Shown here piece after piece: positions 1 through 64,000 of a DNA stretch of 64,000 bases (its first letter is position 1; each line of letters begins with the position of its first letter). A model generated the notes under the pieces. The model did not search any database and was not told the DNA's origin. It saw nothing but the letters and a program-made list of their open reading frames with translations. The stretch comes from a virus: positions 1 through 64,000 of IMG/VR virus record IMGVR_UViG_3300017963_000192; one strand, given 5' to 3'. The position numbers and the translations under genes were made by a program.

Positions 1-71
1 GACTTGATCTGAAAATCGAAACAGCGGACAACAGCACCTTTCCAAAACAGGTCTTAATATAAAAATCATAC

Positions 72-100
72 TTGACATTTAAAGATACTTACAGTAAAAT
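72..100 (+). promoter_or_regulatory. sigma70-like promoter
   Basis: TTGACA at 72-77 and TAAAAT at 95-100 are separated by 17 nt. It points rightward but would meet the hairpin at 165-192 within about 70 nt, so any transcript from it would be short unless it reads through. No plus-strand gene follows until 1879. It may be a remnant of the neighbouring replicon. Confidence 0.5.
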
Positions 101-140
101 TTATCCACAGCAGTAGTCCTGCTTCGGAAAGCTGCGGGAC

Positions 141-159
141 GTTGTGCGCAATTTCGAGC
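141..159 (+). repeat. left inverted repeat of the R-M cassette
   Basis: This 19-nt sequence (GTTGTGCGCAATTTCGAGC) recurs at 2980-2998 in inverted orientation with 18 of 19 identical bases. It lies in a GC-richer tract with a short hairpin just to its left (about 113-140). The two copies bracket Vsr, the C5 methyltransferase and the restriction endonuclease, suggesting the cassette moved as a unit. Confidence 0.6.
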
Positions 160-164
160 AAAAA

Positions 165-192
165 CTTAAAAAGCCGCACGTCCTGTGCGGCT
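165..192 (-). terminator. rho-independent terminator after vsr
   Basis: Read on the minus strand, an 8-bp perfect stem (AGCCGCAC / GTGCGGCT, 5-nt loop) is followed by TTTTAAG. It starts at the stop codon of the Vsr gene and would end the leftward methyltransferase-Vsr transcript. Confidence 0.75.
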
Positions 193-572
193 TATTGATC
201 AAATATATTATCTAAAACCATTTTCTTCAATTTTTTTAATTTATTTTCATTTATTTCACATTCCCAAATAATTAAAACATTCCAACCAAGTTTTTTTAAT
301 TCTTTTTTATTTCTTTTATCTCTTTCAATATTTTTTTGAAATTTATCTTCCCAATATTTACTATTAGTGGCTGGCATTGATGCTCTTTTACAATTTTTAT
401 GCCTATGCCAAAAACAACCATGAACAAATATAATAGTATTATATTTTTTTAATACAATATCAGGTTTTCCTGGTAAATTTTCTACATTTATTCTAAACCT
501 AAAACCTTCGCCATGTAACCATTTCCTAACAAGTTTTTCCGGTGTTGTGTTTGAAGAAGGTACTTTTGACAT
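192..572 (-). CDS. vsr: very short patch repair endonuclease (Vsr)
   Basis: A 126-residue protein that matches the Vsr family along its length. Vsr nicks 5' of T in T:G mismatches made when 5-methylcytosine deaminates, so it normally travels with a C5 methyltransferase, as here. Visible landmarks are the N-terminal TPEKLVRKWLHGEGFRFR segment, the PDIVLKKYNTIIFVHGCFWH core with the catalytic Asp and the conserved FxHGCFWHxH zinc/active-site block, and the C-terminal LGWNVLIIWECE segment. The start has an AGGG-type ribosome binding site. It is the last gene of the leftward arm of the R-M cassette and ends in a terminator. Confidence 0.93.
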   Translation of the reverse strand: MSKVPSSNTTPEKLVRKWLHGEGFRFRINVENLPGKPDIVLKKYNTIIFVHGCFWHRHKNCKRASMPATNSKYWEDKFQKNIERDKRNKKELKKLGWNVLIIWECEINENKLKKLKKMVLDNIFDQ

Positions 573-609
573 AATTTCCCTTCTTTTTTTTTTGAAAATT
601 TATCCATTA

Positions 610-858
610 TTACTTAGTAAATTCTTTGTAAAGTAATACTGACCGTTTTAACTGTGATTTAACTGAAGGTGAAAGCTCTTTAAATTTGTCATTACTTGAG
701 ACATCAAATATTATTTTATCAATAGATTTATTAAAGTTTACATTAAATAAACTTGAAACACGTTTTAATCTTGATAAAACATCTCTTGCGGATTTAATTT
801 CAAACCCTTTTTCATCGATTAACCATTCTTGAAAATTTGATTTGTCTTTCTCATCCAT
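610..858 (-). CDS. small protein of the R-M cassette, function unknown
   Basis: 82 residues, charged, predicted all-helical (EWLIDEKGFEIKSARDV and following). Its stop lies 37 nt before the Vsr start, and its own start overlaps the end of the methyltransferase gene. The helical pattern recalls the SAM-like core-binding domain of tyrosine recombinases, but there is no catalytic domain. Being wedged between methyltransferase and Vsr suggests an accessory or control protein of the cassette. I do not recognise the family. Confidence 0.6.
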   Translation of the reverse strand: MDEKDKSNFQEWLIDEKGFEIKSARDVLSRLKRVSSLFNVNFNKSIDKIIFDVSSNDKFKELSPSVKSQLKRSVLLYKEFTK

Positions 859-1779
859 TTATTTTGCCTTTTTAAAAATTATTGTATTTTGCATATCTAT
901 ATATTCATTTATACACTTTGCAATAAATTCAGCCATTTTGACAGGTACTGCATTCCCTATCATTTGCTCTAATTCCGTTTTGCTACCTTCCCAATAAAAA
1001 TCTTTTGGAAATGTCTGAATTCTTGCTCTTTCAATAGTTGTTAAAGGCCTTAATTTGCTTGATTTTTTTATTGGGTCACCGGGATGTCCAGGATAACCTT
1101 TAGGGACAGGCCTATTTACACCTCGTATTGTTGGCGAAGGCTCATCAATTGAAAATATTCCCCTCCTATTGTAGTTCCTAGGATGACGATAAAAATATTC
1201 AATATCAAGTTCTTCTCCAAAATAATCTCTTACAGTCATAGGTTTTGTTGAGAGGTTGTTTTGTATTATTTCATCTAAAAATCCATCTTCTGCATTTTTA
1301 ACACCCACGCAGAAAAATCTTTTTCTTTTTTGTGGAACACCACAATAACTTGAATCAATAACCTTTTCTGTCAGCCCATAATACGATTCTTTAAATATTT
1401 TTCTAGCCTTTATATAACTATTACTCTTAACAATTCTATCCACATTTTCCATTACAAACCACTCTGGCTTGACCTCTTGAATTATCTTTGCAAAAGATAT
1501 AGTTAAATCAGCTCTATCGCCCTCTTTTCTCTTCCCGGCATGTGAAAAATCTTGACATGGAGGTCCACCAATGATTATAAAAGGTTTATGTTTTGAAATA
1601 ATTTTCGCAGAATTTTCATGATTCGATAAATCAATATCTGAAATATCATGTTTAAAGTTAGTTTTATATATATTTATTGCTTTTTCCCAGTTATCAAATG
1701 CATGAGCAACATTAAAACCTTCATTCATAAATCCCAAGGACATTCCACCACAGCCAGCAAAGATATCTATTGTTTTCAT
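859..1779 (-). CDS. DNA (cytosine-5-)-methyltransferase
   Basis: A 306-residue C5 methyltransferase with the full motif order: FAGCGGMSLGF (motif I, SAM binding), PPCQDFSHAG (IV, catalytic Cys), ENVDR (VI), YCGVPQKRKRFF (VIII), then the variable recognition region and IGNAVPVKMAEFIA (X). The start at 1779 has a GGAAGA ribosome binding site; an upstream in-frame Met at 1818 adds 13 residues without homology. It is divergent from the restriction endonuclease and should protect its sites. By analogy with HindV/HgiDI systems the target would be GRCGYC; this is inference from the partner enzyme. The likely minus promoter is at 1809-1837. Confidence 0.93.
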   Translation of the reverse strand: MKTIDIFAGCGGMSLGFMNEGFNVAHAFDNWEKAINIYKTNFKHDISDIDLSNHENSAKIISKHKPFIIIGGPPCQDFSHAGKRKEGDRADLTISFAKIIQEVKPEWFVMENVDRIVKSNSYIKARKIFKESYYGLTEKVIDSSYCGVPQKRKRFFCVGVKNAEDGFLDEIIQNNLSTKPMTVRDYFGEELDIEYFYRHPRNYNRRGIFSIDEPSPTIRGVNRPVPKGYPGHPGDPIKKSSKLRPLTTIERARIQTFPKDFYWEGSKTELEQMIGNAVPVKMAEFIAKCINEYIDMQNTIIFKKAK

Positions 1780-1808
1780 ATATTTCTTCCGATATTTAAT
1801 ATATGACA

Positions 1809-1849
1809 TAATAATCATATTACAACAATGACGTCAAGTATTTGACGCC
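1809..1849 (-). promoter_or_regulatory. divergent control region with two GRCGYC sites
   Basis: On the minus strand, TTGACG (1832-1837) and TTATTA (1809-1814) are 17 nt apart and would drive the methyltransferase. GACGTC at 1830-1835 overlaps the -35 box, and GACGCC lies at 1844-1849. Both fit GRCGYC, the sequence expected for HindVP-type systems. Methylation of these sites could report modification status to the promoter, a known theme in some type II systems; here it is inference. Confidence 0.5.
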
Positions 1850-1878
1850 TTTATTATAAAATTTTGAGGTGTTTTTTT

Positions 1879-2928
1879 ATGCCAGAAGAACCTAGCCTTT
1901 ACGGAATAATTAATTCAAATCGAACAGGGGATGATCTTTGGGGAAAAAATCAATTTAATAGTTCATTCCCTGTTTCTTTGGCATGCTACATGAGAGACAA
2001 TGACATTAATGCTATATATTTATCTTTGAATGAAAATCTTGAAGTTGTTGCAAATGAACTACATTTTAATGAAGTTTTTAATACATCTTTAGACTCAAAT
2101 GATATATATTTTTCTTTTGAATCAAAATTTGATCCGTATCAAGTTTATTCGTACGATGATATTTCAGGAATTGATCTTGTTGTTAAAGATACTTCAGGCA
2201 ACTTTTTACAACCACTGGAAATTAAATTAACCGTAATACCTGATAATAGTACATATCAAAACAATGAAAGTGAATGGGGTTCAGAAATTGTAATTAGACC
2301 TCCTACTACAAAATATTGTGGCTTAGGCATGGTACATTCCTGTATAAATCAATTAGAGGAAATAAGAAATATATTTGAACCTGTTTGCCATGATGTAAGA
2401 CACTGGGACAGTATTCCCGAAATAAATTCAAAGATGGATGATTTTATTGATGCATTAAATATTTTTGAAAGTCAGTATATTCAATTTCAAAAACCATTAT
2501 TATTACAGCCAATATGGAAAACGCAAGGTAAAAGCCCTTTATTAGCAGAGAATGCATTTGATATTTTTGTATGGAGTGATTTTGCTTTAAGCAGACTTTT
2601 TATTGATGCTTCAAACAATAGAAATGATAATGTAACTCGCTTGATGAGAAGTACTGCTCGTTTAACAAGATTTCTTTATGAAATAAGTACACGTAGAATT
2701 ACTCATTTGAATCATATTTACACAGAAATGACATTCGGTCATCAAACTGATAAAGAATTTTCAGTGAATGGTTCAAAAACTGTTCCATATATGAATCATG
2801 TTAGACGTTTCAATCCCATATTACCCCAAAGTGTTCTTTCTAATATTATTCTTGGTGGTGGTGAAGAAAAATTAAGTCCTGAAAGAAGATTTGACCAAAC
2901 GATATACTATACAATTGCAAATAGATAG
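1879..2928 (+). CDS. HindVP-family type II restriction endonuclease
   Basis: 349 residues, the only clear plus-strand gene. The N-terminal block PSLYGIINSNRTGDDLWGKN followed by QFNSSFPVSLACYMRD is what I know from the HindVP family (GRCGYC cutters). Further family-like parts are the DLVVKD...PLEIKLT segment, a plausible PD-(D/E)XK core (D and ExK), and a long helical C-terminal half. The start at 1879 follows a GAGGTG ribosome binding site; an upstream in-frame Met at 1864 is less likely. It diverges from the cognate C5 methyltransferase. The gene appears intact, so the cassette should be a working restriction system, presumably against competing DNA or as a selfish element (inference). Confidence 0.85.
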   Translation: MPEEPSLYGIINSNRTGDDLWGKNQFNSSFPVSLACYMRDNDINAIYLSLNENLEVVANELHFNEVFNTSLDSNDIYFSFESKFDPYQVYSYDDISGIDLVVKDTSGNFLQPLEIKLTVIPDNSTYQNNESEWGSEIVIRPPTTKYCGLGMVHSCINQLEEIRNIFEPVCHDVRHWDSIPEINSKMDDFIDALNIFESQYIQFQKPLLLQPIWKTQGKSPLLAENAFDIFVWSDFALSRLFIDASNNRNDNVTRLMRSTARLTRFLYEISTRRITHLNHIYTEMTFGHQTDKEFSVNGSKTVPYMNHVRRFNPILPQSVLSNIILGGGEEKLSPERRFDQTIYYTIANR

Positions 2929-2979
2929 TTTTTCAATCAGCCTCCGCCCTCCTTGGCTCCGGCTGACTAAATGTAAGAA

Positions 2980-2998
2980 GCTCGAAACTGCGCACAAC
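2980..2998 (-). repeat. right inverted repeat of the R-M cassette
   Basis: Inverted copy of 141-159 (18/19 identical). It sits in a GC-rich tract (about 2935-3037) that continues into the 3' end of the adjacent adenine methyltransferase gene. Composition here differs sharply from the surrounding AT-rich sequence. Confidence 0.6.
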
Positions 2999-3037
2999 AC
3001 GGCGTAATGCGTTGCGCTCCCTGCGGTCGCTTGGGCT

Positions 3038-3916
3038 TCACCACATTTTCACCTCCGCTATCGCTACGGTATAATTTGTTATAATTAATTCATTGCCAAT
3101 TTTTCTGGTACCATTTTTACAATTTGAAGTATTATATAACCATGAACGCTCATATATCTGTGCCCAGTTGTATAGATCTCTAATTTCAGGACAGTCATCA
3201 TATGATAAGCAGAAATAAAAACTTGTTTTTTTTAAAATATTTGCTAAGCGATGGTGATCATTTTCCACGAAAGATTTTTGATATGCTCGTTTTTGGTCTG
3301 CATGATAGTACGGTGGGTCTAAATATATCAATACACTTTTACCTTTTTGAGGAGTGTTTATAACATACTCAAAATCTAAACTAGTAAGCTCAACATTATG
3401 AAGTTTGTTGCCAGCATTTTCAATAAATTTACCCCAATTTTGAGGCGGAGAGCTTTTACCTTCTTTATAACCCCAAGCCGGCTTATGTATAATGCCTGAG
3501 TATGAGGTACGATTTAAATAATAAATTTTAAATGCGTTTTCAAGTAATGATTCCGGTGAAAAATTTTTTATTTCGGCATGCCTTTCTTTTGTAGCAATTT
3601 CTTTTGAAATTAACTTCTGAAGTTTATGACGATTATCATTGCAAGCAATAATATTATAAACATCTATTATATCTTTATCAATATCATTGAGCCAATTATA
3701 TTGTGATTTATTTTTCCCAAAAAAAATATTTCCACCACCTACAAACGGTTCTCTAAATTCGTCATGTGGGACACAATTAATGAAAGGTAGAATATATTTA
3801 AGAGCATAAAATTTACCCCCTGGATATCTAAAAGGTGATGCAACAAAATCGCTTGACTTAATGTAACTACCATCAGAATCAAATTCGATTATATTATTGT
3901 GAAATATTTTATTCAT
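3038..3916 (-). CDS. Dam-family DNA adenine N6-methyltransferase (copy A)
   Basis: 292 residues, class D12 adenine methyltransferase. Visible motifs are FRYPGGKFYALKYILPFI (N-terminal), FREPFVGGGNIFF (motif I, SAM binding) and VLIYLDPPYYHAD (motif IV, catalytic DPPY). It is a paralogue of the next gene (3937-4740). Both end their homologous part at ELIITNY, but this copy runs on for about 10 extra residues (TVAIAEVKMW) encoded by the GC-rich cassette flank, as if the original 3' end had been replaced. Likely role: methylating phage DNA against host nucleases or for timing; the target sequence is not deducible, though GATC is usual for this class. Confidence 0.9.
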   Translation of the reverse strand: MNKIFHNNIIEFDSDGSYIKSSDFVASPFRYPGGKFYALKYILPFINCVPHDEFREPFVGGGNIFFGKNKSQYNWLNDIDKDIIDVYNIIACNDNRHKLQKLISKEIATKERHAEIKNFSPESLLENAFKIYYLNRTSYSGIIHKPAWGYKEGKSSPPQNWGKFIENAGNKLHNVELTSLDFEYVINTPQKGKSVLIYLDPPYYHADQKRAYQKSFVENDHHRLANILKKTSFYFCLSYDDCPEIRDLYNWAQIYERSWLYNTSNCKNGTRKIGNELIITNYTVAIAEVKMW

Positions 3917-3936
3917 GAAAAAGCCTGTTATCGTTA

Positions 3937-4740
3937 TTATATTTCATAATTGGTGATAATTAATTCAAAGCCTAATCTTCTTTTTCCCTTTTGAATATGT
4001 GAATTGTCAACTCTATAGAAAAAATTAGCCTCATGTATATTTGCCCATTTGTACATATCTCTTACTTCAGGAACATCATCATATGTTAAGAAAAAACTAT
4101 ATTTTGTTTCTTTTAATAGGGATAATAGTCTGTAGTGATCGTCAATGCTAAAACCATTCCTATAATGTTTGTTTTTTGGTGGAGAAAAATATGGAGGATC
4201 AACATATAATAAAACTTTTGAAGTATTAGTTTGCTTTTTAATTACTTTTTCAAAATCATAGTTTGTCAATTTAATATTTTCAAGTTTTTCACCACAAGGT
4301 ATGATTCTTTCATGCCATCTTTCAGGTGGTAAACTTCTTTTAGGTCTATAACCCCAAGCAGCTGAGGCAAGTTTGCCGCTAAATGATGTCCTATTTAAAT
4401 AATAATATTTGAATGCAATTTCCATTTCATTATTTGGGTTGAAATCATATATTTCTTTCCATCTTTCTTTTGATGCAATTTCTTGAGATAATTGATTGAT
4501 TAATTTTGTTCTTTTATTTGGATCGCTCATTATTTTAAAAGTAGTGATTAATTCATTATCAATATCATTGAGCCAATTTTGATTAGATTTAGGTTTATTG
4601 AAAAAAACAGAACCTCCACCTACAAACGGTTCTCTGTATTCTTCGTGTAAAATATTGCTCCAAAAAGGTCTTAAAATATTCAATGCATAATATTTTCCAC
4701 CAGGATATCTTAATGGTATTGGATGTCTTTTAAGTGTCAT
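3937..4740 (-). CDS. Dam-family DNA adenine N6-methyltransferase (copy B)
   Basis: 267 residues from the start at 4740, which has an AGGA ribosome binding site; a longer reading from 4854 would add a hydrophobic, non-homologous stretch. Motifs: LRYPGGKYYALNILRPFW, YREPFVGGGSVFF (motif I), VLLYVDPPYFSPP (motif IV, DPPY). It is similar to copy A throughout, so the pair arose by duplication or two acquisitions and may have diverged in target. A 21-nt gap separates it from copy A. The 253 bp upstream (4741-4993) hold no credible gene; on the minus strand a TATAAT-like -10 lies at 4811-4816. Confidence 0.9.
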   Translation of the reverse strand: MTLKRHPIPLRYPGGKYYALNILRPFWSNILHEEYREPFVGGGSVFFNKPKSNQNWLNDIDNELITTFKIMSDPNKRTKLINQLSQEIASKERWKEIYDFNPNNEMEIAFKYYYLNRTSFSGKLASAAWGYRPKRSLPPERWHERIIPCGEKLENIKLTNYDFEKVIKKQTNTSKVLLYVDPPYFSPPKNKHYRNGFSIDDHYRLLSLLKETKYSFFLTYDDVPEVRDMYKWANIHEANFFYRVDNSHIQKGKRRLGFELIITNYEI

Positions 4741-4993
4741 AATCTTATCCTTTTCAATACGTAACAAATGTATAGCTGTATGAAAAATTGTCAAGTAAAA
4801 AATTCCATTTATTATAACATAACTACTTCTGAATACATACAGTTTTCTTTGCAAAACTTTGTTTGTTTTATTGTTTCATTGTTTTGTAAAGCTAACTCCT
4901 TTTTTGATATAGAACAATTAATAAAAATACATAATGATAAAATAATAATTTTTTTCCTTTTATTTTCCTTTACGATTTGTGTCTTCATTTTAT

Positions 4994-5263
4994 TTAATGT
5001 TTAAAGTCTTTTGTTTCATTTTTATTTAAAAGTTCACTAGATACTGCTATATAATTGAGAATAATATTAGCCATTGCTCCTCTATTGCTTTCACAAATTT
5101 TCATTAATTCTCCCATTAGTGAAAATACATCGTTTTTTATCATAGCTTCTTTTATTAAAGCCTCACCTTTTTCTATCTCTTCACCAGTAACATTTAAAGA
5201 TTCCAAAATTCTAAAATAGTTTTCCTCTTTTTTTGTTTTTATCCTATTGTTTTTATTCCCCAA
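4994..5263 (-). CDS. hypothetical protein
   Basis: 89 residues (probably TTG start overlapping the end of the upstream gene). Mainly helical and polar, with one mildly hydrophobic C-terminal helix. No family recognised. It is the last gene of the 5-14.5 kb run of small phage genes. Confidence 0.55.
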   Translation of the reverse strand: MGNKNNRIKTKKEENYFRILESLNVTGEEIEKGEALIKEAMIKNDVFSLMGELMKICESNRGAMANIILNYIAVSSELLNKNETKDFKH

Positions 5264-5658
5264 GAAGTGCTTTCTTCATTTTCGTGGCGACATTTATCTG
5301 TATTCATATATTTACAATCAATAGGACGAGGCTCATTATCAATTGGTTTAAGGGGTTTCTTTTCATAGTCTTTAAATACAGATTCTAAAATATTGGTTAC
5401 TTTGTTGTAAATATAATGGCTACCTTCTCCGCATTTGAAATAATCCTCTATACATCTTTTTATTTTATCGTCTATTTCTCTTCTTACTATCATTTCTATT
5501 GTGCCATCTAGTCCACTAAGATTTTTAGCAAGTTCCTCCTTAACTCTTTGCTCTATGACTTCCCCTAATTCTGAACCATTTATTCCGAGATGATGTTTTA
5601 TTTCGTGAACCATATAGTCAAGTGTTAATGTTACAGTAGGTACTGCTCTAGCATCCAT
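5239..5658 (-). CDS. hypothetical protein
   Basis: 139 residues, helical N-terminal two thirds with a long charged helix (about residues 30-75). C-terminal tail has two Cys and a His (CKYMNTDKCRH) that could bind zinc. It overlaps its downstream neighbour by 25 nt and starts 2 nt from the upstream stop, so it is translated as part of the same operon. Family unknown. Confidence 0.65.
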   Translation of the reverse strand: MDARAVPTVTLTLDYMVHEIKHHLGINGSELGEVIEQRVKEELAKNLSGLDGTIEMIVRREIDDKIKRCIEDYFKCGEGSHYIYNKVTNILESVFKDYEKKPLKPIDNEPRPIDCKYMNTDKCRHENEESTSWGIKTIG

Positions 5659-5659
5659 A

Positions 5660-5935
5660 TTAAACCTCCTCTTTATATTTTTCTAATAGTTCTTTTTTTA
5701 TTCTTAATCCTTCTGTTCCAAAAGTGTGCTTTATGTTTTCATCTTTAGCACGTTCCAATAAAGCCATTAAAATATTTATATTTTCATCAAAAACTTTAGT
5801 GTGACGTTTGTATCTTTTAAAAGCCTCTTCACCCGCATCGGTAAGTATTCTTAAACAAGTATCACAAATATCGAGTCCATCATCTATTTCTTTTTCACAG
5901 TATTCACATACATTGAGTTCAATTATCTTTTTCAT
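5660..5935 (-). CDS. zinc-ribbon small protein
   Basis: 91 residues. An N-terminal CEYC...CDTC pair (about residues 10-28) forms a treble-clef or zinc-ribbon knuckle, followed by helical, charged sequence. It overlaps the stop of the small upstream gene (5919-6062). One of many short cysteine-knuckle proteins in this region; role unknown. Confidence 0.7.
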   Translation of the reverse strand: MKKIIELNVCEYCEKEIDDGLDICDTCLRILTDAGEEAFKRYKRHTKVFDENINILMALLERAKDENIKHTFGTEGLRIKKELLEKYKEEV

Positions 5936-6062
5936 TATCTTCCTCCATTTCTCTTTTTTGATTTAAAACACACTCAAAACAAAGATTAATTTTGTCTTTT
6001 CCGTAGGATCTTACTTTTTCTACACTTCCGCAACAATCACAAGTTTCTTTTTCTTTTTTCAT
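5919..6062 (-). CDS. zinc-knuckle micro-protein
   Basis: 47 residues with CDCC near the N-terminus and CFEC about 18 residues later, a CxxC-x18-CxxC arrangement typical of small phage zinc-binding proteins. Its C-terminus overlaps the next gene by 17 nt. It is tightly packed with both neighbours, which supports it as a real gene despite its size. Confidence 0.6.
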   Translation of the reverse strand: MKKEKETCDCCGSVEKVRSYGKDKINLCFECVLNQKREMEEDNEKDN

Positions 6063-6063
6063 A

Positions 6064-6645
6064 TCAACACCATACCCTACTTATCGGACTTTTCTCATAT
6101 GTAATCATAATTCTTGAATCTTTAGGTGGTTTTTTTGTTAAATGTAAAACATCTCCATTAGTAGTGCGAATCCCACCAAAACTAGAATCAATTATTTTAA
6201 ATTCATTTTCAGTTATAATACATCCATTAATATATACTGCTCTAACATTTTTAACAACGTATTCTAAATAATAATTACTACTTCTAAAAAATCCTGATCC
6301 AGTAGTGAATGTTTCGGTTCTTATTTCTTTTTTATTACCATCCTTATAACTATCCTTTTCAACACCATCACTAATTAATACACACCTTTCATTAGAAGTC
6401 CAAGATTTCTTTTTCTTCTTCTTTATATATTTGGGGCGACCACAATATTCACAAACATCGGAATTCAAACTATAAGGTGCTCCACAACTCTTGCATTCAG
6501 TAAGGTCATATTTCTCTTTAGATTCTTTATGTTGTACTTGGGCATCAACATAAGCCTTGTTTACTGCGGGGTATAATTCTGGAGGACTTAATTCAACAAA
6601 TCCCGTAGATGTTGAAAGAATTTTTAAAAGATCTGCTTGAGTCAT
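6064..6645 (-). CDS. zinc-ribbon protein with C-terminal beta domain
   Basis: 193 residues. CKSCGAPYS...CEYCG (about residues 51-68) is a classic zinc-ribbon, followed by a Lys-rich linker and a beta-rich C-terminal domain (residues about 85-190). The N-terminal 45 residues look helical. Function unknown; the ribbon suggests nucleic-acid or protein binding. Confidence 0.7.
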   Translation of the reverse strand: MTQADLLKILSTSTGFVELSPPELYPAVNKAYVDAQVQHKESKEKYDLTECKSCGAPYSLNSDVCEYCGRPKYIKKKKKKSWTSNERCVLISDGVEKDSYKDGNKKEIRTETFTTGSGFFRSSNYYLEYVVKNVRAVYINGCIITENEFKIIDSSFGGIRTTNGDVLHLTKKPPKDSRIMITYEKSPISRVWC

Positions 6646-6655
6646 TTTGTTCTCC

Positions 6656-6895
6656 TTAAATATCCGTAATTTTTCTATGATGTCTGTATTCTAGTTCTCT
6701 TTTTTTTATTTCGTCCTCATCTAAAATAATTCCTTGAAAAACTTTTTTAACTCGCCACCCATTTTCCCATTTACCATAATCATCTTTTATTTTTAACAAT
6801 TTATCTTGTTTAGCAAATTTTTCTGGTATCCAGGAAATTACATTTATTATTCCGTATTTACTCGTTTTTATTAATTTACATTGTTTATACTTCAT
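6656..6895 (-). CDS. small conserved-looking protein (WIPEKFA motif)
   Basis: 79 residues from the start at 6895, which has a GAGGA ribosome binding site; the alternative at 6910 lacks one. The core VISWIPEKFAKQDKLLKI and a downstream GWRVKKVF recall a recurring small phage protein that sits in nucleotide or regulatory regions; no function is known to me. It overlaps the stop of the upstream gene by 11 nt. Confidence 0.65.
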   Translation of the reverse strand: MKYKQCKLIKTSKYGIINVISWIPEKFAKQDKLLKIKDDYGKWENGWRVKKVFQGIILDEDEIKKRELEYRHHRKITDI

Positions 6896-7163
6896 CTTCT
6901 TCCTCATCATAAAATTCTAAAGCTTCTTTATAGCAATTGGGACAAAGACTATAACAATCACCGTGATAATCTTCGTAAGGAAAGAGGTGTTCTCCACAAA
7001 AATACCCCTCACAATGAAATTCTCCACTACCATGCATAGGCCCACATTTATACGCTAAACCTCTGTCAATCTTGTTATTGCATCCCTCATAGTCACATAC
7101 AGCTTCTATACCATATCCTATATCTCTTCCTTTAGAATCTTTTCCACAATAAGCCCAACCCAT
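6885..7163 (-). CDS. cysteine-rich zinc-binding protein (MGWAYCG family)
   Basis: 92 residues starting MGWAYCGKDSKGRDIGYGIE, preceded by GGAGA. About ten Cys and several His follow (CDYEGC, CGPMHG, CEGYFCGEHL, CPNCYKEA), enough for two zinc sites, then an acidic tail. I have seen this signature in short phage proteins of unknown role. A longer in-frame start at 7220 overlaps the preceding gene and lacks a ribosome binding site. Confidence 0.7.
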   Translation of the reverse strand: MGWAYCGKDSKGRDIGYGIEAVCDYEGCNNKIDRGLAYKCGPMHGSGEFHCEGYFCGEHLFPYEDYHGDCYSLCPNCYKEALEFYDEEEDEV

Positions 7164-7206
7164 TATTTTATTCTCCAATTTAGAAATCTCGTATCCGAGA
7201 CGGTTA

Positions 7207-7407
7207 TTAATCATCATCAAAGATAATTGTTTCTATTGGTTTTAATCTTAAACCATAATATGTTTTACATTTATTACATGTAACTTCTATTACAAGACTA
7301 TCGTTATCAATATACATAGATTCACCATCTAAAAACAAGTCAGTTGATCCACACCCACATTTGAATCCATTCTTCATATATGGCTCTAACCATTCATTAC
7401 TAGGCAT
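7207..7407 (-). CDS. zinc-ribbon small protein
   Basis: 66 residues. FKCGCGSTDLF and VTCNKCKTYYG supply a four-Cys zinc ribbon with beta strands between, the usual transcription-factor-like ribbon size. It overlaps its upstream neighbour by one base. Function unknown. Confidence 0.7.
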   Translation of the reverse strand: MPSNEWLEPYMKNGFKCGCGSTDLFLDGESMYIDNDSLVIEVTCNKCKTYYGLRLKPIETIIFDDD

Positions 7408-7679
7408 TATGTATCTTTATCTCCTATTAATCTAAAAACATAATCTTTCTTTTGCACTTCTTTTTCAAGTGATTTTTCTAAATCAATTATTTCTTCTTCA
7501 AGACCATTAACATAAGAATCCTTTCTATGTATAATTTTAATTATCTCTTTTCTTGTATATCCTAATGATAGCAACAGTCTAAAAAAATCGTCCATTATTC
7601 GGGATAATGGTACTTTTTTATTTCTTTTTATACATATAGTTTTATTTTCATCTTCTATGATTATTTTCATATTATTCAT
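7407..7679 (-). CDS. hypothetical protein with C-terminal coiled coil
   Basis: 90 residues. A short beta-rich start, a helix-turn-helix-like middle (IMDDFFRLLLSLGYTRKEII) and a coiled-coil C-terminal part (LEEEIIDLEKSLEKEVQKK). The start could be ATG at 7679 or 7670. It overlaps the end of the membrane protein gene upstream. No family recognised. Confidence 0.6.
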   Translation of the reverse strand: MNNMKIIIEDENKTICIKRNKKVPLSRIMDDFFRLLLSLGYTRKEIIKIIHRKDSYVNGLEEEIIDLEKSLEKEVQKKDYVFRLIGDKDT

Positions 7680-7953
7680 CACTGTTTATAAATTTGTCTT
7701 TGTTCCATCTATCTCGATAGGATCCTATTTCGAATTTTTTAATAAAACCTTTAGGATCAAGATGTAATAGCATAGAATCAGCGTGTGTAACTTTAACGAC
7801 TTGTTCTAATTGATCTATTCTATTAAGAATATCTTCTTGTTTTTCCATTATTTGAATATTTTCAAAATGGATTTGAAGATGCTTTAAAATCAAGAGAGAC
7901 ACCATTATTGTTATTCCTAACATTAAAAAGAAGTAGCTTTTTACAGATGTCAT
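7672..7953 (-). CDS. single-pass membrane protein with coiled coil
   Basis: 93 residues. One N-terminal transmembrane segment (about residues 7-24, SYFFLMLGITIMVSLLIL) followed by a coiled coil (about 30-55) and a polar C-terminal part, probably N-in/C-out anchored in the inner membrane. It lies directly after the sigma-like gene. Role unknown. Confidence 0.65.
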   Translation of the reverse strand: MTSVKSYFFLMLGITIMVSLLILKHLQIHFENIQIMEKQEDILNRIDQLEQVVKVTHADSMLLHLDPKGFIKKFEIGSYRDRWNKDKFINSDE

Positions 7954-7954
7954 A

Positions 7955-8962
7955 TTAATTCTCCTCGTAGTATTTTATCCATTTTTTTATAGTTGCGTCT
8001 GAAACATTATACATCTTTGAAATAGCTTTTATACTATATCCAAAATTGATAAGTTCTTTAAGTTCGTTTCTGGATGCTGGTGGTATATTAAACATTTTTA
8101 GTTTGTTTTTGTATTTGATGTAATCTTTTATGGGTTCTATTTTTTCGTGATAATTGTCTGGTTTTTTTGTTATTTGATACTCATATTTTAATGCGTGATT
8201 TCCTGTTTTTGGAGGTGTTACATAATATGCACAAATCTCATTATGATTAATCATTTTCATAAAATCATTTTGTATTTTCATTATAATTTCATAAACTGCA
8301 TAATAACTGACATCAACTTCATCAGCAATTTCTTGACATGTTTTTGCACCAAACATGTATTCATCACAAACCTTTTTAGTTGTTTCTGTTTTGGCTCTTT
8401 TTTTATAATAATTTAGAATTCTCATCATATGTTTCATAATTTCTTTTGTTATGAAATACTCATGTACTGAATTCTTTCCACCATATTTCCTATCCCTTGC
8501 TTGAGAATTAGCTACCATACTAATAGGAGTTTTTTTTAAGTGAATAATTTCTGTCTTTATTTGAGAATATAAATTTTTCTTTACTTTTATATTGATAAAA
8601 TAAGGAAATGATGCCATTTTTGAGTCATATTCTATTAAACCTTTTTCAAATAAAATGTATGATTGTTGAAATAAATCTTTAATATCTATTCTATTAGAAT
8701 AGCGTCTACAATATTTTTCATATGTAATAGATGTTGCTCTTTTTAATAAGGGAAGAAATATTACTAATAGAATATTTTTGACATCACTATTTCCTTTTTT
8801 AACAAGCTCTACTAAATAATTAATGTTTTTACAAAGTACTACCATTTCTTTATCAGATTTATTCCTCTTTCTTGCTAAAGATAATGTTTCTATTACTAAT
8901 CTGTTATACTTCGTTAATTTATATATAGTTCTTTCTATTTCTTTTTTGCTATATTTTATCAT
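7955..8962 (-). CDS. divergent sigma-70-like factor
   Basis: 335 residues. The middle (about 95-135, DIKDLFQQSYILFEKGLIEYD then SFPYFINIKVKKNLY) resembles sigma region 2, where -10 DNA and core polymerase are bound. About residues 200-235 (CQEIADEVDVSYYAVYEIIMK) read as a region-4-like helix-turn-helix. A second helix-turn-helix ends the protein (SIKAISKMYNVSDATIKKWI), which is unusual. It could direct host RNA polymerase to phage promoters. The match is by fold pattern only, so a general DNA-binding regulator is the alternative. Together with the STAS and receiver genes nearby it suggests a regulatory block. Confidence 0.6.
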   Translation of the reverse strand: MIKYSKKEIERTIYKLTKYNRLVIETLSLARKRNKSDKEMVVLCKNINYLVELVKKGNSDVKNILLVIFLPLLKRATSITYEKYCRRYSNRIDIKDLFQQSYILFEKGLIEYDSKMASFPYFINIKVKKNLYSQIKTEIIHLKKTPISMVANSQARDRKYGGKNSVHEYFITKEIMKHMMRILNYYKKRAKTETTKKVCDEYMFGAKTCQEIADEVDVSYYAVYEIIMKIQNDFMKMINHNEICAYYVTPPKTGNHALKYEYQITKKPDNYHEKIEPIKDYIKYKNKLKMFNIPPASRNELKELINFGYSIKAISKMYNVSDATIKKWIKYYEEN

Positions 8963-8984
8963 TTATATCTTAATAAATTTTATT

Positions 8985-9143
8985 CTAATCAGTTTCATTT
9001 TCTTCAAAATTTCTACTACACATTACTGAATATGAATCTAAAGATAAAGATCTTAAAATCTCTTTTATCCTCTCATCCATAGCCTCAAGAGCACCATTAT
9101 CTAATTCTTCACTAGTTTTAATAGTAAATGTAAGTGTAACCAT
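8985..9143 (-). CDS. hypothetical micro-protein
   Basis: 52 residues, beta strand start (VTLTFTIKTSEE) then a helix; acidic. It has a GGAG ribosome binding site and abuts the next gene upstream (start 9143, neighbour stop at 9144). Possibly a small inhibitor or antirestriction-like protein, but nothing specific supports that. Confidence 0.5.
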   Translation of the reverse strand: MVTLTFTIKTSEELDNGALEAMDERIKEILRSLSLDSYSVMCSRNFEENETD

Positions 9144-9332
9144 TTAATTCTCCTTTTTACAAGTACAGACATTTATAGACAAAGAATGATCTGACTCGCC
9201 TAAAACTATTTTATTATGTATGACACACATATGCCATTCGTGACCATTTTCACAAATTCTATCTGATCTAGGACACCTACAAGATATTTGATAAGGTGCG
9301 TTACAGATTGGACAATAATCAAAATTTTTCAT
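9144..9332 (-). CDS. zinc-finger micro-protein
   Basis: 62 residues with CPICNAPYQISCRC, ICENGHEWHMC and a final CTC; six or more Cys and several His give at least one zinc site. Its ATG overlaps the TGA of the gene upstream (ATGA), indicating coupled translation. Confidence 0.65.
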   Translation of the reverse strand: MKNFDYCPICNAPYQISCRCPRSDRICENGHEWHMCVIHNKIVLGESDHSLSINVCTCKKEN

Positions 9333-9481
9333 GTCGTATCATTTTCTTCCTTTTCTTTTTGTTTAATAATTTCTTCAACAGCTTTTGTATAACCACATCC
9401 TTTATCTATAAATGATAAATAATGTTTCCATAATTTTTTAACCGACATTCTTTTTAATTGTTTTTCAGTATAAAATTTCAC
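9329..9481 (-). CDS. hypothetical micro-protein
   Basis: 50 residues, basic and helical (KQLKRMSVKKLWKHYLSF). GTG start overlapping the previous stop, TGA overlapping the next ATG. Both overlaps make it a plausible gene in the operon. No family recognised. Confidence 0.5.
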   Translation of the reverse strand: MKFYTEKQLKRMSVKKLWKHYLSFIDKGCGYTKAVEEIIKQKEKEENDTT

Positions 9482-9624
9482 TTATTCTTTTTTCTTTTAT
9501 ATTTATAGCATACATCATCTTCTAATATTAATATTCCTTGACCATCTCCTTCCCGTTTAAAACAAATATTCTCTGGTGTTGCATATTTACAATTTTTACA
9601 GCAAGGTTTTTCTTTTTTGTCCAC
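9478..9624 (-). CDS. zinc-binding micro-protein
   Basis: 48 residues with PCCKNC near the start and two later Cys (ICF, VCY), a compact four-Cys site. GTG start overlaps the TAG stop of the upstream gene, with GGAG a few bases ahead of it. Confidence 0.5.
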   Translation of the reverse strand: MDKKEKPCCKNCKYATPENICFKREGDGQGILILEDDVCYKYKRKKNK

Positions 9625-10031
9625 TATTTTCTCCAATAAGCATAATGTTTCCTAATACAAAGATAGTCCATATTTTCTTCATTTTGTTTAGCTTCAACTT
9701 CGAAAATTATTTCTCTATAAGAAATCCAGAAAATATCTTTGAAAAATTGTAGCCAAGTTTTTTCTTTAGATTTACTTGGTATCATTTTAAATAAATTTAT
9801 AACATATCTTATTAAAAAATGACCTACATAAAGAATGTACCATAAAATAATGCCCCATTCTCGTGCTTGTGCAAAATGAATACATTCGTGATTTTCTATA
9901 ATGTTTCCATAATCAGTATTTAAATATTCTTGTTTTATTAGAAACAAGAATCCTAAATGAGATTGAGCACTTACACCACAGGCAGTTAAATACTTATCAG
10001 TTATGTCTCCAGATATTGTAATAAATTTCAT
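9624..10031 (-). CDS. small membrane-associated HExxH protein
   Basis: 135 residues starting MKFITISGDITDKY, preceded by an AGGAGG ribosome binding site. It contains HECIHFAQAREWG, an HExxH zinc-metallopeptidase motif, directly followed by a hydrophobic segment (ILWYILYVGHFLIRYVI) and a membrane-proximal basic helix. This combination is known from short uncharacterised proteins in phages and bacteria. It may be a peptidase or a non-enzymatic zinc protein at the inner membrane. A terminator-like hairpin lies upstream (10096-10125). Confidence 0.6.
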   Translation of the reverse strand: MKFITISGDITDKYLTACGVSAQSHLGFLFLIKQEYLNTDYGNIIENHECIHFAQAREWGIILWYILYVGHFLIRYVINLFKMIPSKSKEKTWLQFFKDIFWISYREIIFEVEAKQNEENMDYLCIRKHYAYWRK

Positions 10032-10095
10032 CACAGCACCTCCTTGCTTAAAATTTCTACTGCTATTTGACATACTAATAGAAAAGTTAGTACAT

Positions 10096-10125
10096 CAAAA
10101 AGATTTGCATTGTGTTCTGCAAATC
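10096..10125 (-). terminator. rho-independent terminator
   Basis: Minus strand: GATTTGC, 10-nt loop, GCAAATC, then TTTTTG. It follows the zinc-ribbon gene at 10148-10342 and separates it from the gene at 9624-10031. Confidence 0.6.
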
Positions 10126-10147
10126 ATAACTAAATTTAAAACATGTT

Positions 10148-10342
10148 TTATCTTTGTTTTTCTTCGTATTCTCTTTGTTGTTCTTCTTCCATTCTTTCTC
10201 TTTCTTGTCGTTCATACTCTTGTTCCATCCATCTTCTATAATATCCATCTTTTCCGTGATCGATATCTCCATAACACATAGAACAAGTAGTAGAACCCTG
10301 ATCATCTGGTATCCAGGAACCACACATTACACAAGTAGCCAT
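10148..10342 (-). CDS. zinc-ribbon protein with charged helical tail
   Basis: 64 residues. N-terminal CVMCGSWIPDDQGSTTCSMC zinc ribbon, then a Glu/Arg-rich helix. It has a GGGGG ribosome binding site before ATG 10342. An overlapping reading frame at 10087-10323 has neither ribosome binding site nor sensible composition and is not annotated. Confidence 0.65.
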   Translation of the reverse strand: MATCVMCGSWIPDDQGSTTCSMCYGDIDHGKDGYYRRWMEQEYERQERERMEEEQQREYEEKQR

Positions 10343-10359
10343 TATTAAACCCCCTTAAA

Positions 10360-10884
10360 TTAAAAATAATCATCCTGTTTAAAATACCCATCAGGAAGAG
10401 CTTCTCTAAAATCATCTTTCCAAACTAAATTAAATTCTTTATTATACTTATCATAAAAATCGTGAGCTGACTTTGATCTACCTTTTCTATATAATGTTTT
10501 CCAATTGTTTGGTTCGCAAACATTAACGAGATAATGCATATTTGGTAAAGCTGGTAATTGTTCAGAATGATAAATCTTGAAAATATTAGCCAATGCATCT
10601 ATGTCAAAAGATGATTTAAATTCTATATCTATCCATAAATGTACATCTGGGTATTGCATACATTCTTCATAAATTGGTTGAAGATAAAGTTCTTGAAAGT
10701 CTCCACATTTTTTCTGCCATATTGAATGAGCAAGATAAAATTTATCGCAAGTATATATTAAATCAGCTTCAAAACAATTACAATCATGTTGAGTATAAGC
10801 ATCTACAAATGGTCTTAAACACCAATAATCATTATGTGAATTTTTAATAGGTATATCCAAAGGCATATTCTTTGTTAAAGACAT
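10360..10884 (-). CDS. PLC/GDPD-like phosphodiesterase-fold protein
   Basis: 174 residues. HNDYWCLRPFVDAY, CNCFEADLIYTCDKFYLAHS and LWIDIEF follow the pattern of the PI-PLC/glycerophosphodiester phosphodiesterase TIM barrel, where N-terminal His, an ExD pair and a second His build the active site. It is shorter than full family members (about 250), so it may be a trimmed or partial barrel. A distant relative is at 51899-52333. Possible substrates are phospholipid headgroups or glycerol-phosphate polymers; this is inference. Confidence 0.6.
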   Translation of the reverse strand: MSLTKNMPLDIPIKNSHNDYWCLRPFVDAYTQHDCNCFEADLIYTCDKFYLAHSIWQKKCGDFQELYLQPIYEECMQYPDVHLWIDIEFKSSFDIDALANIFKIYHSEQLPALPNMHYLVNVCEPNNWKTLYRKGRSKSAHDFYDKYNKEFNLVWKDDFREALPDGYFKQDDYF

Positions 10885-10899
10885 ATTTTATAACCCCCT

Positions 10900-11223
10900 T
10901 TATATTATGTCGTCTTCAGTCTCATAGATTTTAAAGTATCTATCCAATGTAGCAAGTTTTAAAATATTTAAAACATCATTTTGAATATTTACTAATGCGA
11001 ATTCCCCACCATGAGCTTTCATTTTTTTATTACCAGCAACTAACGCTCCTATTCCAGAAGAATCCATATAAGTTACTTTGCTTAAATCAACAAGCACATA
11101 TTTATGAGTTCCATCAGTAACAGTAAACATACTTTTCTTCAACTCACTTACATTGTATAAGTCAACTTCTCCTATAGGCTCTATGACTTTCCAGTCCATA
11201 TAATCCCTAAATGTTATTCTCAT
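10900..11223 (-). CDS. STAS-domain protein (anti-sigma factor antagonist-like)
   Basis: 107 residues, a complete STAS domain of the SpoIIAA/RsbV type: beta-rich start, IGEVDLYNVSELKK, then YVLVDLSKVTYMDSSGIGAL with the serine pair (residues 55-56) that in the family is phosphorylated by the cognate anti-sigma kinase. In bacteria such proteins free a sigma factor by binding its anti-sigma factor. Finding one in a phage suggests interference with host partner switching, or regulation of the phage sigma-like factor at 7955-8962 (both inference). No kinase partner is visible in the window. Confidence 0.82.
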   Translation of the reverse strand: MRITFRDYMDWKVIEPIGEVDLYNVSELKKSMFTVTDGTHKYVLVDLSKVTYMDSSGIGALVAGNKKMKAHGGEFALVNIQNDVLNILKLATLDRYFKIYETEDDII

Positions 11224-11264
11224 AACATCCCCCTAATATATTTAACGCTTTCATATCATATTAT

Positions 11265-11474
11265 TTAGCCAACTCTTTTTTTCTCCATTAATTCAACATC
11301 CCAAGCATTATTAGATATTGATTTTTCATCAACAATACAATCATGGTAAGTACAATTAAAACAATCCTCACAACAAACTTTTAAGTGTTGCCAAAGACAA
11401 TGTTTATCGTTACATACTAGGGTAGAATAACTATTTTTTTTAGTGAGCTTTCTACCACAAAATTTACAATTCAT
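11265..11474 (-). CDS. cysteine-rich zinc-binding protein
   Basis: 69 residues: CKFCGRKL at the start, then CNDKHC, VCCEDCFNCTYHDC. Eight or more Cys with His suggest two zinc sites. Lies between the receiver and STAS genes. A short non-coding gap of about 83 nt (11475-11557) precedes it. Confidence 0.65.
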   Translation of the reverse strand: MNCKFCGRKLTKKNSYSTLVCNDKHCLWQHLKVCCEDCFNCTYHDCIVDEKSISNNAWDVELMEKKRVG

Positions 11475-11557
11475 TTTTCCTTCTTCGAGACATTTTCTAA
11501 ACGTTTAACTCTCTTGTTTTAATTGTTCAAAGAGTCTTTTATCGCAGTTAATATCAT

Positions 11558-11965
11558 TTAGCACTCCTTTTTACCGTAATTAACCTTATAAAATAATGCC
11601 ATTTTTATAGCAGTATTTAAGGATTCTACAGAAAAAGGTTTAGATAAAAATCCACAAGGTTTTAGATTTTTAAATCTATCTACGGTTAATTTTTCTGGGA
11701 ATGCTGTTACAAAAATTATTGAAGTATCAATAATTTTTTGTATTTCTATTGCTGTTTCTACACCATCACGATTTCCTATAATTGAAATGTCCATAAGAAC
11801 AATGTTTGGTTCGTGTTTGATTGCTAAATCAATTGCATCTTCACAATTACTAGCAATTCCCACAACATTATAATTAAAACTGTCTAAAATAGCTTGTATA
11901 TTTAAAGCTATAATATTTTCATCTTCTACTACTAATATTTTTTTATGATTGTTTTCTCCATCCAT
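11558..11965 (-). CDS. stand-alone response-regulator receiver
   Basis: 135 residues, one CheY-like receiver domain and nothing else. Visible are the acidic pocket (ILVVEDEN, residues 10-17), the phospho-acceptor Asp59 (IVLMDISI), the switch Thr (IFVTAFPE) and the conserved Lys (GFLSKPFS). The DISIIGNRDGVETA stretch places it near receivers used in PAS-kinase systems. With no output domain it would act through protein contacts. A phage copy may sample or sequester host phosphoryl flow. Strong AGGAGG ribosome binding site. Confidence 0.9.
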   Translation of the reverse strand: MDGENNHKKILVVEDENIIALNIQAILDSFNYNVVGIASNCEDAIDLAIKHEPNIVLMDISIIGNRDGVETAIEIQKIIDTSIIFVTAFPEKLTVDRFKNLKPCGFLSKPFSVESLNTAIKMALFYKVNYGKKEC

Positions 11966-12122
11966 CTTGGTACCTCCTGTGTTTTATTTCACTCTCACTA
12001 TACCCTATTTGATATATATTGGTTAGAAAATGTCGAATATATTTAACTTGTTCAATTTCATTTTCTGAATTTTTTATCTTGTTTAATAATTCTTCAGATT
12101 TTTTATCAAAATTAATTGCCAT
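11943..12122 (-). CDS. hypothetical micro-protein
   Basis: 59 residues, helical and charged (FDKKSEELLNKIKNSENEIEQVKY). Its 3' end overlaps the receiver start by 23 nt and encodes the receiver's ribosome binding site, implying coupling. Family unknown. Confidence 0.5.
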   Translation of the reverse strand: MAINFDKKSEELLNKIKNSENEIEQVKYIRHFLTNIYQIGYSESEIKHRRYQDGWRKQS

Positions 12123-12131
12123 ATGACGGTT

Positions 12132-12308
12132 TTATCTCCTATTAACTATATACTTCCTATGAATTTGGAGAATCTTGTTCTTTTGATTCTCCGTAAGTTC
12201 ATAGTCTTGAGTATACACACTATTCATAAAATCAGATTCCCATTCATTAAGTTCGTCCGACTTCAAATTTATAATCCTTTCTATTATCGCATCAAAATCA
12301 TATCTCAT
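12132..12308 (-). CDS. hypothetical micro-protein
   Basis: 58 residues, helical. Starts one base after the neighbouring stop region (gene at 12310) with no room for separate control, so it is read in the same operon. No family recognised. Confidence 0.5.
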   Translation of the reverse strand: MRYDFDAIIERIINLKSDELNEWESDFMNSVYTQDYELTENQKNKILQIHRKYIVNRR

Positions 12309-12309
12309 A

Positions 12310-12513
12310 TTAACCTTTTTTACATTTATATCTTTCTACAGGACTAATAACAGCTTCTGCCCATTCTACTGTTTCTAAAAGAAAAAACCTCTCACCTGGT
12401 TTTTTCTTCGCAAGCTCCAACATGTCAGTAATAGCTTCATTCCTATCAGCATAAACTTTAGATGGGTTGTGGTCGCTACTGGTATTTCCTTTTTTTATCA
12501 TCCAAAATTTCAT
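12310..12513 (-). CDS. hypothetical protein
   Basis: 67 residues starting MKFWMIKKGNTSS. The ATG overlaps the TGA of the upstream membrane micro-protein (ATGA). A mixed alpha/beta pattern (GERFFLLETVEWAEAVISP) resembles small antitoxin-like or host-takeover proteins, with no specific match. Confidence 0.55.
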   Translation of the reverse strand: MKFWMIKKGNTSSDHNPSKVYADRNEAITDMLELAKKKPGERFFLLETVEWAEAVISPVERYKCKKG

Positions 12514-12650
12514 CTCAATAACCCTATCAAGCATCTAATAAATATTACTATGCCATAGACTATTCCTACTGAACCAATAAGAACCAGTAGGAAAAATCCA
12601 GCAGATTCTACCCATTCAAAATTAAGTAGAGATTTTTTTCTATAAGCCAT
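12510..12650 (-). CDS. single-pass membrane micro-protein
   Basis: 46 residues with a basic N-terminus and one long hydrophobic helix (about residues 18-44). It sits between two operon genes with overlapping start and stop. Could be a small accessory membrane peptide. Confidence 0.5.
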   Translation of the reverse strand: MAYRKKSLLNFEWVESAGFFLLVLIGSVGIVYGIVIFIRCLIGLLR

Positions 12651-12651
12651 T

Positions 12652-13758
12652 CTATGATAGTTTATCCTTTATCTTTTTTGTCAAATCATTCATTCTTTTT
12701 TTAACTGTTTCTTGAGTTTTCTTTGCTTTTGGATATAAACCATCAACATAATCCTTTGCCAATTTCTTAACTTTTTTACTACCCTCTAATACTTTTGGTA
12801 ATTTAGGAAGATAAGATTTGTCCTCTTCTTTCATTAAATCTTTATAATTATTTACATTAGTTTTTTTCAAACGAGTATGCCTTCCTCTAACTTCTGAAAC
12901 TAATTTCTGAAGAAGTTCTTCATCCATCTCTTCAAGAGTATCCAATTCATACTCCGCATCGTCTTTTTTAATAGTATCAACAAACTTATCTAAAGTTAAG
13001 TCACAATACTCATCTATCCAATCAACTATAAAATAAAGTTTGTCTGGCATATATTCTTGAACACCAAAACAAATAGGATCTTTTTCTTTAATCTTTTCCT
13101 TATTTGTTTTTAGTTTCTTCTCTTTTTTCTTTGTGCCGTCAACATCTGTCTTTTCTTTATAGTTGAGATACAATACCCAGATTTCATCAAAAAGTTTAAG
13201 CTTTTTAAATCTATCTATTCTTTTTTTGACGTTTGTAGGTATAGGTCTATCATAATGCTCAATCTTACTAAAGCCTATTTCAACATCTTTAACCTTATCT
13301 CTATACTTGTTAACAACAGATTTATCAACGAAATATTCAACACCACAAACCCCAAGTTCTTGCTCTCTTACAATTATAGCAATCTTTCTAGACAATTCCT
13401 CGTACAATGCTGTTTGACCTAAATCTTTGGCTTGTACAACTAACTTTTGAAGTTTAAGCAGTCTTTCATTAAGAAGTCTCTGCTCTAATTTTGAGAGTTT
13501 AGATTTTACGAATTTAAAGTAAAGTCTTGGGTGTATGACTTTCTTATTGTTCACCTTTTCTTCTGCCATATCGAAATGAATCTGTGTTCCGACATCCGTT
13601 ATATAATTACTATATGTTGAAGATGTCCAGGCAATGATTGCAGCAGAAGAATTCTGAATATAAAAAGTATCTCCTGTACCAGCAGAAAGACCAGTAATAC
13701 TAGAAGTCCCAGTATCATAATAAGTACCTTGAGTACTATCAGTTGTTGCCCAAGCCAT
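12652..13758 (-). CDS. large hypothetical protein, two-part architecture
   Basis: 368 residues. The first 60 are Ser/Thr/Gly-rich and beta-like (TTDSTQGTYYDTGTSSITG) as in virion surface or fibre-tip domains; the remainder is Lys/Glu-rich and helical, without recognised motifs. Such a composite could be a virion decoration or scaffold-like protein. It overlaps its upstream neighbour by one base (TAATG-type). Function unknown. Confidence 0.6.
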   Translation of the reverse strand: MAWATTDSTQGTYYDTGTSSITGLSAGTGDTFYIQNSSAAIIAWTSSTYSNYITDVGTQIHFDMAEEKVNNKKVIHPRLYFKFVKSKLSKLEQRLLNERLLKLQKLVVQAKDLGQTALYEELSRKIAIIVREQELGVCGVEYFVDKSVVNKYRDKVKDVEIGFSKIEHYDRPIPTNVKKRIDRFKKLKLFDEIWVLYLNYKEKTDVDGTKKKEKKLKTNKEKIKEKDPICFGVQEYMPDKLYFIVDWIDEYCDLTLDKFVDTIKKDDAEYELDTLEEMDEELLQKLVSEVRGRHTRLKKTNVNNYKDLMKEEDKSYLPKLPKVLEGSKKVKKLAKDYVDGLYPKAKKTQETVKKRMNDLTKKIKDKLS

Positions 13759-14360
13759 TATTTACCTCCTGGATTCAGATTAGCCAAGAAAAATCCAGAC
13801 ATAAGAAGTCCGAAATCATCTATTTCAATAAGAGATTTAAGAAGTTCTTCAATTTCTATTTTATTGGCAATTCTTATAGAAGTAATATGGGTATTAGAGA
13901 AGTAATTACTTGATTGTTCACCCTTCATAGAAACAGTTCGACCTTTCTCATCCTTAACCAATCTAGGTTTACCTAATTCAAACTCATTACCAACAGGATC
14001 AGATAAAGGTACTAAAACTATTCCGTGTTTGTAGGTAATATTATTTATTTTGCTTTTGCTCTCTGGAAGTTTCTCGTTAATTACTTCACTAATTATTTTC
14101 CTTACGTGTGGTTCTCTACAATCAAAACCAGCATTAGCAATTAATTTATCTAATTTTATTGCTTTATCGGAATATTTACTTTTCTTTTTTATCTTTTTTA
14201 TTTTTTCTCCTTTAGGATATAATTCATATTCCGCTCCCCATTCAACGGTTCTTTTATACAAAAGCTCTGCCATGTTCTTTATTTGAGTATTTTTAGATTT
14301 CTCCTTTTTAGGAGCAGTATTTTTTTTAGACTTTACAGTCTTTTTATCTTTGGTTGCCAT
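13758..14360 (-). CDS. basic hypothetical protein
   Basis: 200 residues with a Lys-rich, low-complexity N-terminus (about 30 residues) typical of nucleic-acid-binding tails, then a mixed domain ending in a hydrophobic helix (LLMSGFFLANL). Overlaps the downstream gene by one base and probably works with it. No family recognised. Confidence 0.6.
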   Translation of the reverse strand: MATKDKKTVKSKKNTAPKKEKSKNTQIKNMAELLYKRTVEWGAEYELYPKGEKIKKIKKKSKYSDKAIKLDKLIANAGFDCREPHVRKIISEVINEKLPESKSKINNITYKHGIVLVPLSDPVGNEFELGKPRLVKDEKGRTVSMKGEQSSNYFSNTHITSIRIANKIEIEELLKSLIEIDDFGLLMSGFFLANLNPGGK

Positions 14361-14379
14361 TGTAATGGTCCTCCCTTTT

Positions 14380-14547
14380 TTAATCTTTGTTTTTATCTAC
14401 ATAATATTGTATAGCCTTTTGTAAAAAATCGAAAGTTGTTGTGTCATACTTTCCAGTTAATTCCTTTAAAGTTTTTCTTAAAGTTTCCTTATCTTCATTT
14501 GAAGGGCAATTAATTGATAGAATCGACCTATTTTCTTTTGTATCCAT
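14380..14547 (-). CDS. small protein, possible ribbon-helix-helix
   Basis: 55 residues from the start at 14547 (GGAGA ribosome binding site). RSILSINCPSNEDKETLRKT gives a beta strand followed by two helices, as in ribbon-helix-helix regulators. First gene after the promoter at 14597-14625, a position typical for a regulator of the leftward operon (inference). Confidence 0.55.
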   Translation of the reverse strand: MDTKENRSILSINCPSNEDKETLRKTLKELTGKYDTTTFDFLQKAIQYYVDKNKD

Positions 14548-14596
14548 ATTTTCTCCATTTAAAAGGTAAGCATCATATATGTATGACATATATTAC

Positions 14597-14625
14597 AATA
14601 TAATAATGCCACATAATAAAATCAA
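14597..14625 (-). promoter_or_regulatory. sigma70-like promoter for the 5-14.5 kb operon
   Basis: Minus strand TTGATT (14620-14625), 17-nt spacer, TATATT (14597-14602). It lies between a terminator and the first gene of a long leftward run, exactly where a promoter is needed. Confidence 0.6.
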
Positions 14626-14642
14626 TAACTTTTTTTATTAAT

Positions 14643-14675
14643 AATAAAAAACTCTCTTTTTAAGAGAGTTTTTTT
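14643..14675 (-). terminator. rho-independent terminator
   Basis: AACTCTC / GAGAGTT stem with A and T tracts on both sides, so it could work in both directions. It overlaps the last codons of the E1-like gene and ends the 14.6-16.8 kb unit. Confidence 0.8.
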
Positions 14676-15253
14676 ATGTTATACTTATTTGTTATGATAT
14701 AGTCTGATTTTGTTTTGCTTTCTATGAAGTCACTTATAACACCTGTAGCAAATCCTGTTACAAATGTTATAAATGGTACAGCCTCACGCATTTCACATAT
14801 ATCATCTTGTTCCTCTGGTATATCGTTAGGAACAGAATAATTTTCGTGCCAAATTATTTCTGCTGTATATTGAGGAGAAAATCCTATATGAAGAATATCA
14901 GGATTCCACCCATTTGCAGATTCAAAAAGTTTTCTTGATTCACTATTATCAAAACAATCAATCATAAGATGTTCTTCTTTAATATTTTTAAGATTTGCTA
15001 CGTGCTTTTTATGGGTCATTTTCATATCTAATGGAGAATATTTAAATTTCCTAAGATTAAGACCTAGTACACCTTGCATAGCAAGAACTTTTTTAATTCC
15101 AATATGAGGAATTAGGTATGCTTGTGTCATGATATTTCTTTCTTCAACTACATCATAATCTATACCCATAAATTCAATATTTGGGTATTTCTTTGCTAAT
15201 TGAAGTAATAGATTTGATCCTATAGCACCTAATCCAAATATATCTATCTTCAT
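14660..15253 (-). CDS. ThiF/E1-like adenylyltransferase-fold protein
   Basis: 197 residues. Rossmann start IFGLGAIGSNLLLQLAKKYP (GxGxxG), then GIDYDVVEERNIMTQAY, the E1 pattern D-x-D-x-V-E-x-x-N-x(3)-Q, IGIKKVLAMQ, and LMIDCFDNSESRKLF with the family Asp. E1/ThiF/MoeB enzymes adenylate the C-terminus of ubiquitin-like proteins. The usual catalytic Arg before Gln is Thr here, and a Cys follows later (DICEMREAVPF), so activity is uncertain. Its start overlaps the JAB-like gene, implying a joint role as in bacterial ubiquitin-like modules; no ubiquitin-like or E2 gene is visible. Confidence 0.8.
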   Translation of the reverse strand: MKIDIFGLGAIGSNLLLQLAKKYPNIEFMGIDYDVVEERNIMTQAYLIPHIGIKKVLAMQGVLGLNLRKFKYSPLDMKMTHKKHVANLKNIKEEHLMIDCFDNSESRKLFESANGWNPDILHIGFSPQYTAEIIWHENYSVPNDIPEEQDDICEMREAVPFITFVTGFATGVISDFIESKTKSDYIITNKYNIKKLS

Positions 15254-15660
15254 TTCATCTCTCCATATGATAAATATTTTAAAAATAAGAGTTCGTTATG
15301 TAATAAACGTCTTTTAGCATCTTCCTCAATTTCAACATAGCCTTCTTTTTGTTGTGTAAACCATATCATTTTATAATATGTATTAAACATATCAATCTCA
15401 CTTGCTAAAAATGTTATCACATAAAAATTAATATCCATACCAAAAGCTAATCTTAAACCTTTCATACAGTTCTTGTCTGTTTCACTTAAAAATAATGAAT
15501 CAGTTGGATGTACATGATAAAAATGATACAAATCAGAGCAAAGAGAAGTGTTTTTACTGTATTTCCAAATACGCTCAAAATTAAATTCTACAGATGTAGG
15601 AGTTCCTCTACTGAAATCTATTATCTTGTCATTAAATATTGTTATAGATGATTCTATCAT
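15250..15660 (-). CDS. JAB/JAMM-domain metalloprotease-like protein
   Basis: 136 residues with HVHPTDSLFLSETD (residues 49-62), an exact H-x-H-P-x6-S-x2-D JAMM zinc motif. JAMM enzymes remove ubiquitin-like proteins from targets or process their tails. It overlaps the E1-like gene by 4 nt and follows the HNH gene by 3 nt, forming a compact three-gene set. In bacteria, E1 plus JAB pairs occur in CBASS and Bil-type defence; in a phage the set may counter or copy such chemistry (inference). Confidence 0.82.
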   Translation of the reverse strand: MIESSITIFNDKIIDFSRGTPTSVEFNFERIWKYSKNTSLCSDLYHFYHVHPTDSLFLSETDKNCMKGLRLAFGMDINFYVITFLASEIDMFNTYYKMIWFTQQKEGYVEIEEDAKRRLLHNELLFLKYLSYGEMK

Positions 15661-15663
15661 TTT

Positions 15664-16257
15664 TTACCTCGATACTTTATGAATCCTTTTCGGTATATCA
15701 TATAAAGCATCTATTAATTCCTCGTTTGCTATTCTTACTTCATCGGTAAGATTTTCAGCAACTTTGTTATAGTAGTCACTATTTATCCAAGTAATATAAT
15801 CATCATTCCCTCTTTTCTTGTTGCACTTTTTACAAGCAGCAACAAGATTTTCTTCTATTGATAGTCCACCCTCTTCCCATAATATTAAGTGGTCAACAGT
15901 TAAAGGAACATCATCATTTCCACAATATCTACATCTATACCTATCCCTTTTAAAAACTTTCCAGGAGACTCCTTGGTCTATTTGACGAGCGGATTTTCTT
16001 ACAATAATCTTTTTTAGCCCGTTTTCATCTTCTGCTAATACTTCAGTCTCCATAATATCGGTTTGACGTATGAATTTTTTCCATTCCTCTAAATTCATAT
16101 TAAGAATCTTAAATTCATTTCCAGAAGTTTTTTCAAATTCACTTGGGAAGAAACAAAAATAATCACATCCATTTCCTGACCATATTGCCCCAGAAATTTG
16201 AATAGTATTACCTACATCTAAAATATTGATATCATCTAATGTAATTGCTTCATTCAT
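15664..16257 (-). CDS. HNH endonuclease-domain protein
   Basis: 197 residues. An N-terminal beta-rich domain (about 1-100) precedes an HNH/treble-clef nuclease: VFKRDRYRCRYCGND, LTVDHLILWEEGG, NLVAACKKCNKKRGND (about residues 112-165), with the zinc Cys pairs and the catalytic His. It is the intact, domain-fused type rather than an obvious free-standing homing enzyme. Located upstream of the JAB/E1 pair, it may be the nuclease effector of that module or an independent nuclease. Confidence 0.82.
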   Translation of the reverse strand: MNEAITLDDINILDVGNTIQISGAIWSGNGCDYFCFFPSEFEKTSGNEFKILNMNLEEWKKFIRQTDIMETEVLAEDENGLKKIIVRKSARQIDQGVSWKVFKRDRYRCRYCGNDDVPLTVDHLILWEEGGLSIEENLVAACKKCNKKRGNDDYITWINSDYYNKVAENLTDEVRIANEELIDALYDIPKRIHKVSR

Positions 16258-16537
16258 GTTTATTAATCTCCTTTAATATATGCATTAATTGTCCTCCGTC
16301 TTTTTCTATAAGAAGTTCATCTGAAGCGAGCAACATAACTCCTTGAGTCATATCTATATTTCCATTACATCAATCTATAACTCTTTCACGCATTATTCTA
16401 ATTTTTTCAAGATGTGTATACATATCAGAACTACATTTTTCTTCAACCATTTTAAAAAAGGTTTTTTTGATAGAATCTTTATTAGTCATATTGGTTGCAG
16501 GAATAAATCCACTGTTAAGAACAAGTACGTCAGTCAT
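16250..16537 (-). pseudogene. small gene interrupted by an in-frame TGA
   Basis: A 55-codon frame starting MTDVLVLNSGF with a GGAGG ribosome binding site ends in TGA at 16370-16372. The same frame then stays open for 39 more codons (CNGNIDMTQGVMLLAS...) up to the next gene's start. Both halves together would make a 95-residue protein filling the gap exactly, with ATGA overlaps at both ends. Either a nonsense mutation, a read-through site, or two short genes. TGA is a normal stop elsewhere in this window. Confidence 0.5.
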
Positions 16538-16761
16538 TTCTTTTTCCTCCTGTTTAATATTTTTTTAACCAATTCCCACACATCTTTGTCTCTATCGTGG
16601 TTCTTGATTATAACTTCCTCTTTACCATCTATGATTGCTCTGTAGTTACCAAAGTCTGGACGATGTTTACAATCTTTCGTATTGATTATTTCAATCGCTG
16701 CTATTTGTTCTTTTCTATACTCACTTCCGTGAGGATGGAATTCTACTATTATTTTTAACAT
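16534..16761 (-). CDS. hypothetical protein
   Basis: 75 residues, mixed alpha/beta (KIIVEFHPHGSEYRKEQ, YRAIIDGKEEVIIKNHD). ATGA overlap with the following gene; GGGGG ribosome binding site. First gene of the unit read through the E1/JAB/HNH set. No family recognised. Confidence 0.6.
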   Translation of the reverse strand: MLKIIVEFHPHGSEYRKEQIAAIEIINTKDCKHRPDFGNYRAIIDGKEEVIIKNHDRDKDVWELVKKILNRRKKK

Positions 16762-16845
16762 AATAACCCCCTTATGTTAAAAATTAACAATATTCTTAAC
16801 ATATTTAAGTTTGTGTCTCCGACATTGATGTCGGTCAGTTAATGC

Positions 16846-17515
16846 CTGCCCGAAGGGATTCGAACCTACATCTACCAACTTAGCATCCAGCATTATGTTT
16901 CCATAACCACCTTAAAGGCTTGCTGGCTGGACCATATCTTCATCATCACAGATGGAGGGCGTATGGCCTCTACGCATCCCAATTATCGATGGTTTGCTCG
17001 GAATTGTCGTGAAATCTTTTAAAGATTCTTACGATGTTCTCCGAGACAGCCCTCTCCAGTTCTATGGTTCTTTCATTCCTTAATGCATAGCTAAAAGATG
17101 TTCCGCACGATTTAGAACAAGCCCTAAATTTTTTACCAAATCTTGTAGAAAGTTTATTAAAGGGTAATTCAAATAACTTTTTACAATTAGGACATTTTAG
17201 TAATACCATCTTTTTACCTTGTTCTTTACTGCGGAGTTTGTTATGTTCTTTACTATTCATAACTTCAAGATTTTCTATTCTATTATCAAACCTATCTCCA
17301 TTTTTGTGATGCACTATTTCATTAGAATTGAGAAGTCTTTTTAAATGATTTTCAATTATTATTCTATGTAACAAAACATATCCATACTTGCTTGCATATG
17401 GATGATTCTTTACAACAGCATAAAGATAATCACCTTTATTGATAATCTTCTCAATTTTCCACATAGAACGCTCCTTATTTGAAGGATGGTGCTCATCCAC
17501 TTGAGCTACTAGGAC
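16846..17515 (-). tRNA. tRNA-Arg(UCU) interrupted by a group I intron
   Basis: The 5' exon (17515-17482) has an acceptor strand, TA and a GCTC/GAGC D-arm, and ends CCATCCTT. The 3' exon (16883-16846) starts CTAAGTTGG and carries a T-arm with TTCGAAT. Joining them gives the loop CTTCTAA, i.e. anticodon UCU, and a stem CCATC/GTTGG with one T-T mismatch. This is the loop of phage tRNA-Arg genes. The T-stem and acceptor pair poorly (GTCCTAG against CGGGCAG), so one end may have been replaced and the tRNA may not function. Confidence 0.65.
16884..17481 (-). other. group I intron in tRNA-Arg
   Basis: About 598 nt, minus strand. Core elements are visible in order: an internal guide-like AAGG near the 5' site, GGAGCGT (P3), GGAAAATTG (P4), Q-like CAATTCCGAGC (17006-16996), R-like AGAGGCCATACGCCC (about 16971-16957), S-like GAAGATATGGTCC (16941-16929), then a P9 region with the hairpin TTATG-GAAA-CATAA (16906-16893). 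R and S pair as P7 (GGCCAT/ATGGTC), and P3 pairs with ACG..CTCC after R. The intron ends with G. The 5' exon U pairs with A rather than the usual G, so exact splice sites need testing. Confidence 0.7.
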
Positions 17516-17776
17516 ATTATTTTCTTCAAATCTTTTTAATTGCTCTAATTTGTTTGCTAAATCTCTTTCCTCCTTAATTTTACGTAATCTATCTATTTTC
17601 GATTTTTTTATTTTATTTAAATAATCTGATTTTAATTTATGATGTTCTGGTAATTTTTGTAACCACAAACTAACAGAACTTTTAGATACATTTAACTCTT
17701 TTGCTATTTTATTAATAGTAAATCCTTGTTTTCTTAAATTAATAGCTTTATTTTTTTCTATTATCTTCTTTTTCAT
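16970..17776 (-). CDS. intron-borne HNH homing endonuclease in a longer open frame
   Basis: The open frame has 268 codons. Residues 105-268 hold the nuclease: KYGYVLLHRIIIENHLKRLL, NEIVHHKNGDRFDNRIENLE (HNH core) and a C-terminal CPNC...CSKSC zinc knuckle. An internal ATG at 17464 has a perfect AAGGAG 8 nt ahead, so the real intron protein is probably 16970-17464. Upstream codons 1-90 encode a separate helix-turn-helix (INKIAKELNVSKSSVSLWL), and codons 88-99 are the 5' tRNA exon read as protein. The stop TAG lies inside the intron R element. The frame thus crosses exon and intron; the upstream part may be a truncated regulator. Confidence 0.75.
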   Translation of the reverse strand: MKKKIIEKNKAINLRKQGFTINKIAKELNVSKSSVSLWLQKLPEHHKLKSDYLNKIKKSKIDRLRKIKEERDLANKLEQLKRFEENNVLVAQVDEHHPSNKERSMWKIEKIINKGDYLYAVVKNHPYASKYGYVLLHRIIIENHLKRLLNSNEIVHHKNGDRFDNRIENLEVMNSKEHNKLRSKEQGKKMVLLKCPNCKKLFELPFNKLSTRFGKKFRACSKSCGTSFSYALRNERTIELERAVSENIVRIFKRFHDNSEQTIDNWDA

Positions 17777-17795
17777 TTATTCCTCCAATAAATGT

Positions 17796-17868
17796 GACTC
17801 CACTGAGAATCGAACTCAGTACCTCGACCTTAAAAGGGTCTTGCTGCTACCAATTGAGCTATGGAGTC
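17796..17868 (-). tRNA. tRNA-Lys(UUU), copy 1
   Basis: 73 nt. Acceptor GACTCCA/TGGAGTC (7 bp), T-arm CTGAG-TTCGATT-CTCAG, anticodon loop CTTTTAA. Core sequence is identical to copy 2 (18776-18848); only the acceptor arms differ. Confidence 0.9.
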
Positions 17869-17875
17869 ATTATGT

Positions 17876-17949
17876 GCCAAGGGGCAGAATCGAACTGCCG
17901 ACACACGGATTTTCAGTCCGCTGCTCTACCGAAATTGAGCTACCTTGAC
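17876..17949 (-). tRNA. tRNA-Phe(GAA)
   Basis: 74 nt. Acceptor GTCAAGG/CCTTGGC, D-stem GCTC/GAGC, anticodon loop CTGAAAA, T-arm GGCAG-TTCGATT-CTGCC. Seven bases upstream of tRNA-Lys copy 1, so co-transcribed. Confidence 0.92.
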
Positions 17950-17955
17950 ATAATG

Positions 17956-18453
17956 TTATCTTTCAAATTCTCCTATTATTTCATATTTATCCTTATCTAT
18001 TTTTATATTTTTCCTATAAAAGCGATAAAACATTCCATGTAGAAAATAAGGTCTAAGTTTGTGTTCTGTTATATGCCTGTCTATGGGACGCTTATTATTT
18101 TCATCATAATCTGTATGCGTTCCTACGTACTTTCTAAAGTATTCGTGTTGTCTATCAAGTTGTTTTAAAAGTTTTTCTGGTATTCTATACACTTTATAAA
18201 ACCACTGGTATTCGTAATCAAAGAGTTCACCCTCTTCAAACTCCCATCCTTCTCTTTCGCAAACTTGTCTCCACTCTTCTTTCTCTTCCTTATTAAACGG
18301 TATTTCATGTACAATTTCTTTATCAAATGCAAAATAAACTCTCTCTCCTTCCCACAACATAATTCCTGTTAATGGACCATCCCAGTAAGCTAGATGGTAC
18401 AGAAATCTCGTTTGTCCATTAGTTTCTTTTGTTAGTTCATCAAGAGTTTTCAT
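17956..18453 (-). CDS. hypothetical protein
   Basis: 165 residues, rich in aromatic and charged residues (YHLAYWDGPLTGIMLWEGERVYF, DYEYQWFYKVYRIPEKLL). The beta-strand-rich N-terminal half suggests a small globular enzyme or binding protein. It lies between tRNA-Phe and tRNA-Lys copy 2 and is a phage-type accessory gene of the tRNA region. No family recognised. Confidence 0.6.
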   Translation of the reverse strand: MKTLDELTKETNGQTRFLYHLAYWDGPLTGIMLWEGERVYFAFDKEIVHEIPFNKEEKEEWRQVCEREGWEFEEGELFDYEYQWFYKVYRIPEKLLKQLDRQHEYFRKYVGTHTDYDENNKRPIDRHITEHKLRPYFLHGMFYRFYRKNIKIDKDKYEIIGEFER

Positions 18454-18456
18454 TTT

Positions 18457-18756
18457 TTATCCTGCATATTTCATTTTATCTCTGTATTCCTCTAAAATAG
18501 AAATTAACTTTTCTACCCCTTTTTTCTTTAGTACAAAAGCATCCGAATACGGGGAACCATAGGTCAGTATTCTCCATATTTGCCTTAACCTATTTCTTAA
18601 ACTTGGTTTACCAGTTATATTCCCATATTGATAAACTGAAAAATACAATAGAGATGGTTTCCCTTCTATTTCGAAATCCTCATCAAGAACTATTTGAATA
18701 AGTTCTGTATGACAATCACATTCAATATATTTTGGTTCAAACATTTGACAACTCAT
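18457..18756 (-). CDS. hypothetical protein
   Basis: 99 residues with an N-terminal Cys/His patch (MSCQMFEPKYIECDCHTELI), then a beta-rich middle and a C-terminal helix. It has an AGGAGG ribosome binding site and ends 3 nt before the downstream start. Family unknown. Confidence 0.6.
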   Translation of the reverse strand: MSCQMFEPKYIECDCHTELIQIVLDEDFEIEGKPSLLYFSVYQYGNITGKPSLRNRLRQIWRILTYGSPYSDAFVLKKKGVEKLISILEEYRDKMKYAG

Positions 18757-18775
18757 ATCTATAACCTCCTTATGT

Positions 18776-18848
18776 GCGTCCTCTGAGAATCGAACTCAGT
18801 ACCTCGACCTTAAAAGGGTCTTGCTGCTACCAATTGAGCTATGGACGC
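18776..18848 (-). tRNA. tRNA-Lys(UUU), copy 2
   Basis: 73 nt. Same core as copy 1 from the D-arm to the T-stem; acceptor GCGTCCA pairs with AGGACGC at six of seven positions. Recent duplication with a newly matched acceptor stem. Confidence 0.85.
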
Positions 18849-19069
18849 TTTAATAATCTAATAGAAAAACTTAATTCAAACTTGATAAGTTTTAATTTCA
18901 AGACCCATCCTAAAGTTTTAGATTCTATCCAAGTTTCAATACCGATATTAAATATAAAATCTTTATAGATTCCAGCAAATAATAAAATGTGTTCTCCATC
19001 AATTAAAGGATTTCTTGTTTTGTATGTAAAGAATCTCTTACTTTTACATTTGTACCATATGTCATTCAT
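18839..19069 (-). CDS. hypothetical protein, 3' end inside tRNA-Lys copy 2
   Basis: 76 residues with a GGAGA ribosome binding site. Basic N-terminus, hydrophobic middle (EHILLFAGIYKDFIFNIGI) and beta-rich C-terminus. Its last codons overlap the 5' end of the tRNA, so the tRNA insertion may have redefined its end. Family unknown. Confidence 0.5.
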   Translation of the reverse strand: MNDIWYKCKSKRFFTYKTRNPLIDGEHILLFAGIYKDFIFNIGIETWIESKTLGWVLKLKLIKFELSFSIRLLKRP

Positions 19070-19084
19070 ATTAATCTCCTATTT

Positions 19085-19156
19085 CCGCTCGACCGGAATC
19101 GAACCGATTGCCTCTCAGTTATCAGCCGAGTGCTCTACCTATTGAGCTACGAGCGG
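19085..19156 (-). tRNA. tRNA-Ile(GAU)
   Basis: 72 nt. Acceptor CCGCTCG/CGAGCGG (perfect), D-stem GCTC/GAGC, anticodon loop CTGATAA, T-arm ATCGG-TTCGATT-CCGGT. Confidence 0.92.
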
Positions 19157-19324
19157 TTAAGCAACATATTTTATATTTTTTCTCAAATCATAAAATATTG
19201 CAAACTGTAACCATCTAAAACAACCTATTTTCCACCCGTATGTTTTGAGTTTAGGAATTACTTCAAATCTGTATAACAGTATCCCTGGTACAGTATTCTT
19301 TGCTAATCCAATATTAATTATCAT
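19157..19324 (-). CDS. hypothetical small protein
   Basis: 55 residues starting MIINIGLAKN after a GGAGG ribosome binding site; a longer frame would read into the upstream tRNA. Basic and aromatic (YGWKIGCFRWLQFAIFYDLR). Abuts tRNA-Ile. Confidence 0.5.
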   Translation of the reverse strand: MIINIGLAKNTVPGILLYRFEVIPKLKTYGWKIGCFRWLQFAIFYDLRKNIKYVA

Positions 19325-19336
19325 AGTTCCTCCTTT

Positions 19337-19411
19337 GGCGAGAGTGGGAGTCGAACCCACAGATTACAGAGTTTTTGGGACTCCAGCCTTTTCCAATTTA
19401 GCCATCTCGCC
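19337..19411 (-). tRNA. tRNA, isotype uncertain (loop CCCAAAA)
   Basis: 75 nt. Perfect acceptor GGCGAGA/TCTCGCC and T-arm GTGGG-TTCGACT-CCCAC. The anticodon stem GGAGT/ACTCT closes a loop CCCAAAA, so positions 34-36 read CAA (Leu) with C instead of the universal U at 33. It lacks the long variable arm of tRNA-Leu. A shifted loop would give CCA (Trp). Decoding role therefore unclear. Confidence 0.6.
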
Positions 19412-19769
19412 TTAATTTGTTTCTTTTTGCTTGGTATGATCTATGACCTTCTCTACAAAGATCACATCTACATCCATGAGCATATTTGCTATGTGTTCCA
19501 TGATTTTCTTTTTTAAGTAAATTATGATGATAGTCACTATGACATTTTCTACACCATACAACACATTTTTTTAATTCTTTTTCTCTTCTCTCTTCAGACC
19601 AAGACCATATTTTATGATCTTCCTTTTCCTTTGGATTTTTATGATGTAATTCCAACTTTTCTATCGAACCACATTTTTCACATACTTTGTCTTTAAAAAA
19701 TTCTAATCTTCTTTTCCTTACCCATAATTTAGCATATTCTCTTTGTTTGTTAACATCCTTATAAGACAT
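19398..19769 (-). CDS. free-standing HNH endonuclease
   Basis: 123 residues. CEKCGSIEKLELHHKNPKE and KCVVWCRKCHSDYHH form the HNH/zinc core (about residues 32-85), followed by a second Cys pair (HGCRCDLCREGH). This is the size and shape of phage homing endonucleases. It sits between tRNA genes, a favoured niche, and its 3' end overlaps the uncertain tRNA at 19337-19411. Confidence 0.82.
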   Translation of the reverse strand: MSYKDVNKQREYAKLWVRKRRLEFFKDKVCEKCGSIEKLELHHKNPKEKEDHKIWSWSEERREKELKKCVVWCRKCHSDYHHNLLKKENHGTHSKYAHGCRCDLCREGHRSYQAKRNKLRRDG

Positions 19770-19791
19770 ACTAATACTCCTTCAATTAATT

Positions 19792-19872
19792 AGGAGCGAA
19801 GGGAGTTGAACCCTTACACCTTTCGGCATTGGAGCTTAAATCCAATGTGTCTACCAGTTCCACCACGCTCCC
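19792..19872 (-). tRNA. tRNA-Leu(UAA)
   Basis: 81 nt, type II with a variable arm of about 13 nt. Anticodon stem TTGGA/TCCAA, loop TTTAAGC; T-arm AAGGG-TTCAACT-CCCTT; acceptor GGGAGCG/CGCTCCT with a G-U closing pair. Confidence 0.88.
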
Positions 19873-19878
19873 ATATGT

Positions 19879-19956
19879 GCCCCACCTCCGATTCGAACGG
19901 AGACGCTTACGCACAGGGCCTAAACCTGTTGACTAGACCAATTCGTCTAATGGGGC
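19879..19956 (-). tRNA. tRNA-Leu(UAG)
   Basis: 78 nt. Acceptor GCCCCAT/GTGGGGC, anticodon stem ACAGG/CCTGT, loop TTTAGGC, short variable arm GCGTAAGCGT, T-arm CTCCG-TTCGAAT-CGGAG. Its 5' end overlaps the last codons of the micro-gene at 19947-20063. Confidence 0.88.
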
Positions 19957-20063
19957 TTACTTAATTTTAAAAGACCTCTACATTCAGGACATTGCCAAGA
20001 ATGTACAATATCAGTCATTATTTCAAAGACCTTTAAACATTTAAAACATACAAATCTTTTCAT
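19947..20063 (-). CDS. zinc-ribbon micro-protein
   Basis: 38 residues: CFKC near the start and CPEC later, a minimal zinc ribbon, with a GGAGAGG ribosome binding site. Stop lies inside tRNA-Leu(UAG). Short but well supported by motif and ribosome binding site. Confidence 0.55.
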   Translation of the reverse strand: MKRFVCFKCLKVFEIMTDIVHSWQCPECRGLLKLSKPH

Positions 20064-20079
20064 ATACCTCTCCTTATTT

Positions 20080-20154
20080 CCCCATGACAGGATTCGAACC
20101 TGTAAAGATTTAGTCCCTCAAACTAACGCCTCTACCAGATCGGGCTACATGGGG
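20080..20154 (-). tRNA. tRNA-Leu(GAG), atypical
   Basis: 75 nt. Acceptor CCCCATG/CATGGGG (perfect), anticodon stem TTAGT/ACTAA, loop TTGAGGG, T-arm ACAGG-TTCGAAT-CCTGT. The anticodon GAG is Leu, but the variable loop has only about 6 nt, whereas bacterial tRNA-Leu normally has a long arm. Confidence 0.75.
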
Positions 20155-20160
20155 TTTTAT

Positions 20161-20553
20161 TTAATTTCTTATAACAACTTGCCTGCCAAACCATGTTTTA
20201 AGAGGGTCAAATCCTCCTTTTATTAAAGTTTCTACATAACCCTGACTTCTTCGTACTTCATCATATTCTTTTCTTTCTTGTTCTTCTCTGTCATTTAATT
20301 CTTGTTGTTCATCTTCCAATTCAACTTCTTTATATATCATATCGAGGTCCATTTCAACAATTTCATTTATTTCATAAAGTTCGGCGTGTTCAAGCTGATT
20401 ATCTCCAGTATAATATTCTTTAATAACTTTGATAAGTTCTACTTTAGCAGATTCTAGTGTTTTTGAATCCAAGTCAATAACATTAAGTCCACATCCTATT
20501 GTGTAATCACATCCTTCCGCTTCTTGAACTATGTGTGCCTTATAAACTTTCAT
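20161..20553 (-). CDS. hypothetical acidic protein
   Basis: 130 residues. The N-terminal domain (KVYKAHIVQEAEGCDYTIGCG) is alpha/beta; the middle is an acidic Glu-rich helix (EVELEDEQQELNDREEQERK). GGGGG ribosome binding site. Family unknown. Confidence 0.6.
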   Translation of the reverse strand: MKVYKAHIVQEAEGCDYTIGCGLNVIDLDSKTLESAKVELIKVIKEYYTGDNQLEHAELYEINEIVEMDLDMIYKEVELEDEQQELNDREEQERKEYDEVRRSQGYVETLIKGGFDPLKTWFGRQVVIRN

Positions 20554-20554
20554 T

Positions 20555-20710
20555 TTATTTATCCCCCTTTCTATTCTCTCTTAACTCTATGCAAATAGAG
20601 CTATTACACTCTTCTCCAAAATTAACTTTGCAATCGCATACGCTACATCTCCAACCCTTAATATATTCATTTATTTCGAAAAATTCTAAATCTACACCTG
20701 TAGCTTTCAT
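20555..20710 (-). CDS. cysteine-rich micro-protein
   Basis: 51 residues with CSVCDCKV and later CNSSIC, giving a likely zinc site. GGAAG ribosome binding site; stop 1 nt before the next gene's start. Confidence 0.5.
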   Translation of the reverse strand: MKATGVDLEFFEINEYIKGWRCSVCDCKVNFGEECNSSICIELRENRKGDK

Positions 20711-20732
20711 CTCTTACTTCCTTCAAATATAT

Positions 20733-20783
20733 TTAATGACCTTCTAATGCCAATCTAATTAAATCCCCTTTAACTGTTTTCAT
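20733..20783 (-). pseudogene. possible remnant of a macro-domain gene
   Basis: A 16-codon frame (MKTVKGDLIRLALEGH) with a strong GGAAGG ribosome binding site. The sequence matches the start of phage macro-domain (ADP-ribose binding) proteins, which continue with an FDVIAHGCN-type motif; here a stop follows at once. Best read as a gene truncated after its first strand; it may also be chance. Confidence 0.35.
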
Positions 20784-20793
20784 TATACCTTCC

Positions 20794-21081
20794 TTATGGT
20801 TGAATCACTTCATCTTCTTTCAACTCTTTAATATCTTTATCGAATTCTCCATTAGCAAACTTTTGAAGCACTTCAAGATTATCAAGAACCGCTTTAACTT
20901 TATTCTTGCTGAGATTAAATCCACCTCTATAGAAATTCCCTTTAATCTTTACCATTGGAACTCCAGAGCCAAGTTTAGGAAGACCTTCCTTATCTTTTGG
21001 GACAAATTTGTAGAAGTGTTCGATGGTACTTGGTATTACTTCTTCGCCAGTTTCATCTTTTTCTAATTTAACTTTCTTCAT
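20794..21081 (-). CDS. hypothetical protein
   Basis: 95 residues from the start at 21081 (GGAGA ribosome binding site). Contains MVKIKGNFYRGGFNLSKNKV and an acidic C-terminal helix, resembling small phage proteins placed next to tail or assembly genes. A longer frame upstream would be Lys-rich artefact from the neighbouring gene. Family unknown. Confidence 0.55.
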   Translation of the reverse strand: MKKVKLEKDETGEEVIPSTIEHFYKFVPKDKEGLPKLGSGVPMVKIKGNFYRGGFNLSKNKVKAVLDNLEVLQKFANGEFDKDIKELKEDEVIQP

Positions 21082-21082
21082 T

Positions 21083-21229
21083 TCAATCTCCTTTTTTAAT
21101 TTTTTCTTTAAATTTTTCCAGTCTTTCTTTACTCTTTTTTTTAGCTTCTTCGCTTCTTTCTTTAAGAAGACCTTTCTTTGTAACATTAGATAGTATATAA
21201 TCTTGGATATCTATTTTATCTTTCTTCAT
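21083..21229 (-). CDS. charged hypothetical micro-protein
   Basis: 48 residues, mainly a Lys/Glu-rich helix (KKGLLKERSEEAKKKSKERL). Start at 21229 has an AAGGAG site; a longer frame would run through tRNA-Asp. Stop overlaps the next ribosome binding site. Confidence 0.5.
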   Translation of the reverse strand: MKKDKIDIQDYILSNVTKKGLLKERSEEAKKKSKERLEKFKEKIKKGD

Positions 21230-21252
21230 CTTAATCTCCTTAATTTTAATGC

Positions 21253-21324
21253 GGGGCTGACGAGTTTTGATCTCGCTACCTCTTGCGTGACAGGCAAGCA
21301 CTCTCCCAATTGAGCTACAGCCAC
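21253..21324 (-). tRNA. tRNA-Asp(GUC), atypical T-loop
   Basis: 72 nt. D-stem GCTC/GAGT, anticodon stem CTTGC/GCAAG, loop CTGTCAC. The acceptor GTGGCTG pairs with CAGCCCC except at position 2. The T-loop is ATCAAAA instead of TTCRANN, which is unusual. A perfect partner strand GGGGCTG lies 23 nt upstream (21341-21347), perhaps the original 5' end. Confidence 0.75.
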
Positions 21325-21360
21325 CATAAAAGTTATACCACAGCCCCATTATAAATTAGA

Positions 21361-21672
21361 TTATCTTTCATCTTTTTCCAAACCCAAGCATTGCTTTAAG
21401 TAAGCTGCTAAATCTGCATCTTCTTCATTAGCCTCTTCTTTGTATTCTTCTAGTAGTTCTATAATTCTTTCTTTTAATGATTGGAATTTGAATTCTTTCT
21501 TTTTGCCTGGTTCTAAATGAACATTATACCAGTTATCCCTCATTTTTGTAGCTTGGTCAAACGCATCTAAAGCATTTAATAGATACTCTGCTAAAATGTG
21601 GTCTGGTGTGTTACTGCCATTCTCTGCACTTGAAATATTAATTGCTTCCTTAATTTTCTCTCTTAAATCCAT
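21361..21672 (-). CDS. conserved phage protein (SNTPDHILAEYL family)
   Basis: 103 residues from the start at 21672 (GGGAGG ribosome binding site). AENGSNTPDHILAEYL followed by LDAFDQATKMRDNWY is a conserved signature of a small helical protein found in many phages and bacteria, function unknown to me. C-terminal half is a charged helix. Confidence 0.65.
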   Translation of the reverse strand: MDLREKIKEAINISSAENGSNTPDHILAEYLLNALDAFDQATKMRDNWYNVHLEPGKKKEFKFQSLKERIIELLEEYKEEANEEDADLAAYLKQCLGLEKDER

Positions 21673-21683
21673 ACATACCTCCC

Positions 21684-21839
21684 TTACTCCTTGTTCTTTT
21701 TTATAAATTTTATACATTCTTGAAAACCTGCAACAAAGTATGATTGTTCAGTTGCAGTCATATTTAATTTATCACTTATCTTTATTGCAATGATTCCAGC
21801 TTCTTCTATATTTGGTAATAAATTATCTAACGTATCCAT
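21684..21839 (-). CDS. hypothetical micro-protein
   Basis: 51 residues, helical (NLLPNIEEAGIIAIKISDKL). Its 3' end forms a 24-nt sequence that is repeated at 22180-22203, including the ribosome binding site of the gene that follows it. Confidence 0.5.
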   Translation of the reverse strand: MDTLDNLLPNIEEAGIIAIKISDKLNMTATEQSYFVAGFQECIKFIKKNKE

Positions 21840-21915
21840 TTATCTTTACTCCTTTTGTGTATTGATATCCTTCATTTCATTTCTCTTTATAAGTTATTTT
21901 ATTTAAATATATCTT

Positions 21916-22476
21916 TTAATATTTAAATTTATACCTCTCATATTTATTAAAATCACAATAATATGCATCACCATCTTCCCATACCCACGTTTTTAGATGA
22001 TTACATTGCCCTTCCCCTTTTCTTACGATGCAACTCGTAGGACCAAGTATATTTAAGCAGAAATCTACTCCCATTATCACATCATATAAAGGGCAATAGG
22101 TAGGATGGGCTGATTTAGCATTTTCACTTGTTATCATAACAATTCTATTTATTTTACCAGTACCTTTACAATTAAGCATCTCCCTTACTCCTTGTTCTTT
22201 TTTTATCTGGTCTTGTAACCAAAAATAGAGCTTATCTATGGTGAACTTTTCATTATAGAACGGAAGTGTTACTTCCCAATCAATCTTCTTTTCTGAAAGA
22301 TATTCAATCATATATCCAACAAGCATCCTTTCATCCAGTTCAATCTCCCCATAACTCCCCATTCCAGCTACAATAGATATCCCTTCTTCTGACAGTTCTA
22401 TTTGTTTGTATCCTTTAGTTTCTTCTCCATATATGGTGTTGTTGTTTTCTCTCATCCAATTCCAAAATTCTTTCAT
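21916..22476 (-). CDS. hypothetical protein, probably two fused genes
   Basis: 186 residues. The first 98 are a compact alpha/beta domain; the rest (MLNCKGTGKINRIVMITSEN...) is a Cys-rich domain (CPLYDV, CLNILGPTSC, CNHL, YYCDFN) likely to bind zinc. The join is encoded by a 24-nt repeat that at 21679-21702 is the end of one gene plus the ribosome binding site of the next. So the second half may also be started separately at the internal ATG (22182). No family recognised. Confidence 0.55.
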   Translation of the reverse strand: MKEFWNWMRENNNTIYGEETKGYKQIELSEEGISIVAGMGSYGEIELDERMLVGYMIEYLSEKKIDWEVTLPFYNEKFTIDKLYFWLQDQIKKEQGVREMLNCKGTGKINRIVMITSENAKSAHPTYCPLYDVIMGVDFCLNILGPTSCIVRKGEGQCNHLKTWVWEDGDAYYCDFNKYERYKFKY

Positions 22477-22507
22477 ACTCCCCCTCTACCGACAAACATA
22501 ATTATTT

Positions 22508-22545
22508 GAACTAACATAGCCTAAAGGCTATGGATTCCTGATCTG
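22508..22545 (+). repeat. IS200/IS605-type end hairpin, copy A
   Basis: GAACTA, then a 7-bp hairpin CATAGCC-TAAA-GGCTATG and GGATTCCTGATC. The same order (GAACTA, stem ending GCCTAAAGGC, GGATTYCT) occurs at 24331-24368 on the other strand, and resembles right-end hairpins of IS1341/TnpB elements. It lies in the 142-bp gap 22477-22618, which has another perfect hairpin (AAACTGT/ACAGTTT, 22575-22591). No transposase is nearby. Confidence 0.45.
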
Positions 22546-22618
22546 AGCTTATTACATCTACACTCATATCTCTCAAACTGTTTCACAGTTTCGCTTATTC
22601 TCCATAAGTTAAGTGAAA

Positions 22619-23293
22619 TTACTCGCTTAATTCTTCTATGCTATAAATTTCCATATCTTCATATTTATCAGGCTTCAACCCAGAAGATGTTAAAGCGTTC
22701 CATAAAGCTTCTGCTTCAATTTCTAATTCTTTTCTTGATGTACTTTCACTCTCAAAAATAAATCTGTATTCTTCTTGAGGTTCATCAACACGCATCAGTT
22801 CTTCAACTTCATCGTCTATTTTATAGCCCTTTCTCTCCAGCATTTCTGCTAAATCAGAAAGTTTACTAAAAAATTGTTTCATCGTTCCCGCAGTTTTCGT
22901 TACTTGTTCAGAGGTTAGCCCTAGTTCTTTTGCAATTTCTATTATTCTATTTCTATAAGGCTTGTATATTTCGTAGGCTTTTTTATATCTCTTTATCTTA
23001 TCTCTTAATTCTGTGTTTTCTTTAGAGAAATTGTCTATTATCTCGTTCTTTTCTTTTAATAACTCTTTGTATTTCTCTAATCTTTTCTTGCTTTTTAATT
23101 TACTCTCTTTATAACTTTCTTCTTTTATTTCTTCTATTTGTTTATAATGATTATCACAAATCTCTTTTATTTTATTTTCATAATATTCTCTTAACTCATC
23201 TTCTTTTTCTTTATAAATCTTCTCAACTTTTGTTTTTTGAGCACTTAAAATCTTATCAAGTTTTTCTTTAGTCATCCGATAAGTTTTCGACAT
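22619..23293 (-). CDS. coiled-coil protein
   Basis: 224 residues. Residues about 10-110 are a continuous Lys/Glu coiled coil (EKIYKEKEDELREYYENKI...), followed by a helical region and a C-terminal globular part (EEYRFIFESESTSRKELEIE). It has its own promoter (23325-23354) and GGAGA ribosome binding site. Could be a structural tether or a scaffold; no specific family. Confidence 0.65.
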   Translation of the reverse strand: MSKTYRMTKEKLDKILSAQKTKVEKIYKEKEDELREYYENKIKEICDNHYKQIEEIKEESYKESKLKSKKRLEKYKELLKEKNEIIDNFSKENTELRDKIKRYKKAYEIYKPYRNRIIEIAKELGLTSEQVTKTAGTMKQFFSKLSDLAEMLERKGYKIDDEVEELMRVDEPQEEYRFIFESESTSRKELEIEAEALWNALTSSGLKPDKYEDMEIYSIEELSE

Positions 23294-23324
23294 ATTCTTA
23301 TCTCCTTAATATAACATTAATAAT

Positions 23325-23354
23325 TATATAAAAATATGTCTCATTTAAAGTCAA
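23325..23354 (-). promoter_or_regulatory. sigma70-like promoter
   Basis: Minus strand TTGACT (23349-23354), 18-nt spacer, TATATA (23325-23330), 32 nt ahead of the coiled-coil gene's start and directly downstream of tRNA-Met. Confidence 0.6.
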
Positions 23355-23369
23355 TAAAAAAATACAATT

Positions 23370-23439
23370 TGCGGGTGACAGAATTGAACTGTCCTGGGCG
23401 GCTTATGAGACCGTTGAGTAACCACTACTCTAACCCGCA
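23370..23439 (-). tRNA. tRNA-Met (CAU)
   Basis: 70 nt. Acceptor TGCGGGT/ACCCGCA (perfect), loop CTCATAA, T-arm GACAG-TTCAATT-CTGTC. The anticodon CAU could be elongator Met or, if lysidine-modified, Ile(AUA); the paired position 1-72 argues against an initiator. Confidence 0.85.
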
Positions 23440-23442
23440 ATG

Positions 23443-23720
23443 TGTCAGTTTCTAATAGTGAGGATTCATCGGGTAGCTAATCCCTCCACCACACGTTCGG
23501 CTTCACTGACAAGCTCGGTTGCACAGAGGAGTCCTGTTTAGGACACTGGTGTCCGTCCTCTCTTTACCTATAAAGGGTTAATTTAAAAGTTTTTGATATC
23601 GCTGTGCCAACGATAAAAGAGTTATATAGTACCCTATTTCTCTTGAATATTCAATGACTCTAGTTGTCTCAGTTCCTTTCGGTCACTGTTTAGAATATTC
23701 TGCTATATAACCCAAGATGA
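23443..23720 (-). ncRNA. candidate structured RNA, class unknown
   Basis: 278 nt between tRNA-Met and the tRNA-like element with no gene. Minus-strand reading shows many nested stems: GTTATATAG/CTATATAAC enclosing GAATATTC/GAATATTC and two small hairpins (one with a GAAA loop), TATCG/CGATA, AGAGGA/TCCTCT around GGACA-CCAG-TGTCC, GGATT/AATCC, and a long-range TGTCAGT/ACTGACA. Size and tRNA context recall large phage RNAs such as GOLLD or ROOL, but I see no match to those, to RNase P, tmRNA or group I introns. Confidence 0.45.
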
Positions 23721-23721
23721 A

Positions 23722-23770
23722 GAGGCGGAAAGGATCGAAAACCCATTGTACTGCCATTGTACTACGCCTC
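23722..23770 (-). tRNA. tRNA-like element without anticodon arm
   Basis: 49 nt. Acceptor GAGGCGT/CCGCCTC (6 bp), D-stem GTAC/GTAC with AATGGCA loop, then directly a T-arm with TTTTCGAT. The anticodon arm and variable loop are absent. Either a deletion remnant of a Trp/Gln-like phage tRNA or a tRNA mimic. It overlaps the last bases of the gene at 23762-23953. Confidence 0.5.
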
Positions 23771-23953
23771 TATATTATTTAATTTCTCAATAATTTCCTT
23801 TTTGTTTTCTACAATTACTTGTGATAATTTTAATATCCCATAAAAACCTAATCTGTCTAAATCATTATGGTAATTTCTATAAAGCTTGTCAAGAAATTTA
23901 GCGAATTCTTTGTCTTTATCGCTAAAGAAATACTCCCAATTTTGTTTACTCAT
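23762..23953 (-). CDS. hypothetical small protein
   Basis: 63 residues, helical and charged with aromatic start (NWEYFFSDKDKEFAKFLDKLY). GGGGG ribosome binding site. Its stop lies within the tRNA-like element. Family unknown. Confidence 0.55.
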   Translation of the reverse strand: MSKQNWEYFFSDKDKEFAKFLDKLYRNYHNDLDRLGFYGILKLSQVIVENKKEIIEKLNNIEA

Positions 23954-23968
23954 AAAAACCCCCTATTT

Positions 23969-24040
23969 GACGCTAGGGGGAGTTGAACCCGCCATTACAG
24001 AGTTGAAAGCCCTGTGGCCTAACCATTAGCCGATAGCGCC
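23969..24040 (-). tRNA. tRNA-Glu(UUC)
   Basis: 72 nt. Acceptor GGCGCTA/TAGCGTC, D-arm GGCT/GGCC, loop CTTTCAA, T-arm GCGGG-TTCAACT-CCCCC. Six nt from tRNA-Ala. Confidence 0.9.
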
Positions 24041-24046
24041 TTATGT

Positions 24047-24117
24047 GGAGCCGAGGGGAATCGAACCCTCGTCTTTTTGCTTGCAAAGCAAACGCCTTCC
24101 CAGTTGGCTACGACCCC
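24047..24117 (-). tRNA. tRNA-Ala(UGC)
   Basis: 71 nt. Acceptor GGGGTCG/CGGCTCC, anticodon stem TTTGC/GCAAA, loop TTTGCAA, T-arm GAGGG-TTCGATT-CCCCT. Confidence 0.9.
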
Positions 24118-24119
24118 AT

Positions 24120-24148
24120 AAATAATGTTATTGTTGAATTTAAGTCAA
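24120..24148 (-). promoter_or_regulatory. sigma70-like promoter for tRNA-Ala/Glu
   Basis: Minus strand TTGACT (24143-24148), 17-nt spacer, TTATTT (24120-24125), immediately ahead of tRNA-Ala. The -10 is weak. Confidence 0.45.
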
Positions 24149-24179
24149 TGAATTTTTTATAATTATTAATAAAAAATGT

Positions 24180-24263
24180 AGGTCAGGAGGGATTCGAACC
24201 CCCATCGGTTTTACCCTACACTTCATTAGCAGTGAAGCCTCTTACCAGTTAGAGTACCTTTCC
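24180..24263 (-). tRNA. tRNA-Ser(GCU), mismatched acceptor
   Basis: 84 nt, type II. Anticodon stem CTTCA/TGAAG, loop CTGCTAA, variable arm of about 16 nt, T-arm GGGGG-TTCGAAT-CCCTC. The 5' acceptor GGAAAGG and the 3' strand CTGACCT pair at only three or four positions, so the gene may be decayed or recombinant. Confidence 0.65.
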
Positions 24264-24311
24264 AAAAAGTTAACCCACAAAACAGCAATTGTCCACCATT
24301 TGTGGGTTAAC
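24264..24311 (-). terminator. 13-bp hairpin followed by T run
   Basis: Perfect inverted repeat GTTAACCCACAAA / TTTGTGGGTTAAC (24299-24311 and 24269-24281) with a 17-nt loop; on the minus strand it is followed by TTTTT. Fits a terminator between the 24.4-25 kb genes and the tRNA cluster. Confidence 0.6.
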
Positions 24312-24330
24312 TGTGATTTACATTTAACCT

Positions 24331-24368
24331 GTTCAAGAAATCCCCTGCCTTTAGGCGGGGGTAGTTCA
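24331..24368 (-). repeat. IS200/IS605-type end hairpin, copy B
   Basis: Minus strand: GTGAACTA, then hairpin CCCCCGCC-TAAA-GGCAGGGG (one mismatch), then ATTTCTTGAAC. This is the typical form of the right-end hairpin of IS1341/TnpB elements and of the 3' part of their guide RNA scaffold. No tnpA or tnpB is present. Compare copy A at 22508-22545. Confidence 0.5.
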
Positions 24369-24381
24369 CTTATTATTAATT

Positions 24382-24483
24382 TTATTTCTTTTTTCTAAAG
24401 AGTATCTCAATCATCTTTGCAAATGCTTTTATTGTCGTTGTCCAAAGTTTCCAAATCATTTGGAATCCTTCTTTGTTTGCCAT
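24382..24483 (-). CDS. micro-protein, amphipathic or membrane helix
   Basis: 33 residues (MANKEGFQMIWKLWTTTIK...) with a strong GGAGG ribosome binding site. One amphipathic or membrane helix and a Lys-rich end. Overlaps the 3' end of the next gene upstream by 77 nt in another frame. Confidence 0.45.
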   Translation of the reverse strand: MANKEGFQMIWKLWTTTIKAFAKMIEILFRKKK

Positions 24484-24706
24484 AATCGACCTCCAATTCA
24501 ATAGATGGTAATGAAGTAATTGCACTTTCTACATACATTTTTCCGTCCATTTTTTTGTACCAAATAGTTGTATTTAATCCTTTCCAATGTGTAGTAGTAA
24601 CTTTTGATTTTTTGAATTTTAGTCTTATTCTTTTTTTTAATGGTTGATTCTCTATCCATAATTTTGGATTCTTCCACCATTCATTAGGAACTACAAGTGC
24701 AATCAT
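24407..24706 (-). CDS. hypothetical protein
   Basis: 99 residues; beta-rich and basic, with several Trp (NEWWKNPKLWIE, THWKGLNTTIWYKK). Its ribosome binding site GGGGG lies in the 3' arm of the hairpin at 24712-24738, so translation may be controlled. Family unknown. Confidence 0.5.
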   Translation of the reverse strand: MIALVVPNEWWKNPKLWIENQPLKKRIRLKFKKSKVTTTHWKGLNTTIWYKKMDGKMYVESAITSLPSIELEVDYGKQRRIPNDLETLDNDNKSICKDD

Positions 24707-24711
24707 ATATT

Positions 24712-24738
24712 TCCCCCATATAAGTAATTTATATGGGG
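24712..24738 (-). promoter_or_regulatory. hairpin sequestering a ribosome binding site
   Basis: Perfect 11-bp inverted repeat CCCCCATATAA / TTATATGGGGG with a 5-nt loop. The GGGGG strand is the ribosome binding site of the gene starting at 24706. The stem would hide it, a layout of thermosensor-like or early/late translational switches; alternatively a weak terminator. Confidence 0.5.
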
Positions 24739-24766
24739 GAGCAATATATGTAAAGTAAAATTTAAA

Positions 24767-25060
24767 TTACTTATTCTTTTTTAACATTACAAGAATAAGG
24801 GCGATAATTATAAGTTGCCATCCACCAGCTTTTAATACATTTGCAATAGCAGTTAGTATTATTTTAGCTTGATCGACAGTAAATCCTATAACTCCTACAG
24901 AACCTTTCAAAAGGATATCTGCAACTACTACGATAATTATTAGTAAAGTTACAGCACCTTTTGAAGTGCTTACTTGATTTGCAATCCCATCAATAAACTT
25001 TGTTAAAATATCAAGCAGTTTAGATGGAAGAGCTTTAAGTTTTACAAGAACCTCATTCAT
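24767..25060 (-). CDS. two-TM small membrane protein (holin-like)
   Basis: 97 residues. Amphipathic N-terminus, transmembrane segment 1 about residues 37-57 (AVTLLIIIVVVADILLKGSVG), transmembrane segment 2 about 73-92 (VLKAGGWQLIIIALILVML), Lys-rich C-terminus. The layout fits a class II holin or a small pore, but a second candidate is next to the endolysin (33777-34148). AGGTC-type ribosome binding site. Confidence 0.55.
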   Translation of the reverse strand: MNEVLVKLKALPSKLLDILTKFIDGIANQVSTSKGAVTLLIIIVVVADILLKGSVGVIGFTVDQAKIILTAIANVLKAGGWQLIIIALILVMLKKNK

Positions 25061-25080
25061 TTTAAGACCTCCATTAAAAT

Positions 25081-25224
25081 TTATATTCTTAAAAGAATCC
25101 TTATAATTAATCTAAAAGGTATAAAGATATCTAATAGAATCTCTTTTTTTTCTGAATACATTCCAGAAGAATATTCCAAATAAACTAATATTAAATAAAC
25201 GATGTACGCTATTAATATGGTCAT
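25081..25224 (-). CDS. possible membrane micro-protein
   Basis: 47 residues with one hydrophobic N-terminal helix (ILIAYIVYLILVYLEY) and an amphipathic basic C-terminal helix. No clear ribosome binding site. It is the best gene candidate in the 25061-25347 gap; a 26-codon frame just upstream is weaker. Confidence 0.35.
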   Translation of the reverse strand: MTILIAYIVYLILVYLEYSSGMYSEKKEILLDIFIPFRLIIRILLRI

Positions 25225-25347
25225 TATTATATGTTTTGTGTTGAGTTTTGAAATCTGATTTTAGATTTCGAATTTTCATCTGTAGATAAATCTTTAGATG
25301 GTTTCATTTTGGATGTAAGTTAAATAATAACGAATATTCAACTTATT

Positions 25348-25878
25348 TTAAGGATATTCTGATAGTATTTCTTTTAATTCTTTAATAGTTTGATCAGCAG
25401 ATTTATGTAAAATTCCAGTCCCGCCAGACTCTTTCCAGGCATTGATGTTTTTATCTCTATCATCTATTAGGATGGTATTTTTATTTTTTATAAAATCTTC
25501 TTTTTTATTAGAGAAATTTACTTTAATATCTCCTATTTCTCTTCTTGCCCACGCTTTTTTATCTTCTTTACAATTCTTAACAGAATTTGCGGGTGTTGTT
25601 AATAATTCTACATCATAATCTTTTAAAAAATTCCATAATTTTTTACCATCTGGCATCCAATCCATGTTCAACCAATAATGGTCAGTTTCTTTATTTATGG
25701 TTTTCCATAGTGCTGGTTCGCCTTTCTTTTTAGAGTATTCTCTTGGATTTTCATAGCCTAAATCCATAAAAGCTTTTTCGAAATCGGTAAGCACTCCGTC
25801 CATATCCACGTAAATTTTTCGTCTCGTATCCGAGACTTTGATTAAATCATTAATAGTTTTCATATTTCTAAAGTTCAT
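25348..25878 (-). CDS. HAD 5'(3')-nucleotidase-like protein with shared leader
   Basis: 176 residues. The leader MNFRNMKTINDLIKVS (residues 1-16) is shared with the next five genes and lies outside the enzyme fold, which starts at KIYVDMDGVLTDFEKAF (HAD motif I, DxDG, about residue 21). Later motifs: ELLTTPA (motif II-like Thr), KKAWARR (Lys) and ILIDDRDKNI (motif III/IV acidic pair). Relatives dephosphorylate deoxynucleoside monophosphates or similar small phosphates. The leader suggests the enzyme is delivered to a particular compartment or to the virion (inference). Confidence 0.8.
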   Translation of the reverse strand: MNFRNMKTINDLIKVSDTRRKIYVDMDGVLTDFEKAFMDLGYENPREYSKKKGEPALWKTINKETDHYWLNMDWMPDGKKLWNFLKDYDVELLTTPANSVKNCKEDKKAWARREIGDIKVNFSNKKEDFIKNKNTILIDDRDKNINAWKESGGTGILHKSADQTIKELKEILSEYP

Positions 25879-25886
25879 ATTGCATC

Positions 25887-26198
25887 CTAATGAGCAGTCT
25901 CTGTTTTAATAATATAATTTCTTGTATCATACATATCTTCATCATCATTATACAAAGGATGAATTATATCATTATATTTAAGTTCTTCTTCAATAACATC
26001 GGACGGTTTTATAAATGATTGAAGTTCTGATCCGTATGACCTATCCTCATTTCTTAATTCGTGATGTAAAGATTTCCATGTGTATTCAAGAGAACCGCCT
26101 TCATCTATAAGCTCATTTTTATTATATAATCTATATATGTTATCGCTATAAGCTTTTTTAATTAATTTATCAATATTATTTATTGATATAAAATTCAT
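25887..26198 (-). CDS. hypothetical protein with shared leader
   Basis: 103 residues. Leader MNFISINNIDKLIKKA, then an alpha/beta stretch (NIYRLYNKNELIDEGGSLEY) and an acidic C-terminal part. No enzyme motifs recognised. Eight nt upstream of the HAD gene, co-transcribed. Confidence 0.65.
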   Translation of the reverse strand: MNFISINNIDKLIKKAYSDNIYRLYNKNELIDEGGSLEYTWKSLHHELRNEDRSYGSELQSFIKPSDVIEEELKYNDIIHPLYNDDEDMYDTRNYIIKTETAH

Positions 26199-26199
26199 A

Positions 26200-26901
26200 T
26201 TAATCCTCTTCTATATAATACTCTGGATTTTCAACATCCCTTTTTTCTAATTTATGATCAAAAGTAGTATAGTATGGTTTAACTTCTTTTTCAAAAGGTA
26301 ATTCAATTTCACCGATTAAGTTCAAATATTTATCTAAAACTTTATTTTTAATTTCTCTTATCTCATTAGGAGTCATATCGTAAGTTCTAATAAAGGGTTC
26401 TCCGTATTCTTGTTCATAAGCCCATTCAAAGAGTTTATCTATATCTTGATATTTGAAATATATATCCATCCAACCTTTAGGATATTCTTCAACTTTACTA
26501 TTGTTAACAACACCCCCGAAGTATTCAATTAGGTAAATATAAAAAAATCTATTGGGGTCAAGTGAATCTGATTCTCTGCTTATAATATAATGAATAATTT
26601 CTTCTTCGTTTTCTCCCGCTTCTGATTTAAAAGCTTCAATTTCACTCTTAAATGCTTTAACAACTTCTGCATTTATCATAGATTCTGTAATATCGTCTTC
26701 TTTTGTTAAGCCGTACTGCGTTTTTAACATAAGAGGTGTCATACCCTTAGTATAGTAATCTTTCCAGGCATTTTTGAAATCGTTTTTGAATTTTTCATTA
26801 TTTAGTAACGATTCTATAGCGTTATTGAAATTAGAGATAGTTATTTTTTTATTACTCTTTTTTAATAATTCATTTATATTAATTATTTTTCTAAAATTCA
26901 T
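26200..26901 (-). CDS. hypothetical protein with shared leader
   Basis: 233 residues from ATG 26901 (TAATG overlap with the previous gene, GGGGAG ribosome binding site). A TTG 12 nt further up would add MGRI and is unlikely. Leader MNFRKIININELLKKS, then an acidic, mostly helical protein with aromatic patches (WKDYYTKGMTPLMLKTQYGL, WAYEQEYGEPFIRTYDM). Function unknown. Confidence 0.65.
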   Translation of the reverse strand: MNFRKIININELLKKSNKKITISNFNNAIESLLNNEKFKNDFKNAWKDYYTKGMTPLMLKTQYGLTKEDDITESMINAEVVKAFKSEIEAFKSEAGENEEEIIHYIISRESDSLDPNRFFYIYLIEYFGGVVNNSKVEEYPKGWMDIYFKYQDIDKLFEWAYEQEYGEPFIRTYDMTPNEIREIKNKVLDKYLNLIGEIELPFEKEVKPYYTTFDHKLEKRDVENPEYYIEED

Positions 26902-28613
26902 TATTCTCCCCAAATCTCATTAAGGATTTCATATATTAAATAAATTTGATCATCGTTAAATTTCCATCTTACATTTACGTTTTTATCTGCCCATTCCATT
27001 GGAGTATTTGTACCTTTTTCTTCACTCATAGCACACCAATCGGTACAATTATGTAAAAAAATTCCTGATGTGATTGCAAAGTTATGATGAACGTCAACTG
27101 TCATATCAAAAACATCTTTTTTTATGTCTTGTTTTTTTATGCTTATTATTTTATGGTTAACTGTATTATTTTTATGGGTTTTCATATGATTTCCTAAACC
27201 ACCAGAGTTTCCGCAAATTTTACCACAAACAGAACATTCTATTGGCGTAGTGGCGTTTTTAATAGATGTTTTTCTCATTTTTTCTTTGTATTTAGGGTTT
27301 TTCCAAATTTCTGAATTTCGGTTGGATTGTTTTTGTCTCCAATCAGGTATTACTTCGTGAAAACTTTTTATATGATTGGACAATGCTCCAACATTTCCAA
27401 AAATTTTACCACAATAATTACATTTTTTACTTTTTTTATTTAATTCAATCATATTTTTAGACGCTGTTTTTTTGTGTTTTTTTGATTTGTTGTAATTAGT
27501 TAAATTTTTTGGTCCAGTTGTTTTACCTATAATTCCAACTCTTGTTTTTTGTTTTTTTCTAAATGCAGGATTTTCCCATAATTTTTTAAGAACAGTACTT
27601 CCTACTTTTTTTTGTTTTTCAGAATGAATTTTGTAGTGGTTTTCTTTAGTCATTATTTCTAAATTAGAGGGGTCATTGTTTTTTTTATTATTTTCATCCA
27701 TAAAATTTTTATGGTGACAAACTAATTGGTTTGTTCCAAATTTTTTTGTATAATATTGATAACCACCAAAATACTCATCTACCATCATTCTATGTGTTAA
27801 CTTCCATTTATTGACATTTAAGTTGTATATTTGTTCATAACCATCTTTATCTTTCCTATATAGAGGCATAAGACTGTCTCCAACAACTAAATCTTTAACT
27901 TCTTTATAAGTACCATCTCTCATCATAAATTTGTGATTATCAGTACAATCTACATATAAATCGTTATCTAGCGTGATTCTATATACCGTTGCATTTTTTT
28001 TAGTTTTTCTTACACTATGCCCTTTTCCAGGTACTATTTTACCTTCTGTTGTACAAGAATATACCCAAAATTCTTTTTCATTTACTAAATCTTTTATTTG
28101 TGTCTCTTTTCCATTTAATAAGGAAATTTTAGTATCTCCTGTTAAACACATTTCAGCTATATCTAAATCTTCCATAGCAGTAGCATCTATAATCTCATCT
28201 GGTATTTCATCTCTGTTTTCTCTATTAATTTTACCTTTATTCTTACAATGAAATTCAGGGTGATGTCTATTATTATTAACGTGATGTTCTGTAGCATTGT
28301 TCATTAATTCTCTAACATCATCTGAAATATCAAAAGTGACGCCATCGTCTTTACACTTATAATCCCATGTTACTAAAATATAAGGTTCAAGTTCTGGATC
28401 TTTATATTTGCTTTGGTCGTGATCTTCCCCTCTTTCGATTATACCCTCAAATCTATTACCAAATCTATTGTGAATTCTTTTACAGTATTTCTTTGTTAAG
28501 TCAATATGGTTTTTAGTTCTTTTATCAAAGAAATCTTTCATACCTTGAGTAATATTAAGTCCCATTGCTTGTCTAATCAATTCGTTTATGCTATCTGCTA
28601 ATTTAAAATTCAT
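26901..28613 (-). CDS. DUF5662-like protein with leader and an HNH intein
   Basis: 570 residues before splicing, 203 after. Leader MNFKLADSINELIRQA, then a DUF5662-type helical protein: GEDHDQSKYKDPELEPYI, NNRHHPEFHCKN, EDLDIAEM-(intein)-CTDWCAMSEEKGTNTPMEW. The His/Asp pattern (HDQSK, HHPE, CDWxAMS) is typical of this family, possibly HD-like metal binding; function unknown. The intein occupies residues 156-522 at the most conserved block, as expected for inteins. Ends TAATG with the next gene. Confidence 0.85.
   Translation of the reverse strand: MNFKLADSINELIRQAMGLNITQGMKDFFDKRTKNHIDLTKKYCKRIHNRFGNRFEGIIERGEDHDQSKYKDPELEPYILVTWDYKCKDDGVTFDISDDVRELMNNATEHHVNNNRHHPEFHCKNKGKINRENRDEIPDEIIDATAMEDLDIAEMCLTGDTKISLLNGKETQIKDLVNEKEFWVYSCTTEGKIVPGKGHSVRKTKKNATVYRITLDNDLYVDCTDNHKFMMRDGTYKEVKDLVVGDSLMPLYRKDKDGYEQIYNLNVNKWKLTHRMMVDEYFGGYQYYTKKFGTNQLVCHHKNFMDENNKKNNDPSNLEIMTKENHYKIHSEKQKKVGSTVLKKLWENPAFRKKQKTRVGIIGKTTGPKNLTNYNKSKKHKKTASKNMIELNKKSKKCNYCGKIFGNVGALSNHIKSFHEVIPDWRQKQSNRNSEIWKNPKYKEKMRKTSIKNATTPIECSVCGKICGNSGGLGNHMKTHKNNTVNHKIISIKKQDIKKDVFDMTVDVHHNFAITSGIFLHNCTDWCAMSEEKGTNTPMEWADKNVNVRWKFNDDQIYLIYEILNEIWGE
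27048..28148 (-). mobile_element. intein with HNH homing endonuclease and zinc fingers
   Basis: 367 residues. Splicing block A CLTGDTKISLLNG (Cys1), block B YRITLDNDLYVDCTDNHKF (His), block F/G VFDMTVDVHHNFAITSG...LHN, and Cys+1 of the extein. Between them an HNH nuclease (QLVCHHKNFMDE...NLEIMTKENHYKIH) and two C2H2-like fingers (CNYCGKIFGNVGALSNHIK; CSVCGKICGNSGGLGNHMK). All catalytic splicing residues are present, so it should splice and home. Confidence 0.9.
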
Positions 28614-28623
28614 CTAAAAATTC

Positions 28624-29136
28624 CTATATTTTATTAAATTTATCAAATAATCTTTTACCTTCTTCAGTTTGTGGTCCTATAATATGTATACTCGTTTTAT
28701 TTGTAATATCCATAGCAAATTGTATCATAGCTTCTCCTATACCCATATTTTGATATTCAGGATTAACCTCAATTGCATTAATACTCTCTCCCCATATTAT
28801 TAAAACGTTATGTTTTGTATATTTTGCTGTATTATAATCATCCCAAACAAACCAACCGATTATTTTATTTTCATTTAAATGTATTGTTTGTATTTTAGGT
28901 TTATTGACAAGTCTTTGCAAATAACATAATTCTCCATTAGGTAGTGTTAGTGGTCTAATATAATTATTTATTTCTTCATCTGATAATCCCCATTGCCTTT
29001 TTAATCTATTAACACTGTATTGATAATTGGGACTATCTTCGTATGTTTTTTGATTTTCTAAATATTCTTCTTCATCAAATTCTTCGGAAATTTTTCTAAA
29101 AAAACCATCTATGTTATTTACCTTTCTAAAGTTCAT
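28624..29136 (-). CDS. GNAT N-acetyltransferase-like protein with shared leader
   Basis: 170 residues. Leader MNFRKVNNIDGFFRKI, then a GNAT-type fold: KIIGWFVWDDYN, INAIEVNPEYQNMGIGEAMI (motif A with the acetyl-CoA pyrophosphate loop, QNMGIG), IHIIGPQTEEGKRLFDKF (motif B). Substrate unknown; GNATs modify proteins, antibiotics or small amines. Leader again precedes the fold. Confidence 0.75.
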   Translation of the reverse strand: MNFRKVNNIDGFFRKISEEFDEEEYLENQKTYEDSPNYQYSVNRLKRQWGLSDEEINNYIRPLTLPNGELCYLQRLVNKPKIQTIHLNENKIIGWFVWDDYNTAKYTKHNVLIIWGESINAIEVNPEYQNMGIGEAMIQFAMDITNKTSIHIIGPQTEEGKRLFDKFNKI

Positions 29137-30132
29137 TTAAAAAACTCCCATCTTTGCTAAATCTTCATCCCATTCAGTAGTGTCTTTATTAGACAATTCG
29201 TCTAAAAGAAACTTATCAACATTATAATGTTCTTCTTCAATATAGTCAAGCATACTTCCTGTTTGATGTGACGTATTTAATGCTATATTAATAGTTACAA
29301 TTTTATCTTTAAGTGATTTATTTTTTAAGTTTTTAAGTTCGTAATCTATTTCTTCTATTGTTTCTCTTGTTTCTACAATTCCTTGCTGTTCCCAATAATC
29401 AAACCACAGAGGAAAAACTCTTTTCTCATAAAAATTTTTAATCATTTCTTGTATGTCGGGGTGTTCTTTTATTATTGGATCAAGATTTTCAGAATCAAAA
29501 TACCAATATGTGTCAATATATTCTTCTAATTCTTGAGGATTATCTAGATTTAAATTTTCAAGATATTCAATATTTTCTTTTGTGTTTTTATAAGATTCTT
29601 CGTCTTCTGTTTCTTTAAAATAATCCAACTCTTCATTTAGACTTTGAATAGTATATTCTATTTCTTCTTCAAAAATATTTTTGAAATATTTTAGATTGTC
29701 TAAAAAAAATTCTTTTTTAAAATCGTGCTGATCTTTTTCTCCTATTTCATCTAAATATCTGTAGTATTCGTCTTCAACCATATTTAAAGAAAATTCTTCA
29801 TCATGTGAATCTATTAATCTACTTCTAGCCCAAGTTTCGGCAGAGAGAAGAGCGTGTGTTTCTAACCACTTATCAAAGACTTTTAATAAATCTTCTCCAA
29901 CTTTATTCAATACTTTATTAAGATTGACTTCTATTATGGAGAGTATGTTATCTTTTCTTTTTGGGTTTATACCTAAAGATTGTTCGATTTTGTATTTCTT
30001 ATATTCCCATTCATATATAGTTTCTAGATTTTCTGCCATATCTTCAGATACATCTATACCTAAATTTGATGTTTCTATAAATTTAGATAATTTAATTAAA
30101 TCAAATATGTTTTTAATACTTTTAAAATTCAT
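29137..30132 (-). CDS. hypothetical acidic protein with shared leader
   Basis: 331 residues. Leader MNFKSIKNIFDLIKLS, then a long acidic helical protein rich in Glu/Tyr/Trp with several predicted coiled segments (EEEIEYTIQSLNEELDYFKE). No catalytic motif seen. It is the first of the six leader genes on the transcript. Confidence 0.65.
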   Translation of the reverse strand: MNFKSIKNIFDLIKLSKFIETSNLGIDVSEDMAENLETIYEWEYKKYKIEQSLGINPKRKDNILSIIEVNLNKVLNKVGEDLLKVFDKWLETHALLSAETWARSRLIDSHDEEFSLNMVEDEYYRYLDEIGEKDQHDFKKEFFLDNLKYFKNIFEEEIEYTIQSLNEELDYFKETEDEESYKNTKENIEYLENLNLDNPQELEEYIDTYWYFDSENLDPIIKEHPDIQEMIKNFYEKRVFPLWFDYWEQQGIVETRETIEEIDYELKNLKNKSLKDKIVTINIALNTSHQTGSMLDYIEEEHYNVDKFLLDELSNKDTTEWDEDLAKMGVF

Positions 30133-30133
30133 A

Positions 30134-30574
30134 TTAAAACTTTTTTGTAAATCCTATTTTAGTTTCAAAGCTGTCATCAGAATGTAATCCATCTCTACAT
30201 ATTTTATAAGGTTTTCCTTTAATAGAAACATAAAAATCAACATCTTCAATTTTACCTTCATATTTTAGTTCGACTTTTGTTTCACCCATAATATCGTGGT
30301 CATCACCTTTAATTGCTTTTCCTATTTCGCCAAATTTTGGTTTTATTTTATAACTTAATTTTCCACCCTCTTCAAAGTCAAATGTTTGTTTATCTGGTCT
30401 ATATTTTTTACCATATCTTAAAACACGCCTACCAGTTTTTTTCAACCAGTTATATTTTTTATCTTCTTCCCATAATTCTCTATCAGATTTTTTAAATTCA
30501 TCCACCCTAAAATTAGGATCATATTTGCTTTCTTCTTCAAGATATTTTAGATTATCTTTTTTATTCTTACTCAT
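30134..30574 (-). CDS. hypothetical basic/acidic protein
   Basis: 146 residues without the leader. Charged N-terminal half, then a beta-rich C-terminal half (KVELKYEGKIEDVDFYVSIK, ...FETKIGFTKKF) that could be a small barrel. One base from the leader gene downstream. Function unknown. Confidence 0.6.
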   Translation of the reverse strand: MSKNKKDNLKYLEEESKYDPNFRVDEFKKSDRELWEEDKKYNWLKKTGRRVLRYGKKYRPDKQTFDFEEGGKLSYKIKPKFGEIGKAIKGDDHDIMGETKVELKYEGKIEDVDFYVSIKGKPYKICRDGLHSDDSFETKIGFTKKF

Positions 30575-30588
30575 AGATTATTTTCCTA

Positions 30589-31377
30589 TTATAAAAATAG
30601 TCTTAAACTCACATCTACTATTGAGTCTGTAGAATTAACATTTACTGGTGGATTTGATGTATATTCTCTTCTAAATCCAATCTTAAATCCTATTCCGCTT
30701 TTCTTTGTCCATTTTAAATCAAGAAAATCAAAACTCAAAGATGTTTCAAGTATAAATCTATATTCAGAAAAATCGTACAAAGGAATGTAATAACAAAAGA
30801 ATTGATATTTGATTACTTTAAAAAAGAATATGTCTATTCTATATCTAAAAGAATGGACAAAAGTATTAACAACATTTCTTGTTTTATAATCTTCATATTG
30901 ATATGTTGGAGCATAACTAATATCCATTAATAAATAGGGGTTATTAAATATAATTAATTTAGGACCTATTCCAGTATTATTTCTGTATACGAGCTGTTCC
31001 ATTTCGCTGTATTTGTTAAATGAAAAGAAAAACAATTCAAATCTTTTATGTAGTAAATAGTCTAAGTTAACTTTTCCAAAACCTTCATTAGAATGTATTT
31101 CAGATCCATCTGATTTTTCTTTGCTATATGAAAAATTAAAAGATGTTTTGTACGTGAAAATACCATTAAAATACATTATGCTGGTACTACCACTTATCCC
31201 TATTGCGTCTATATTTCCAGTTTGGTTTTTAAAAGAAAAGTCAAGAGTGTAGAACCACTTTTTGTCATCTTTCTCTTTCTTTTTTAAAGGTTGGGTTGTC
31301 CATAGTATATTACCAATATTAGCAAATACAGGTAATGTGAATAACATTATTATTGTTAATAATATTAGTTTCTTCAT
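30589..31377 (-). CDS. secreted beta-barrel protein (DUF481-like OMP)
   Basis: 262 residues from ATG 31377. Signal peptide MKKLILLTIIMLFTLPVFAN with likely cleavage after VFA. The rest alternates polar and aromatic residues in about ten strands (YTLDFSFKNQTGNIDAIGIS, FELFFFSFNKYSE, SFRYRIDIFFFKVIKYQF) and ends in SLRLFL, as in outer-membrane barrels of the DUF481/YdiY kind. A phage gene for an outer-membrane protein would remodel the host surface, e.g. against superinfection (inference). The ribosome binding site lies in the hairpin at 31382-31451. Confidence 0.7.
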   Translation of the reverse strand: MKKLILLTIIMLFTLPVFANIGNILWTTQPLKKKEKDDKKWFYTLDFSFKNQTGNIDAIGISGSTSIMYFNGIFTYKTSFNFSYSKEKSDGSEIHSNEGFGKVNLDYLLHKRFELFFFSFNKYSEMEQLVYRNNTGIGPKLIIFNNPYLLMDISYAPTYQYEDYKTRNVVNTFVHSFRYRIDIFFFKVIKYQFFCYYIPLYDFSEYRFILETSLSFDFLDLKWTKKSGIGFKIGFRREYTSNPPVNVNSTDSIVDVSLRLFL

Positions 31378-31381
31378 AGAA

Positions 31382-31451
31382 TAACCCACTAACTCTTAAA
31401 ATGTATTTAAAAGATAAAAATTTTTTAAGAATTTTTAAGGTTAGTGGGTTA
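31382..31451 (-). promoter_or_regulatory. long hairpin covering the OMP gene's ribosome binding site
   Basis: Perfect 12-bp inverted repeat TAACCCACTAAC / GTTAGTGGGTTA (31382-31393 and 31440-31451), 46-nt AT-rich loop. The only Shine-Dalgarno-like bases (GTGGG) before ATG 31377 are in the stem. Could be a terminator of the upstream gene that doubles as a translational switch. Confidence 0.45.
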
Positions 31452-31458
31452 CAAAATA

Positions 31459-32127
31459 TTAATTAACAATTTCTTTAGAATCTTCTTCTAGTTCGTTTTT
31501 TATGTGAACAACTGGTTCTTTTTTTGCGTCATCTTTTCCGTTTCCGTTAGTTTTATCTTCCAAACTCTCAAATTTTGGTAGTTGTGGGGTTATTAGATGG
31601 CTGGTATCATCAGCTTCTGTTAATCTAATATCCGTTAAAGGTAGAATCTTTTTAATTAACTCATCAGCCTCAACTTTAATAGTTAATAAAATATCTTTAG
31701 ATGCTTTAACTCTTCCAGAAGATTTAATTATTGTATCATGTTCATCAACAACAAGATTTGCATGTTTATAAATCTTCATAAACACAACATTAAATTTTTG
31801 TATTAAATCTAATATTAGATTTTGATTTGTTCTTAATCTTTCTCTTTCTCTTTCCGTTACAGACATACATTCTTTGCATTGTTTTGTTCTTCTAGCCTCA
31901 AGTATGTCATTTCTTTCAGCATAAACAGATCGCAATTTCTCTTCCATTCTTAAATTTTCTTCTGTAAGTTCGCCTATCCTTTTCGTTAAGTTAGTTATTT
32001 TTTTTGACAAGCTTGCAGTCGTATCGTCAACTCCTCTTGAATAACCTTCCACTCTTGCCAAAGATGTATCTTTTTTTAACAAAAAATGTAAATGAATCTT
32101 TTCTTTGACTTTTTTAAAAATATTCAT
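31459..32127 (-). CDS. coiled-coil protein
   Basis: 222 residues: basic N-terminus, coiled coil about 35-80 (KKITNLTKRIGELTEENLRM), a CxxC (QCKECMS), a second helical stretch and an acidic disordered C-terminus. Lies between the OMP-like gene and a zinc-ribbon gene. Role unknown, perhaps a structural linker. Confidence 0.6.
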   Translation of the reverse strand: MNIFKKVKEKIHLHFLLKKDTSLARVEGYSRGVDDTTASLSKKITNLTKRIGELTEENLRMEEKLRSVYAERNDILEARRTKQCKECMSVTERERERLRTNQNLILDLIQKFNVVFMKIYKHANLVVDEHDTIIKSSGRVKASKDILLTIKVEADELIKKILPLTDIRLTEADDTSHLITPQLPKFESLEDKTNGNGKDDAKKEPVVHIKNELEEDSKEIVN

Positions 32128-32142
32128 AGCTTTTCCTCCTTG

Positions 32143-32337
32143 CTATTTTGAAGAATATCCATTACTTGCGTTTCCGCAATTGCCTACGTTAACTGAAAAA
32201 GGTAATGCGGAATATTTCCTTCTGGCCATCTCTCCACACTTTTTACATTTTATTTGTGGAGGAAATGGCTCGTTTCTTAGTTCATAAGGTTTATGATGTG
32301 TAAAAATATCACCACATTCACAAACGTAATCTGCCAT
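32143..32337 (-). CDS. FmdB-type zinc-ribbon protein
   Basis: 64 residues from MADYVCECGDIF. CECG...CKKCG zinc ribbon like the FmdB/regulatory-protein family often found as phage ORFs, then a Gly/Asn-rich tail. Start at 32337; three extra residues upstream are possible. Confidence 0.7.
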   Translation of the reverse strand: MADYVCECGDIFTHHKPYELRNEPFPPQIKCKKCGEMARRKYSALPFSVNVGNCGNASNGYSSK

Positions 32338-32360
32338 CATAAACAATATCCCCAGTAATT

Positions 32361-32633
32361 TTAAATTCGAATATTTTTTACAACTTCTTTTACCAATTCT
32401 TCAGATATTGATATCAATTTTCTTGAAATTATTAGTATTATAGATAGGGCAAGCCAACCAAAAGGTAAAAGCATACTAGGAATTACAATAATCCAATATT
32501 CTTTAGGATTGCTATAATCATATTTAGTAAACCTATTAGTTAGTAGGTGCAATGTTTCAGGGAAAACAAAGTTAAATATATTTGGTAAATACCCGAAACA
32601 GAATAAAAAACTATTTCCTAAAAATTCTATCAT
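32361..32633 (-). CDS. small membrane protein
   Basis: 90 residues with an N-terminal hydrophobic segment (FLFCFGYLPNIFNFVF) and a stronger one near the C-terminus (WIIVIPSMLLPFGWLALSII). Two-pass, function unknown. Close to lysis genes. Confidence 0.55.
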   Translation of the reverse strand: MIEFLGNSFLFCFGYLPNIFNFVFPETLHLLTNRFTKYDYSNPKEYWIIVIPSMLLPFGWLALSIILIISRKLISISEELVKEVVKNIRI

Positions 32634-32700
32634 AATCTTAAATTGTTATGTCCCTTATTAAAAAATTAATAATTTTTATCAAGCATTTTTTTATAATAAT

Positions 32701-33297
32701 CTAAAAATTAAGTGAAATTCCTCCCCCAAAGCTTCTAGTACCTTTGTATGAAACCCCACTATAAAAATGTACTCTTGTATTTCCTAATACCTTTTTAAAA
32801 GGTCTCCATGATATAGAACCTCCAGCAGAGTATACTCCGACATATAAATGTGCTCCTAATCCTTCAATTATATTAATTTTTAGTGGTTCTAAACTAAAAA
32901 ATTGGACTCCTATTTTAGGATCAACGTAGCTATTTCCTATTCCACTCTCTACCATTGCTGCCATACTTATTGTAAAGGGAAAGTATCTTATTTTTTCTTT
33001 TTTAGTTAACACTTCAAATTTAATTTCGTATATTAAAGGTTTATCTCCTTCTATTTGAAATTCGACCTTTTGTATTACAACCTTTGTTTCATCAATAATT
33101 TTATAATGTATTTTTGGTATTGTATTTATAAGATTGTTCCATCTTTTAGCTTGCCATCTTATTATTGCTTTATCTTTTTCTAGTCTTTTATATAATTCTT
33201 CAGCCTCTTTTATTGAAAAACACACGTCACCCGTATCTCCTTTAGTAGATGTAGCAAATATAATCAAAGCTAATAAAACAAATATAATCTTTTTCAT
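32701..33297 (-). CDS. secreted outer-membrane-like protein
   Basis: 198 residues. Signal peptide MKKIIFVLLALIIFATSTKG, a coiled region (IKEAEELYKRLEKDKAIIRW), then beta strands with alternating residues (AHLYVGVYSAGGSISWRPF, VHFYSGVSYKGTRSFGGGI) and a terminal Phe (SLNF), the signal recognised by BAM. Likely a small outer-membrane protein or barrel-ended lipid-facing spanin-like element. Four-nt overlap with the next membrane gene links the two. Confidence 0.65.
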   Translation of the reverse strand: MKKIIFVLLALIIFATSTKGDTGDVCFSIKEAEELYKRLEKDKAIIRWQAKRWNNLINTIPKIHYKIIDETKVVIQKVEFQIEGDKPLIYEIKFEVLTKKEKIRYFPFTISMAAMVESGIGNSYVDPKIGVQFFSLEPLKINIIEGLGAHLYVGVYSAGGSISWRPFKKVLGNTRVHFYSGVSYKGTRSFGGGISLNF

Positions 33298-33614
33298 TTT
33301 TTTGTTCCTTTAATATGTTTTTTAATCTTATTCTTTATCATTTCTTGTTTTTTAGTTATATCTATTATATCGGATTTGTGAGACGGGGTGGACGGTTTGG
33401 AGTTATGTTTAATATCTTTTTGTTTTATTTTTATTGGACTGTTGCCGAGAGTTTTTAAATAATCTGTAACCCCTGTCCATTTCAATAAAACCAAAAACAT
33501 TATTAGAATCCCTAAAACAATTACGATTCTAATTATCAAAGCAGCAGACCACTTAACATTATTGTTAAGTACTTTTAACCAGGGTTTCATCTCTTTATTT
33601 AAATCAAATTTCAT
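33294..33614 (-). CDS. single-pass membrane protein (possible spanin-like)
   Basis: 106 residues from ATG 33614 (GAGGAG ribosome binding site). One transmembrane segment about residues 24-46 (ALIIRIVIVLGILIMFLVLL), then a Pro/Ser-rich and Lys-rich periplasm-sized tail. Coupled to the secreted protein at 32701-33297 by overlap; an inner/outer-membrane pair near an endolysin resembles a spanin unit, though neither has a lipobox. Inference only. Confidence 0.55.
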   Translation of the reverse strand: MKFDLNKEMKPWLKVLNNNVKWSAALIIRIVIVLGILIMFLVLLKWTGVTDYLKTLGNSPIKIKQKDIKHNSKPSTPSHKSDIIDITKKQEMIKNKIKKHIKGTKK

Positions 33615-33634
33615 ATCATATCTCCTCAAGAGTG

Positions 33635-33676
33635 AACTCCAGCAGACAATTCTTATACAAACTGTCTGCTGGAGTT
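33635..33676 (-). repeat. 14-bp perfect inverted repeat
   Basis: AACTCCAGCAGACA / TGTCTGCTGGAGTT (33635-33648 and 33663-33676), 14-nt loop. It is followed by TTTTT on the plus strand, so it would be a terminator for plus-strand transcripts; on the minus strand it forms a 5' UTR hairpin before the 33294-33614 gene. The rest of the 147-bp gap (33630-33776) shows no gene. Confidence 0.65.
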
Positions 33677-33776
33677 TTTGGTTGTGAGTTCATAGATTTT
33701 GATTTGAGGTGAGTGTAAGTGAGTCTAAATCAAAAACTTTTCATATTATCTATATATTTATATAATATCCTCCTAT

Positions 33777-34148
33777 TTACTTTACGTTACCGTTTGACCA
33801 TTTAGTTTTAAGGGATCTGAGTGCTCCTATAACAACTGGTATAGCTCCACATATTGTTGCAACCATTGTTGCAATTGGACCGGCTGAATTTTTTACGGAT
33901 TCTATAAACACGTGTGCTTTTTTAAGCTCTAGTTCAGTATTGGCTTTCAATATCATATCAAAGCCTTTCTGAAACTCGTTTACCATTATGAATATAACTA
34001 CTACACCCACAACTTCTAGAAGATACATCCATAATCTTGTTGTCTTACTTAGTATTGTCTCATCAATCCAATCGAATATTTTTCCTATCCATCTGAATTT
34101 AAAAATGACTTTTAATATTTCTTTTAATTTATCTTTTTTTATCGTCAT
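33777..34148 (-). CDS. holin-like membrane protein
   Basis: 123 residues. Amphipathic basic N-terminus, transmembrane segment about 40-58 (LWMYLLEVVGVVVIFIMV), a second hydrophobic stretch about 90-112 (GPIATMVATICGAIPVVIGAL), basic C-terminus. Directly downstream of the M23 endolysin gene (34 nt apart), the classic place for a holin. Confidence 0.6.
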   Translation of the reverse strand: MTIKKDKLKEILKVIFKFRWIGKIFDWIDETILSKTTRLWMYLLEVVGVVVIFIMVNEFQKGFDMILKANTELELKKAHVFIESVKNSAGPIATMVATICGAIPVVIGALRSLKTKWSNGNVK

Positions 34149-34182
34149 TATATTATACCTCTTTTTAATATTATTTTTTTAA

Positions 34183-34839
34183 TTAACTTAATTTTCCTGA
34201 ATTTTCTTTTTTAATCTTTTTAGCTAACCATTTAACAGGATTAACGGTTTTACCATTAATTCGAACCTCGAAGTGAAGGTGTGCTCCCATACTATATCCG
34301 TAATTTCCTATATCTGCAACCTTGTCTCCAGCATTTAGTCTTTGACCAATGGCTATTACTGTAGGATCTACATGCTTGTAATGAAATGTTACAGTACTAT
34401 CATAAATGGATTGAAGAACAACATAAGGAGTCCAAGCTCTACCACTAGGAATCCCTCTTATATAAACAAATTTCCCAATTCTGTTATCCCATTTAAATTT
34501 AACCGGATATTCTATGTCTGGTCCACGATATTTAACTACTACACTATCTGTAACTGCAAAACATTCCGTATTACGTCCTGTATAGTCTGTTCCACTGTGC
34601 CATGAACGTTTAGCTCCTTTTGCAGGTAACTTTCTCCAACCATAGGATGATGTTACACGTTGAATCTGAACTGGATGGACATGGATTGGATCTTCAAAGA
34701 CTACTTTTTCTTCTTCTATTACAGGTCCTTTATATCTAACTACATCCTTCTCTGTTTCGGTATCATTATACCAATTTTGATTTTCATCTAGTTTGTCTTG
34801 TGGTAGAAAACTTGTTATTAAATCCAGTATAGCTTTCAT
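34183..34839 (-). CDS. M23-family peptidoglycan endopeptidase (endolysin)
   Basis: 218 residues. The N-terminal about 55 are a linker; the catalytic domain starts at RVTSSYGWRKLP and has HSGTDYTG (HxxxD zinc ligands), VTFHYKHVDP and GAHLHFEVRINGKTVNP (HxH). M23 enzymes cut peptide cross-links. No signal peptide, so it needs the holin or acts from the virion. Alternative: a tail lysin, since fibre genes follow. Confidence 0.88.
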   Translation of the reverse strand: MKAILDLITSFLPQDKLDENQNWYNDTETEKDVVRYKGPVIEEEKVVFEDPIHVHPVQIQRVTSSYGWRKLPAKGAKRSWHSGTDYTGRNTECFAVTDSVVVKYRGPDIEYPVKFKWDNRIGKFVYIRGIPSGRAWTPYVVLQSIYDSTVTFHYKHVDPTVIAIGQRLNAGDKVADIGNYGYSMGAHLHFEVRINGKTVNPVKWLAKKIKKENSGKLS

Positions 34840-34883
34840 ATTATACTCTACTCTCCTATTTCATATAATTCTTAATATAATTC

Positions 34884-35165
34884 TTAATTGTATCCATATT
34901 GAACATCATCGGATTTATTTAACCAAATCCAAGACTCTAACTTTGTTTTCAAATCTTTCTCAGTTTCTATTTTTTCTAAAACTTCCCAACTAAAACTCTT
35001 CCAACCAAATTTTAATAAAGCATCGTATAGTTTTAAGTACATTGGAATATTTCTTCCATTAATGGCATTATTTCTATGAGCAAGTCTTTCTCTTATAAGA
35101 CAACATTCTGCTGTTCCTATAAAACATTTGCCATTGTTGTTGTTAATAGCCTTATAGATAATCAT
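34884..35165 (-). CDS. GIY-YIG homing-endonuclease-like protein
   Basis: 93 residues from MIIYKAINNNNGKCFIGTAE, which matches the GIY-YIG N-terminal strands (IYK...FIG), followed by RERLAHRNNAI and LYDALLKFGWKSFSWEVLEK, the typical second block. Only the catalytic module is present, without a DNA-binding domain, so it may be a trimmed free-standing enzyme. Located between lysis and tail genes. Confidence 0.75.
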   Translation of the reverse strand: MIIYKAINNNNGKCFIGTAECCLIRERLAHRNNAINGRNIPMYLKLYDALLKFGWKSFSWEVLEKIETEKDLKTKLESWIWLNKSDDVQYGYN

Positions 35166-35216
35166 AAAAACCTCCAAAGATGTTTAATTACACACTATCT
35201 ATAAACCTTCTCCTGC

Positions 35217-35297
35217 TTATATATTATTCCTATCCTTCAAAACTTCGATTCTGTGTTCTAGTTCTATAATATTATTAAAGGAAGCAGTGATTGACAT
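35217..35297 (-). CDS. micro-protein, remnant downstream of coiled-coil gene 1
   Basis: 26 residues (MSITASFNNIIELEHRIEVL). Its start context (AGATTGTAAATAATGTC) is identical to that before the 1509-residue fibre gene, suggesting it is what remains of a duplicated gene pair. Confidence 0.4.
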   Translation of the reverse strand: MSITASFNNIIELEHRIEVLKDRNNI

Positions 35298-35300
35298 TAT

Positions 35301-35462
35301 TTACAATCTCCTATCTATTTGTTCTATAGCATCTTCCAGCTCTGATATTCTTTGATATAAGTCTTTTAGAGCTTCTTTAGTATTATTATTGGAGACAGAT
35401 TCTATTGAATCTTTAATTTCTTTTTTTGTTTTTTGTTTTTTAACTATCTTTTCTTTTGCCAT
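35301..35462 (-). CDS. coiled-coil micro-protein, paralogue 1
   Basis: 53 residues: Lys-rich start, then NNNTKEALKDLYQRISELED and IDRRL, a short coiled coil. It is a paralogue of 40006-40131 with the same last residues and the same 3' junction. Likely a trimerising or fibre-assembly helper (inference). Confidence 0.6.
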   Translation of the reverse strand: MAKEKIVKKQKTKKEIKDSIESVSNNNTKEALKDLYQRISELEDAIEQIDRRL

Positions 35463-35472
35463 CATAAACTCC

Positions 35473-38400
35473 TTATATCATCTCAACCGCATCATCGAGA
35501 AGTCTTACATTAACACCTAAATCTACATAAGATGCCCCATCGTTTGGTTGTTTCATTGTTCTCGTAACATAATATTTATCATATGTTGGTTGATATTTGA
35601 TTATTACGTTTCCAGTACCTGTTGCTGGAGGAGTATCAAAGCTTACTCCAAAGTACCCTGTTGAGGTATTAACTGTTTCGTCATCATAATCTGTAGCATT
35701 TGATCCCCAGGTTAATGTATAATCATATGGTAACAACCAATTAGTTCCACCATCTACACTAAAAGAAACTGGAGTATATGCATGGTTATTTCCAGACAGC
35801 ACAAATTCTGTTGTAGAATCATCGCCATTAAATGTTTGGGTTTCTTCTATATCTACAGTTGAGCCTGCTGTTAATGTATAATCTCTTGTAACAGATGTCC
35901 AATCTGTGTGCCACATTGTTGCAACAGTTTCAATTTCACTTTGTGCAAGTTCCTCTATTAAGAAATATTGCTGTATTCTTATATAATCGTTACTTCCACC
36001 ATTATTTTCACCAGAATGTTCTACTTTGATTTTATATTCATGTGTAGCATCTGGCAATGTTATCCAACAAACATAATCATCATCTACTGATGCCTCAGCA
36101 TGATAGATGCTTATATTTTCCTCATCCCAATCAGGGACAACGGTACTTGTAGTAACATCAGTAACAGTAACTTTAACACCACCGCTATCATCATCTTTAA
36201 TAAAATGAATTCCAGCCCCTACATAACCTGTAATATTTTCCCATTCTAGATATCCTTCTGTTGTACCATCTCTGTTTAGAGTCATTACATTGCCAGTGCT
36301 TGTCCATGTAGCTGTAGCACCATCAGTGTAGGTTATGTTAGCATCTCCAGTAGATGTTACTGTAACAACTTCCGATTCTGGCAATATAGCATTTTGTATA
36401 TAATGTGCTTGTGAAGGATTATCACAATCAAATGTTTCTGATACATGTATGCACTGATCCATATTAGGAAAGTGGAATATTTGATTAGGAACAGAAGCAG
36501 TCTTTTCTACAAATGAAAGAATTCCATGTTCTGGTGAGTATCTAACTTGATACTCACCAGGATTTATAGTGCTATATGCTATTGGCATCCTTGTAAACAT
36601 TGGTCTTGTTTTTTCAGTTATACCTGCGGGTTCAGTTGAACCATCAAATCCCCCAGAAGTTTTCATATGAGTCCATTGGTTTCGGTAGTAGGTGTCAAGC
36701 TCATCTCTAAATCTTAACTTTTTGAAAATGTCGAATCCTTGAAAAGATGATGTCAATCTTGCCCCAAATGCTAAATCTTCATAATTGTCTATTGATGTAT
36801 ACTCATATGATGTGGCGACTTCAACATTCCATATGTTTTCCAAGGTTTCATTCTCAACATCAACTATTTGAATTCCTCCTTTTGCAGAACCATCTCCGTC
36901 AGTACCAACAATTAATTGATGCCTATCATCTCCGCTTATAGTTTTCCAGTAACGAGAGTTGGGAGAAATGTCCACAACAACCCCTCCACATAGGTCAGAA
37001 TCTACTTCCGTAACATCCGCTCCTTGATCTTCATTAATTTCCCAAACAGGAATATTGTAATATTTAATAGATCCATTTACGGCATAATCACCCATAAAAA
37101 GTGTCCCGCTTGGTGCTATCCACACAGCACGTGCTCCCATAGAAACATCATTCGCAAGATTGTTCCAAATTCTAACAGGAGTTCTGTTATTATTATTTTC
37201 GTCCCAATCTATTCTTAATAATTCAGTTCCTCCATCAGTTCCCACAGCCACAAAAGTAGCCGGATTAGCTCCTTTATAATCTGACGGATCATCCTGTATA
37301 AATGTGCGGGCATGAAATTTTCTTGCAACACTTGATATATTTAACTCTGCATTATATGTTCCAGCCCATCCATTAGCATCGTTTCTTTCTGTTAGAGTTC
37401 CATCATAATACTGCCCGCTATAAACAGCAGAATGGCATACTGTTGTTTTCCCTGATTGTAAATCAATAATCGTAAGATAATAGCCATTGGAACCGACAAA
37501 AATCATATCCTTTTCAATATATATTGCATATACTACGCATGCGACAACTGCTATGAGATTATTAATAGAGCCTTCTTTATAATGCTGAACTCTTATTTTA
37601 CTCGGATCTCTTCTAGGAAGTCCACTGCTAGAAACATCAGAAAGAAATTCGTCTAAATGAAGAATAGATATTCCATTATCTCCATATCCAACAGCCATAT
37701 AGTTCATATCTGGCACATCTCTAATATCTGAAAAATCTTCAGGATCAAAATATCTTTTAACTATCGGAGTAGAACACCATACACTATTTGAAAGTAATAT
37801 GTTGTCTGTACTTAAAAACGAATGGAGTTGCATAACGTCTGGATCTTCTAGGATTTTCATTCTAGATATGATACCTGATGTTAGTCTCATAGCTAGTAGA
37901 TCATTTCCACTTACTGTTATGCAAGATTGTCCATTTGTAGCAAATACAGGACTCATATCTTGATAAATATGTTTTACATACCAGGCACTTGATGTTGATA
38001 ATGTTTTATCTAATGCATATACTTTTGAAGGACTAGTATTAGCAGTATAATCGTTTACATATAATGTTCCATTATTATATCCCATCCCCATCCAAACATT
38101 TGTAGGAGCAGGTAAATCGTATGCCGATGCATCATATGAAGTGGTTCCATCAGCACTAAACTTAACAATTTTATCTGTATATCCACAACATGCATACACT
38201 ACATCGTCATCAGCGTCGTATGCAAGACCATATTTATAATTAGTTTTATCCGCAGAATATCCAGTAGCACTAACCTCTATTCCTGACCAGCTTCCTCCTA
38301 TGGATATTAATTTATCTGCCATATCCGTTACAAAATCTGATAAGTAACCATAATATATAGATACCCCTGATCCGTTAGCGAACATCAAGTAAATAGTATC

Positions 38401-40002
38401 TGTGGATTCTTTAAATGTTATACCATATAATCCAGCATAAGATGCACCACTTACCTCTGCATATTCATAGTCACCAGTTATTGTATCATATCTAAATATT
38501 GTACCAGAACCTCCATCTCCTGTCCAATAATATCTATCTCCCTCTACTCCAATAACATATGGACTAGCAGGAAGGTTACTAGGAGCATATGATGCGGGAT
38601 TTACTACTTGAACTATCTGATTCTCAGCCCATTTTGCATTTTTGAGTGATCTCTTTGCTAAGAAACTGCCACTATCACTACCATCAGCATTACTAACAAC
38701 TTCTAAAATATCTCCTTCTTTTGAAATAGCAATACCTTCTTTTGAAACATTGTCTCCCCTTGCATCAGTATCTCTAGTAACTTCAAATCTTCCTGAAACT
38801 TTAATAGCATCTGGTGTCCCAGTTGATGTACTACCACTAAAGTCACCGCTATATGACCCGCCACTTTCTGATACATCAAACTTAAATATAAATCTTTCAT
38901 TTGCTCCTTGCTCATTAAGTTTTACCCATAAATCATTTCCGTTTTTACACATCCCAACACTACTTTGAGCACTAGAACCAATAGAAACAATATAATCTAT
39001 TCTTACAGAACTTCTTGGATTTCCTGTTTCAAATGAACCTGCACCATCATCTGCGATTTCATAAAATTCTAATTCTAATTGATAATTAGGTGTTAACCCT
39101 GTATTATATATAAGCTTTGACACAGCAACATGAGTATCATTCCACACAGTACAATCTGTATAGTAATGACCATCTGCTCTTCTGTCTAATTGTTCACATA
39201 CATGGAAGTCTCCATTAGAATCCCACACTTCTTGCCAAGTCAGTGTACCACCATTTGGAGTATCATTTTTACCAAGTGTTCCATCAGAATTAATTGATAT
39301 CTTACCTAATCCTACTGTTGAAACACCACTACTATCGTTAGTTATAGTTATAAATAAGTTTGTTCCGTCTAGAGTAACATCTATTCCTGAACAAAAAATA
39401 TTACTTCCTATAGCAGTTATATACCATCTTCCAAGAACCTCAACTCTTCCATCTTTCATAGAAGATGATAATTTAACAATTTCACCGATAGCATTCGCAC
39501 CATTATTGCTCATTAACCAATAACAATCATTTACTGAATCGTATCTACTAATACAATGTTTATATGATTGCCCAACACCTTCTAAATTAAACTCATCAAC
39601 AACCTCTAGCATATAGGATTGTTTCTGATTTCTAAGAAAAGCATTTTTAAATATGGGATCTTCCTCTCTATTTTTCCAGTTATTATTCCAATCGGTATCG
39701 TCCATAACTTCAGCAGGTTTATTTGATGAAGTTTCAAAATCTGCTGTTTGAGATTCGTCAAAGAAACATTCAATTATATGATCAGATGATTGACTTCTTC
39801 TTTGCTGTAGATAAGAAGTTTCTATAGACATTTCTATAAGTTTAAGCTCAGTCGCATCTTGCCTATCTAATAAAGGATTAACCTTACTGTCTACATTAAC
39901 AGTAATACGATTCTCAACATACTCATTGACACTATCGATGAGATTATCTTGAATATCATCCCAATCTATAACGATTTTACTGGCTTTTGTAAGTTCTGAC
40001 AT
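35473..40002 (-). CDS. very large virion protein, probable tail fibre/adhesin
   Basis: 1509 residues. Coiled-coil-like N-terminus (about 1-75), then a long beta-propeller-like region with repeated VYAIYIEKDMIFVGSNGYYL-type and Gly-Thr-Asp-Gly strands (about 130-1000), and C-terminal beta modules (TFNGDDSTTEFVLSGNNHAY; SFSVDGGTNWLLPYDYTLTW) of the kind seen at fibre tips. Composition is Ser/Thr/Asp/Gly/Tyr-rich with few Cys. It probably binds the host surface. The following glycosylation genes may modify it. No enzymatic motif seen. Confidence 0.8.
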   Translation of the reverse strand: MSELTKASKIVIDWDDIQDNLIDSVNEYVENRITVNVDSKVNPLLDRQDATELKLIEMSIETSYLQQRRSQSSDHIIECFFDESQTADFETSSNKPAEVMDDTDWNNNWKNREEDPIFKNAFLRNQKQSYMLEVVDEFNLEGVGQSYKHCISRYDSVNDCYWLMSNNGANAIGEIVKLSSSMKDGRVEVLGRWYITAIGSNIFCSGIDVTLDGTNLFITITNDSSGVSTVGLGKISINSDGTLGKNDTPNGGTLTWQEVWDSNGDFHVCEQLDRRADGHYYTDCTVWNDTHVAVSKLIYNTGLTPNYQLELEFYEIADDGAGSFETGNPRSSVRIDYIVSIGSSAQSSVGMCKNGNDLWVKLNEQGANERFIFKFDVSESGGSYSGDFSGSTSTGTPDAIKVSGRFEVTRDTDARGDNVSKEGIAISKEGDILEVVSNADGSDSGSFLAKRSLKNAKWAENQIVQVVNPASYAPSNLPASPYVIGVEGDRYYWTGDGGSGTIFRYDTITGDYEYAEVSGASYAGLYGITFKESTDTIYLMFANGSGVSIYYGYLSDFVTDMADKLISIGGSWSGIEVSATGYSADKTNYKYGLAYDADDDVVYACCGYTDKIVKFSADGTTSYDASAYDLPAPTNVWMGMGYNNGTLYVNDYTANTSPSKVYALDKTLSTSSAWYVKHIYQDMSPVFATNGQSCITVSGNDLLAMRLTSGIISRMKILEDPDVMQLHSFLSTDNILLSNSVWCSTPIVKRYFDPEDFSDIRDVPDMNYMAVGYGDNGISILHLDEFLSDVSSSGLPRRDPSKIRVQHYKEGSINNLIAVVACVVYAIYIEKDMIFVGSNGYYLTIIDLQSGKTTVCHSAVYSGQYYDGTLTERNDANGWAGTYNAELNISSVARKFHARTFIQDDPSDYKGANPATFVAVGTDGGTELLRIDWDENNNNRTPVRIWNNLANDVSMGARAVWIAPSGTLFMGDYAVNGSIKYYNIPVWEINEDQGADVTEVDSDLCGGVVVDISPNSRYWKTISGDDRHQLIVGTDGDGSAKGGIQIVDVENETLENIWNVEVATSYEYTSIDNYEDLAFGARLTSSFQGFDIFKKLRFRDELDTYYRNQWTHMKTSGGFDGSTEPAGITEKTRPMFTRMPIAYSTINPGEYQVRYSPEHGILSFVEKTASVPNQIFHFPNMDQCIHVSETFDCDNPSQAHYIQNAILPESEVVTVTSTGDANITYTDGATATWTSTGNVMTLNRDGTTEGYLEWENITGYVGAGIHFIKDDDSGGVKVTVTDVTTSTVVPDWDEENISIYHAEASVDDDYVCWITLPDATHEYKIKVEHSGENNGGSNDYIRIQQYFLIEELAQSEIETVATMWHTDWTSVTRDYTLTAGSTVDIEETQTFNGDDSTTEFVLSGNNHAYTPVSFSVDGGTNWLLPYDYTLTWGSNATDYDDETVNTSTGYFGVSFDTPPATGTGNVIIKYQPTYDKYYVTRTMKQPNDGASYVDLGVNVRLLDDAVEMI

Positions 40003-40005
40003 TAT

Positions 40006-40131
40006 TTACAATCTCCTATCTATTTTTTCAACAGCAGCCTCAAGCTCTGCGATTCTCTCGAAAAGATTTTTTAATGCATTTTTTGTATTACTGTCTAAAA
40101 CGTTACTTGTTATTTTGGTTAAATCTGCCAT
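40006..40131 (-). CDS. coiled-coil micro-protein, paralogue 2
   Basis: 41 residues: DSNTKNALKNLFERIAELEA and IDRRL match paralogue 1. It ends TAAATAATG, the same junction used before the fibre gene. Placed directly before the 1509-residue protein, so a co-translated assembly helper is plausible. Confidence 0.6.
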   Translation of the reverse strand: MADLTKITSNVLDSNTKNALKNLFERIAELEAAVEKIDRRL

Positions 40132-40146
40132 ATTCTAAAACCTCTT

Positions 40147-43100
40147 CTATGTAACATATATTTCAATAGTATTAGCATCTATAATCTGAGTAAGTACTCC
40201 AATTTTAGTAAATAATAATGGTGCAGCATATCCAGGTGTTGCTCCATTAAGTTCAGTAGGATTAAGGAGTAATCCACTTGAATAATATAAATAAAGAGCA
40301 TCACCTACTGTCCAAGTTCCGTTTCCTACTGGTGATGTGCTTACTCTTACTAGACCTTTTGCACATATATTAACTGGATTAGGTCGTCCGAGTTTATTGA
40401 CTGTTGGAATACTATGACACACTCCTATAACACTATAGTATCTTGAACTTGATGCAGTCCCATAAGGGAATGCATCTATTCTGCCAGTACCTCCAGATTC
40501 TATACATGCTATATTACCAGGTAAGACTGCACCCGTACTAGTACTTTCCATAGTAAACAAAATACTTTCGTGTTGCATCTTCCTAAATTTATCTTCAACA
40601 CTTTCATTTTCACCATGAAGTAGTATGGATTTAGCATCCATATCTGTTGTCATGTCTTTAAGATTAAATTCTATTAGATAATCATTTGCATTATATCCAC
40701 TAGGAAATTTGACTCTACCAGTTCTAACATCAACACCTATATAAGTTTCATATTCCCAAGTACTCCAAATAGAATCATTTGATAAATCAACTCCCATTAT
40801 ATCTAACACACTTTGATCATATCTTCCACCAGCAGGATCACCATTTGCTAATCTTTCACTAACTATCGAAGTTCCAGAAGTATTTGTTATGTTTACTATA
40901 TCACTACTTTTGTATTTACCAACATAAGGTTTATACATCTCAACAAAGTTAATAGCATTAGTTGTTACTTGTGCTCTTATTTCTGGAGGATCACCGCTCG
41001 TTCTATCTACAACTAAAATGTGATAATGATATGTTTCTCCTATTGTTAAATCTACGTCTATTTCAAAGTAATTCCAATCAGCATCAGTAATGTTTGCGTA
41101 TAATATAGTAGCAGTATCCCCTACTTGTTCATTAGATGAATTGTGTATGTAAACCTCTAAAGATACCCATCCAGATTTTTTATCTGATACATAAAAACCA
41201 ACTCTTTGATGTTGCTCCGATGCAAGCAACGTTGCTGTCGGAGTAAAATAAACTATCGTTGCAGTATTAGGATCTTCATTTATTACAACAGTTTTATCTG
41301 TTACAAGTCTAATAGCACCACCTATAGTTAATGAATTATCTGCTCTACTAACAGGATAAACTTGTTCAACATCCCAATAATTTAAACTATGTCCAGTAGA
41401 TGTACAAAGTTCTTTTGCATCGTCTAAATAAATCTCTGCTTGTCTATTTGCACTAGGTTGAGTATAAAATTTAAATAATGTATCTCTATAATTAGTAACT
41501 TTATAAGGTTCCGTTTCAGGTCTTCCATATAATAATTCATACGCATAATAAGTATCAAGTTTTCCTACAAGAACACTATAAAGAGTAAGATAATCTCTAA
41601 CTTCATCTACTGTTATTCTTACCGTATGGTATCCTTCAGAGAATCCCTTTGTTACAAATATTGGATAGTACTCTATTGTATCTTTACTTGACAAATCTAT
41701 AGTATGATATTCAGATAATGCAAGTTCTCCATCAACAGCAGATTCTATTGCAGTAAACCCAATTAGATGATTAAATAAGTCTGCATAATCAAAATCCAAT
41801 GCTACAGTAGATGAAGAACCAGTTGCAGTATTAGTTACTTTTATATCTTTACCTGTTTCAGGAAACGTGTTTGAAACAAGTGTAACTGTAAAACCATCAG
41901 ATACAACAGCAGCGTGCATTAAATCTTTTAAATTAGAATATGTTGGATTAGTACTTCCAGTAGTTATTGCATAACTAGTTCCATTTACTTTAAAATGATA
42001 ACTAGTATTTGTTGCTAATCCACATGGATCAGTCTCTGTTATTTCTAAATCTAATTGTTGATAACCAGAAGTTGGTGGAGAATCAGTACCATCAACAGCA
42101 GTATCAAATGCTATAAATCCTGTTATACTATTAAACAAATCTCCAACATTTGTATCACAATGGTCAATATTAATATAAGAATCTAATCCTTCATAGAGAG
42201 CATCTGTAATTCGAATATCACCACCAGTAACTTCCGCACCAAACCCGCTCGCTCTAATAGCAATTTCCATTAAAGCTGCAACATTTGAATATGTTGGATT
42301 AGCTCCAGAATTTATTTGATAAGTTGTACCGTTAACTTTAAAACTATAATTGGTATTTAATATTAATCCAGATTGATTATTTGTATTTACAACAAGTCCT
42401 AATTCTTGATAACCTGCAACAGTATTAAATTCAACCGTTACGGTATTTTCCCAAGGAGTTTTATCTACAAGCATCCAAAATTCATCATTATCCAAACAAC
42501 TTATTGTCGTTGTTATTCTAGTACCCGAAGTTGTAGTTCTTACTGCATCTCTATCATTAATAATAGATTGTGTCCATTGCTCTCCACTTACATCGATTTC
42601 TCCAGATGAAGTGTAATAAGTTAGTTTTCCTACAGTTCTTCTTTTATCACTATAATCGTCACTTTGAATTTCAAGCAAATTTCTTACATATTGAGCAAAC
42701 GTTCTATTGTCCGTAATATCTGCTGATGATATAGATGTATAAAATGGTTTAACTTGTATTTGTGCTAACGGAATATATCTTTCACTTTGGAATGGTGGAA
42801 GTTCATAAACATCTTCAGTACCAGTAATTACTCGGATATCATTTCCTTCTCCAACTTCTACTAAATCATATCTTGTATAACCCCATTCATAATAACAATG
42901 AATTTCCTCTAAAGCAATACGAGATTCTATAGTAGGTGGTATTGTAATAATACCCCTATCATAATCTACTGTATAATCAATTCCTTCTCTAAATCCGTCA
43001 GGATAAGGTTCTCCAAATTTATCTGTTATTTTTAAATTACCTATATTTTGATATGTCAAAGTTACTGTACTTGGAAGAGCTGGTACGATATGAACTTCTC

Positions 43101-44109
43101 CATTTCTTGTTTCCCAATCACCTACTTGAAAAGTTGTTTGAGGTTCTAATTGGAGTGTTAATTCTTCTCCTTGAAGAACGTGTGATATATCTCCTTGAAC
43201 AAGTGCTTTACCACTTTGAACAACGACAGCTAACCCTGTGCTCGCCGGAATAACTTCCATTTCATCCCATTCACCTTGTATAATACCGTTACCGTGAAGT
43301 TTATTAGCGGCAGAATCTGCGTCTAATAATGAAATGTTAGTAGATTCATCCCAAGTGCTTGTTCCTTTTAAATCTTTTATAACTGTTCTAATATTGTTTA
43401 GATTATCTTCTAAGTTATCAGGTGTTCCAGAATAGTCATCATTAATTGTTTGAGATTCTTGGACATTTAATTGAGGAAGGGTAAAACCTTCTGTTGCAAT
43501 CATTTCTGTTTGAATAGAACCTTCTTGAATGAATGATCTTACATATGTTCTTCCATTTTCTGTTACTGTTTCTATAGCACTTGTTCCATTTGCTATAAAA
43601 CTTCCAAGACAGACATGTTGAGAAACTTCTTCAGATGAAAGTGCAGTAACTTCAGCTTGAGTATAAACTTTAACTTCCCATTTATCAATTTCTCTATCAT
43701 AGATAGTTTGATAATCATATAAGTCTATATTTCTTTTAACACCTTCTTCTACTGTTTCAGAAGATTTATTAAAAGTTCCCTGAACTCTATATAAACGAAC
43801 ATATACAAAATTCTCAACACCACTAGTAGAATCTGATGCCGCAATAGGATCTAAAATATCTTGAGTTTCTATTATGTCAGCATTTTCAGATATTAATCCG
43901 CCCCAACCCCCTTCGTGATAAATCATAACTTTGGTTGCATCTGTAGTACTGACTGCAAGATTAAAACCTTTGATTATTGCCGCAACTCCAGGATTTTGAA
44001 TAATTTGTCGATACAATTTTTTTAATTCATCTTCTGTTGTATCTTGAAGATATTCGTAATCCGTGCTATATAGATTTTGTATTTTACCTTCGAATAGTAT
44101 CTTATTCAT
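40147..44109 (-). CDS. large virion structural protein (baseplate/fibre)
   Basis: 1320 residues. The start (MNKILFEGKIQNLYSTDYEY) and early region (VFVRL-like FVYVRLYRVQGTFNKSSETV, YTQAEVTALSSEEVSQHVC) resemble phage baseplate-to-fibre connectors. Two tandem copies of an about 110-residue domain occupy the middle (NYSFKVNGTTYQINSGANPT... and SYHFKVNGTSYAITTGSTNP...). The C-terminus is a glycine-rich beta module (VIGVCHSIPTVNKLGRPNP, ...IEIYVT). Structural role is clear from size, composition and neighbours; the exact name is not. Confidence 0.75.
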   Translation of the reverse strand: MNKILFEGKIQNLYSTDYEYLQDTTEDELKKLYRQIIQNPGVAAIIKGFNLAVSTTDATKVMIYHEGGWGGLISENADIIETQDILDPIAASDSTSGVENFVYVRLYRVQGTFNKSSETVEEGVKRNIDLYDYQTIYDREIDKWEVKVYTQAEVTALSSEEVSQHVCLGSFIANGTSAIETVTENGRTYVRSFIQEGSIQTEMIATEGFTLPQLNVQESQTINDDYSGTPDNLEDNLNNIRTVIKDLKGTSTWDESTNISLLDADSAANKLHGNGIIQGEWDEMEVIPASTGLAVVVQSGKALVQGDISHVLQGEELTLQLEPQTTFQVGDWETRNGEVHIVPALPSTVTLTYQNIGNLKITDKFGEPYPDGFREGIDYTVDYDRGIITIPPTIESRIALEEIHCYYEWGYTRYDLVEVGEGNDIRVITGTEDVYELPPFQSERYIPLAQIQVKPFYTSISSADITDNRTFAQYVRNLLEIQSDDYSDKRRTVGKLTYYTSSGEIDVSGEQWTQSIINDRDAVRTTTSGTRITTTISCLDNDEFWMLVDKTPWENTVTVEFNTVAGYQELGLVVNTNNQSGLILNTNYSFKVNGTTYQINSGANPTYSNVAALMEIAIRASGFGAEVTGGDIRITDALYEGLDSYINIDHCDTNVGDLFNSITGFIAFDTAVDGTDSPPTSGYQQLDLEITETDPCGLATNTSYHFKVNGTSYAITTGSTNPTYSNLKDLMHAAVVSDGFTVTLVSNTFPETGKDIKVTNTATGSSSTVALDFDYADLFNHLIGFTAIESAVDGELALSEYHTIDLSSKDTIEYYPIFVTKGFSEGYHTVRITVDEVRDYLTLYSVLVGKLDTYYAYELLYGRPETEPYKVTNYRDTLFKFYTQPSANRQAEIYLDDAKELCTSTGHSLNYWDVEQVYPVSRADNSLTIGGAIRLVTDKTVVINEDPNTATIVYFTPTATLLASEQHQRVGFYVSDKKSGWVSLEVYIHNSSNEQVGDTATILYANITDADWNYFEIDVDLTIGETYHYHILVVDRTSGDPPEIRAQVTTNAINFVEMYKPYVGKYKSSDIVNITNTSGTSIVSERLANGDPAGGRYDQSVLDIMGVDLSNDSIWSTWEYETYIGVDVRTGRVKFPSGYNANDYLIEFNLKDMTTDMDAKSILLHGENESVEDKFRKMQHESILFTMESTSTGAVLPGNIACIESGGTGRIDAFPYGTASSSRYYSVIGVCHSIPTVNKLGRPNPVNICAKGLVRVSTSPVGNGTWTVGDALYLYYSSGLLLNPTELNGATPGYAAPLLFTKIGVLTQIIDANTIEIYVT

Positions 44110-44112
44110 AAT

Positions 44113-46398
44113 TTAAGTTCCTTCTATGTCTGTAAATACAGGAATATAATAAACACTTGTTCCTATATATATTTTTAACCATCCAGCACTGTCCGATGTT
44201 GTCCCTGCTTGAGTAAGACGTATTGTTCCTATACCTGTGTTTATAGATGTGTTTGTAGTATTTGTTAAAGTTATACCTCCCACTTCTCCAAAACCAACAT
44301 CATCATATACTAGTAATCCAGAAACACCAGTTACTCCAGTAGATGTAACTACTTCCAACGAAACTCCAGTAGAAGTAATTACTTCTAATGCAATACCTTC
44401 GTTACTACTTATGGATAAGTTTCCATCTAAAGAAATATCTCCACCATAAATATTGTCCGTGTCTAAATGTTCTCTTCGTATACTTCCAGTAGGAGGCTCT
44501 ATCACATTTAAATTTCTAATATGTAGGACTCTCACAACATTTCCAGCAACTAAAGGTGTTGCAAATATAAGCACATCATCGACTAACGAGAATGCTGTGT
44601 TATTTTGAAGAGCACCATCAATTGAAACAATTATAAAATCTTTTGATATTGGAGAATAGCTTAATGTAAATTGAGTCTCCCCTGTAGATGTTACTGTAAA
44701 TTCATCACTATCTAAACTTGCCCCAGGATGTGCAAACATATTATGAACATACTGTAATCTTACTTCTTCTCCACCGTATAATGGAGTCACAAACGTTACT
44801 GTTGTGCCGTTCCATGTATACGCTGCTTTACTTTGAAGAACACCATCAATTGATACTATTAGATAATCTTGGTGTATTGGTGTTTCTGTTAAAGTGAATG
44901 CTGTTTGACTTACTGTTGCTGTGTACTCATCAACTTGCATTGCTGCACCAATAGCGGGACGATACGGTATAACAAAAGCCTCATTAGTAGTAATGGCATA
45001 TAGCATCGGATTTGATATTTGAGGCTCTGTTGCCGTAACTTCACCAGCAGTAGTGTCTGATAAGTAGTACCAAGAATTAGGAGTATAACCTACCGTATAA
45101 GTTAAATCCTCAAAGTATCCACCTGAACTTATTAGAAAATTGTCAGCATCAAGTACTCTTATTACAACAAATTGTCCAAGAGTATTTGGATCATCTGCTT
45201 TAGCTTTTACATATCCATCTGGATCGACTGTAGAATCCCATCTTAAAATATCGCCTGGAATGAATCCGTGTGCAGTCATGCTAACACGGTGAGTTGTTCC
45301 ACCACCACCGCCTATAGATTCCCAATTTGCTATATCATCAACAAAGTTAGCTGTTGAAGTGTGTCCGGTAATACATTTATAAATACCGTCTTCATAATAA
45401 ACAACTTCACCAACAGTATAGGCTAAACTGCTTCCCCAAGGAAACACCAGACCTTTCGCAGTTAGTTTGTTATATACTACTAAATCACCTCCACCAGATG
45501 CACTACCAATAGAGGCATCTCCCTTATTAACAGAAAAACTACCTTCTTCAACAGTTAAATCATTTGTTATTACTGAATTATCATCTACTGTTAAAGATCC
45601 CCCAACATTTAAGTCCTCAATATTCATATTAGCAGTTACTGTTAAATCTGGAATAGTTAAAGCTCCAGTCATTGTATCTCCAGTAACATTTACATATCTA
45701 ATATCATTATATCCCCTATCTCCAACTTCATTATCAGTTGTGGGATCTGCTACATCTGTTATTGAATTTCCTTGTAAACTTATATCAGAACCAAATGTTG
45801 AAGCTCCTTGTATTTCGGCAGTACCTGTAACTTGAAGATTTACTATTGCCTGACTATCAAATCTGTCTTGTCTTGATATATCTATATCACTAACTTGTAT
45901 AGAACCACTAGCATAAAGTGTAGTATCGTATAAAACGTCACATAGAAGGACAGCATTTGTTGGTATTGTTGGTCGTACAGCACTTCCTATATTTGCTATC
46001 GTACCTTGAATAGTAGAAATATTATAGCTATTTTGATAATCTTTATAATAAACAACGTCATCAATGTCAGTATCTTGTTCAGATGTTTGATAAGTATATT
46101 CAACATAAGCTGTTACATATACTTCTTTTCCAGCAGTAGGGTCAACTGATGGTTTCATAAAAATATTAGTATTGGTAGGTACGTATATTCTTTCTCCAAG
46201 ATAGCTTCTTGCAATCAAATTTTGAAGTGTAATTGTATGTTCTAATGTTAAGTGTGGTTGAAATGTTCCGCCAGATATAATACCTTTTATATTACCATCT
46301 AAAGCTATCTCTCTCAAATTATATTCAATATAATCTTGAGCGAGATTATGCTCGCTTGCTACTACTTCTCTACCTTTACCAAATTGTCTTTTTCTCAT
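44113..46398 (-). CDS. large tail-fibre-like structural protein
   Basis: 761 residues. N-terminal segment similar in style to fibre attachment domains, a Gly/Val/Thr beta-helix-like middle with regular NLTVEEGSFSVNKGDASIGS-type strands, two related insertion modules (DYLIVSIDGVLQSKAAYTW and DFIIVSIDGALQNNTAFSL), and a beta-rich end. Three nt separate it from its neighbour. Fits a distal or side fibre. Confidence 0.75.
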   Translation of the reverse strand: MRKRQFGKGREVVASEHNLAQDYIEYNLREIALDGNIKGIISGGTFQPHLTLEHTITLQNLIARSYLGERIYVPTNTNIFMKPSVDPTAGKEVYVTAYVEYTYQTSEQDTDIDDVVYYKDYQNSYNISTIQGTIANIGSAVRPTIPTNAVLLCDVLYDTTLYASGSIQVSDIDISRQDRFDSQAIVNLQVTGTAEIQGASTFGSDISLQGNSITDVADPTTDNEVGDRGYNDIRYVNVTGDTMTGALTIPDLTVTANMNIEDLNVGGSLTVDDNSVITNDLTVEEGSFSVNKGDASIGSASGGGDLVVYNKLTAKGLVFPWGSSLAYTVGEVVYYEDGIYKCITGHTSTANFVDDIANWESIGGGGGTTHRVSMTAHGFIPGDILRWDSTVDPDGYVKAKADDPNTLGQFVVIRVLDADNFLISSGGYFEDLTYTVGYTPNSWYYLSDTTAGEVTATEPQISNPMLYAITTNEAFVIPYRPAIGAAMQVDEYTATVSQTAFTLTETPIHQDYLIVSIDGVLQSKAAYTWNGTTVTFVTPLYGGEEVRLQYVHNMFAHPGASLDSDEFTVTSTGETQFTLSYSPISKDFIIVSIDGALQNNTAFSLVDDVLIFATPLVAGNVVRVLHIRNLNVIEPPTGSIRREHLDTDNIYGGDISLDGNLSISSNEGIALEVITSTGVSLEVVTSTGVTGVSGLLVYDDVGFGEVGGITLTNTTNTSINTGIGTIRLTQAGTTSDSAGWLKIYIGTSVYYIPVFTDIEGT

Positions 46399-46401
46399 AT
46401 C

Positions 46402-48591
46402 TTATGAATATACCTCGTTATTATCATAGTACGATTCATCATAAATAGCATAGTTTAAAGGGGGTTCTGATAAATCTATCTCTTCTCCTTCAGGATATAG
46501 AATTACTTTATCATCGTTAGCAAATATTACTCGGTACAATATCTCTGGAGGAATAAACTTTTCAAAAAGTAATAAAAGTCTCTCAATATTGTAATCTTCT
46601 ATAGTACTTGAACTTTTACCATATAAAATAATAACTAATGATGTGGATTTTTTAAGTCTCATAAATAGATTATTTATACTGTATTTATCATATAATATTA
46701 GATTTTCAGGCTTTTCTAAACTAGTATAATTGTATAATCTTGGATATATAGAAGTGTTCGGAGAAAACCCACCAATATCTACAAAAAAGTTTGTTTCAGT
46801 AGAAGTTAAAAAATACATATTATCTAAAGATGTCCCTCTATATATCTTATAAAAATCAGTATCAAAAGCATAATCCCACATTAAAACATTTACACCAGTA
46901 TAAACATTAGGCCACCATCTTCTATCCACTCTCAATGATTGAATATCTGTTTCCGCACCATCATTTGTACACGATGAAATCCCGTAATAATAATCATTTC
47001 TAGTTAATCCGGTTGATGTTGATGCAAAGATATAGGAGGTTCTATGGGTGTTATATAAGTCGTCTCTATAGTAAATATAATAATCATCAAAAGATTCGAG
47101 ATTGTTTTTAAAAGCATCTAATAATAATTCTAAACTCCTTTCATAAGACGCATATTCAAATGCTTTAAATACTTCAGAAGCTATAGCTCTAAATATTGTT
47201 TCACTTTCATCCCCTTGTTTATATAATTCAATTAATGGTGCATACATATCAACAAAAGAAGAATATCTCGCTTCAGAAATTGATACGTCTGTTTGAATAG
47301 CTTCAGCCTCTGTTTCAACCTCATCATATTGAACACCTAAAGAATAAAACCAAGAATAAAGATTAATTGTTCTTATACTGTACGGTGCTGATTGTCTTGA
47401 AAATTTTATATTATATTTATCCCTTGCTTGAAATGATACTAACGTTTCTCCTTTATTAAAAGAGTAATTTAAATCAAATTCCCCATAATTTCCTGTTGAA
47501 GTAGTAAAAGAGTAGATATCATTTATAAAAACATCTAATTTACTATTAGATACTCCTAAATATCCTTTTAAATTGTATGGTTGATCCTTAAAATAAGGAA
47601 TTGCGTATGCTGTTTTATCATAGTAATTAGAATCAATAAGAGCTGCTTTTAAAAGTTTCCATTGAGTTTGTTGTAAAACAGCATTATCGGAATTACCTGC
47701 CGATCTTAAATAAGGGTACGCTTGTAGAAAGTCAACAGTATATAAAAAGTATTTTACTTCTTCGCTTGTTTTAGAACCAGTTCCGTTTGATACAACTGTA
47801 TAAATGTATCTCGTATCCGAAACGTAAGTAGTATCAATGTAGCTATTAACAAATGAGTTTCCAACTAAAACAGAACTTGAAGTATCTTCTATGAAATATT
47901 GTAAATTATCCTCTAATATTGAATATTCCTCTGAATTATCACTTGCTTGAGTAACCTTATTAGAATCACTCATAACAAATTCGCCTTCAGTTGTTATTTC
48001 ACCAAACCATATACATCTTTTTATCCTATCTGTAATCCAAAAAGCTTTGCCAACTTCTAGGCTAGAATGAGTTAAAGTACCATCGTCATATGTAACATCA
48101 GAAAGTTGCGTTATATTTTTTCTATAAACAGAAAAGTCAACAAGAGATGAATTTCTTCCTGTACTAGTACTTAATTCATCCCAAGATAGCATTGCATCAT
48201 ATCCATCATATCTTATCATTAAATTTGACGGTTTTGTTGGAGCAATATAAGTAGAGATTACATCAGAATAATTAGACATGTCGTTAGCTACTGAAATGCC
48301 TATCATTTTGATGTAAATCATTCTTCCGTCAGATGCACCAGATGGAATTGAATATGTAAAATAAACAGTACTTCCAGATTCTGTAGTGTAATTGCTTTGG
48401 GTATCTCCTGGCTCATAATGAACAAAGTCTATTAAAAAAGAATCCTCTTCATAAGTAATATCATCATAGCTTTTATAAAGGTAATAACCGCCTATATCTC
48501 CAGTAGGTTTATCAAAAGAAATTACGATAGTTGTAGTTCCGTTCAATAAATCTTGAGAATATAGTGCAATGTTATTAATATCACCTATCAC
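46402..48591 (-). CDS. structural protein with FnIII-like domains
   Basis: 729 residues. Early region has fibronectin-III-like strands (ISFDKPTGDIGGYYLYKSYD; APTKPSNLMIRYDGYDAMLS), then alpha/beta sequence including an about 100-residue helical patch (FRAIASEVFKAFEYASYERS) that recalls phage tail proteins, and a C-terminal DUF-like region. Four-nt overlap with the Maf-like gene upstream. Probably a tail/baseplate component linking fibre and tube. Confidence 0.65.
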   Translation of the reverse strand: MIGDINNIALYSQDLLNGTTTIVISFDKPTGDIGGYYLYKSYDDITYEEDSFLIDFVHYEPGDTQSNYTTESGSTVYFTYSIPSGASDGRMIYIKMIGISVANDMSNYSDVISTYIAPTKPSNLMIRYDGYDAMLSWDELSTSTGRNSSLVDFSVYRKNITQLSDVTYDDGTLTHSSLEVGKAFWITDRIKRCIWFGEITTEGEFVMSDSNKVTQASDNSEEYSILEDNLQYFIEDTSSSVLVGNSFVNSYIDTTYVSDTRYIYTVVSNGTGSKTSEEVKYFLYTVDFLQAYPYLRSAGNSDNAVLQQTQWKLLKAALIDSNYYDKTAYAIPYFKDQPYNLKGYLGVSNSKLDVFINDIYSFTTSTGNYGEFDLNYSFNKGETLVSFQARDKYNIKFSRQSAPYSIRTINLYSWFYSLGVQYDEVETEAEAIQTDVSISEARYSSFVDMYAPLIELYKQGDESETIFRAIASEVFKAFEYASYERSLELLLDAFKNNLESFDDYYIYYRDDLYNTHRTSYIFASTSTGLTRNDYYYGISSCTNDGAETDIQSLRVDRRWWPNVYTGVNVLMWDYAFDTDFYKIYRGTSLDNMYFLTSTETNFFVDIGGFSPNTSIYPRLYNYTSLEKPENLILYDKYSINNLFMRLKKSTSLVIILYGKSSSTIEDYNIERLLLLFEKFIPPEILYRVIFANDDKVILYPEGEEIDLSEPPLNYAIYDESYYDNNEVYS

Positions 48592-49589
48592 CTTTTCTTT
48601 CTCCTCTTACGTCTTTTGCTTTTTGGCATTGCAAAAACATCTATCTTATCTATTTTATCTTTACAGTAATGGTATAAGCTATCTTTTAATTTCATATTTG
48701 GCATTCCTGTTAATATACCACCTTCAGTAGAATTGACAGCATCAACTTTTAGTTTTTTTATTAAATCTAAAAAACTATTTCTATAAAAAATGAATGTTTT
48801 ACTTGTCTTTACGAGGTTTCTATTAACGTCTTTTATTTCTGAATCAGACTTGATTTCCATAGCCTTTAATTTTTCTATATGTTCTATCTGTTCAGGACTT
48901 CCAGGTTCAAGAGTATCGTCATATATTTTTCTGTCTAAGAACCCATCACAATAAGCTTTTCCATCAGTATAAGCAAAATCGTATCCCATTAATATTACTT
49001 TACTTGGATTGAAATGAGATACTACCTGTAACATTGTTGCTCCTATAAAAAATCTATTAAAAATAGTTCCAAAAGCCCCAGTAGATTTTGTAAGTTTTTT
49101 CAAAGCATTCCCTTTACTTGAATTTGGTACATCGGCTTGATTAAAGAAAAATATTTTTCCTTTCCAACAATCAAGTATGTCTGGATGGGCTGATGTAGGA
49201 CATATTAGATTTATCTCCGATGTTTCCAAATCATTCCAAAATCTAACAAACATATCTGATGGGTCGATATTTACTACAAAATCTGGTTTAATATCATATT
49301 CTAATAGTTTATATAGTGTAACATCACACGATAAAATAATAACATTTTTTTCATATTTTTTAAGGATATTCACGTTTTTATCTAGTGACGGACCACCTAC
49401 TACAAGGACAAAAGGCTTATTCCTATAAGGCATTGTTCTCTGTAAAAAAGAGAAAGGTCTTGAATTTTCTGAAACAAAAATCTTACTATTTAGATTAGCT
49501 AAATAATTTTTTGTCCACTTTTCTATTATAGGATCATTTCTCGTTACAGTATTTTCTATTCTAACTTCTTTAATATTATTTAAATTCAT
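48588..49589 (-). CDS. Maf/DUF115-like glycosyltransferase
   Basis: 333 residues. PFVLVVGGPSLDKNVNILKK, VIILSCDVTLYKLLEYDIKP and DFVVNIDPSDM are the hallmark of the DUF115 domain of motility-associated factor (Maf) proteins, which put pseudaminic or related sugars on flagellin Ser/Thr. Later KVILMGYDFAYTDGKAYC continues the fold. The C-terminus is strongly basic (KSKRRKRRKKR). Being coupled to tail genes on one side and glycan genes on the other, it is the best candidate for glycosylating the phage fibres (inference). Confidence 0.75.
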   Translation of the reverse strand: MNLNNIKEVRIENTVTRNDPIIEKWTKNYLANLNSKIFVSENSRPFSFLQRTMPYRNKPFVLVVGGPSLDKNVNILKKYEKNVIILSCDVTLYKLLEYDIKPDFVVNIDPSDMFVRFWNDLETSEINLICPTSAHPDILDCWKGKIFFFNQADVPNSSKGNALKKLTKSTGAFGTIFNRFFIGATMLQVVSHFNPSKVILMGYDFAYTDGKAYCDGFLDRKIYDDTLEPGSPEQIEHIEKLKAMEIKSDSEIKDVNRNLVKTSKTFIFYRNSFLDLIKKLKVDAVNSTEGGILTGMPNMKLKDSLYHYCKDKIDKIDVFAMPKSKRRKRRKKR

Positions 49590-49604
49590 TTAGTTTTATC
49601 TCCT

Positions 49605-51896
49605 TTAATTGTGTATAAATAAAGTCTTTGGTACTTTTGATATTGCCCCCCTTCCATAAATTTTTAACATTTCTTTTATAAATAACCAATCAGCTTCGTG
49701 AACCCTATGTTTCCATCCTATTTTACGAGCAATCGGTGTTCTTACCATAAAACAACCACAATCAATACTACCAAAAACTAAACGAGTATTTATAAGATTC
49801 CAATCCCAATAGTTATGAAGGCAGTTGCAGTACGCCCCAAGTACTTTACTATTGGTAAAAGGTAGTACCATATATTCCAAGAACTTTGGAATGTAATAAT
49901 TATCAGCACCAGTAAATACTATTAAATCACTCTTTTCAGATACTCTAGTCAATCCATAACTTCTGGGGGTATGACCAACATCGTTATATCTTTTATCTGT
50001 TTTCATTACTTTAATTTTGTTGCTGTGCTTTCTAAAATCATCTAACATTTCTTCTGTTTTTATAGACATTGGACCATCATGAATTAGTAATATTTCATAA
50101 TTAGGATACGTTTGGGAAAGAATTGAGGCTACAGCAACAGGATAACAATCATATATTGGAATTATAAAAGATACTAAACGGGATGTGTCTACAACATCAC
50201 TTTTTTTATTAGCTGATTCAAGTAATGCATTTCTCTGTTGTATGTTAGGTCTTTCTCCTCTAATTTGATTAATATTATTGCGTGTTTCATTACTTATTGC
50301 TGATATTATTTTATTATTATCCATACTTAATGCCGGATAAGAAAAAACAGGAGAAAGATTAAAATTGATATTGTAAAAAGGATCACCCTTTTTTAATATT
50401 TCAGAATGTCTTTGTAGCATATATCTCTTATCTTGTTGTTTTATTTCATTTCTTTCTCTTACTGAAATTATAGAACCTTTATTTTTACTTTCTTTGTGAG
50501 TTCCTCGACATAAAGGAGTAAACACATTATAATATCCTTTCTCGTACAATCTTAAACAAAAATCAACATCAGCAAAATCGATTATTAACTCTTTATCATT
50601 AAATTTATCAATCTCTTCATAAACACTTTTTTTAAACATCATACAAGCATCAGAAACAGAACTTACATTTTGAATATTTATGGCTCTGTTATAATATCCT
50701 GCATAAGAAGATGATTGATTTTTGTATGGGTATATAACTATTTCTGGACCTTTTACAAAATAATTTGTGTGTTGTATGGTATTATTTGGAAATAATAGTT
50801 TACCTCCAACAGCACCTACTTCTGATCTTTGAGAATGATCTAATAAACATTCAATCCAATTTTCATTGATAGGTTCGAAATCATCATGAGTTATTATTAT
50901 GTGTTCTCCTTGAGCAACGTCAACACCAGCATTTAGAAATTTCCCGTAGTTAAAACCTTCATTAGTATAAACTATTTTAGCTTTTCCACTAATTCTATTT
51001 AGCTTATTTTGAGTATCTTCAACATTGCTAACAACAATTAATTCAACATTTCTATAAGTTGATTTTATTAATATTTCTCTAATACATTTTTCTAAATTTA
51101 TTATGTTATCTTTATAAGGAATGATTATACTAACTATAGGATTGCCAATAACATCTCTTTTTAAAGAGTAGTTCCCAAAAGATTTGCCAAAGTCTACTGA
51201 ACCTCCACCATGTCTTCTTTTTAAAGCTGTTTCTATGCAACTTTTCCCTCTCTCCCATACTGCATTTTTAGAGGAATTGTCATGTGTTATAGAAGATTGA
51301 ACGATTCTCCATAGATATAAAACTTTTGAGATATGTGCTACTTTATCAGTTTTTTCAACAACTCTTAATAAGAAATCATGATCCTGTGCTCCATCATAAC
51401 CCCCTCTTAAACCTCCAGCTTGTTCATATAATTCCCTTTTTAACATTACAAAATGGCATATATAATTTTGAGATAATAGCATATCTGGAGAGAAGTCTGG
51501 TTTATAATGCACACCAGATAATTTTCCGTCCATTGACAACAAAGCCTCATCTGAATAAACCATATCAGAATTTGTTTCTCTTAAAGTTTTAACAGATAAT
51601 TCAAGGGCATCTGCGGTGAGTTCGTCATCACTATCTATAAATGCAATATATTCCCCTTTTGAAATCTCAAAAGCTCTTTGTGTAGCCTCGCCAATTCCTA
51701 CATTGGTAGGTAAATTAATTATTTTTATTTTAGGATGGTCAATTGAATTTAAGAAGTTTATAGTAGCATTGTCTGTAGAACCGTCATTTGTAATACACCA
51801 TTCCCATTCCTCATATGTCTGATTCTTTACGGATTCAAGACACATCGCTAACAAGGCTACGTTAGTGTTGTGTATTGGTGTTAAAATAGAAACCAT
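49605..51896 (-). CDS. three-domain GT2 glycosyltransferase
   Basis: 763 residues with three family-2 (GT-A) modules. Domain 1 (about 1-230): ILTPIHNTN, NDGSTDNAT, FIDSDDE, GAQDHDFLLR. Domain 2 (about 255-520): SIIIPYKDNIINLE, THDDFEPIN, IDFADVDFCLRL. Domain 3 (about 585-763): FIIPIYDCYPVA, IHDGPMSIK, FTGADNYYI. The DxD motifs needed for nucleotide-sugar binding are clear in the first two; the third has GAD. Such multi-domain enzymes build linear repeats. Central enzyme of the operon. Confidence 0.9.
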   Translation of the reverse strand: MVSILTPIHNTNVALLAMCLESVKNQTYEEWEWCITNDGSTDNATINFLNSIDHPKIKIINLPTNVGIGEATQRAFEISKGEYIAFIDSDDELTADALELSVKTLRETNSDMVYSDEALLSMDGKLSGVHYKPDFSPDMLLSQNYICHFVMLKRELYEQAGGLRGGYDGAQDHDFLLRVVEKTDKVAHISKVLYLWRIVQSSITHDNSSKNAVWERGKSCIETALKRRHGGGSVDFGKSFGNYSLKRDVIGNPIVSIIIPYKDNIINLEKCIREILIKSTYRNVELIVVSNVEDTQNKLNRISGKAKIVYTNEGFNYGKFLNAGVDVAQGEHIIITHDDFEPINENWIECLLDHSQRSEVGAVGGKLLFPNNTIQHTNYFVKGPEIVIYPYKNQSSSYAGYYNRAINIQNVSSVSDACMMFKKSVYEEIDKFNDKELIIDFADVDFCLRLYEKGYYNVFTPLCRGTHKESKNKGSIISVRERNEIKQQDKRYMLQRHSEILKKGDPFYNINFNLSPVFSYPALSMDNNKIISAISNETRNNINQIRGERPNIQQRNALLESANKKSDVVDTSRLVSFIIPIYDCYPVAVASILSQTYPNYEILLIHDGPMSIKTEEMLDDFRKHSNKIKVMKTDKRYNDVGHTPRSYGLTRVSEKSDLIVFTGADNYYIPKFLEYMVLPFTNSKVLGAYCNCLHNYWDWNLINTRLVFGSIDCGCFMVRTPIARKIGWKHRVHEADWLFIKEMLKIYGRGAISKVPKTLFIHN

Positions 51897-51898
51897 TA

Positions 51899-52333
51899 TT
51901 ATTCCTTTTTATATAAATTAATAATATCACTACAAATACCTGAACATTTTATGGTAGGAAAAGATATTCTTGATTCTTCTGGAAGAACGCATATAGATTT
52001 TTTTGTTAGACTTTTTCCTGGGAATGTCCAAATATATCCGTTTGATGTTAAGGTAACTTCATCAGTATCGTGAAAAAAACAAATCGTGTTTAATTCAAGA
52101 AGACGGTGTAACGCAATGCTGGTTTTTGCATGACACCATATCCTAGAATCTTTAAGAAAGTCTTCATCAATATCATATTCTGGTCTATCGTGTCCAAGGT
52201 AAAATGTTTTAGTATCATACCAAACATCTACCTCAACATTATATCCAATATCCAGAGCTTCTTTTATATAATCTGGATGATTTTCTCTATCAGATTTTCC
52301 GTTTATGTTTCCTCTATGGGCGATAAGTATCAT
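51899..52333 (-). CDS. GDPD/PLC-like phosphodiesterase-fold protein
   Basis: 144 residues. ILIAHRGNINGKSDRENHPD (catalytic HRG-N), then NVEVDVWYDTKTFYLGHDRP (ExD and GHD) are diagnostic of the glycerophosphodiester phosphodiesterase superfamily. It is shorter than usual (about 230), so the barrel is partial. In glycan clusters related small proteins are often present; substrate unknown. Overlaps the methyltransferase gene upstream by 20 nt. Confidence 0.7.
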   Translation of the reverse strand: MILIAHRGNINGKSDRENHPDYIKEALDIGYNVEVDVWYDTKTFYLGHDRPEYDIDEDFLKDSRIWCHAKTSIALHRLLELNTICFFHDTDEVTLTSNGYIWTFPGKSLTKKSICVLPEESRISFPTIKCSGICSDIINLYKKE

Positions 52334-52904
52334 CTTTAGGCTCCAATATTAGAAATCCCTGGTGTCGGTAATCTTTAATAAAGTTGTGTGTATCAAAATA
52401 TTTATCATAAATAAATTCGTTTGACATTCTAAATCTATCAATGAAATCTTGTTCCCATTTAAGTTCGTAATCACCATCTTCATATAATTGAAGATCATCT
52501 ATTATAAAAACATCTTTACACTTTTTTCTTGTTTCATAAATTAAGTTGATTTCCCATTCTAAAGGGAATTTTAGATTAAATTCGATATTGTCATAATAGC
52601 TCCCTAATTGGAAATCAGCACCAGGAAAATGGGCATCAAGCCAAAATAAAATAGTATCATTTTTATCTGTTTCTTTAAGTATCTTTTTGAGACCATCGAT
52701 AGAAGTTGCATTAATTAGTTTAAGTCTGTTTGATGCAAATTTGTTTTTACACTCATTATATAGTTGAGTATGTATCTCGATAGAATAAAGTTTATCGAAC
52801 CTGTATTTCAAAGCGTGTTCTATTCCAGTTCCTTTTCCTGTTCCAGTTTCTACAAAGATATTACAATTATACTTTGATAAATCATGTAGATATAATTCAC
52901 CCAT
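52314..52904 (-). CDS. SAM-dependent methyltransferase-like protein
   Basis: 196 residues. CNIFVETGTGKGTGIEHALK (glycine loop), KLYSIEIHTQLYNECKNKF (acidic strand end), TILFWLDAHFPGADF, VFIIDDLQLYEDGDYE: a Rossmann methyltransferase, probably acting on a sugar hydroxyl. Eight-nt overlap with the cupin fusion gene. Confidence 0.75.
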   Translation of the reverse strand: MGELYLHDLSKYNCNIFVETGTGKGTGIEHALKYRFDKLYSIEIHTQLYNECKNKFASNRLKLINATSIDGLKKILKETDKNDTILFWLDAHFPGADFQLGSYYDNIEFNLKFPLEWEINLIYETRKKCKDVFIIDDLQLYEDGDYELKWEQDFIDRFRMSNEFIYDKYFDTHNFIKDYRHQGFLILEPKDDTYRP

Positions 52905-53985
52905 CTAAATACTTATCCCCTATCACAGATGGTATTTTTACTACTGTTATTATAGCATCAGTAATTGCTTTAAAATCAGTTGAATCACCTGGTTCTAGAT
53001 AAATTATATCATCTTCTTTATATCTAATACCATCCATTTCAACCTCACCAGATACTATTACACTTATTTCAACTGCTACTTTATGAATATGTCTCGCCTC
53101 AATATCTTCAGCTTTGTATCTTTGAATACCAACTTCGAATTTGTTATTTATAAACAATGATGGTAGAAATGCACCTAAAATCCATCCTCTTGTAAAATCT
53201 TTGACATTATGTATTTTTTTTGTTTTTATTTTTTCCCATTTTCGTTTAAGATGATACGTATCGGTTGATTTTAATATATTTCCAAAATATTCTGCGTTTT
53301 TACCATACAACGACCATCTGTAGATTGATTTTTGTTTGTGTATTAATCCCTTTCCTATTTTATTTGGGTTTATTTCTTTAAAGATATGTCTTATCCATTC
53401 TAGTAAATTTTTTGTACCATTAAAATCTATTGCTACTTTCCCTCTACTATTTAATTTGATAGATCCATCACCGTCACAATAACCTTTAATATACGATAAT
53501 GTGTTAATACCTTCAATATTAGGTGGTTTTAATATTAATGATTTGTTATTGACAATATTAAAATTATTTTTCAGATCATCTATTATTTTACGGCATTTAA
53601 TTAACAATCTTACTTGATCACTTCCTTTTTTAATTTTTCTTTTTTTAATAAACCCATCATATTTTATAGATTTTTTAAAAGATAACAATAAATCCGAATC
53701 TTTTTCAGATATACTTATTTCTAAAGTTTTCCCATCTTTTCTTATATAACCATCAGCAGCGATAAAACCTGCCCAATACGAATTTTCTATGTTTGGTTTC
53801 TCAAAAAAACAAGTATCTAAATTATATATTCTATAAGGTTTGTATTCTAAACCTAACTCAACTATTTTAGTTCGTATAGATCGCCAACCTCTTTCTAATT
53901 TGTTAATTAAAAACAATCTGTCTTTCATATTATTCTTTTTAAGAAAGTCTATCTCAAAATTTGACCATCTTTTATATTTCCTCAC
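52897..53985 (-). CDS. LAGLIDADG endonuclease fused to a cupin
   Basis: 362 residues. Residues 1-252: a LAGLIDADG homing endonuclease with both motifs, SYWAGFIAADGYI (69-81) and SYIKGYCDGDGSI (164-176), preceded by a HTH-like DNA-binding segment (LERGWRSIRTKIVELG). Residues 256-362: a small cupin (GWILGAFLPSLF, RHIHKVAVEISVIVSGEVEM, YLEPGD) with His ligands. No intein blocks and no separate start for the cupin, so the two are one polypeptide. The endonuclease seems inserted in frame at the very start of a cupin gene, a rare arrangement. Confidence 0.85.
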   Translation of the reverse strand: MRKYKRWSNFEIDFLKKNNMKDRLFLINKLERGWRSIRTKIVELGLEYKPYRIYNLDTCFFEKPNIENSYWAGFIAADGYIRKDGKTLEISISEKDSDLLLSFKKSIKYDGFIKKRKIKKGSDQVRLLIKCRKIIDDLKNNFNIVNNKSLILKPPNIEGINTLSYIKGYCDGDGSIKLNSRGKVAIDFNGTKNLLEWIRHIFKEINPNKIGKGLIHKQKSIYRWSLYGKNAEYFGNILKSTDTYHLKRKWEKIKTKKIHNVKDFTRGWILGAFLPSLFINNKFEVGIQRYKAEDIEARHIHKVAVEISVIVSGEVEMDGIRYKEDDIIYLEPGDSTDFKAITDAIITVVKIPSVIGDKYLDG

Positions 53986-53986
53986 A

Positions 53987-54754
53987 TCAAACTCCTAATT
54001 CTAGATACTCCTCTAAATCTTCTGGTGTTCCTAGTCCATGCATAGCACAAGTTGGGACTGGGAAAGCCGCAACCTTTTTATTTTTTGGTATAATCAACTC
54101 GTTATATGTTGGGCAAACATAAAATTCGTTATTTACCCTTAAATTTTTATGTATCATTTCATCTGCTGCCCATACATAATCAGAGCCTTTGGCAAACCAA
54201 TACAATCCGATAGTTGCATACGTTGATATTGGTTCTTTTTCTCTAACTCTTATAACATTACCATCTTCATCTAGTTCAGCGTAAGACCACTTAGGATGTG
54301 TTGCGTGAAATACTGGAATCGCTCCATCTGATTTAGTTATTTCTATACTCTTCATAAATAAATCAATACTCCAATCTACTAATTGATCACTGTTTGCTAT
54401 TAGTAGTTGTGTATCATTATTTATTAAATCTCTCGCTTTTAAAACAGTACAAGCAGCTCCCTCGGTAATATAATCTATTTGTATTATGTCTGAAGATATG
54501 GCTACTTTTTTGCCATACGAATTTTCTATTGCCTCTCTTATTTTTACATCAAAATTAAATTGTTCGCAATGTTTCTTTTGAACAATAAAGATAAATCTCA
54601 TACCGTATTTTGCAAAATCCAAATTTTCTATAACTCTTTGTATCATTGGTTTGCCGTTTACTGGTATAAAAGGTTTCGGAACTTCATATCCAGCGTCTTT
54701 AAATCTTTTTCCTTCCCCCGCCATAGGAATGCAAATATTAATCGTTTTATTCAT
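53987..54754 (-). CDS. sugar-phosphate nucleotidyltransferase
   Basis: 255 residues. ICIPMAGEGKRFKDAGYEVP with PKPFIPVNGKPMIQRVIENL is the canonical GxGxRx(n)PK of nucleotidyltransferases that make NDP-sugars. Later AACTVLKARDL, LLIANSDQLVDW (metal Asp) and the hexapeptide-free end VPTCAMHGLGTPEDLEEYLE. Related to capsule-type NTP transferases. Supplies an activated sugar for the GTs around it. Confidence 0.9.
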   Translation of the reverse strand: MNKTINICIPMAGEGKRFKDAGYEVPKPFIPVNGKPMIQRVIENLDFAKYGMRFIFIVQKKHCEQFNFDVKIREAIENSYGKKVAISSDIIQIDYITEGAACTVLKARDLINNDTQLLIANSDQLVDWSIDLFMKSIEITKSDGAIPVFHATHPKWSYAELDEDGNVIRVREKEPISTYATIGLYWFAKGSDYVWAADEMIHKNLRVNNEFYVCPTYNELIIPKNKKVAAFPVPTCAMHGLGTPEDLEEYLELGV

Positions 54755-54758
54755 ATCA

Positions 54759-55406
54759 TTACTCCTTTCTTATTTTCTCACAAAACCATAACGCTCTTTG
54801 TCCAGATTCCCAATGACCATTATTTTTTTCTTTCCAATCATAAACGTGTGGACCAGAATTACATGAATTATCCTTTATTCTTTTAAATTTAAAATTATAT
54901 GTATTTAATATATGTTCAATCATTCCTACAGACATTCTTGCTCCTACCCCATGAAGAGATTGATCGTATTCTTTTTGATTTTCATCAATGTAAGTTATAT
55001 CCGAGATGTTCCTACTATCAACAACTTCAGTTTCAAGTATTATATAATTACATAACATACATGTTTCTATTAAAAGTTTTGATGGATTTTTTAAATGATA
55101 AAGTACTCCCATATTTATTATAATATCAACATATTCAATATCAAGAGATTCAATATCAAAATCTTTTTTAATTGTTTTTATATTTTTAAAATTATTTTTA
55201 ATGTAGGAGACATTATCTTGTCTACCCTCAATACAAACAACATTAGCTCCTATTCCATTAAAATAATTTCCTACATCACCATGCCCTGCACCAAGTTCAA
55301 CAATTGATTTATCTTTAAAGAAATCAATAGTATAATGCTTTATTATTGCATTAATTCTTTTTTCTCTCCATTCTATATAATGCCCAATAAACTTATCTTG
55401 TTCCAT
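54759..55406 (-). CDS. SAM-dependent methyltransferase
   Basis: 215 residues. SIVELGAGHGDVGNYFNGIG (motif I), VVCIEGRQDNV, IINMGVLYHLKNPSKLL. Typical class I methyltransferase of glycan operons. Start overlaps the next gene (14 nt). Substrate probably a sugar or a lipid-linked glycan. Confidence 0.85.
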   Translation of the reverse strand: MEQDKFIGHYIEWREKRINAIIKHYTIDFFKDKSIVELGAGHGDVGNYFNGIGANVVCIEGRQDNVSYIKNNFKNIKTIKKDFDIESLDIEYVDIIINMGVLYHLKNPSKLLIETCMLCNYIILETEVVDSRNISDITYIDENQKEYDQSLHGVGARMSVGMIEHILNTYNFKFKRIKDNSCNSGPHVYDWKEKNNGHWESGQRALWFCEKIRKE

Positions 55407-56103
55407 AAATCCAAATCCATTTTGGGTGATGGTCTTCTACTGTTTCAGAAAATTCAGTACAGATGTATTTAAACCCTATATTTGCAAAATCTTCCATCAC
55501 CTCATTTATATTATCAACACGACAGTCAGCTCTCCCATTAGTAACGTCAGCATCATAAAAATCTTCGTAATAACCATATGTTGGAGTGTTATTAATTGAC
55601 ACTCCAAAAGCTAACTGAATACAAATGCTTCCACCATCCTTTAAGCTTTCATACATATTATCTAATATTTTTCTTCTAATCGAATAAGAAGGTATGTGTT
55701 GAAGACATATTACAGAATAACAAAAATCATACTTATCATTAAGTGGCACACTCGTTCCATCATTTTCAACAAGTATTCCATTGTAGTTATAACCTATATA
55801 ATCCTTAGCATTTTCTAAATTCTTTTTTGATATATCTACACCATCTACTCTATTAAAATGTGGTAACATCCTACGTATCTGTCTACCAGGTCCACAACCA
55901 TACTCATAACAAATATGATCAGGTTTAGGTTCATAGTGTTTAAACAACCAAGATTCATATGGAAACTTTTCTTGATGAGGAAAGTTTCCTACTATTGCGT
56001 CTATTATGCATACACCGTCTCCGTATTTACTATTGTTTGCATTTCCCTCGTACCAATCTTTTTGCATACTAGTGTATTTCTTTTCTTCTTCTGTTTGACT
56101 CAT
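55393..56103 (-). CDS. SAM-dependent methyltransferase
   Basis: 236 residues from the ATG at 56103 (AGGAG ribosome binding site; an upstream GTG adds 3 residues). CYEYGCGPGRQIRRMLPHF (motif I), VDGVDISKKNLENAKDYI (II), YDFCYSVICLQHIPSYSIRR (IV). Class I fold, likely acting on a sugar. Confidence 0.85.
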   Translation of the reverse strand: MSQTEEEKKYTSMQKDWYEGNANNSKYGDGVCIIDAIVGNFPHQEKFPYESWLFKHYEPKPDHICYEYGCGPGRQIRRMLPHFNRVDGVDISKKNLENAKDYIGYNYNGILVENDGTSVPLNDKYDFCYSVICLQHIPSYSIRRKILDNMYESLKDGGSICIQLAFGVSINNTPTYGYYEDFYDADVTNGRADCRVDNINEVMEDFANIGFKYICTEFSETVEDHHPKWIWIYGTR

Positions 56104-56104
56104 T

Positions 56105-56740
56105 TCAAACACTCCTTTTGTCTAACGAATCAATTTTATTAATAACATTTTCTATTGTAACTTCTGTTGGGTCAGCTACCTCTAAAACATTAGCTCCAGA
56201 CATTCTAGCAGAGATTATCCCTTTTTCAGAATCTTCTACAATTAAGGTTTCATTTTTTTCTAGGTTTAATTTATTCATTGCCAAAGTATAACAGTAAGGA
56301 TTGGGTTTTGGTTTATCTTTGAATATTTCGTTACCAAGAACTAAATCCATATATTCAAGTTGTCCTGTTACTTTCAACGCTAGGTTTATAGTTTTTATTA
56401 TTGAATTAGAAACACAAGCCAATAAGTACCCTTTCTTTTTTAGAAATTTATGCAATTCAATCTTTTGTTCATCAATACTTAAATTGGTTTCTATTCTAAT
56501 AAAAGTTTTATCTTGTTTATAAGACCAAACTTTTTCAACATCATTGGGATGTATTATACCACGATTGACTAACATTGCTAATTTTGTTCTAGTAGGTAAA
56601 CCGTTATAGTATTTCCAAAACTCGTTCCCAACAACTTTATAGTCACAAACCTCCGCTAATGCATCATTAAAAGAATCTCGATGAACTTCTACTAATTCGC
56701 AAAGAACTCCATCCATATCGAATATAACACACTTAATCAT
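56105..56740 (-). CDS. HAD-superfamily phosphatase/phosphomutase-like
   Basis: 211 residues. CVIFDMDGVLCELVEVHRDS (DxDG), ACVSNSIIKTINLAL (motif II), KDKPKPNPYCYTLAM (Lys) and ETLIVEDSEKGIISAR (motif IV). Closest in layout to beta-phosphoglucomutase-like or sugar-phosphate phosphatases. Probably processes a sugar phosphate before nucleotidyl transfer. Confidence 0.88.
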   Translation of the reverse strand: MIKCVIFDMDGVLCELVEVHRDSFNDALAEVCDYKVVGNEFWKYYNGLPTRTKLAMLVNRGIIHPNDVEKVWSYKQDKTFIRIETNLSIDEQKIELHKFLKKKGYLLACVSNSIIKTINLALKVTGQLEYMDLVLGNEIFKDKPKPNPYCYTLAMNKLNLEKNETLIVEDSEKGIISARMSGANVLEVADPTEVTIENVINKIDSLDKRSV

Positions 56741-57404
56741 TTTTATTATATTCTATTCCATCACCATAATCATATGCATTTTTTGCTAAAATAAAAACAT
56801 CTCTACTAAAAGGTTCTCCTACATATTTTGACAACTCATCTCCCAAACACTGTTCTGTACAAAAATCATTTGTTACTTCTATGTTGTAAAATACCCTATT
56901 TCTAAAAGCAAATTCCCCATCAATTATAAAGAATTGGGGCATAAAGTCGCTTATACCCTCATATTGAAGTCTCCCTTCAACAACATCTGGCGGATTGTCT
57001 ATTGTTGCATGGAATCTCTGACCAATTGCTTGTGAAACACCTGCAACTTTTTTCTCTCTTATCATCCTTGTATAAAGTCTTTCCAATCCTAGTATGTCTG
57101 AAATGTAAGTATCACCTGTTAAAGCTACGACATATTTAAACTCATTAGGCTGTTCATATAAAATAGTGAAAGCACGATTATAGTTTCTTGTAACGGAATT
57201 TGCTGCTAATTTATATGGGTTAATAGTACCGCCTAAATTAGGGAAAACTTCGAACACGTCATATCCAGTAATTGTTTGACCAGAATCTGATTGGATAACA
57301 ATAACAAAACTGTCATCTCTGTAATGATGTTTAATCATATTAATGTTATGTTGCACAACATCTTTTTCATTATACATTGTTATACAAAAAGCTACTTTTT
57401 TCAC
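56733..57404 (-). CDS. putative glycosyltransferase
   Basis: 223 residues. VAFCITMYNEKDVVQHNINM and IVIQSDSGQ with a later ALTGDTYI fit a GT-A fold with a DxD-like GDT motif. Eight-nt overlap with the HAD gene. Transferred sugar unknown. Confidence 0.6.
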   Translation of the reverse strand: MKKVAFCITMYNEKDVVQHNINMIKHHYRDDSFVIVIQSDSGQTITGYDVFEVFPNLGGTINPYKLAANSVTRNYNRAFTILYEQPNEFKYVVALTGDTYISDILGLERLYTRMIREKKVAGVSQAIGQRFHATIDNPPDVVEGRLQYEGISDFMPQFFIIDGEFAFRNRVFYNIEVTNDFCTEQCLGDELSKYVGEPFSRDVFILAKNAYDYGDGIEYNKND

Positions 57405-57414
57405 AAACGTCCCT

Positions 57415-58491
57415 CTACAAATACAAATTTGATAATAAATCTTTATTATCTTTAATCCACGCTATTATTTTTTCATATCCTTCTTCTAAAGTAATAGAAG
57501 GTTTCCACCCTAATACATTTTGAATTTTTCTGATGTCGGATATGTAAATACATTGATCAGATTTTCTTGGTTCTTGTATTTGTTTTGTTTTTAATTTTTT
57601 ATTATACATTTTTTCCATAAGATTGGTTGCTTCAATAAGAGACATTGTACATTCGTGACCACCACCAATATTAAAAACCTCTCCAGCAATTTTATCAATA
57701 TTATTTATCTCCATTTCAATCAACTTGCAAATGTCGTCTATGAACAAAACGTCTCTGACTTGTTTTCCTTTCCATCCAATATATGTTATAGGCAAATCAA
57801 ATTCTGTAGCTATTGCCCACCAAGCTACCCATCCTTGAGCGACTTTGCCCCACTGTCTTGAACCCGCCAAGCAGGAGAACCTGTTGACAACAGTTTTTAC
57901 ACCAAAGGCATCACTGTATTCTTGGCAAGCTAAGTCTGACATGACTTTACTCATACCATAGACGGAATGTTGTCCCCCATCTATACTAAACTCTTCTGAA
58001 AAACCAAATTTTGGATTCCAACCTTTAAAATCTAATTTTTTAGCCTGATCTTCCGTCATTTCATCCGCCCACTCATAACGAGTATCTGTTTCGTTCATTG
58101 GATATGCGTTTACTTTTTCACCGCTATAGACTTTGTTTGTTGACCAGAATATAACAGTAGCATTGTTTTCTCTTGCTATTTCTAACACGTTTACTAAACC
58201 CAACGTATTATTTGAGAAATCATAATAAGGATTGTCGTAACCATCTATAGCAGATGGTTGGGCACTACATTCACATATAGCATCTATGTTTTCAATTCCT
58301 ACAAAATCCTCTTTGCATCTTATATCTCCGTGTAAGAACTTTATACCTTTCTTTTTAAAATCGTTTAAGTTGTACTCAGCACCTCTTCTTACAAGATTGT
58401 CCATTGCAATTATTTCGTGACCTTTATCACGTAGATAGAAAGCCAAATTAGCTCCAATAAAACCTGCTCCACCAGTAATTAATATTTTCAT
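57415..58491 (-). CDS. CDP-paratose 2-epimerase-like NDP-sugar epimerase
   Basis: 358 residues, extended SDR. ILITGGAGFIGANLAFYLRD (NAD loop), MDNLVRRGAEYNLNDFKKKG and FLHGDIRCKEDF closely follow the CDP-paratose/tyvelose epimerase (RfbE) pattern; catalytic YGMSK and STNKVY are present. Suggests that the glycan contains a dideoxyhexose-type sugar or another epimerised hexose (inference). Confidence 0.85.
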   Translation of the reverse strand: MKILITGGAGFIGANLAFYLRDKGHEIIAMDNLVRRGAEYNLNDFKKKGIKFLHGDIRCKEDFVGIENIDAICECSAQPSAIDGYDNPYYDFSNNTLGLVNVLEIARENNATVIFWSTNKVYSGEKVNAYPMNETDTRYEWADEMTEDQAKKLDFKGWNPKFGFSEEFSIDGGQHSVYGMSKVMSDLACQEYSDAFGVKTVVNRFSCLAGSRQWGKVAQGWVAWWAIATEFDLPITYIGWKGKQVRDVLFIDDICKLIEMEINNIDKIAGEVFNIGGGHECTMSLIEATNLMEKMYNKKLKTKQIQEPRKSDQCIYISDIRKIQNVLGWKPSITLEEGYEKIIAWIKDNKDLLSNLYL

Positions 58492-59057
58492 TTTATAACT
58501 CCTATTAATATTTTGTTAGCACACCCAAAAGGATTATCATAATAACCAGCAATCATATCTGGATCAAAATCCTGTTCCCATACGCTGAGTGATATTCTTT
58601 TCATAAAATATTTTTCATCTATTTTAAAATTCTCATTCATCATTTGTTCATCTAATATTTTATTAAATCCTAAAGGTATTGTGAATACAAATTCACCACC
58701 TTCCTTTAAAAGGTTTTGCTTTATATGGTGTACTGTTCTTATAACTTTAGTCTCATCCTTTTCTTCTGGAGGTTCATAACCTATATGCTCTAATGTTGAT
58801 ATGCTTACTATAAAATCATATTTACTAATAGAATGATAATTTATTATATCCTCATTAATACAATATTTAGCAGTATCGTATTTATCTACAATGTCGTGAT
58901 TTGATGAACAAAAATTTACCAATACATTACCTATCTCAAGAATGTTCTTTCCTTTATATTCACGTAAATACTCTTTAATTATAGGAATTTCTACTCTCCT
59001 ATCAGGATTTGGAGTATCAGCATATTCGTATTGTTTATTGTTAAATTTAAATATCAT
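58488..59057 (-). CDS. methyltransferase-like protein
   Basis: 189 residues. NILEIGNVLVNFCSSNHDIV takes the motif-I place although the glycine loop is degenerate; YDFIVSISTLEHIGYEPPEE is a typical motif IV. Class I fold likely, activity uncertain. 4-nt overlaps on both sides. Confidence 0.65.
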   Translation of the reverse strand: MIFKFNNKQYEYADTPNPDRRVEIPIIKEYLREYKGKNILEIGNVLVNFCSSNHDIVDKYDTAKYCINEDIINYHSISKYDFIVSISTLEHIGYEPPEEKDETKVIRTVHHIKQNLLKEGGEFVFTIPLGFNKILDEQMMNENFKIDEKYFMKRISLSVWEQDFDPDMIAGYYDNPFGCANKILIGVIK

Positions 59058-60010
59058 AACAACTTTTCATATTCCTCAACAATTCTATTAGCTATATTTT
59101 TATAAGACCATTTATCTAATGCAAACTGTCTTACTTCTTTTGACCTTTCCTCTAAAGATTCTGGATTGTCTTTGTATTTTCCAATACATTTATCTATATC
59201 TTCTTTAGTATTAACTACTTCAAATGGAAAGATGTCTGTTTGATGAAATTCTTTAAAGACTTGTTCAAAACAACCATCAGCACTTGTCATTGTTGGTATT
59301 CCGAGTGCTATGTTCTCTACTGTAGTCATTCCATGAAAACCTCTCCATAAAGCATCGAAACCCATAGTGCATTGTTTCTTTATCTCTATGATTCTTTTAT
59401 GAGGTACATCGGTAACGATATGATATTGAATAGCCATACCGTATTTACGCAAAGCCCATTTAAGCTCTTCGGTATTTTTATTATTACCACCACCAGTTGG
59501 AAAATGCCCTATGATTATTTGTTTTCTATCTATATCTGATGGTGTATAATCTTCTGATAATTCATTTACCACATCTGGTATATACACACAATCTTTATAT
59601 ATTTCAGTCGCTTGTGGTATAGAAGAAAATATTGCATTATATCCTGTATTTTCTCTTCTATTCCAAGTATCTTTTTTTTCAGCACGTTCACTCCATCTCC
59701 CCATAAAACTATTATAATCGTGAAATATTTTAACTTTATCTTTAACTAGTTCATTCCAATCAAAACTAAAATCGTGAGTGCTTATATAGTTATGGTCAGC
59801 AGAACAAAAATGAAGTATGTCAGATTCTTCTATTATACTAATAAATTCATCTTTATTATAATTTTCTGGACCTAAATCCAAATCATCATAAAATGTTTTT
59901 ACTGCTCTGAAATGTCTTGCATCCCAATCAGTATGCATATTAATAGCCTCTGCTTGCTTATAAGAACATCCCGCAGCATCCCAAGCCATATTAATAAAAA
60001 ATGTTTTCAT
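59054..60010 (-). CDS. glycosyltransferase (GT-B type)
   Basis: 318 residues. N-terminal half has the domain of GT4-like enzymes (INMAWDAAGCSYKQAEAINM), C-terminal half a GT-B nucleotide-sugar site (IIGHFPTGGGNNKNTEELKW; LWRGFHGMTTVENIALGIPT; EEY). Comparable to enzymes of capsule loci. Confidence 0.75.
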   Translation of the reverse strand: MKTFFINMAWDAAGCSYKQAEAINMHTDWDARHFRAVKTFYDDLDLGPENYNKDEFISIIEESDILHFCSADHNYISTHDFSFDWNELVKDKVKIFHDYNSFMGRWSERAEKKDTWNRRENTGYNAIFSSIPQATEIYKDCVYIPDVVNELSEDYTPSDIDRKQIIIGHFPTGGGNNKNTEELKWALRKYGMAIQYHIVTDVPHKRIIEIKKQCTMGFDALWRGFHGMTTVENIALGIPTMTSADGCFEQVFKEFHQTDIFPFEVVNTKEDIDKCIGKYKDNPESLEERSKEVRQFALDKWSYKNIANRIVEEYEKLL

Positions 60011-60900
60011 CCTAGTAACCCCTTAAATATTTCATATAGTTTTTCATTGAAATTTTCATAAGTTAAATTTATTACCTTATTCCTTCTTTTTAAATATTGA
60101 TTTTCTATATCTTTAAAGATTGCCATTAACGATGTTAGTGTTCCTGCGGAAAACATATATTCAATATTAAACTCTGGAATAAGTCCAACATCAGATGAAA
60201 TAATAGGAATACCACAAGACATAGCTTCAAGGGGTGCGACCGGTCCACCTTCCCACAAAGATGGAACTAAAAGATAATCTATTTTCTCATACAATACACG
60301 ATGTTCTACATTATGGTATTCCTCTGGAGTGTAATTGTAAGTCTCATACCTAATATTTTTTTCTTGTAATCGACTTATAACAGATTCCCACCCTCGTCCA
60401 CAGAAGATGAACTTGAAATTTTCAAGGTTTATTCCAGAGTCTACAAAATCTTCCATAAAGTGAAGCCCTTTACCTACAACTTCACCGTTTTGGAATATAC
60501 CGATAGATATCGTAGGCTTGAATTTGTGGACTTCAACAGGTGATGTTAGGTTAAAGTTCTTATCTTTTGGATAACCCATATCTAAGAATTGTTTTAAACT
60601 TCTTTTAGATTGATGAATCCAGGCATCTAGTTGTCTGAACTTATTAAAGTCGTGACCTATATCTATACTGTGACTTTCTGGACTGTTTTCGTGTATGTGT
60701 GTGACGTACCCAACATCTAAGGCGTTTGTTTTGTTGAAAGGAAGGAACGTGTTATAACAAACATAGAAATTAACATCAACATCATTTTTAGGTTCTAAAG
60801 ATATAGTTTGTTCCATTTCTGTTTTATTATATTCCACAATTTTATCTGACCAAAATTTCTTTATCCAATTACCTTCTGTTACTATATTAACTTTCATCAC
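60007..60900 (-). CDS. glycosyltransferase family 4-like
   Basis: 297 residues. GRGWESVISRLQEKNI and LLVPSLWEGGPVAPLEAMSC are the GT4 C-terminal signature (E-x7-E, WEGGP, APLEAM). Works on a NDP-sugar; adds to the glycan. Confidence 0.85.
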   Translation of the reverse strand: MMKVNIVTEGNWIKKFWSDKIVEYNKTEMEQTISLEPKNDVDVNFYVCYNTFLPFNKTNALDVGYVTHIHENSPESHSIDIGHDFNKFRQLDAWIHQSKRSLKQFLDMGYPKDKNFNLTSPVEVHKFKPTISIGIFQNGEVVGKGLHFMEDFVDSGINLENFKFIFCGRGWESVISRLQEKNIRYETYNYTPEEYHNVEHRVLYEKIDYLLVPSLWEGGPVAPLEAMSCGIPIISSDVGLIPEFNIEYMFSAGTLTSLMAIFKDIENQYLKRRNKVINLTYENFNEKLYEIFKGLLG

Positions 60901-61573
60901 AATCTCCTAATTTTTCTATTAATGGATAAATCATTTTACCGTCTGGATGACCTTCATCACAATAATTGTAATGGTCAACTTCGGCTATTTCTTTTGATTC
61001 TTCTTCTAATACAGTAGCACCTAACTCTAACATATAATAATAAGAACCAATAGCAAAAGGATGTGCTATTGAAAGATTACGATATTTTACACTCTCTTCT
61101 ATAAATGAATCAAAATCTGGCATTACATCTTTGTTTATTTTTATTATTCTTATTTCTTGACCACTACCATTTAAACAATAATCATTTTCAGCATCAATTA
61201 ATGCTTTTAAATATTTTTCAGAACATATGCAATCTCCCTGGAATAGAAGAAAAGCCCCACCTTTTACTTCATCTAAACCTAATTTAAAAGAAACAAAAGG
61301 ATCGAAATCAACAAGTTGTGCCGTATCATTGTGTACAAATTTGACTTTTAGATTTTTTTCATCTATAAAATTTATAACTTTTTCTTTTTGATATCCAACA
61401 ACAACAATAATATTATCTATTCCAAATTTATTCAAAAGTTTTATATTTCTCTCTAAAATAACTTCACCATTGATATGGTGAAGACATTTAGGTTTGCCTC
61501 CAGTAGGAAACCCTGTCCAACTAACATTGGCAGTTATTCCTGCTACAAGAATTATTGCATATTTTGGTTTCAT
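60887..61573 (-). CDS. sugar nucleotidyltransferase
   Basis: 228 residues. AIILVAGITANVSWTGFPTG then PKCLHHINGEVILERNIKLL: the PK motif and dinucleotide site are kept, the first loop is unusual (AGITAN). Later LLFQGDCICSEKYLKALI (metal Asp). Probably a second activated-sugar supplier. 14-nt overlap with the GT downstream. Confidence 0.8.
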   Translation of the reverse strand: MKPKYAIILVAGITANVSWTGFPTGGKPKCLHHINGEVILERNIKLLNKFGIDNIIVVVGYQKEKVINFIDEKNLKVKFVHNDTAQLVDFDPFVSFKLGLDEVKGGAFLLFQGDCICSEKYLKALIDAENDYCLNGSGQEIRIIKINKDVMPDFDSFIEESVKYRNLSIAHPFAIGSYYYMLELGATVLEEESKEIAEVDHYNYCDEGHPDGKMIYPLIEKLGDCDES

Positions 61574-62331
61574 TTAACACCACTAACAACAACGAATTTC
61601 CATCTCATAAAAACATCACCATCTTTTTCTTGTATCTTATATACTTTTTTAAATTCATCAGAAGCTTTTGTTGTATGTAAATTATAAATTTCTTCTATAT
61701 CATCTTCATATAAATCAGAATTATTTAACCAATTAAGAAGACTTACATCTTCCATTATAAAATATTTAATATGAACATCTTTAAATCCAGCATCTATGAA
61801 ATAATTAGACAATTCTTCTGCTGACATTATGTTTCTAACTGGTTCTTTTATTTTAAATATTTCTACATATTCATCTATTATATTATGAGAAAAAGGAACA
61901 CCCTCACAAATTAGCATTATTCCAGAATCATTAAGTATTTTATAACATGTTTTGAATACGTTTTCTAAATCATCTAAATGATGAAAACACATCCTAGAAT
62001 AAATAACATCAAATTTTATATAATCAAAATAGATTAACCCTTTCCCTGAACAATCAACTTTATGTAATTCAACATCCTTTGTATTTAAAAGATATTTACA
62101 TTTATTTAGCATTTCTTCACAATTATCAACACCATAATAATTATGTCTTTTATCAGTAGATTCTATTAATTGTTTTAGAACAATTCCAGTACCACATCCT
62201 ATATCCAAAAAGTTAAGTCTACCCAATGGTTTATTATCTATAATAGAATACAAAAAGAAACTTTCAAATTCTTTGTTTTTTATCCATTCCAACTTTTCAT
62301 AATTGGTTGATCTTACTTTCCAGTTAGTCAT
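61570..62331 (-). CDS. SAM-dependent methyltransferase
   Basis: 253 residues. NFLDIGCGTGIVLKQLIEST (motif I), YGVDNCEEMLNKCKYLLNT (II), FDVIYSRMCFHHLDDLENV (IV). UbiE/Coq5-like class I fold. Four-nt overlap with the next gene. Confidence 0.9.
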   Translation of the reverse strand: MTNWKVRSTNYEKLEWIKNKEFESFFLYSIIDNKPLGRLNFLDIGCGTGIVLKQLIESTDKRHNYYGVDNCEEMLNKCKYLLNTKDVELHKVDCSGKGLIYFDYIKFDVIYSRMCFHHLDDLENVFKTCYKILNDSGIMLICEGVPFSHNIIDEYVEIFKIKEPVRNIMSAEELSNYFIDAGFKDVHIKYFIMEDVSLLNWLNNSDLYEDDIEEIYNLHTTKASDEFKKVYKIQEKDGDVFMRWKFVVVSGVK

Positions 62332-62907
62332 TTATCCTCTTGTTTCAGTAGTTGAATTATTAAAATCGTAATAATACAAAACTTTGTCTATTCTAACCTC
62401 ATTTTTTATATCTAAACAAGCTCGTTTGACCCAATCAATATCTTCACCATAATTCTTATCTATATATGTATGTTTCTTTGCTATAGAGGATTTCCAAACC
62501 ATTGTATGAGCGGGCTTACCTCTCCACTGATTTCCTGTTTGATTATATTCATAATTTATGCTATATTTAGAATAGGTTTGATTATCTTTATCTCCATCAA
62601 TTGTAGTTATACAATCAAACACAATACAATCCGCATCTGGATTTTTATTTATACAATCAAGGATACTAATTATATAATCATCTGCTATTCTATCATCATC
62701 ATCTACAAATGTTAAAAAATCTCCTTGTGCCAACTTCAATAATTCATTTCTTTTTTCACCAACAGTTCTCTTCTTGTTGTCATAAAATCCTATAATTTCA
62801 ACATCATCTCTATCTCTTATTTGTTTATTTATAGAATCAAGCAAATCTGGATAGAAGTTTCGTATCCGAGATGGAACTGTTGCGATAAGTATAGATAATT
62901 TAATCAT
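62332..62907 (-). CDS. GT2 glycosyltransferase
   Basis: 191 residues. LSILIATVPSRIRNFYPDLL, VGEKRNELLKLAQGDFLTFV and DDDDR (DxD) of a GT-A enzyme, then GEDIDWVKRACLD (ED catalytic base). Short form. Confidence 0.85.
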   Translation of the reverse strand: MIKLSILIATVPSRIRNFYPDLLDSINKQIRDRDDVEIIGFYDNKKRTVGEKRNELLKLAQGDFLTFVDDDDRIADDYIISILDCINKNPDADCIVFDCITTIDGDKDNQTYSKYSINYEYNQTGNQWRGKPAHTMVWKSSIAKKHTYIDKNYGEDIDWVKRACLDIKNEVRIDKVLYYYDFNNSTTETRG

Positions 62908-63626
62908 TTTTTAAACAACTTCCCTGCTAAAGCATGAGCCTTGGCATCATATTCTTTTCCCATTCTTCCCTGAAAACCATAATCGCCATTGGTGGTTTGT
63001 TCTCCGTGTATTCTGTATGATGTCAAAACTTCTGGAACTTTATAGTATAAATAATACTGTGATATTCTAACAAGCATTTCGTAATCTTCGCAAGCGACAA
63101 ATTCCTCATTAAACATGCCAACTTTGTCAAATACGCTTTTATGAACCACCATATTACTCCACATCCCAAAGTAACTTCCTATAACAAATTGTTGTTGTTC
63201 CTCTAATGTGTTAAATACTGGTTCTACATAATGTGGATCACCTATTACATCATCTTCTCCAATAGTTTGCCAATCAGCATAAATAACCATTGCTTCAGGA
63301 TGTTCTTTAGCAAAAGCAACTTGCTTTTCTAATTTGTAAGATTTCCACATATCATCAGAACTTAATCCAGCCCACCAATCTCCAGTCATATTTCTAATTC
63401 CGGTATTTAGAGCACCGCAAGTTTTCTTGTTTTCCTGATGAATGATGGTTAGTCTTTCGTTCTTTTTAAATTCTTCTAAACAATCCAATGTTTCTTTTCT
63501 TGTAGAACCATCATCAACAACTATTATTTCATACGGCTTGTAGGACTGATTCAAAATACTGTTAATACTTTTTTCCAGAAAATCTGGACGAATATTGTAT
63601 ACTGGTGAAACTACTGATATTTTCAT
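62904..63626 (-). CDS. GT2 glycosyltransferase
   Basis: 240 residues. ISVVSPVYNIRPDFLEKSIN, EIIVVDDGSTRKE, GLSSDDMWKSYKLEKQV (DD), ACEDYEMLVRISQYY (ED). Typical WcaA-like GT2. ATGA-type overlaps with both neighbours. Confidence 0.92.
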   Translation of the reverse strand: MKISVVSPVYNIRPDFLEKSINSILNQSYKPYEIIVVDDGSTRKETLDCLEEFKKNERLTIIHQENKKTCGALNTGIRNMTGDWWAGLSSDDMWKSYKLEKQVAFAKEHPEAMVIYADWQTIGEDDVIGDPHYVEPVFNTLEEQQQFVIGSYFGMWSNMVVHKSVFDKVGMFNEEFVACEDYEMLVRISQYYLYYKVPEVLTSYRIHGEQTTNGDYGFQGRMGKEYDAKAHALAGKLFKK

Positions 63627-64000
63627 TATAAAAAATCCTCGTGTTTAATTTTTAATATTAGTTTATCCAATACAAAATTGTAATCATTATAGTAACATTT
63701 CACACACTGATTTCCATTAAAATATTTTTGTTTTTGATATATCTTTTTTAAATCTTGAATAGGCCCCATAGCCATACTATCACCACAACTTAAATCTGGT
63801 TCTTTTCTAGCATATTGCACACCGCAATTATGAAGAAGTATCCCAAATGAACTATAGAACATGTTTGTATTTTCAACTTGAATATCAAATAAGTCATCTG
63901 ACATTATTTTTTCAATTTTTTTAACTGGAACAAACATTAATCCATCTTTTTTATAAAACCCCAAAGCTCGTTTAGGACTTCGCCTAGTAACATCTAAATA
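63626..64000 (-). CDS. intein-split protein, C-terminal part (probable radical SAM)
   Basis: Open to the window edge; 125 codons visible. The first about 59 residues are an intein C-terminus (KRALGFYKKDG; DLFDIQVENTNMFYSSFGI, LHN). The C-extein starts at Cys (CGVQYARKEPDLSCGDSMAM) and ends with QCVKCYYNDYNFVL. The Cys pattern suggests an SPASM/twitch-type iron-sulfur end of a radical-SAM enzyme, common in glycan clusters. The gene starts beyond 64000, so its N-half and the rest of the intein are outside. Confidence 0.75.
   Translation of the reverse strand, partial: YLDVTRRSPKRALGFYKKDGLMFVPVKKIEKIMSDDLFDIQVENTNMFYSSFGILLHNCGVQYARKEPDLSCGDSMAMGPIQDLKKIYQKQKYFNGNQCVKCYYNDYNFVLDKLILKIKHEDFL

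Follow-up and report, generated by a model that had tools for sequence, protein, structure and literature searches.

A shared N-terminal leader, probably a delivery tag, on otherwise unrelated proteins of a giant bacteriophage and its relatives

A giant bacterial virus and its relatives place the same 16-residue leader on the front of about 20 otherwise unrelated proteins. The leader is most likely (probability of about 0.6) a capsid-targeting propeptide that loads these proteins into the virus head and is then cut off, although this function is inferred in the absence of proteomics or demonstrated cleavage. The window analyzed here is the first 64,000 bases of a 217,703-base virus record (IMG/VR IMGVR_UViG_3300017963_000192, hereafter G000), and coordinates above 64,000 lie in the same record but outside the window. 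In all, 24 leaders or leader-like copies were tabulated, 11 in G000 and 13 in five related phages. No earlier description of this motif was found in the literature searched.

The leader and the proteins that carry it

Six adjacent minus-strand genes at 25348-30132 begin with MNF-x5-I-x2-[LF]-[ILF]-[KR], as noted in a preliminary description that read the leader as a shared address label, and more fully with MNF-x5-I-x2-L-[IL]-[KR]-x-[AS]. The gene at 25348-25878 encodes a 176 aa protein with the leader MNFRNMKTINDLIKVS (25831-25878) and a body predicted to be a 5'(3')-deoxyribonucleotidase of the HAD fold (Pfam NT5C below cut-off; phrog_2643 from residue 19; top Foldseek match in the PDB 1q92). 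The gene at 25887-26198 encodes an unknown protein of 103 aa with no family assignment and the leader MNFISINNIDKLIKKA (26151-26198). The gene at 26200-26901 encodes an unknown protein of 233 aa with the leader MNFRKIININELLKKS (26854-26901). Although this ORF was originally listed from a TTG at 26913, the leader's ATG at 26901 has its own GGGGAG ribosome site. The gene at 26901-28613 encodes a DUF5662 protein interrupted by an intein, a 570 aa precursor (PF18907 3e-19, PF14890 6e-21) with the leader MNFKLADSINELIRQA (28566-28613). The intein itself, at 27048-28127 on the minus strand, has two C2H2-type zinc-finger matches and a weak HNH match, and other intein matches occur in the record at 139723-140556 (portal ORF), 160840-163530 and 178335-181127. 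The gene at 28624-29136 encodes a GNAT acetyltransferase-like protein of 170 aa (PF00583 1e-4, phrog_1249) with the leader MNFRKVNNIDGFFRKI (29089-29136), and the gene at 29137-30132 encodes an unknown acidic helical protein of 331 aa with the leader MNFKSIKNIFDLIKLS (30085-30132), for which no relative beyond the same virus was found in IMG/VR. A BLAST comparison of the bodies found no relatedness among the six. Across the leader proteins of G000 the only exception is one 41-residue local match between the proteins starting at 30132 and 137708.

A profile built from the six leaders scores 33-36 bits on them and found held-out leaders elsewhere in the genome at 31.1, 27.9, 21.9 and 16.5 bits, against a maximum of 15.9 in 61,600 shuffled N-termini. 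The statement in the preliminary description that the leader is on no other gene in the window is true, but in the rest of the genome there are five more clear copies, at 136225 (MEFRKANNINELVRKS), 135072 (MNLKNIDGINELLKTA), 137708 (MNFRNAVDINKLLSSK), 108888 (MNFRNIKNIKNLIKIA) and 88958 (MDYIGINNLKELIKTA), and one doubtful copy at 136443. In the final profile the clear leaders score 24.6-36 bits, and the best other window of about 64,000 positions in the predicted proteins scores 12. Gene calls are longest ORFs, and 135072 and 136443 lie in frame inside longer ORFs (134548-135303 and 136237-136614), each with its own ribosome-binding site, the first following a DUF5661 domain. These could be nested starts or fused genes, comparable to the internal start of T4 gene 21. 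The helical hydrophobic moment of the leaders is high (9 of 11 between the 92nd and 99th percentile, one at the 83rd and one at the 70th). Residue 16 is Ala or Ser and not hydrophobic as the preliminary description had it.

Conservation and modularity among related phages

Searches with the major capsid protein (MCP), the protease and the tail module brought in related contigs, which are few and fragmentary. The contig G001 (252,876 bases) has leaders at 24856, 76860 (the nucleotidase), 92236 and 218723. The contigs G015 and G016 have MEFQGITSIDELIKHA, MSFQNTETIDTLIKQA, MKFAGIKSLNELLIKE, MDFIGISSIDELIKIA (on a DUF6582 body) and MYFLGISSLDYLLRFA, and diverged forms occur in the contigs G009 and G011 and at G016 18980. 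One pair in different phages (G000 135072 and G009 25319) has related bodies as well as leaders, which supports 135072 as a real start. An exact DNA pattern of the leader scanned over 2.9 million viral contigs gave 49 stretches, of which only the window's own virus and G001 held convincing leader-started ORFs, and diverged forms came only through syntenic neighbors. Leader-like segments were also seen inside proteins, at G015 8106 (residue 112), G015 8830 (residue 71) and G001 218723 (residue 353) (for example QFSKVSNIDSLIKTAEDD, 21 bits), including after the GHKNSKGE domain, so the motif may also work internally.

The leader is conserved at the protein level. At leader positions with the same residue, the same codon is used in 196 of 334 pairs, with 178 expected from codon usage, while the upstream 40 bases are 32-37% identical and the bodies 31%. 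Across the 24 leaders, position 12 is L/F in 24 of 24, position 14 is K/R in 22 of 24, and [KR]-x-[AS] at residues 14-16 occurs in 18 of 24, against 3.1% of ORF N-termini. The leader at 137708 ends LLSSKK instead.

The leader also behaves as a module that is gained and lost as a unit. The nucleotidase has the leader in G000 and G001 but begins directly at the enzyme in the contig G006 and in Atu_ph07, Phosso and Lw1, and the DUF5662 homologue of G006 likewise lacks it, leaderless homologues starting near residue 17. A hand-joined DUF5662 query, with the intein removed and the leader left off, was also used. A small Cys-rich protein of the tail module has the leader in G015, G016 and G011, while in G006, G009 and the contigs G010 and G017 it starts at or within a few residues of the body. 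In G000 and G001 it has another extension that also ends KNS or KQA at the same junction, and all five extended versions of this protein carry [KR]-x-[AS] or KRTA there. At one syntenic slot (between the orthologues of 88960 and 87012) G000 and G001 carry leader proteins whose bodies have diverged almost beyond recognition, G009 carries a leader-like protein plus a leaderless nucleotidase, and G006 a leaderless nucleotidase. The G001 counterpart of the window's cluster holds one leader gene instead of six. This looks like a changing cargo set behind a constant tag. Although the preliminary description stated that homologues with different N-termini would count against a shared label, such homologues simply lack the module, which argues for a tag, and the leader is not confined to one duplicated gene family. 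In the AlphaFold model of the nucleotidase, residues 1-17 lie outside the confidently predicted body and are disordered (leader pLDDT below 50) apart from a low-confidence helix at 9-16. That the leader is part of the enzyme fold is rejected by both this model and the leaderless homologues.

A possible route into the prohead

We suggest that during late infection the phage makes a set of cargo and core proteins (the nucleotidase, the DUF5662 protein, the acetyltransferase, several unknowns and small proteins encoded between portal and protease), each beginning with a short amphipathic helix, M[N/D/E]F-x2-I-x2-I-[D/N]-[E]-L-[I/L]-[K/R]-x-[A/S]. The helix could dock the protein on the prohead core or scaffold so that it is enclosed when the shell closes, after which the prohead protease would cut at or next to the [KR]-x-[AS] at residues 14-16 (15|16 or 16|17), freeing the mature body inside the head, from which it would be ejected with the DNA. 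Docking, cleavage, packaging and delivery are all inferred. Location is consistent with this reading, since three of the five copies outside the six-gene cluster lie in the head module (P about 0.003), between the portal (137710-142068, phrog_16240) and the head-maturation protease (133441-134325, phrog_18299), ahead of the MCP (126278-127444, phrog_2522). In T4 the order is 20 portal, 67, 68, 21 protease, 22 scaffold, 23 capsid, with the prohead-core genes 67 and 68 at this place. However, phages with orthologous heads but no detected copy (G006 and the contig G003) show that the leader is not essential to this head type, and one G001 copy (92236) is on the strand opposite the head genes.

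Sites similar to the end of the leader recur in head proteins. The C-terminal end of the protease reads PGRLLK[VI]A in nine of ten close orthologues and PGYVLKIA in the tenth, a C-terminal K[TE]AS is kept in nearly all of the putative scaffolds (assigned by position and composition only), and a floating K[VIT]A[SA] occurs in most MCP N-termini, though the MCPs of G001 and L011, close relatives, lack K-x-A. This argument is post hoc and statistically modest outside the leader itself. The [KR]-x-A site is short and common in Lys/Ala-rich proteins. In a conservation test over 49 four-way orthologue groups, only the protease stood out (4 conserved [KR]xA against 0 AxK), giving only weak support. 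The protease had no useful PDB or Pfam match, its AlphaFold model was too poor to place its site, and a scan of genome contigs with it found nothing. Another shared N-terminus, M[KR]xQ-x4-FY[KR][KR]L[AS][GA], at G009 17990, 59682 and 60274 and G006 194080, also ends [KR]-x-[AS], but it lies on genes of both strands and was not merged with this leader.

The closest documented analog is the capsid targeting sequence (CTS) of the T4 internal proteins IPI, IPII and IPIII, which targets proteins to the core and is then cut (PMC9026906). Like the leader, it is a short N-terminal peptide on unrelated proteins, removable as a unit, with phi-x2-phi-phi spacing, a small residue at the cut (inferred for the leader) and a variable cargo set. 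The leader, in contrast, has 16 rather than 10 residues, with an extra M-N-F-x2-I head, is carried by metabolic-type enzymes, and has no conserved Glu near its end, so that the T4 cleavage consensus [LI]-x-E is replaced by [KR]-x-[AS]. The T4 CTS MKTYQEFIAE|A aligns to leader residues 6-16 in the expected register (IPII/IPIII, P 0.006-0.02), which suggests analogy but does not establish homology, and there is no detectable sequence homology beyond spacing. A T4-type contig (G014, IMGVR_UViG_3300043774_001004), recognized by its sheath, tail tube, terminase and clamp loader, carries CTS-like starts (M..KTFEQFL.E) on about a dozen genes, including the same nucleotidase (MIKNFGQFLNEND) and another HAD-like protein, although most of these tags do not score in this comparison. 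The leader should not be classed as a T4 CTS, although it probably works like one, with its own motif and probably its own protease specificity. An N-terminal peptide of under 30 residues of P1 DarB is sufficient to load a protein into a head (PMC9024508), but there is no consensus among P1 Dar proteins, while one motif is shared here by about 20 bodies. The giant phages phiKZ and SPN3US cut N-terminal propeptides (two of 20-24 residues), and the SPN3US prohead protease sheds a 64-residue C-terminal propeptide of its own (PMC10052503). However, those phages belong to an unrelated lineage, their propeptides are mostly long and without a shared targeting sequence, and cleavage follows S/A-x-E (PMC10052503; PMC9026906), which the leader does not show.

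Proteins carried into the host with phage DNA act before any phage gene is expressed, but can normally be found only by virion proteomics of cultured phages. It is an evenly balanced possibility that a clade of uncultured giant phages uses this module, cut by its own prohead protease at [KR]-x-[AS], as a head-loading code independent of that of T4. If so, the leader alone would list injected proteins from sequence, here a deoxyribonucleotidase, a DUF5662 protein, an acetyltransferase and over a dozen unknown families, and short capsid-targeting propeptides would have arisen or diverged outside T4-like phages.

Alternative readings of the leader

Other destinations are less likely but not excluded. 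Copies in the tail module (88958 and its positional counterparts in G001 and G009, and the small Cys-rich protein in G015, G016 and G011) leave open that the leader addresses proteins to the neck, tail lumen or baseplate, or is a general docking peptide for one phage protein that need not be removed. Yet copies concentrate between portal and protease, docking alone does not explain the conserved [KR]-x-[AS] end at the body boundary, and enzymes as tail cargo are unusual. It is similarly unlikely that the Lys-rich amphipathic helix targets the cell membrane or a phage nucleus in the infected cell, even though the phage encodes a PhuZ-like tubulin (191615-192694, phrog_4733, E 1e-5). No leader occurs on any plus-strand (replication-side) gene, all 11 copies being on the minus strand (228 of 303 predicted genes; P 0.04), where the head and tail genes lie. 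Membrane helices do not need the exact spacing or the fixed end, and no match to phiKZ ChmA (gp54) was found in the genome, though this is a weak negative without a positive control. A secretion signal peptide does not fit by inspection of the 24 leaders, in which charged or polar residues occur every 2-3 positions and leave no uninterrupted hydrophobic core of at least 7-8 residues.

A role in partner recognition or regulated turnover in late infection without packaging, for example through a host or phage chaperone, adaptor or protease, would also suit a modular, protein-level conserved leader on accessory enzymes. It is considered doubtful because the head-module location and the similar site in protease, scaffold and MCP point to head assembly. 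Finally, the adjacency of six copies could suggest a recently duplicated 5' gene segment or translation-initiation element spread by recombination, but this is already contradicted, as synonymous positions are near saturation, upstream DNA is not conserved, and the leader persists between phages whose shared proteins are only 40-60% identical.

Elsewhere in the window, thirteen tRNA genes are interspersed with small ORFs at 17794-24263, a hairpin, ctacccccgcctaaaggcaggggatttcttgaac, lies at 24330-24380, and a block of glycosyltransferase, nucleotidyltransferase and sugar-epimerase-like genes, named from N-terminal sequence only, occupies a late-strand region at 49605-63626. The N-terminal comparison also revealed a tandem family of small paralogues starting MKIYRFKTEEE at G009 169230-172400.
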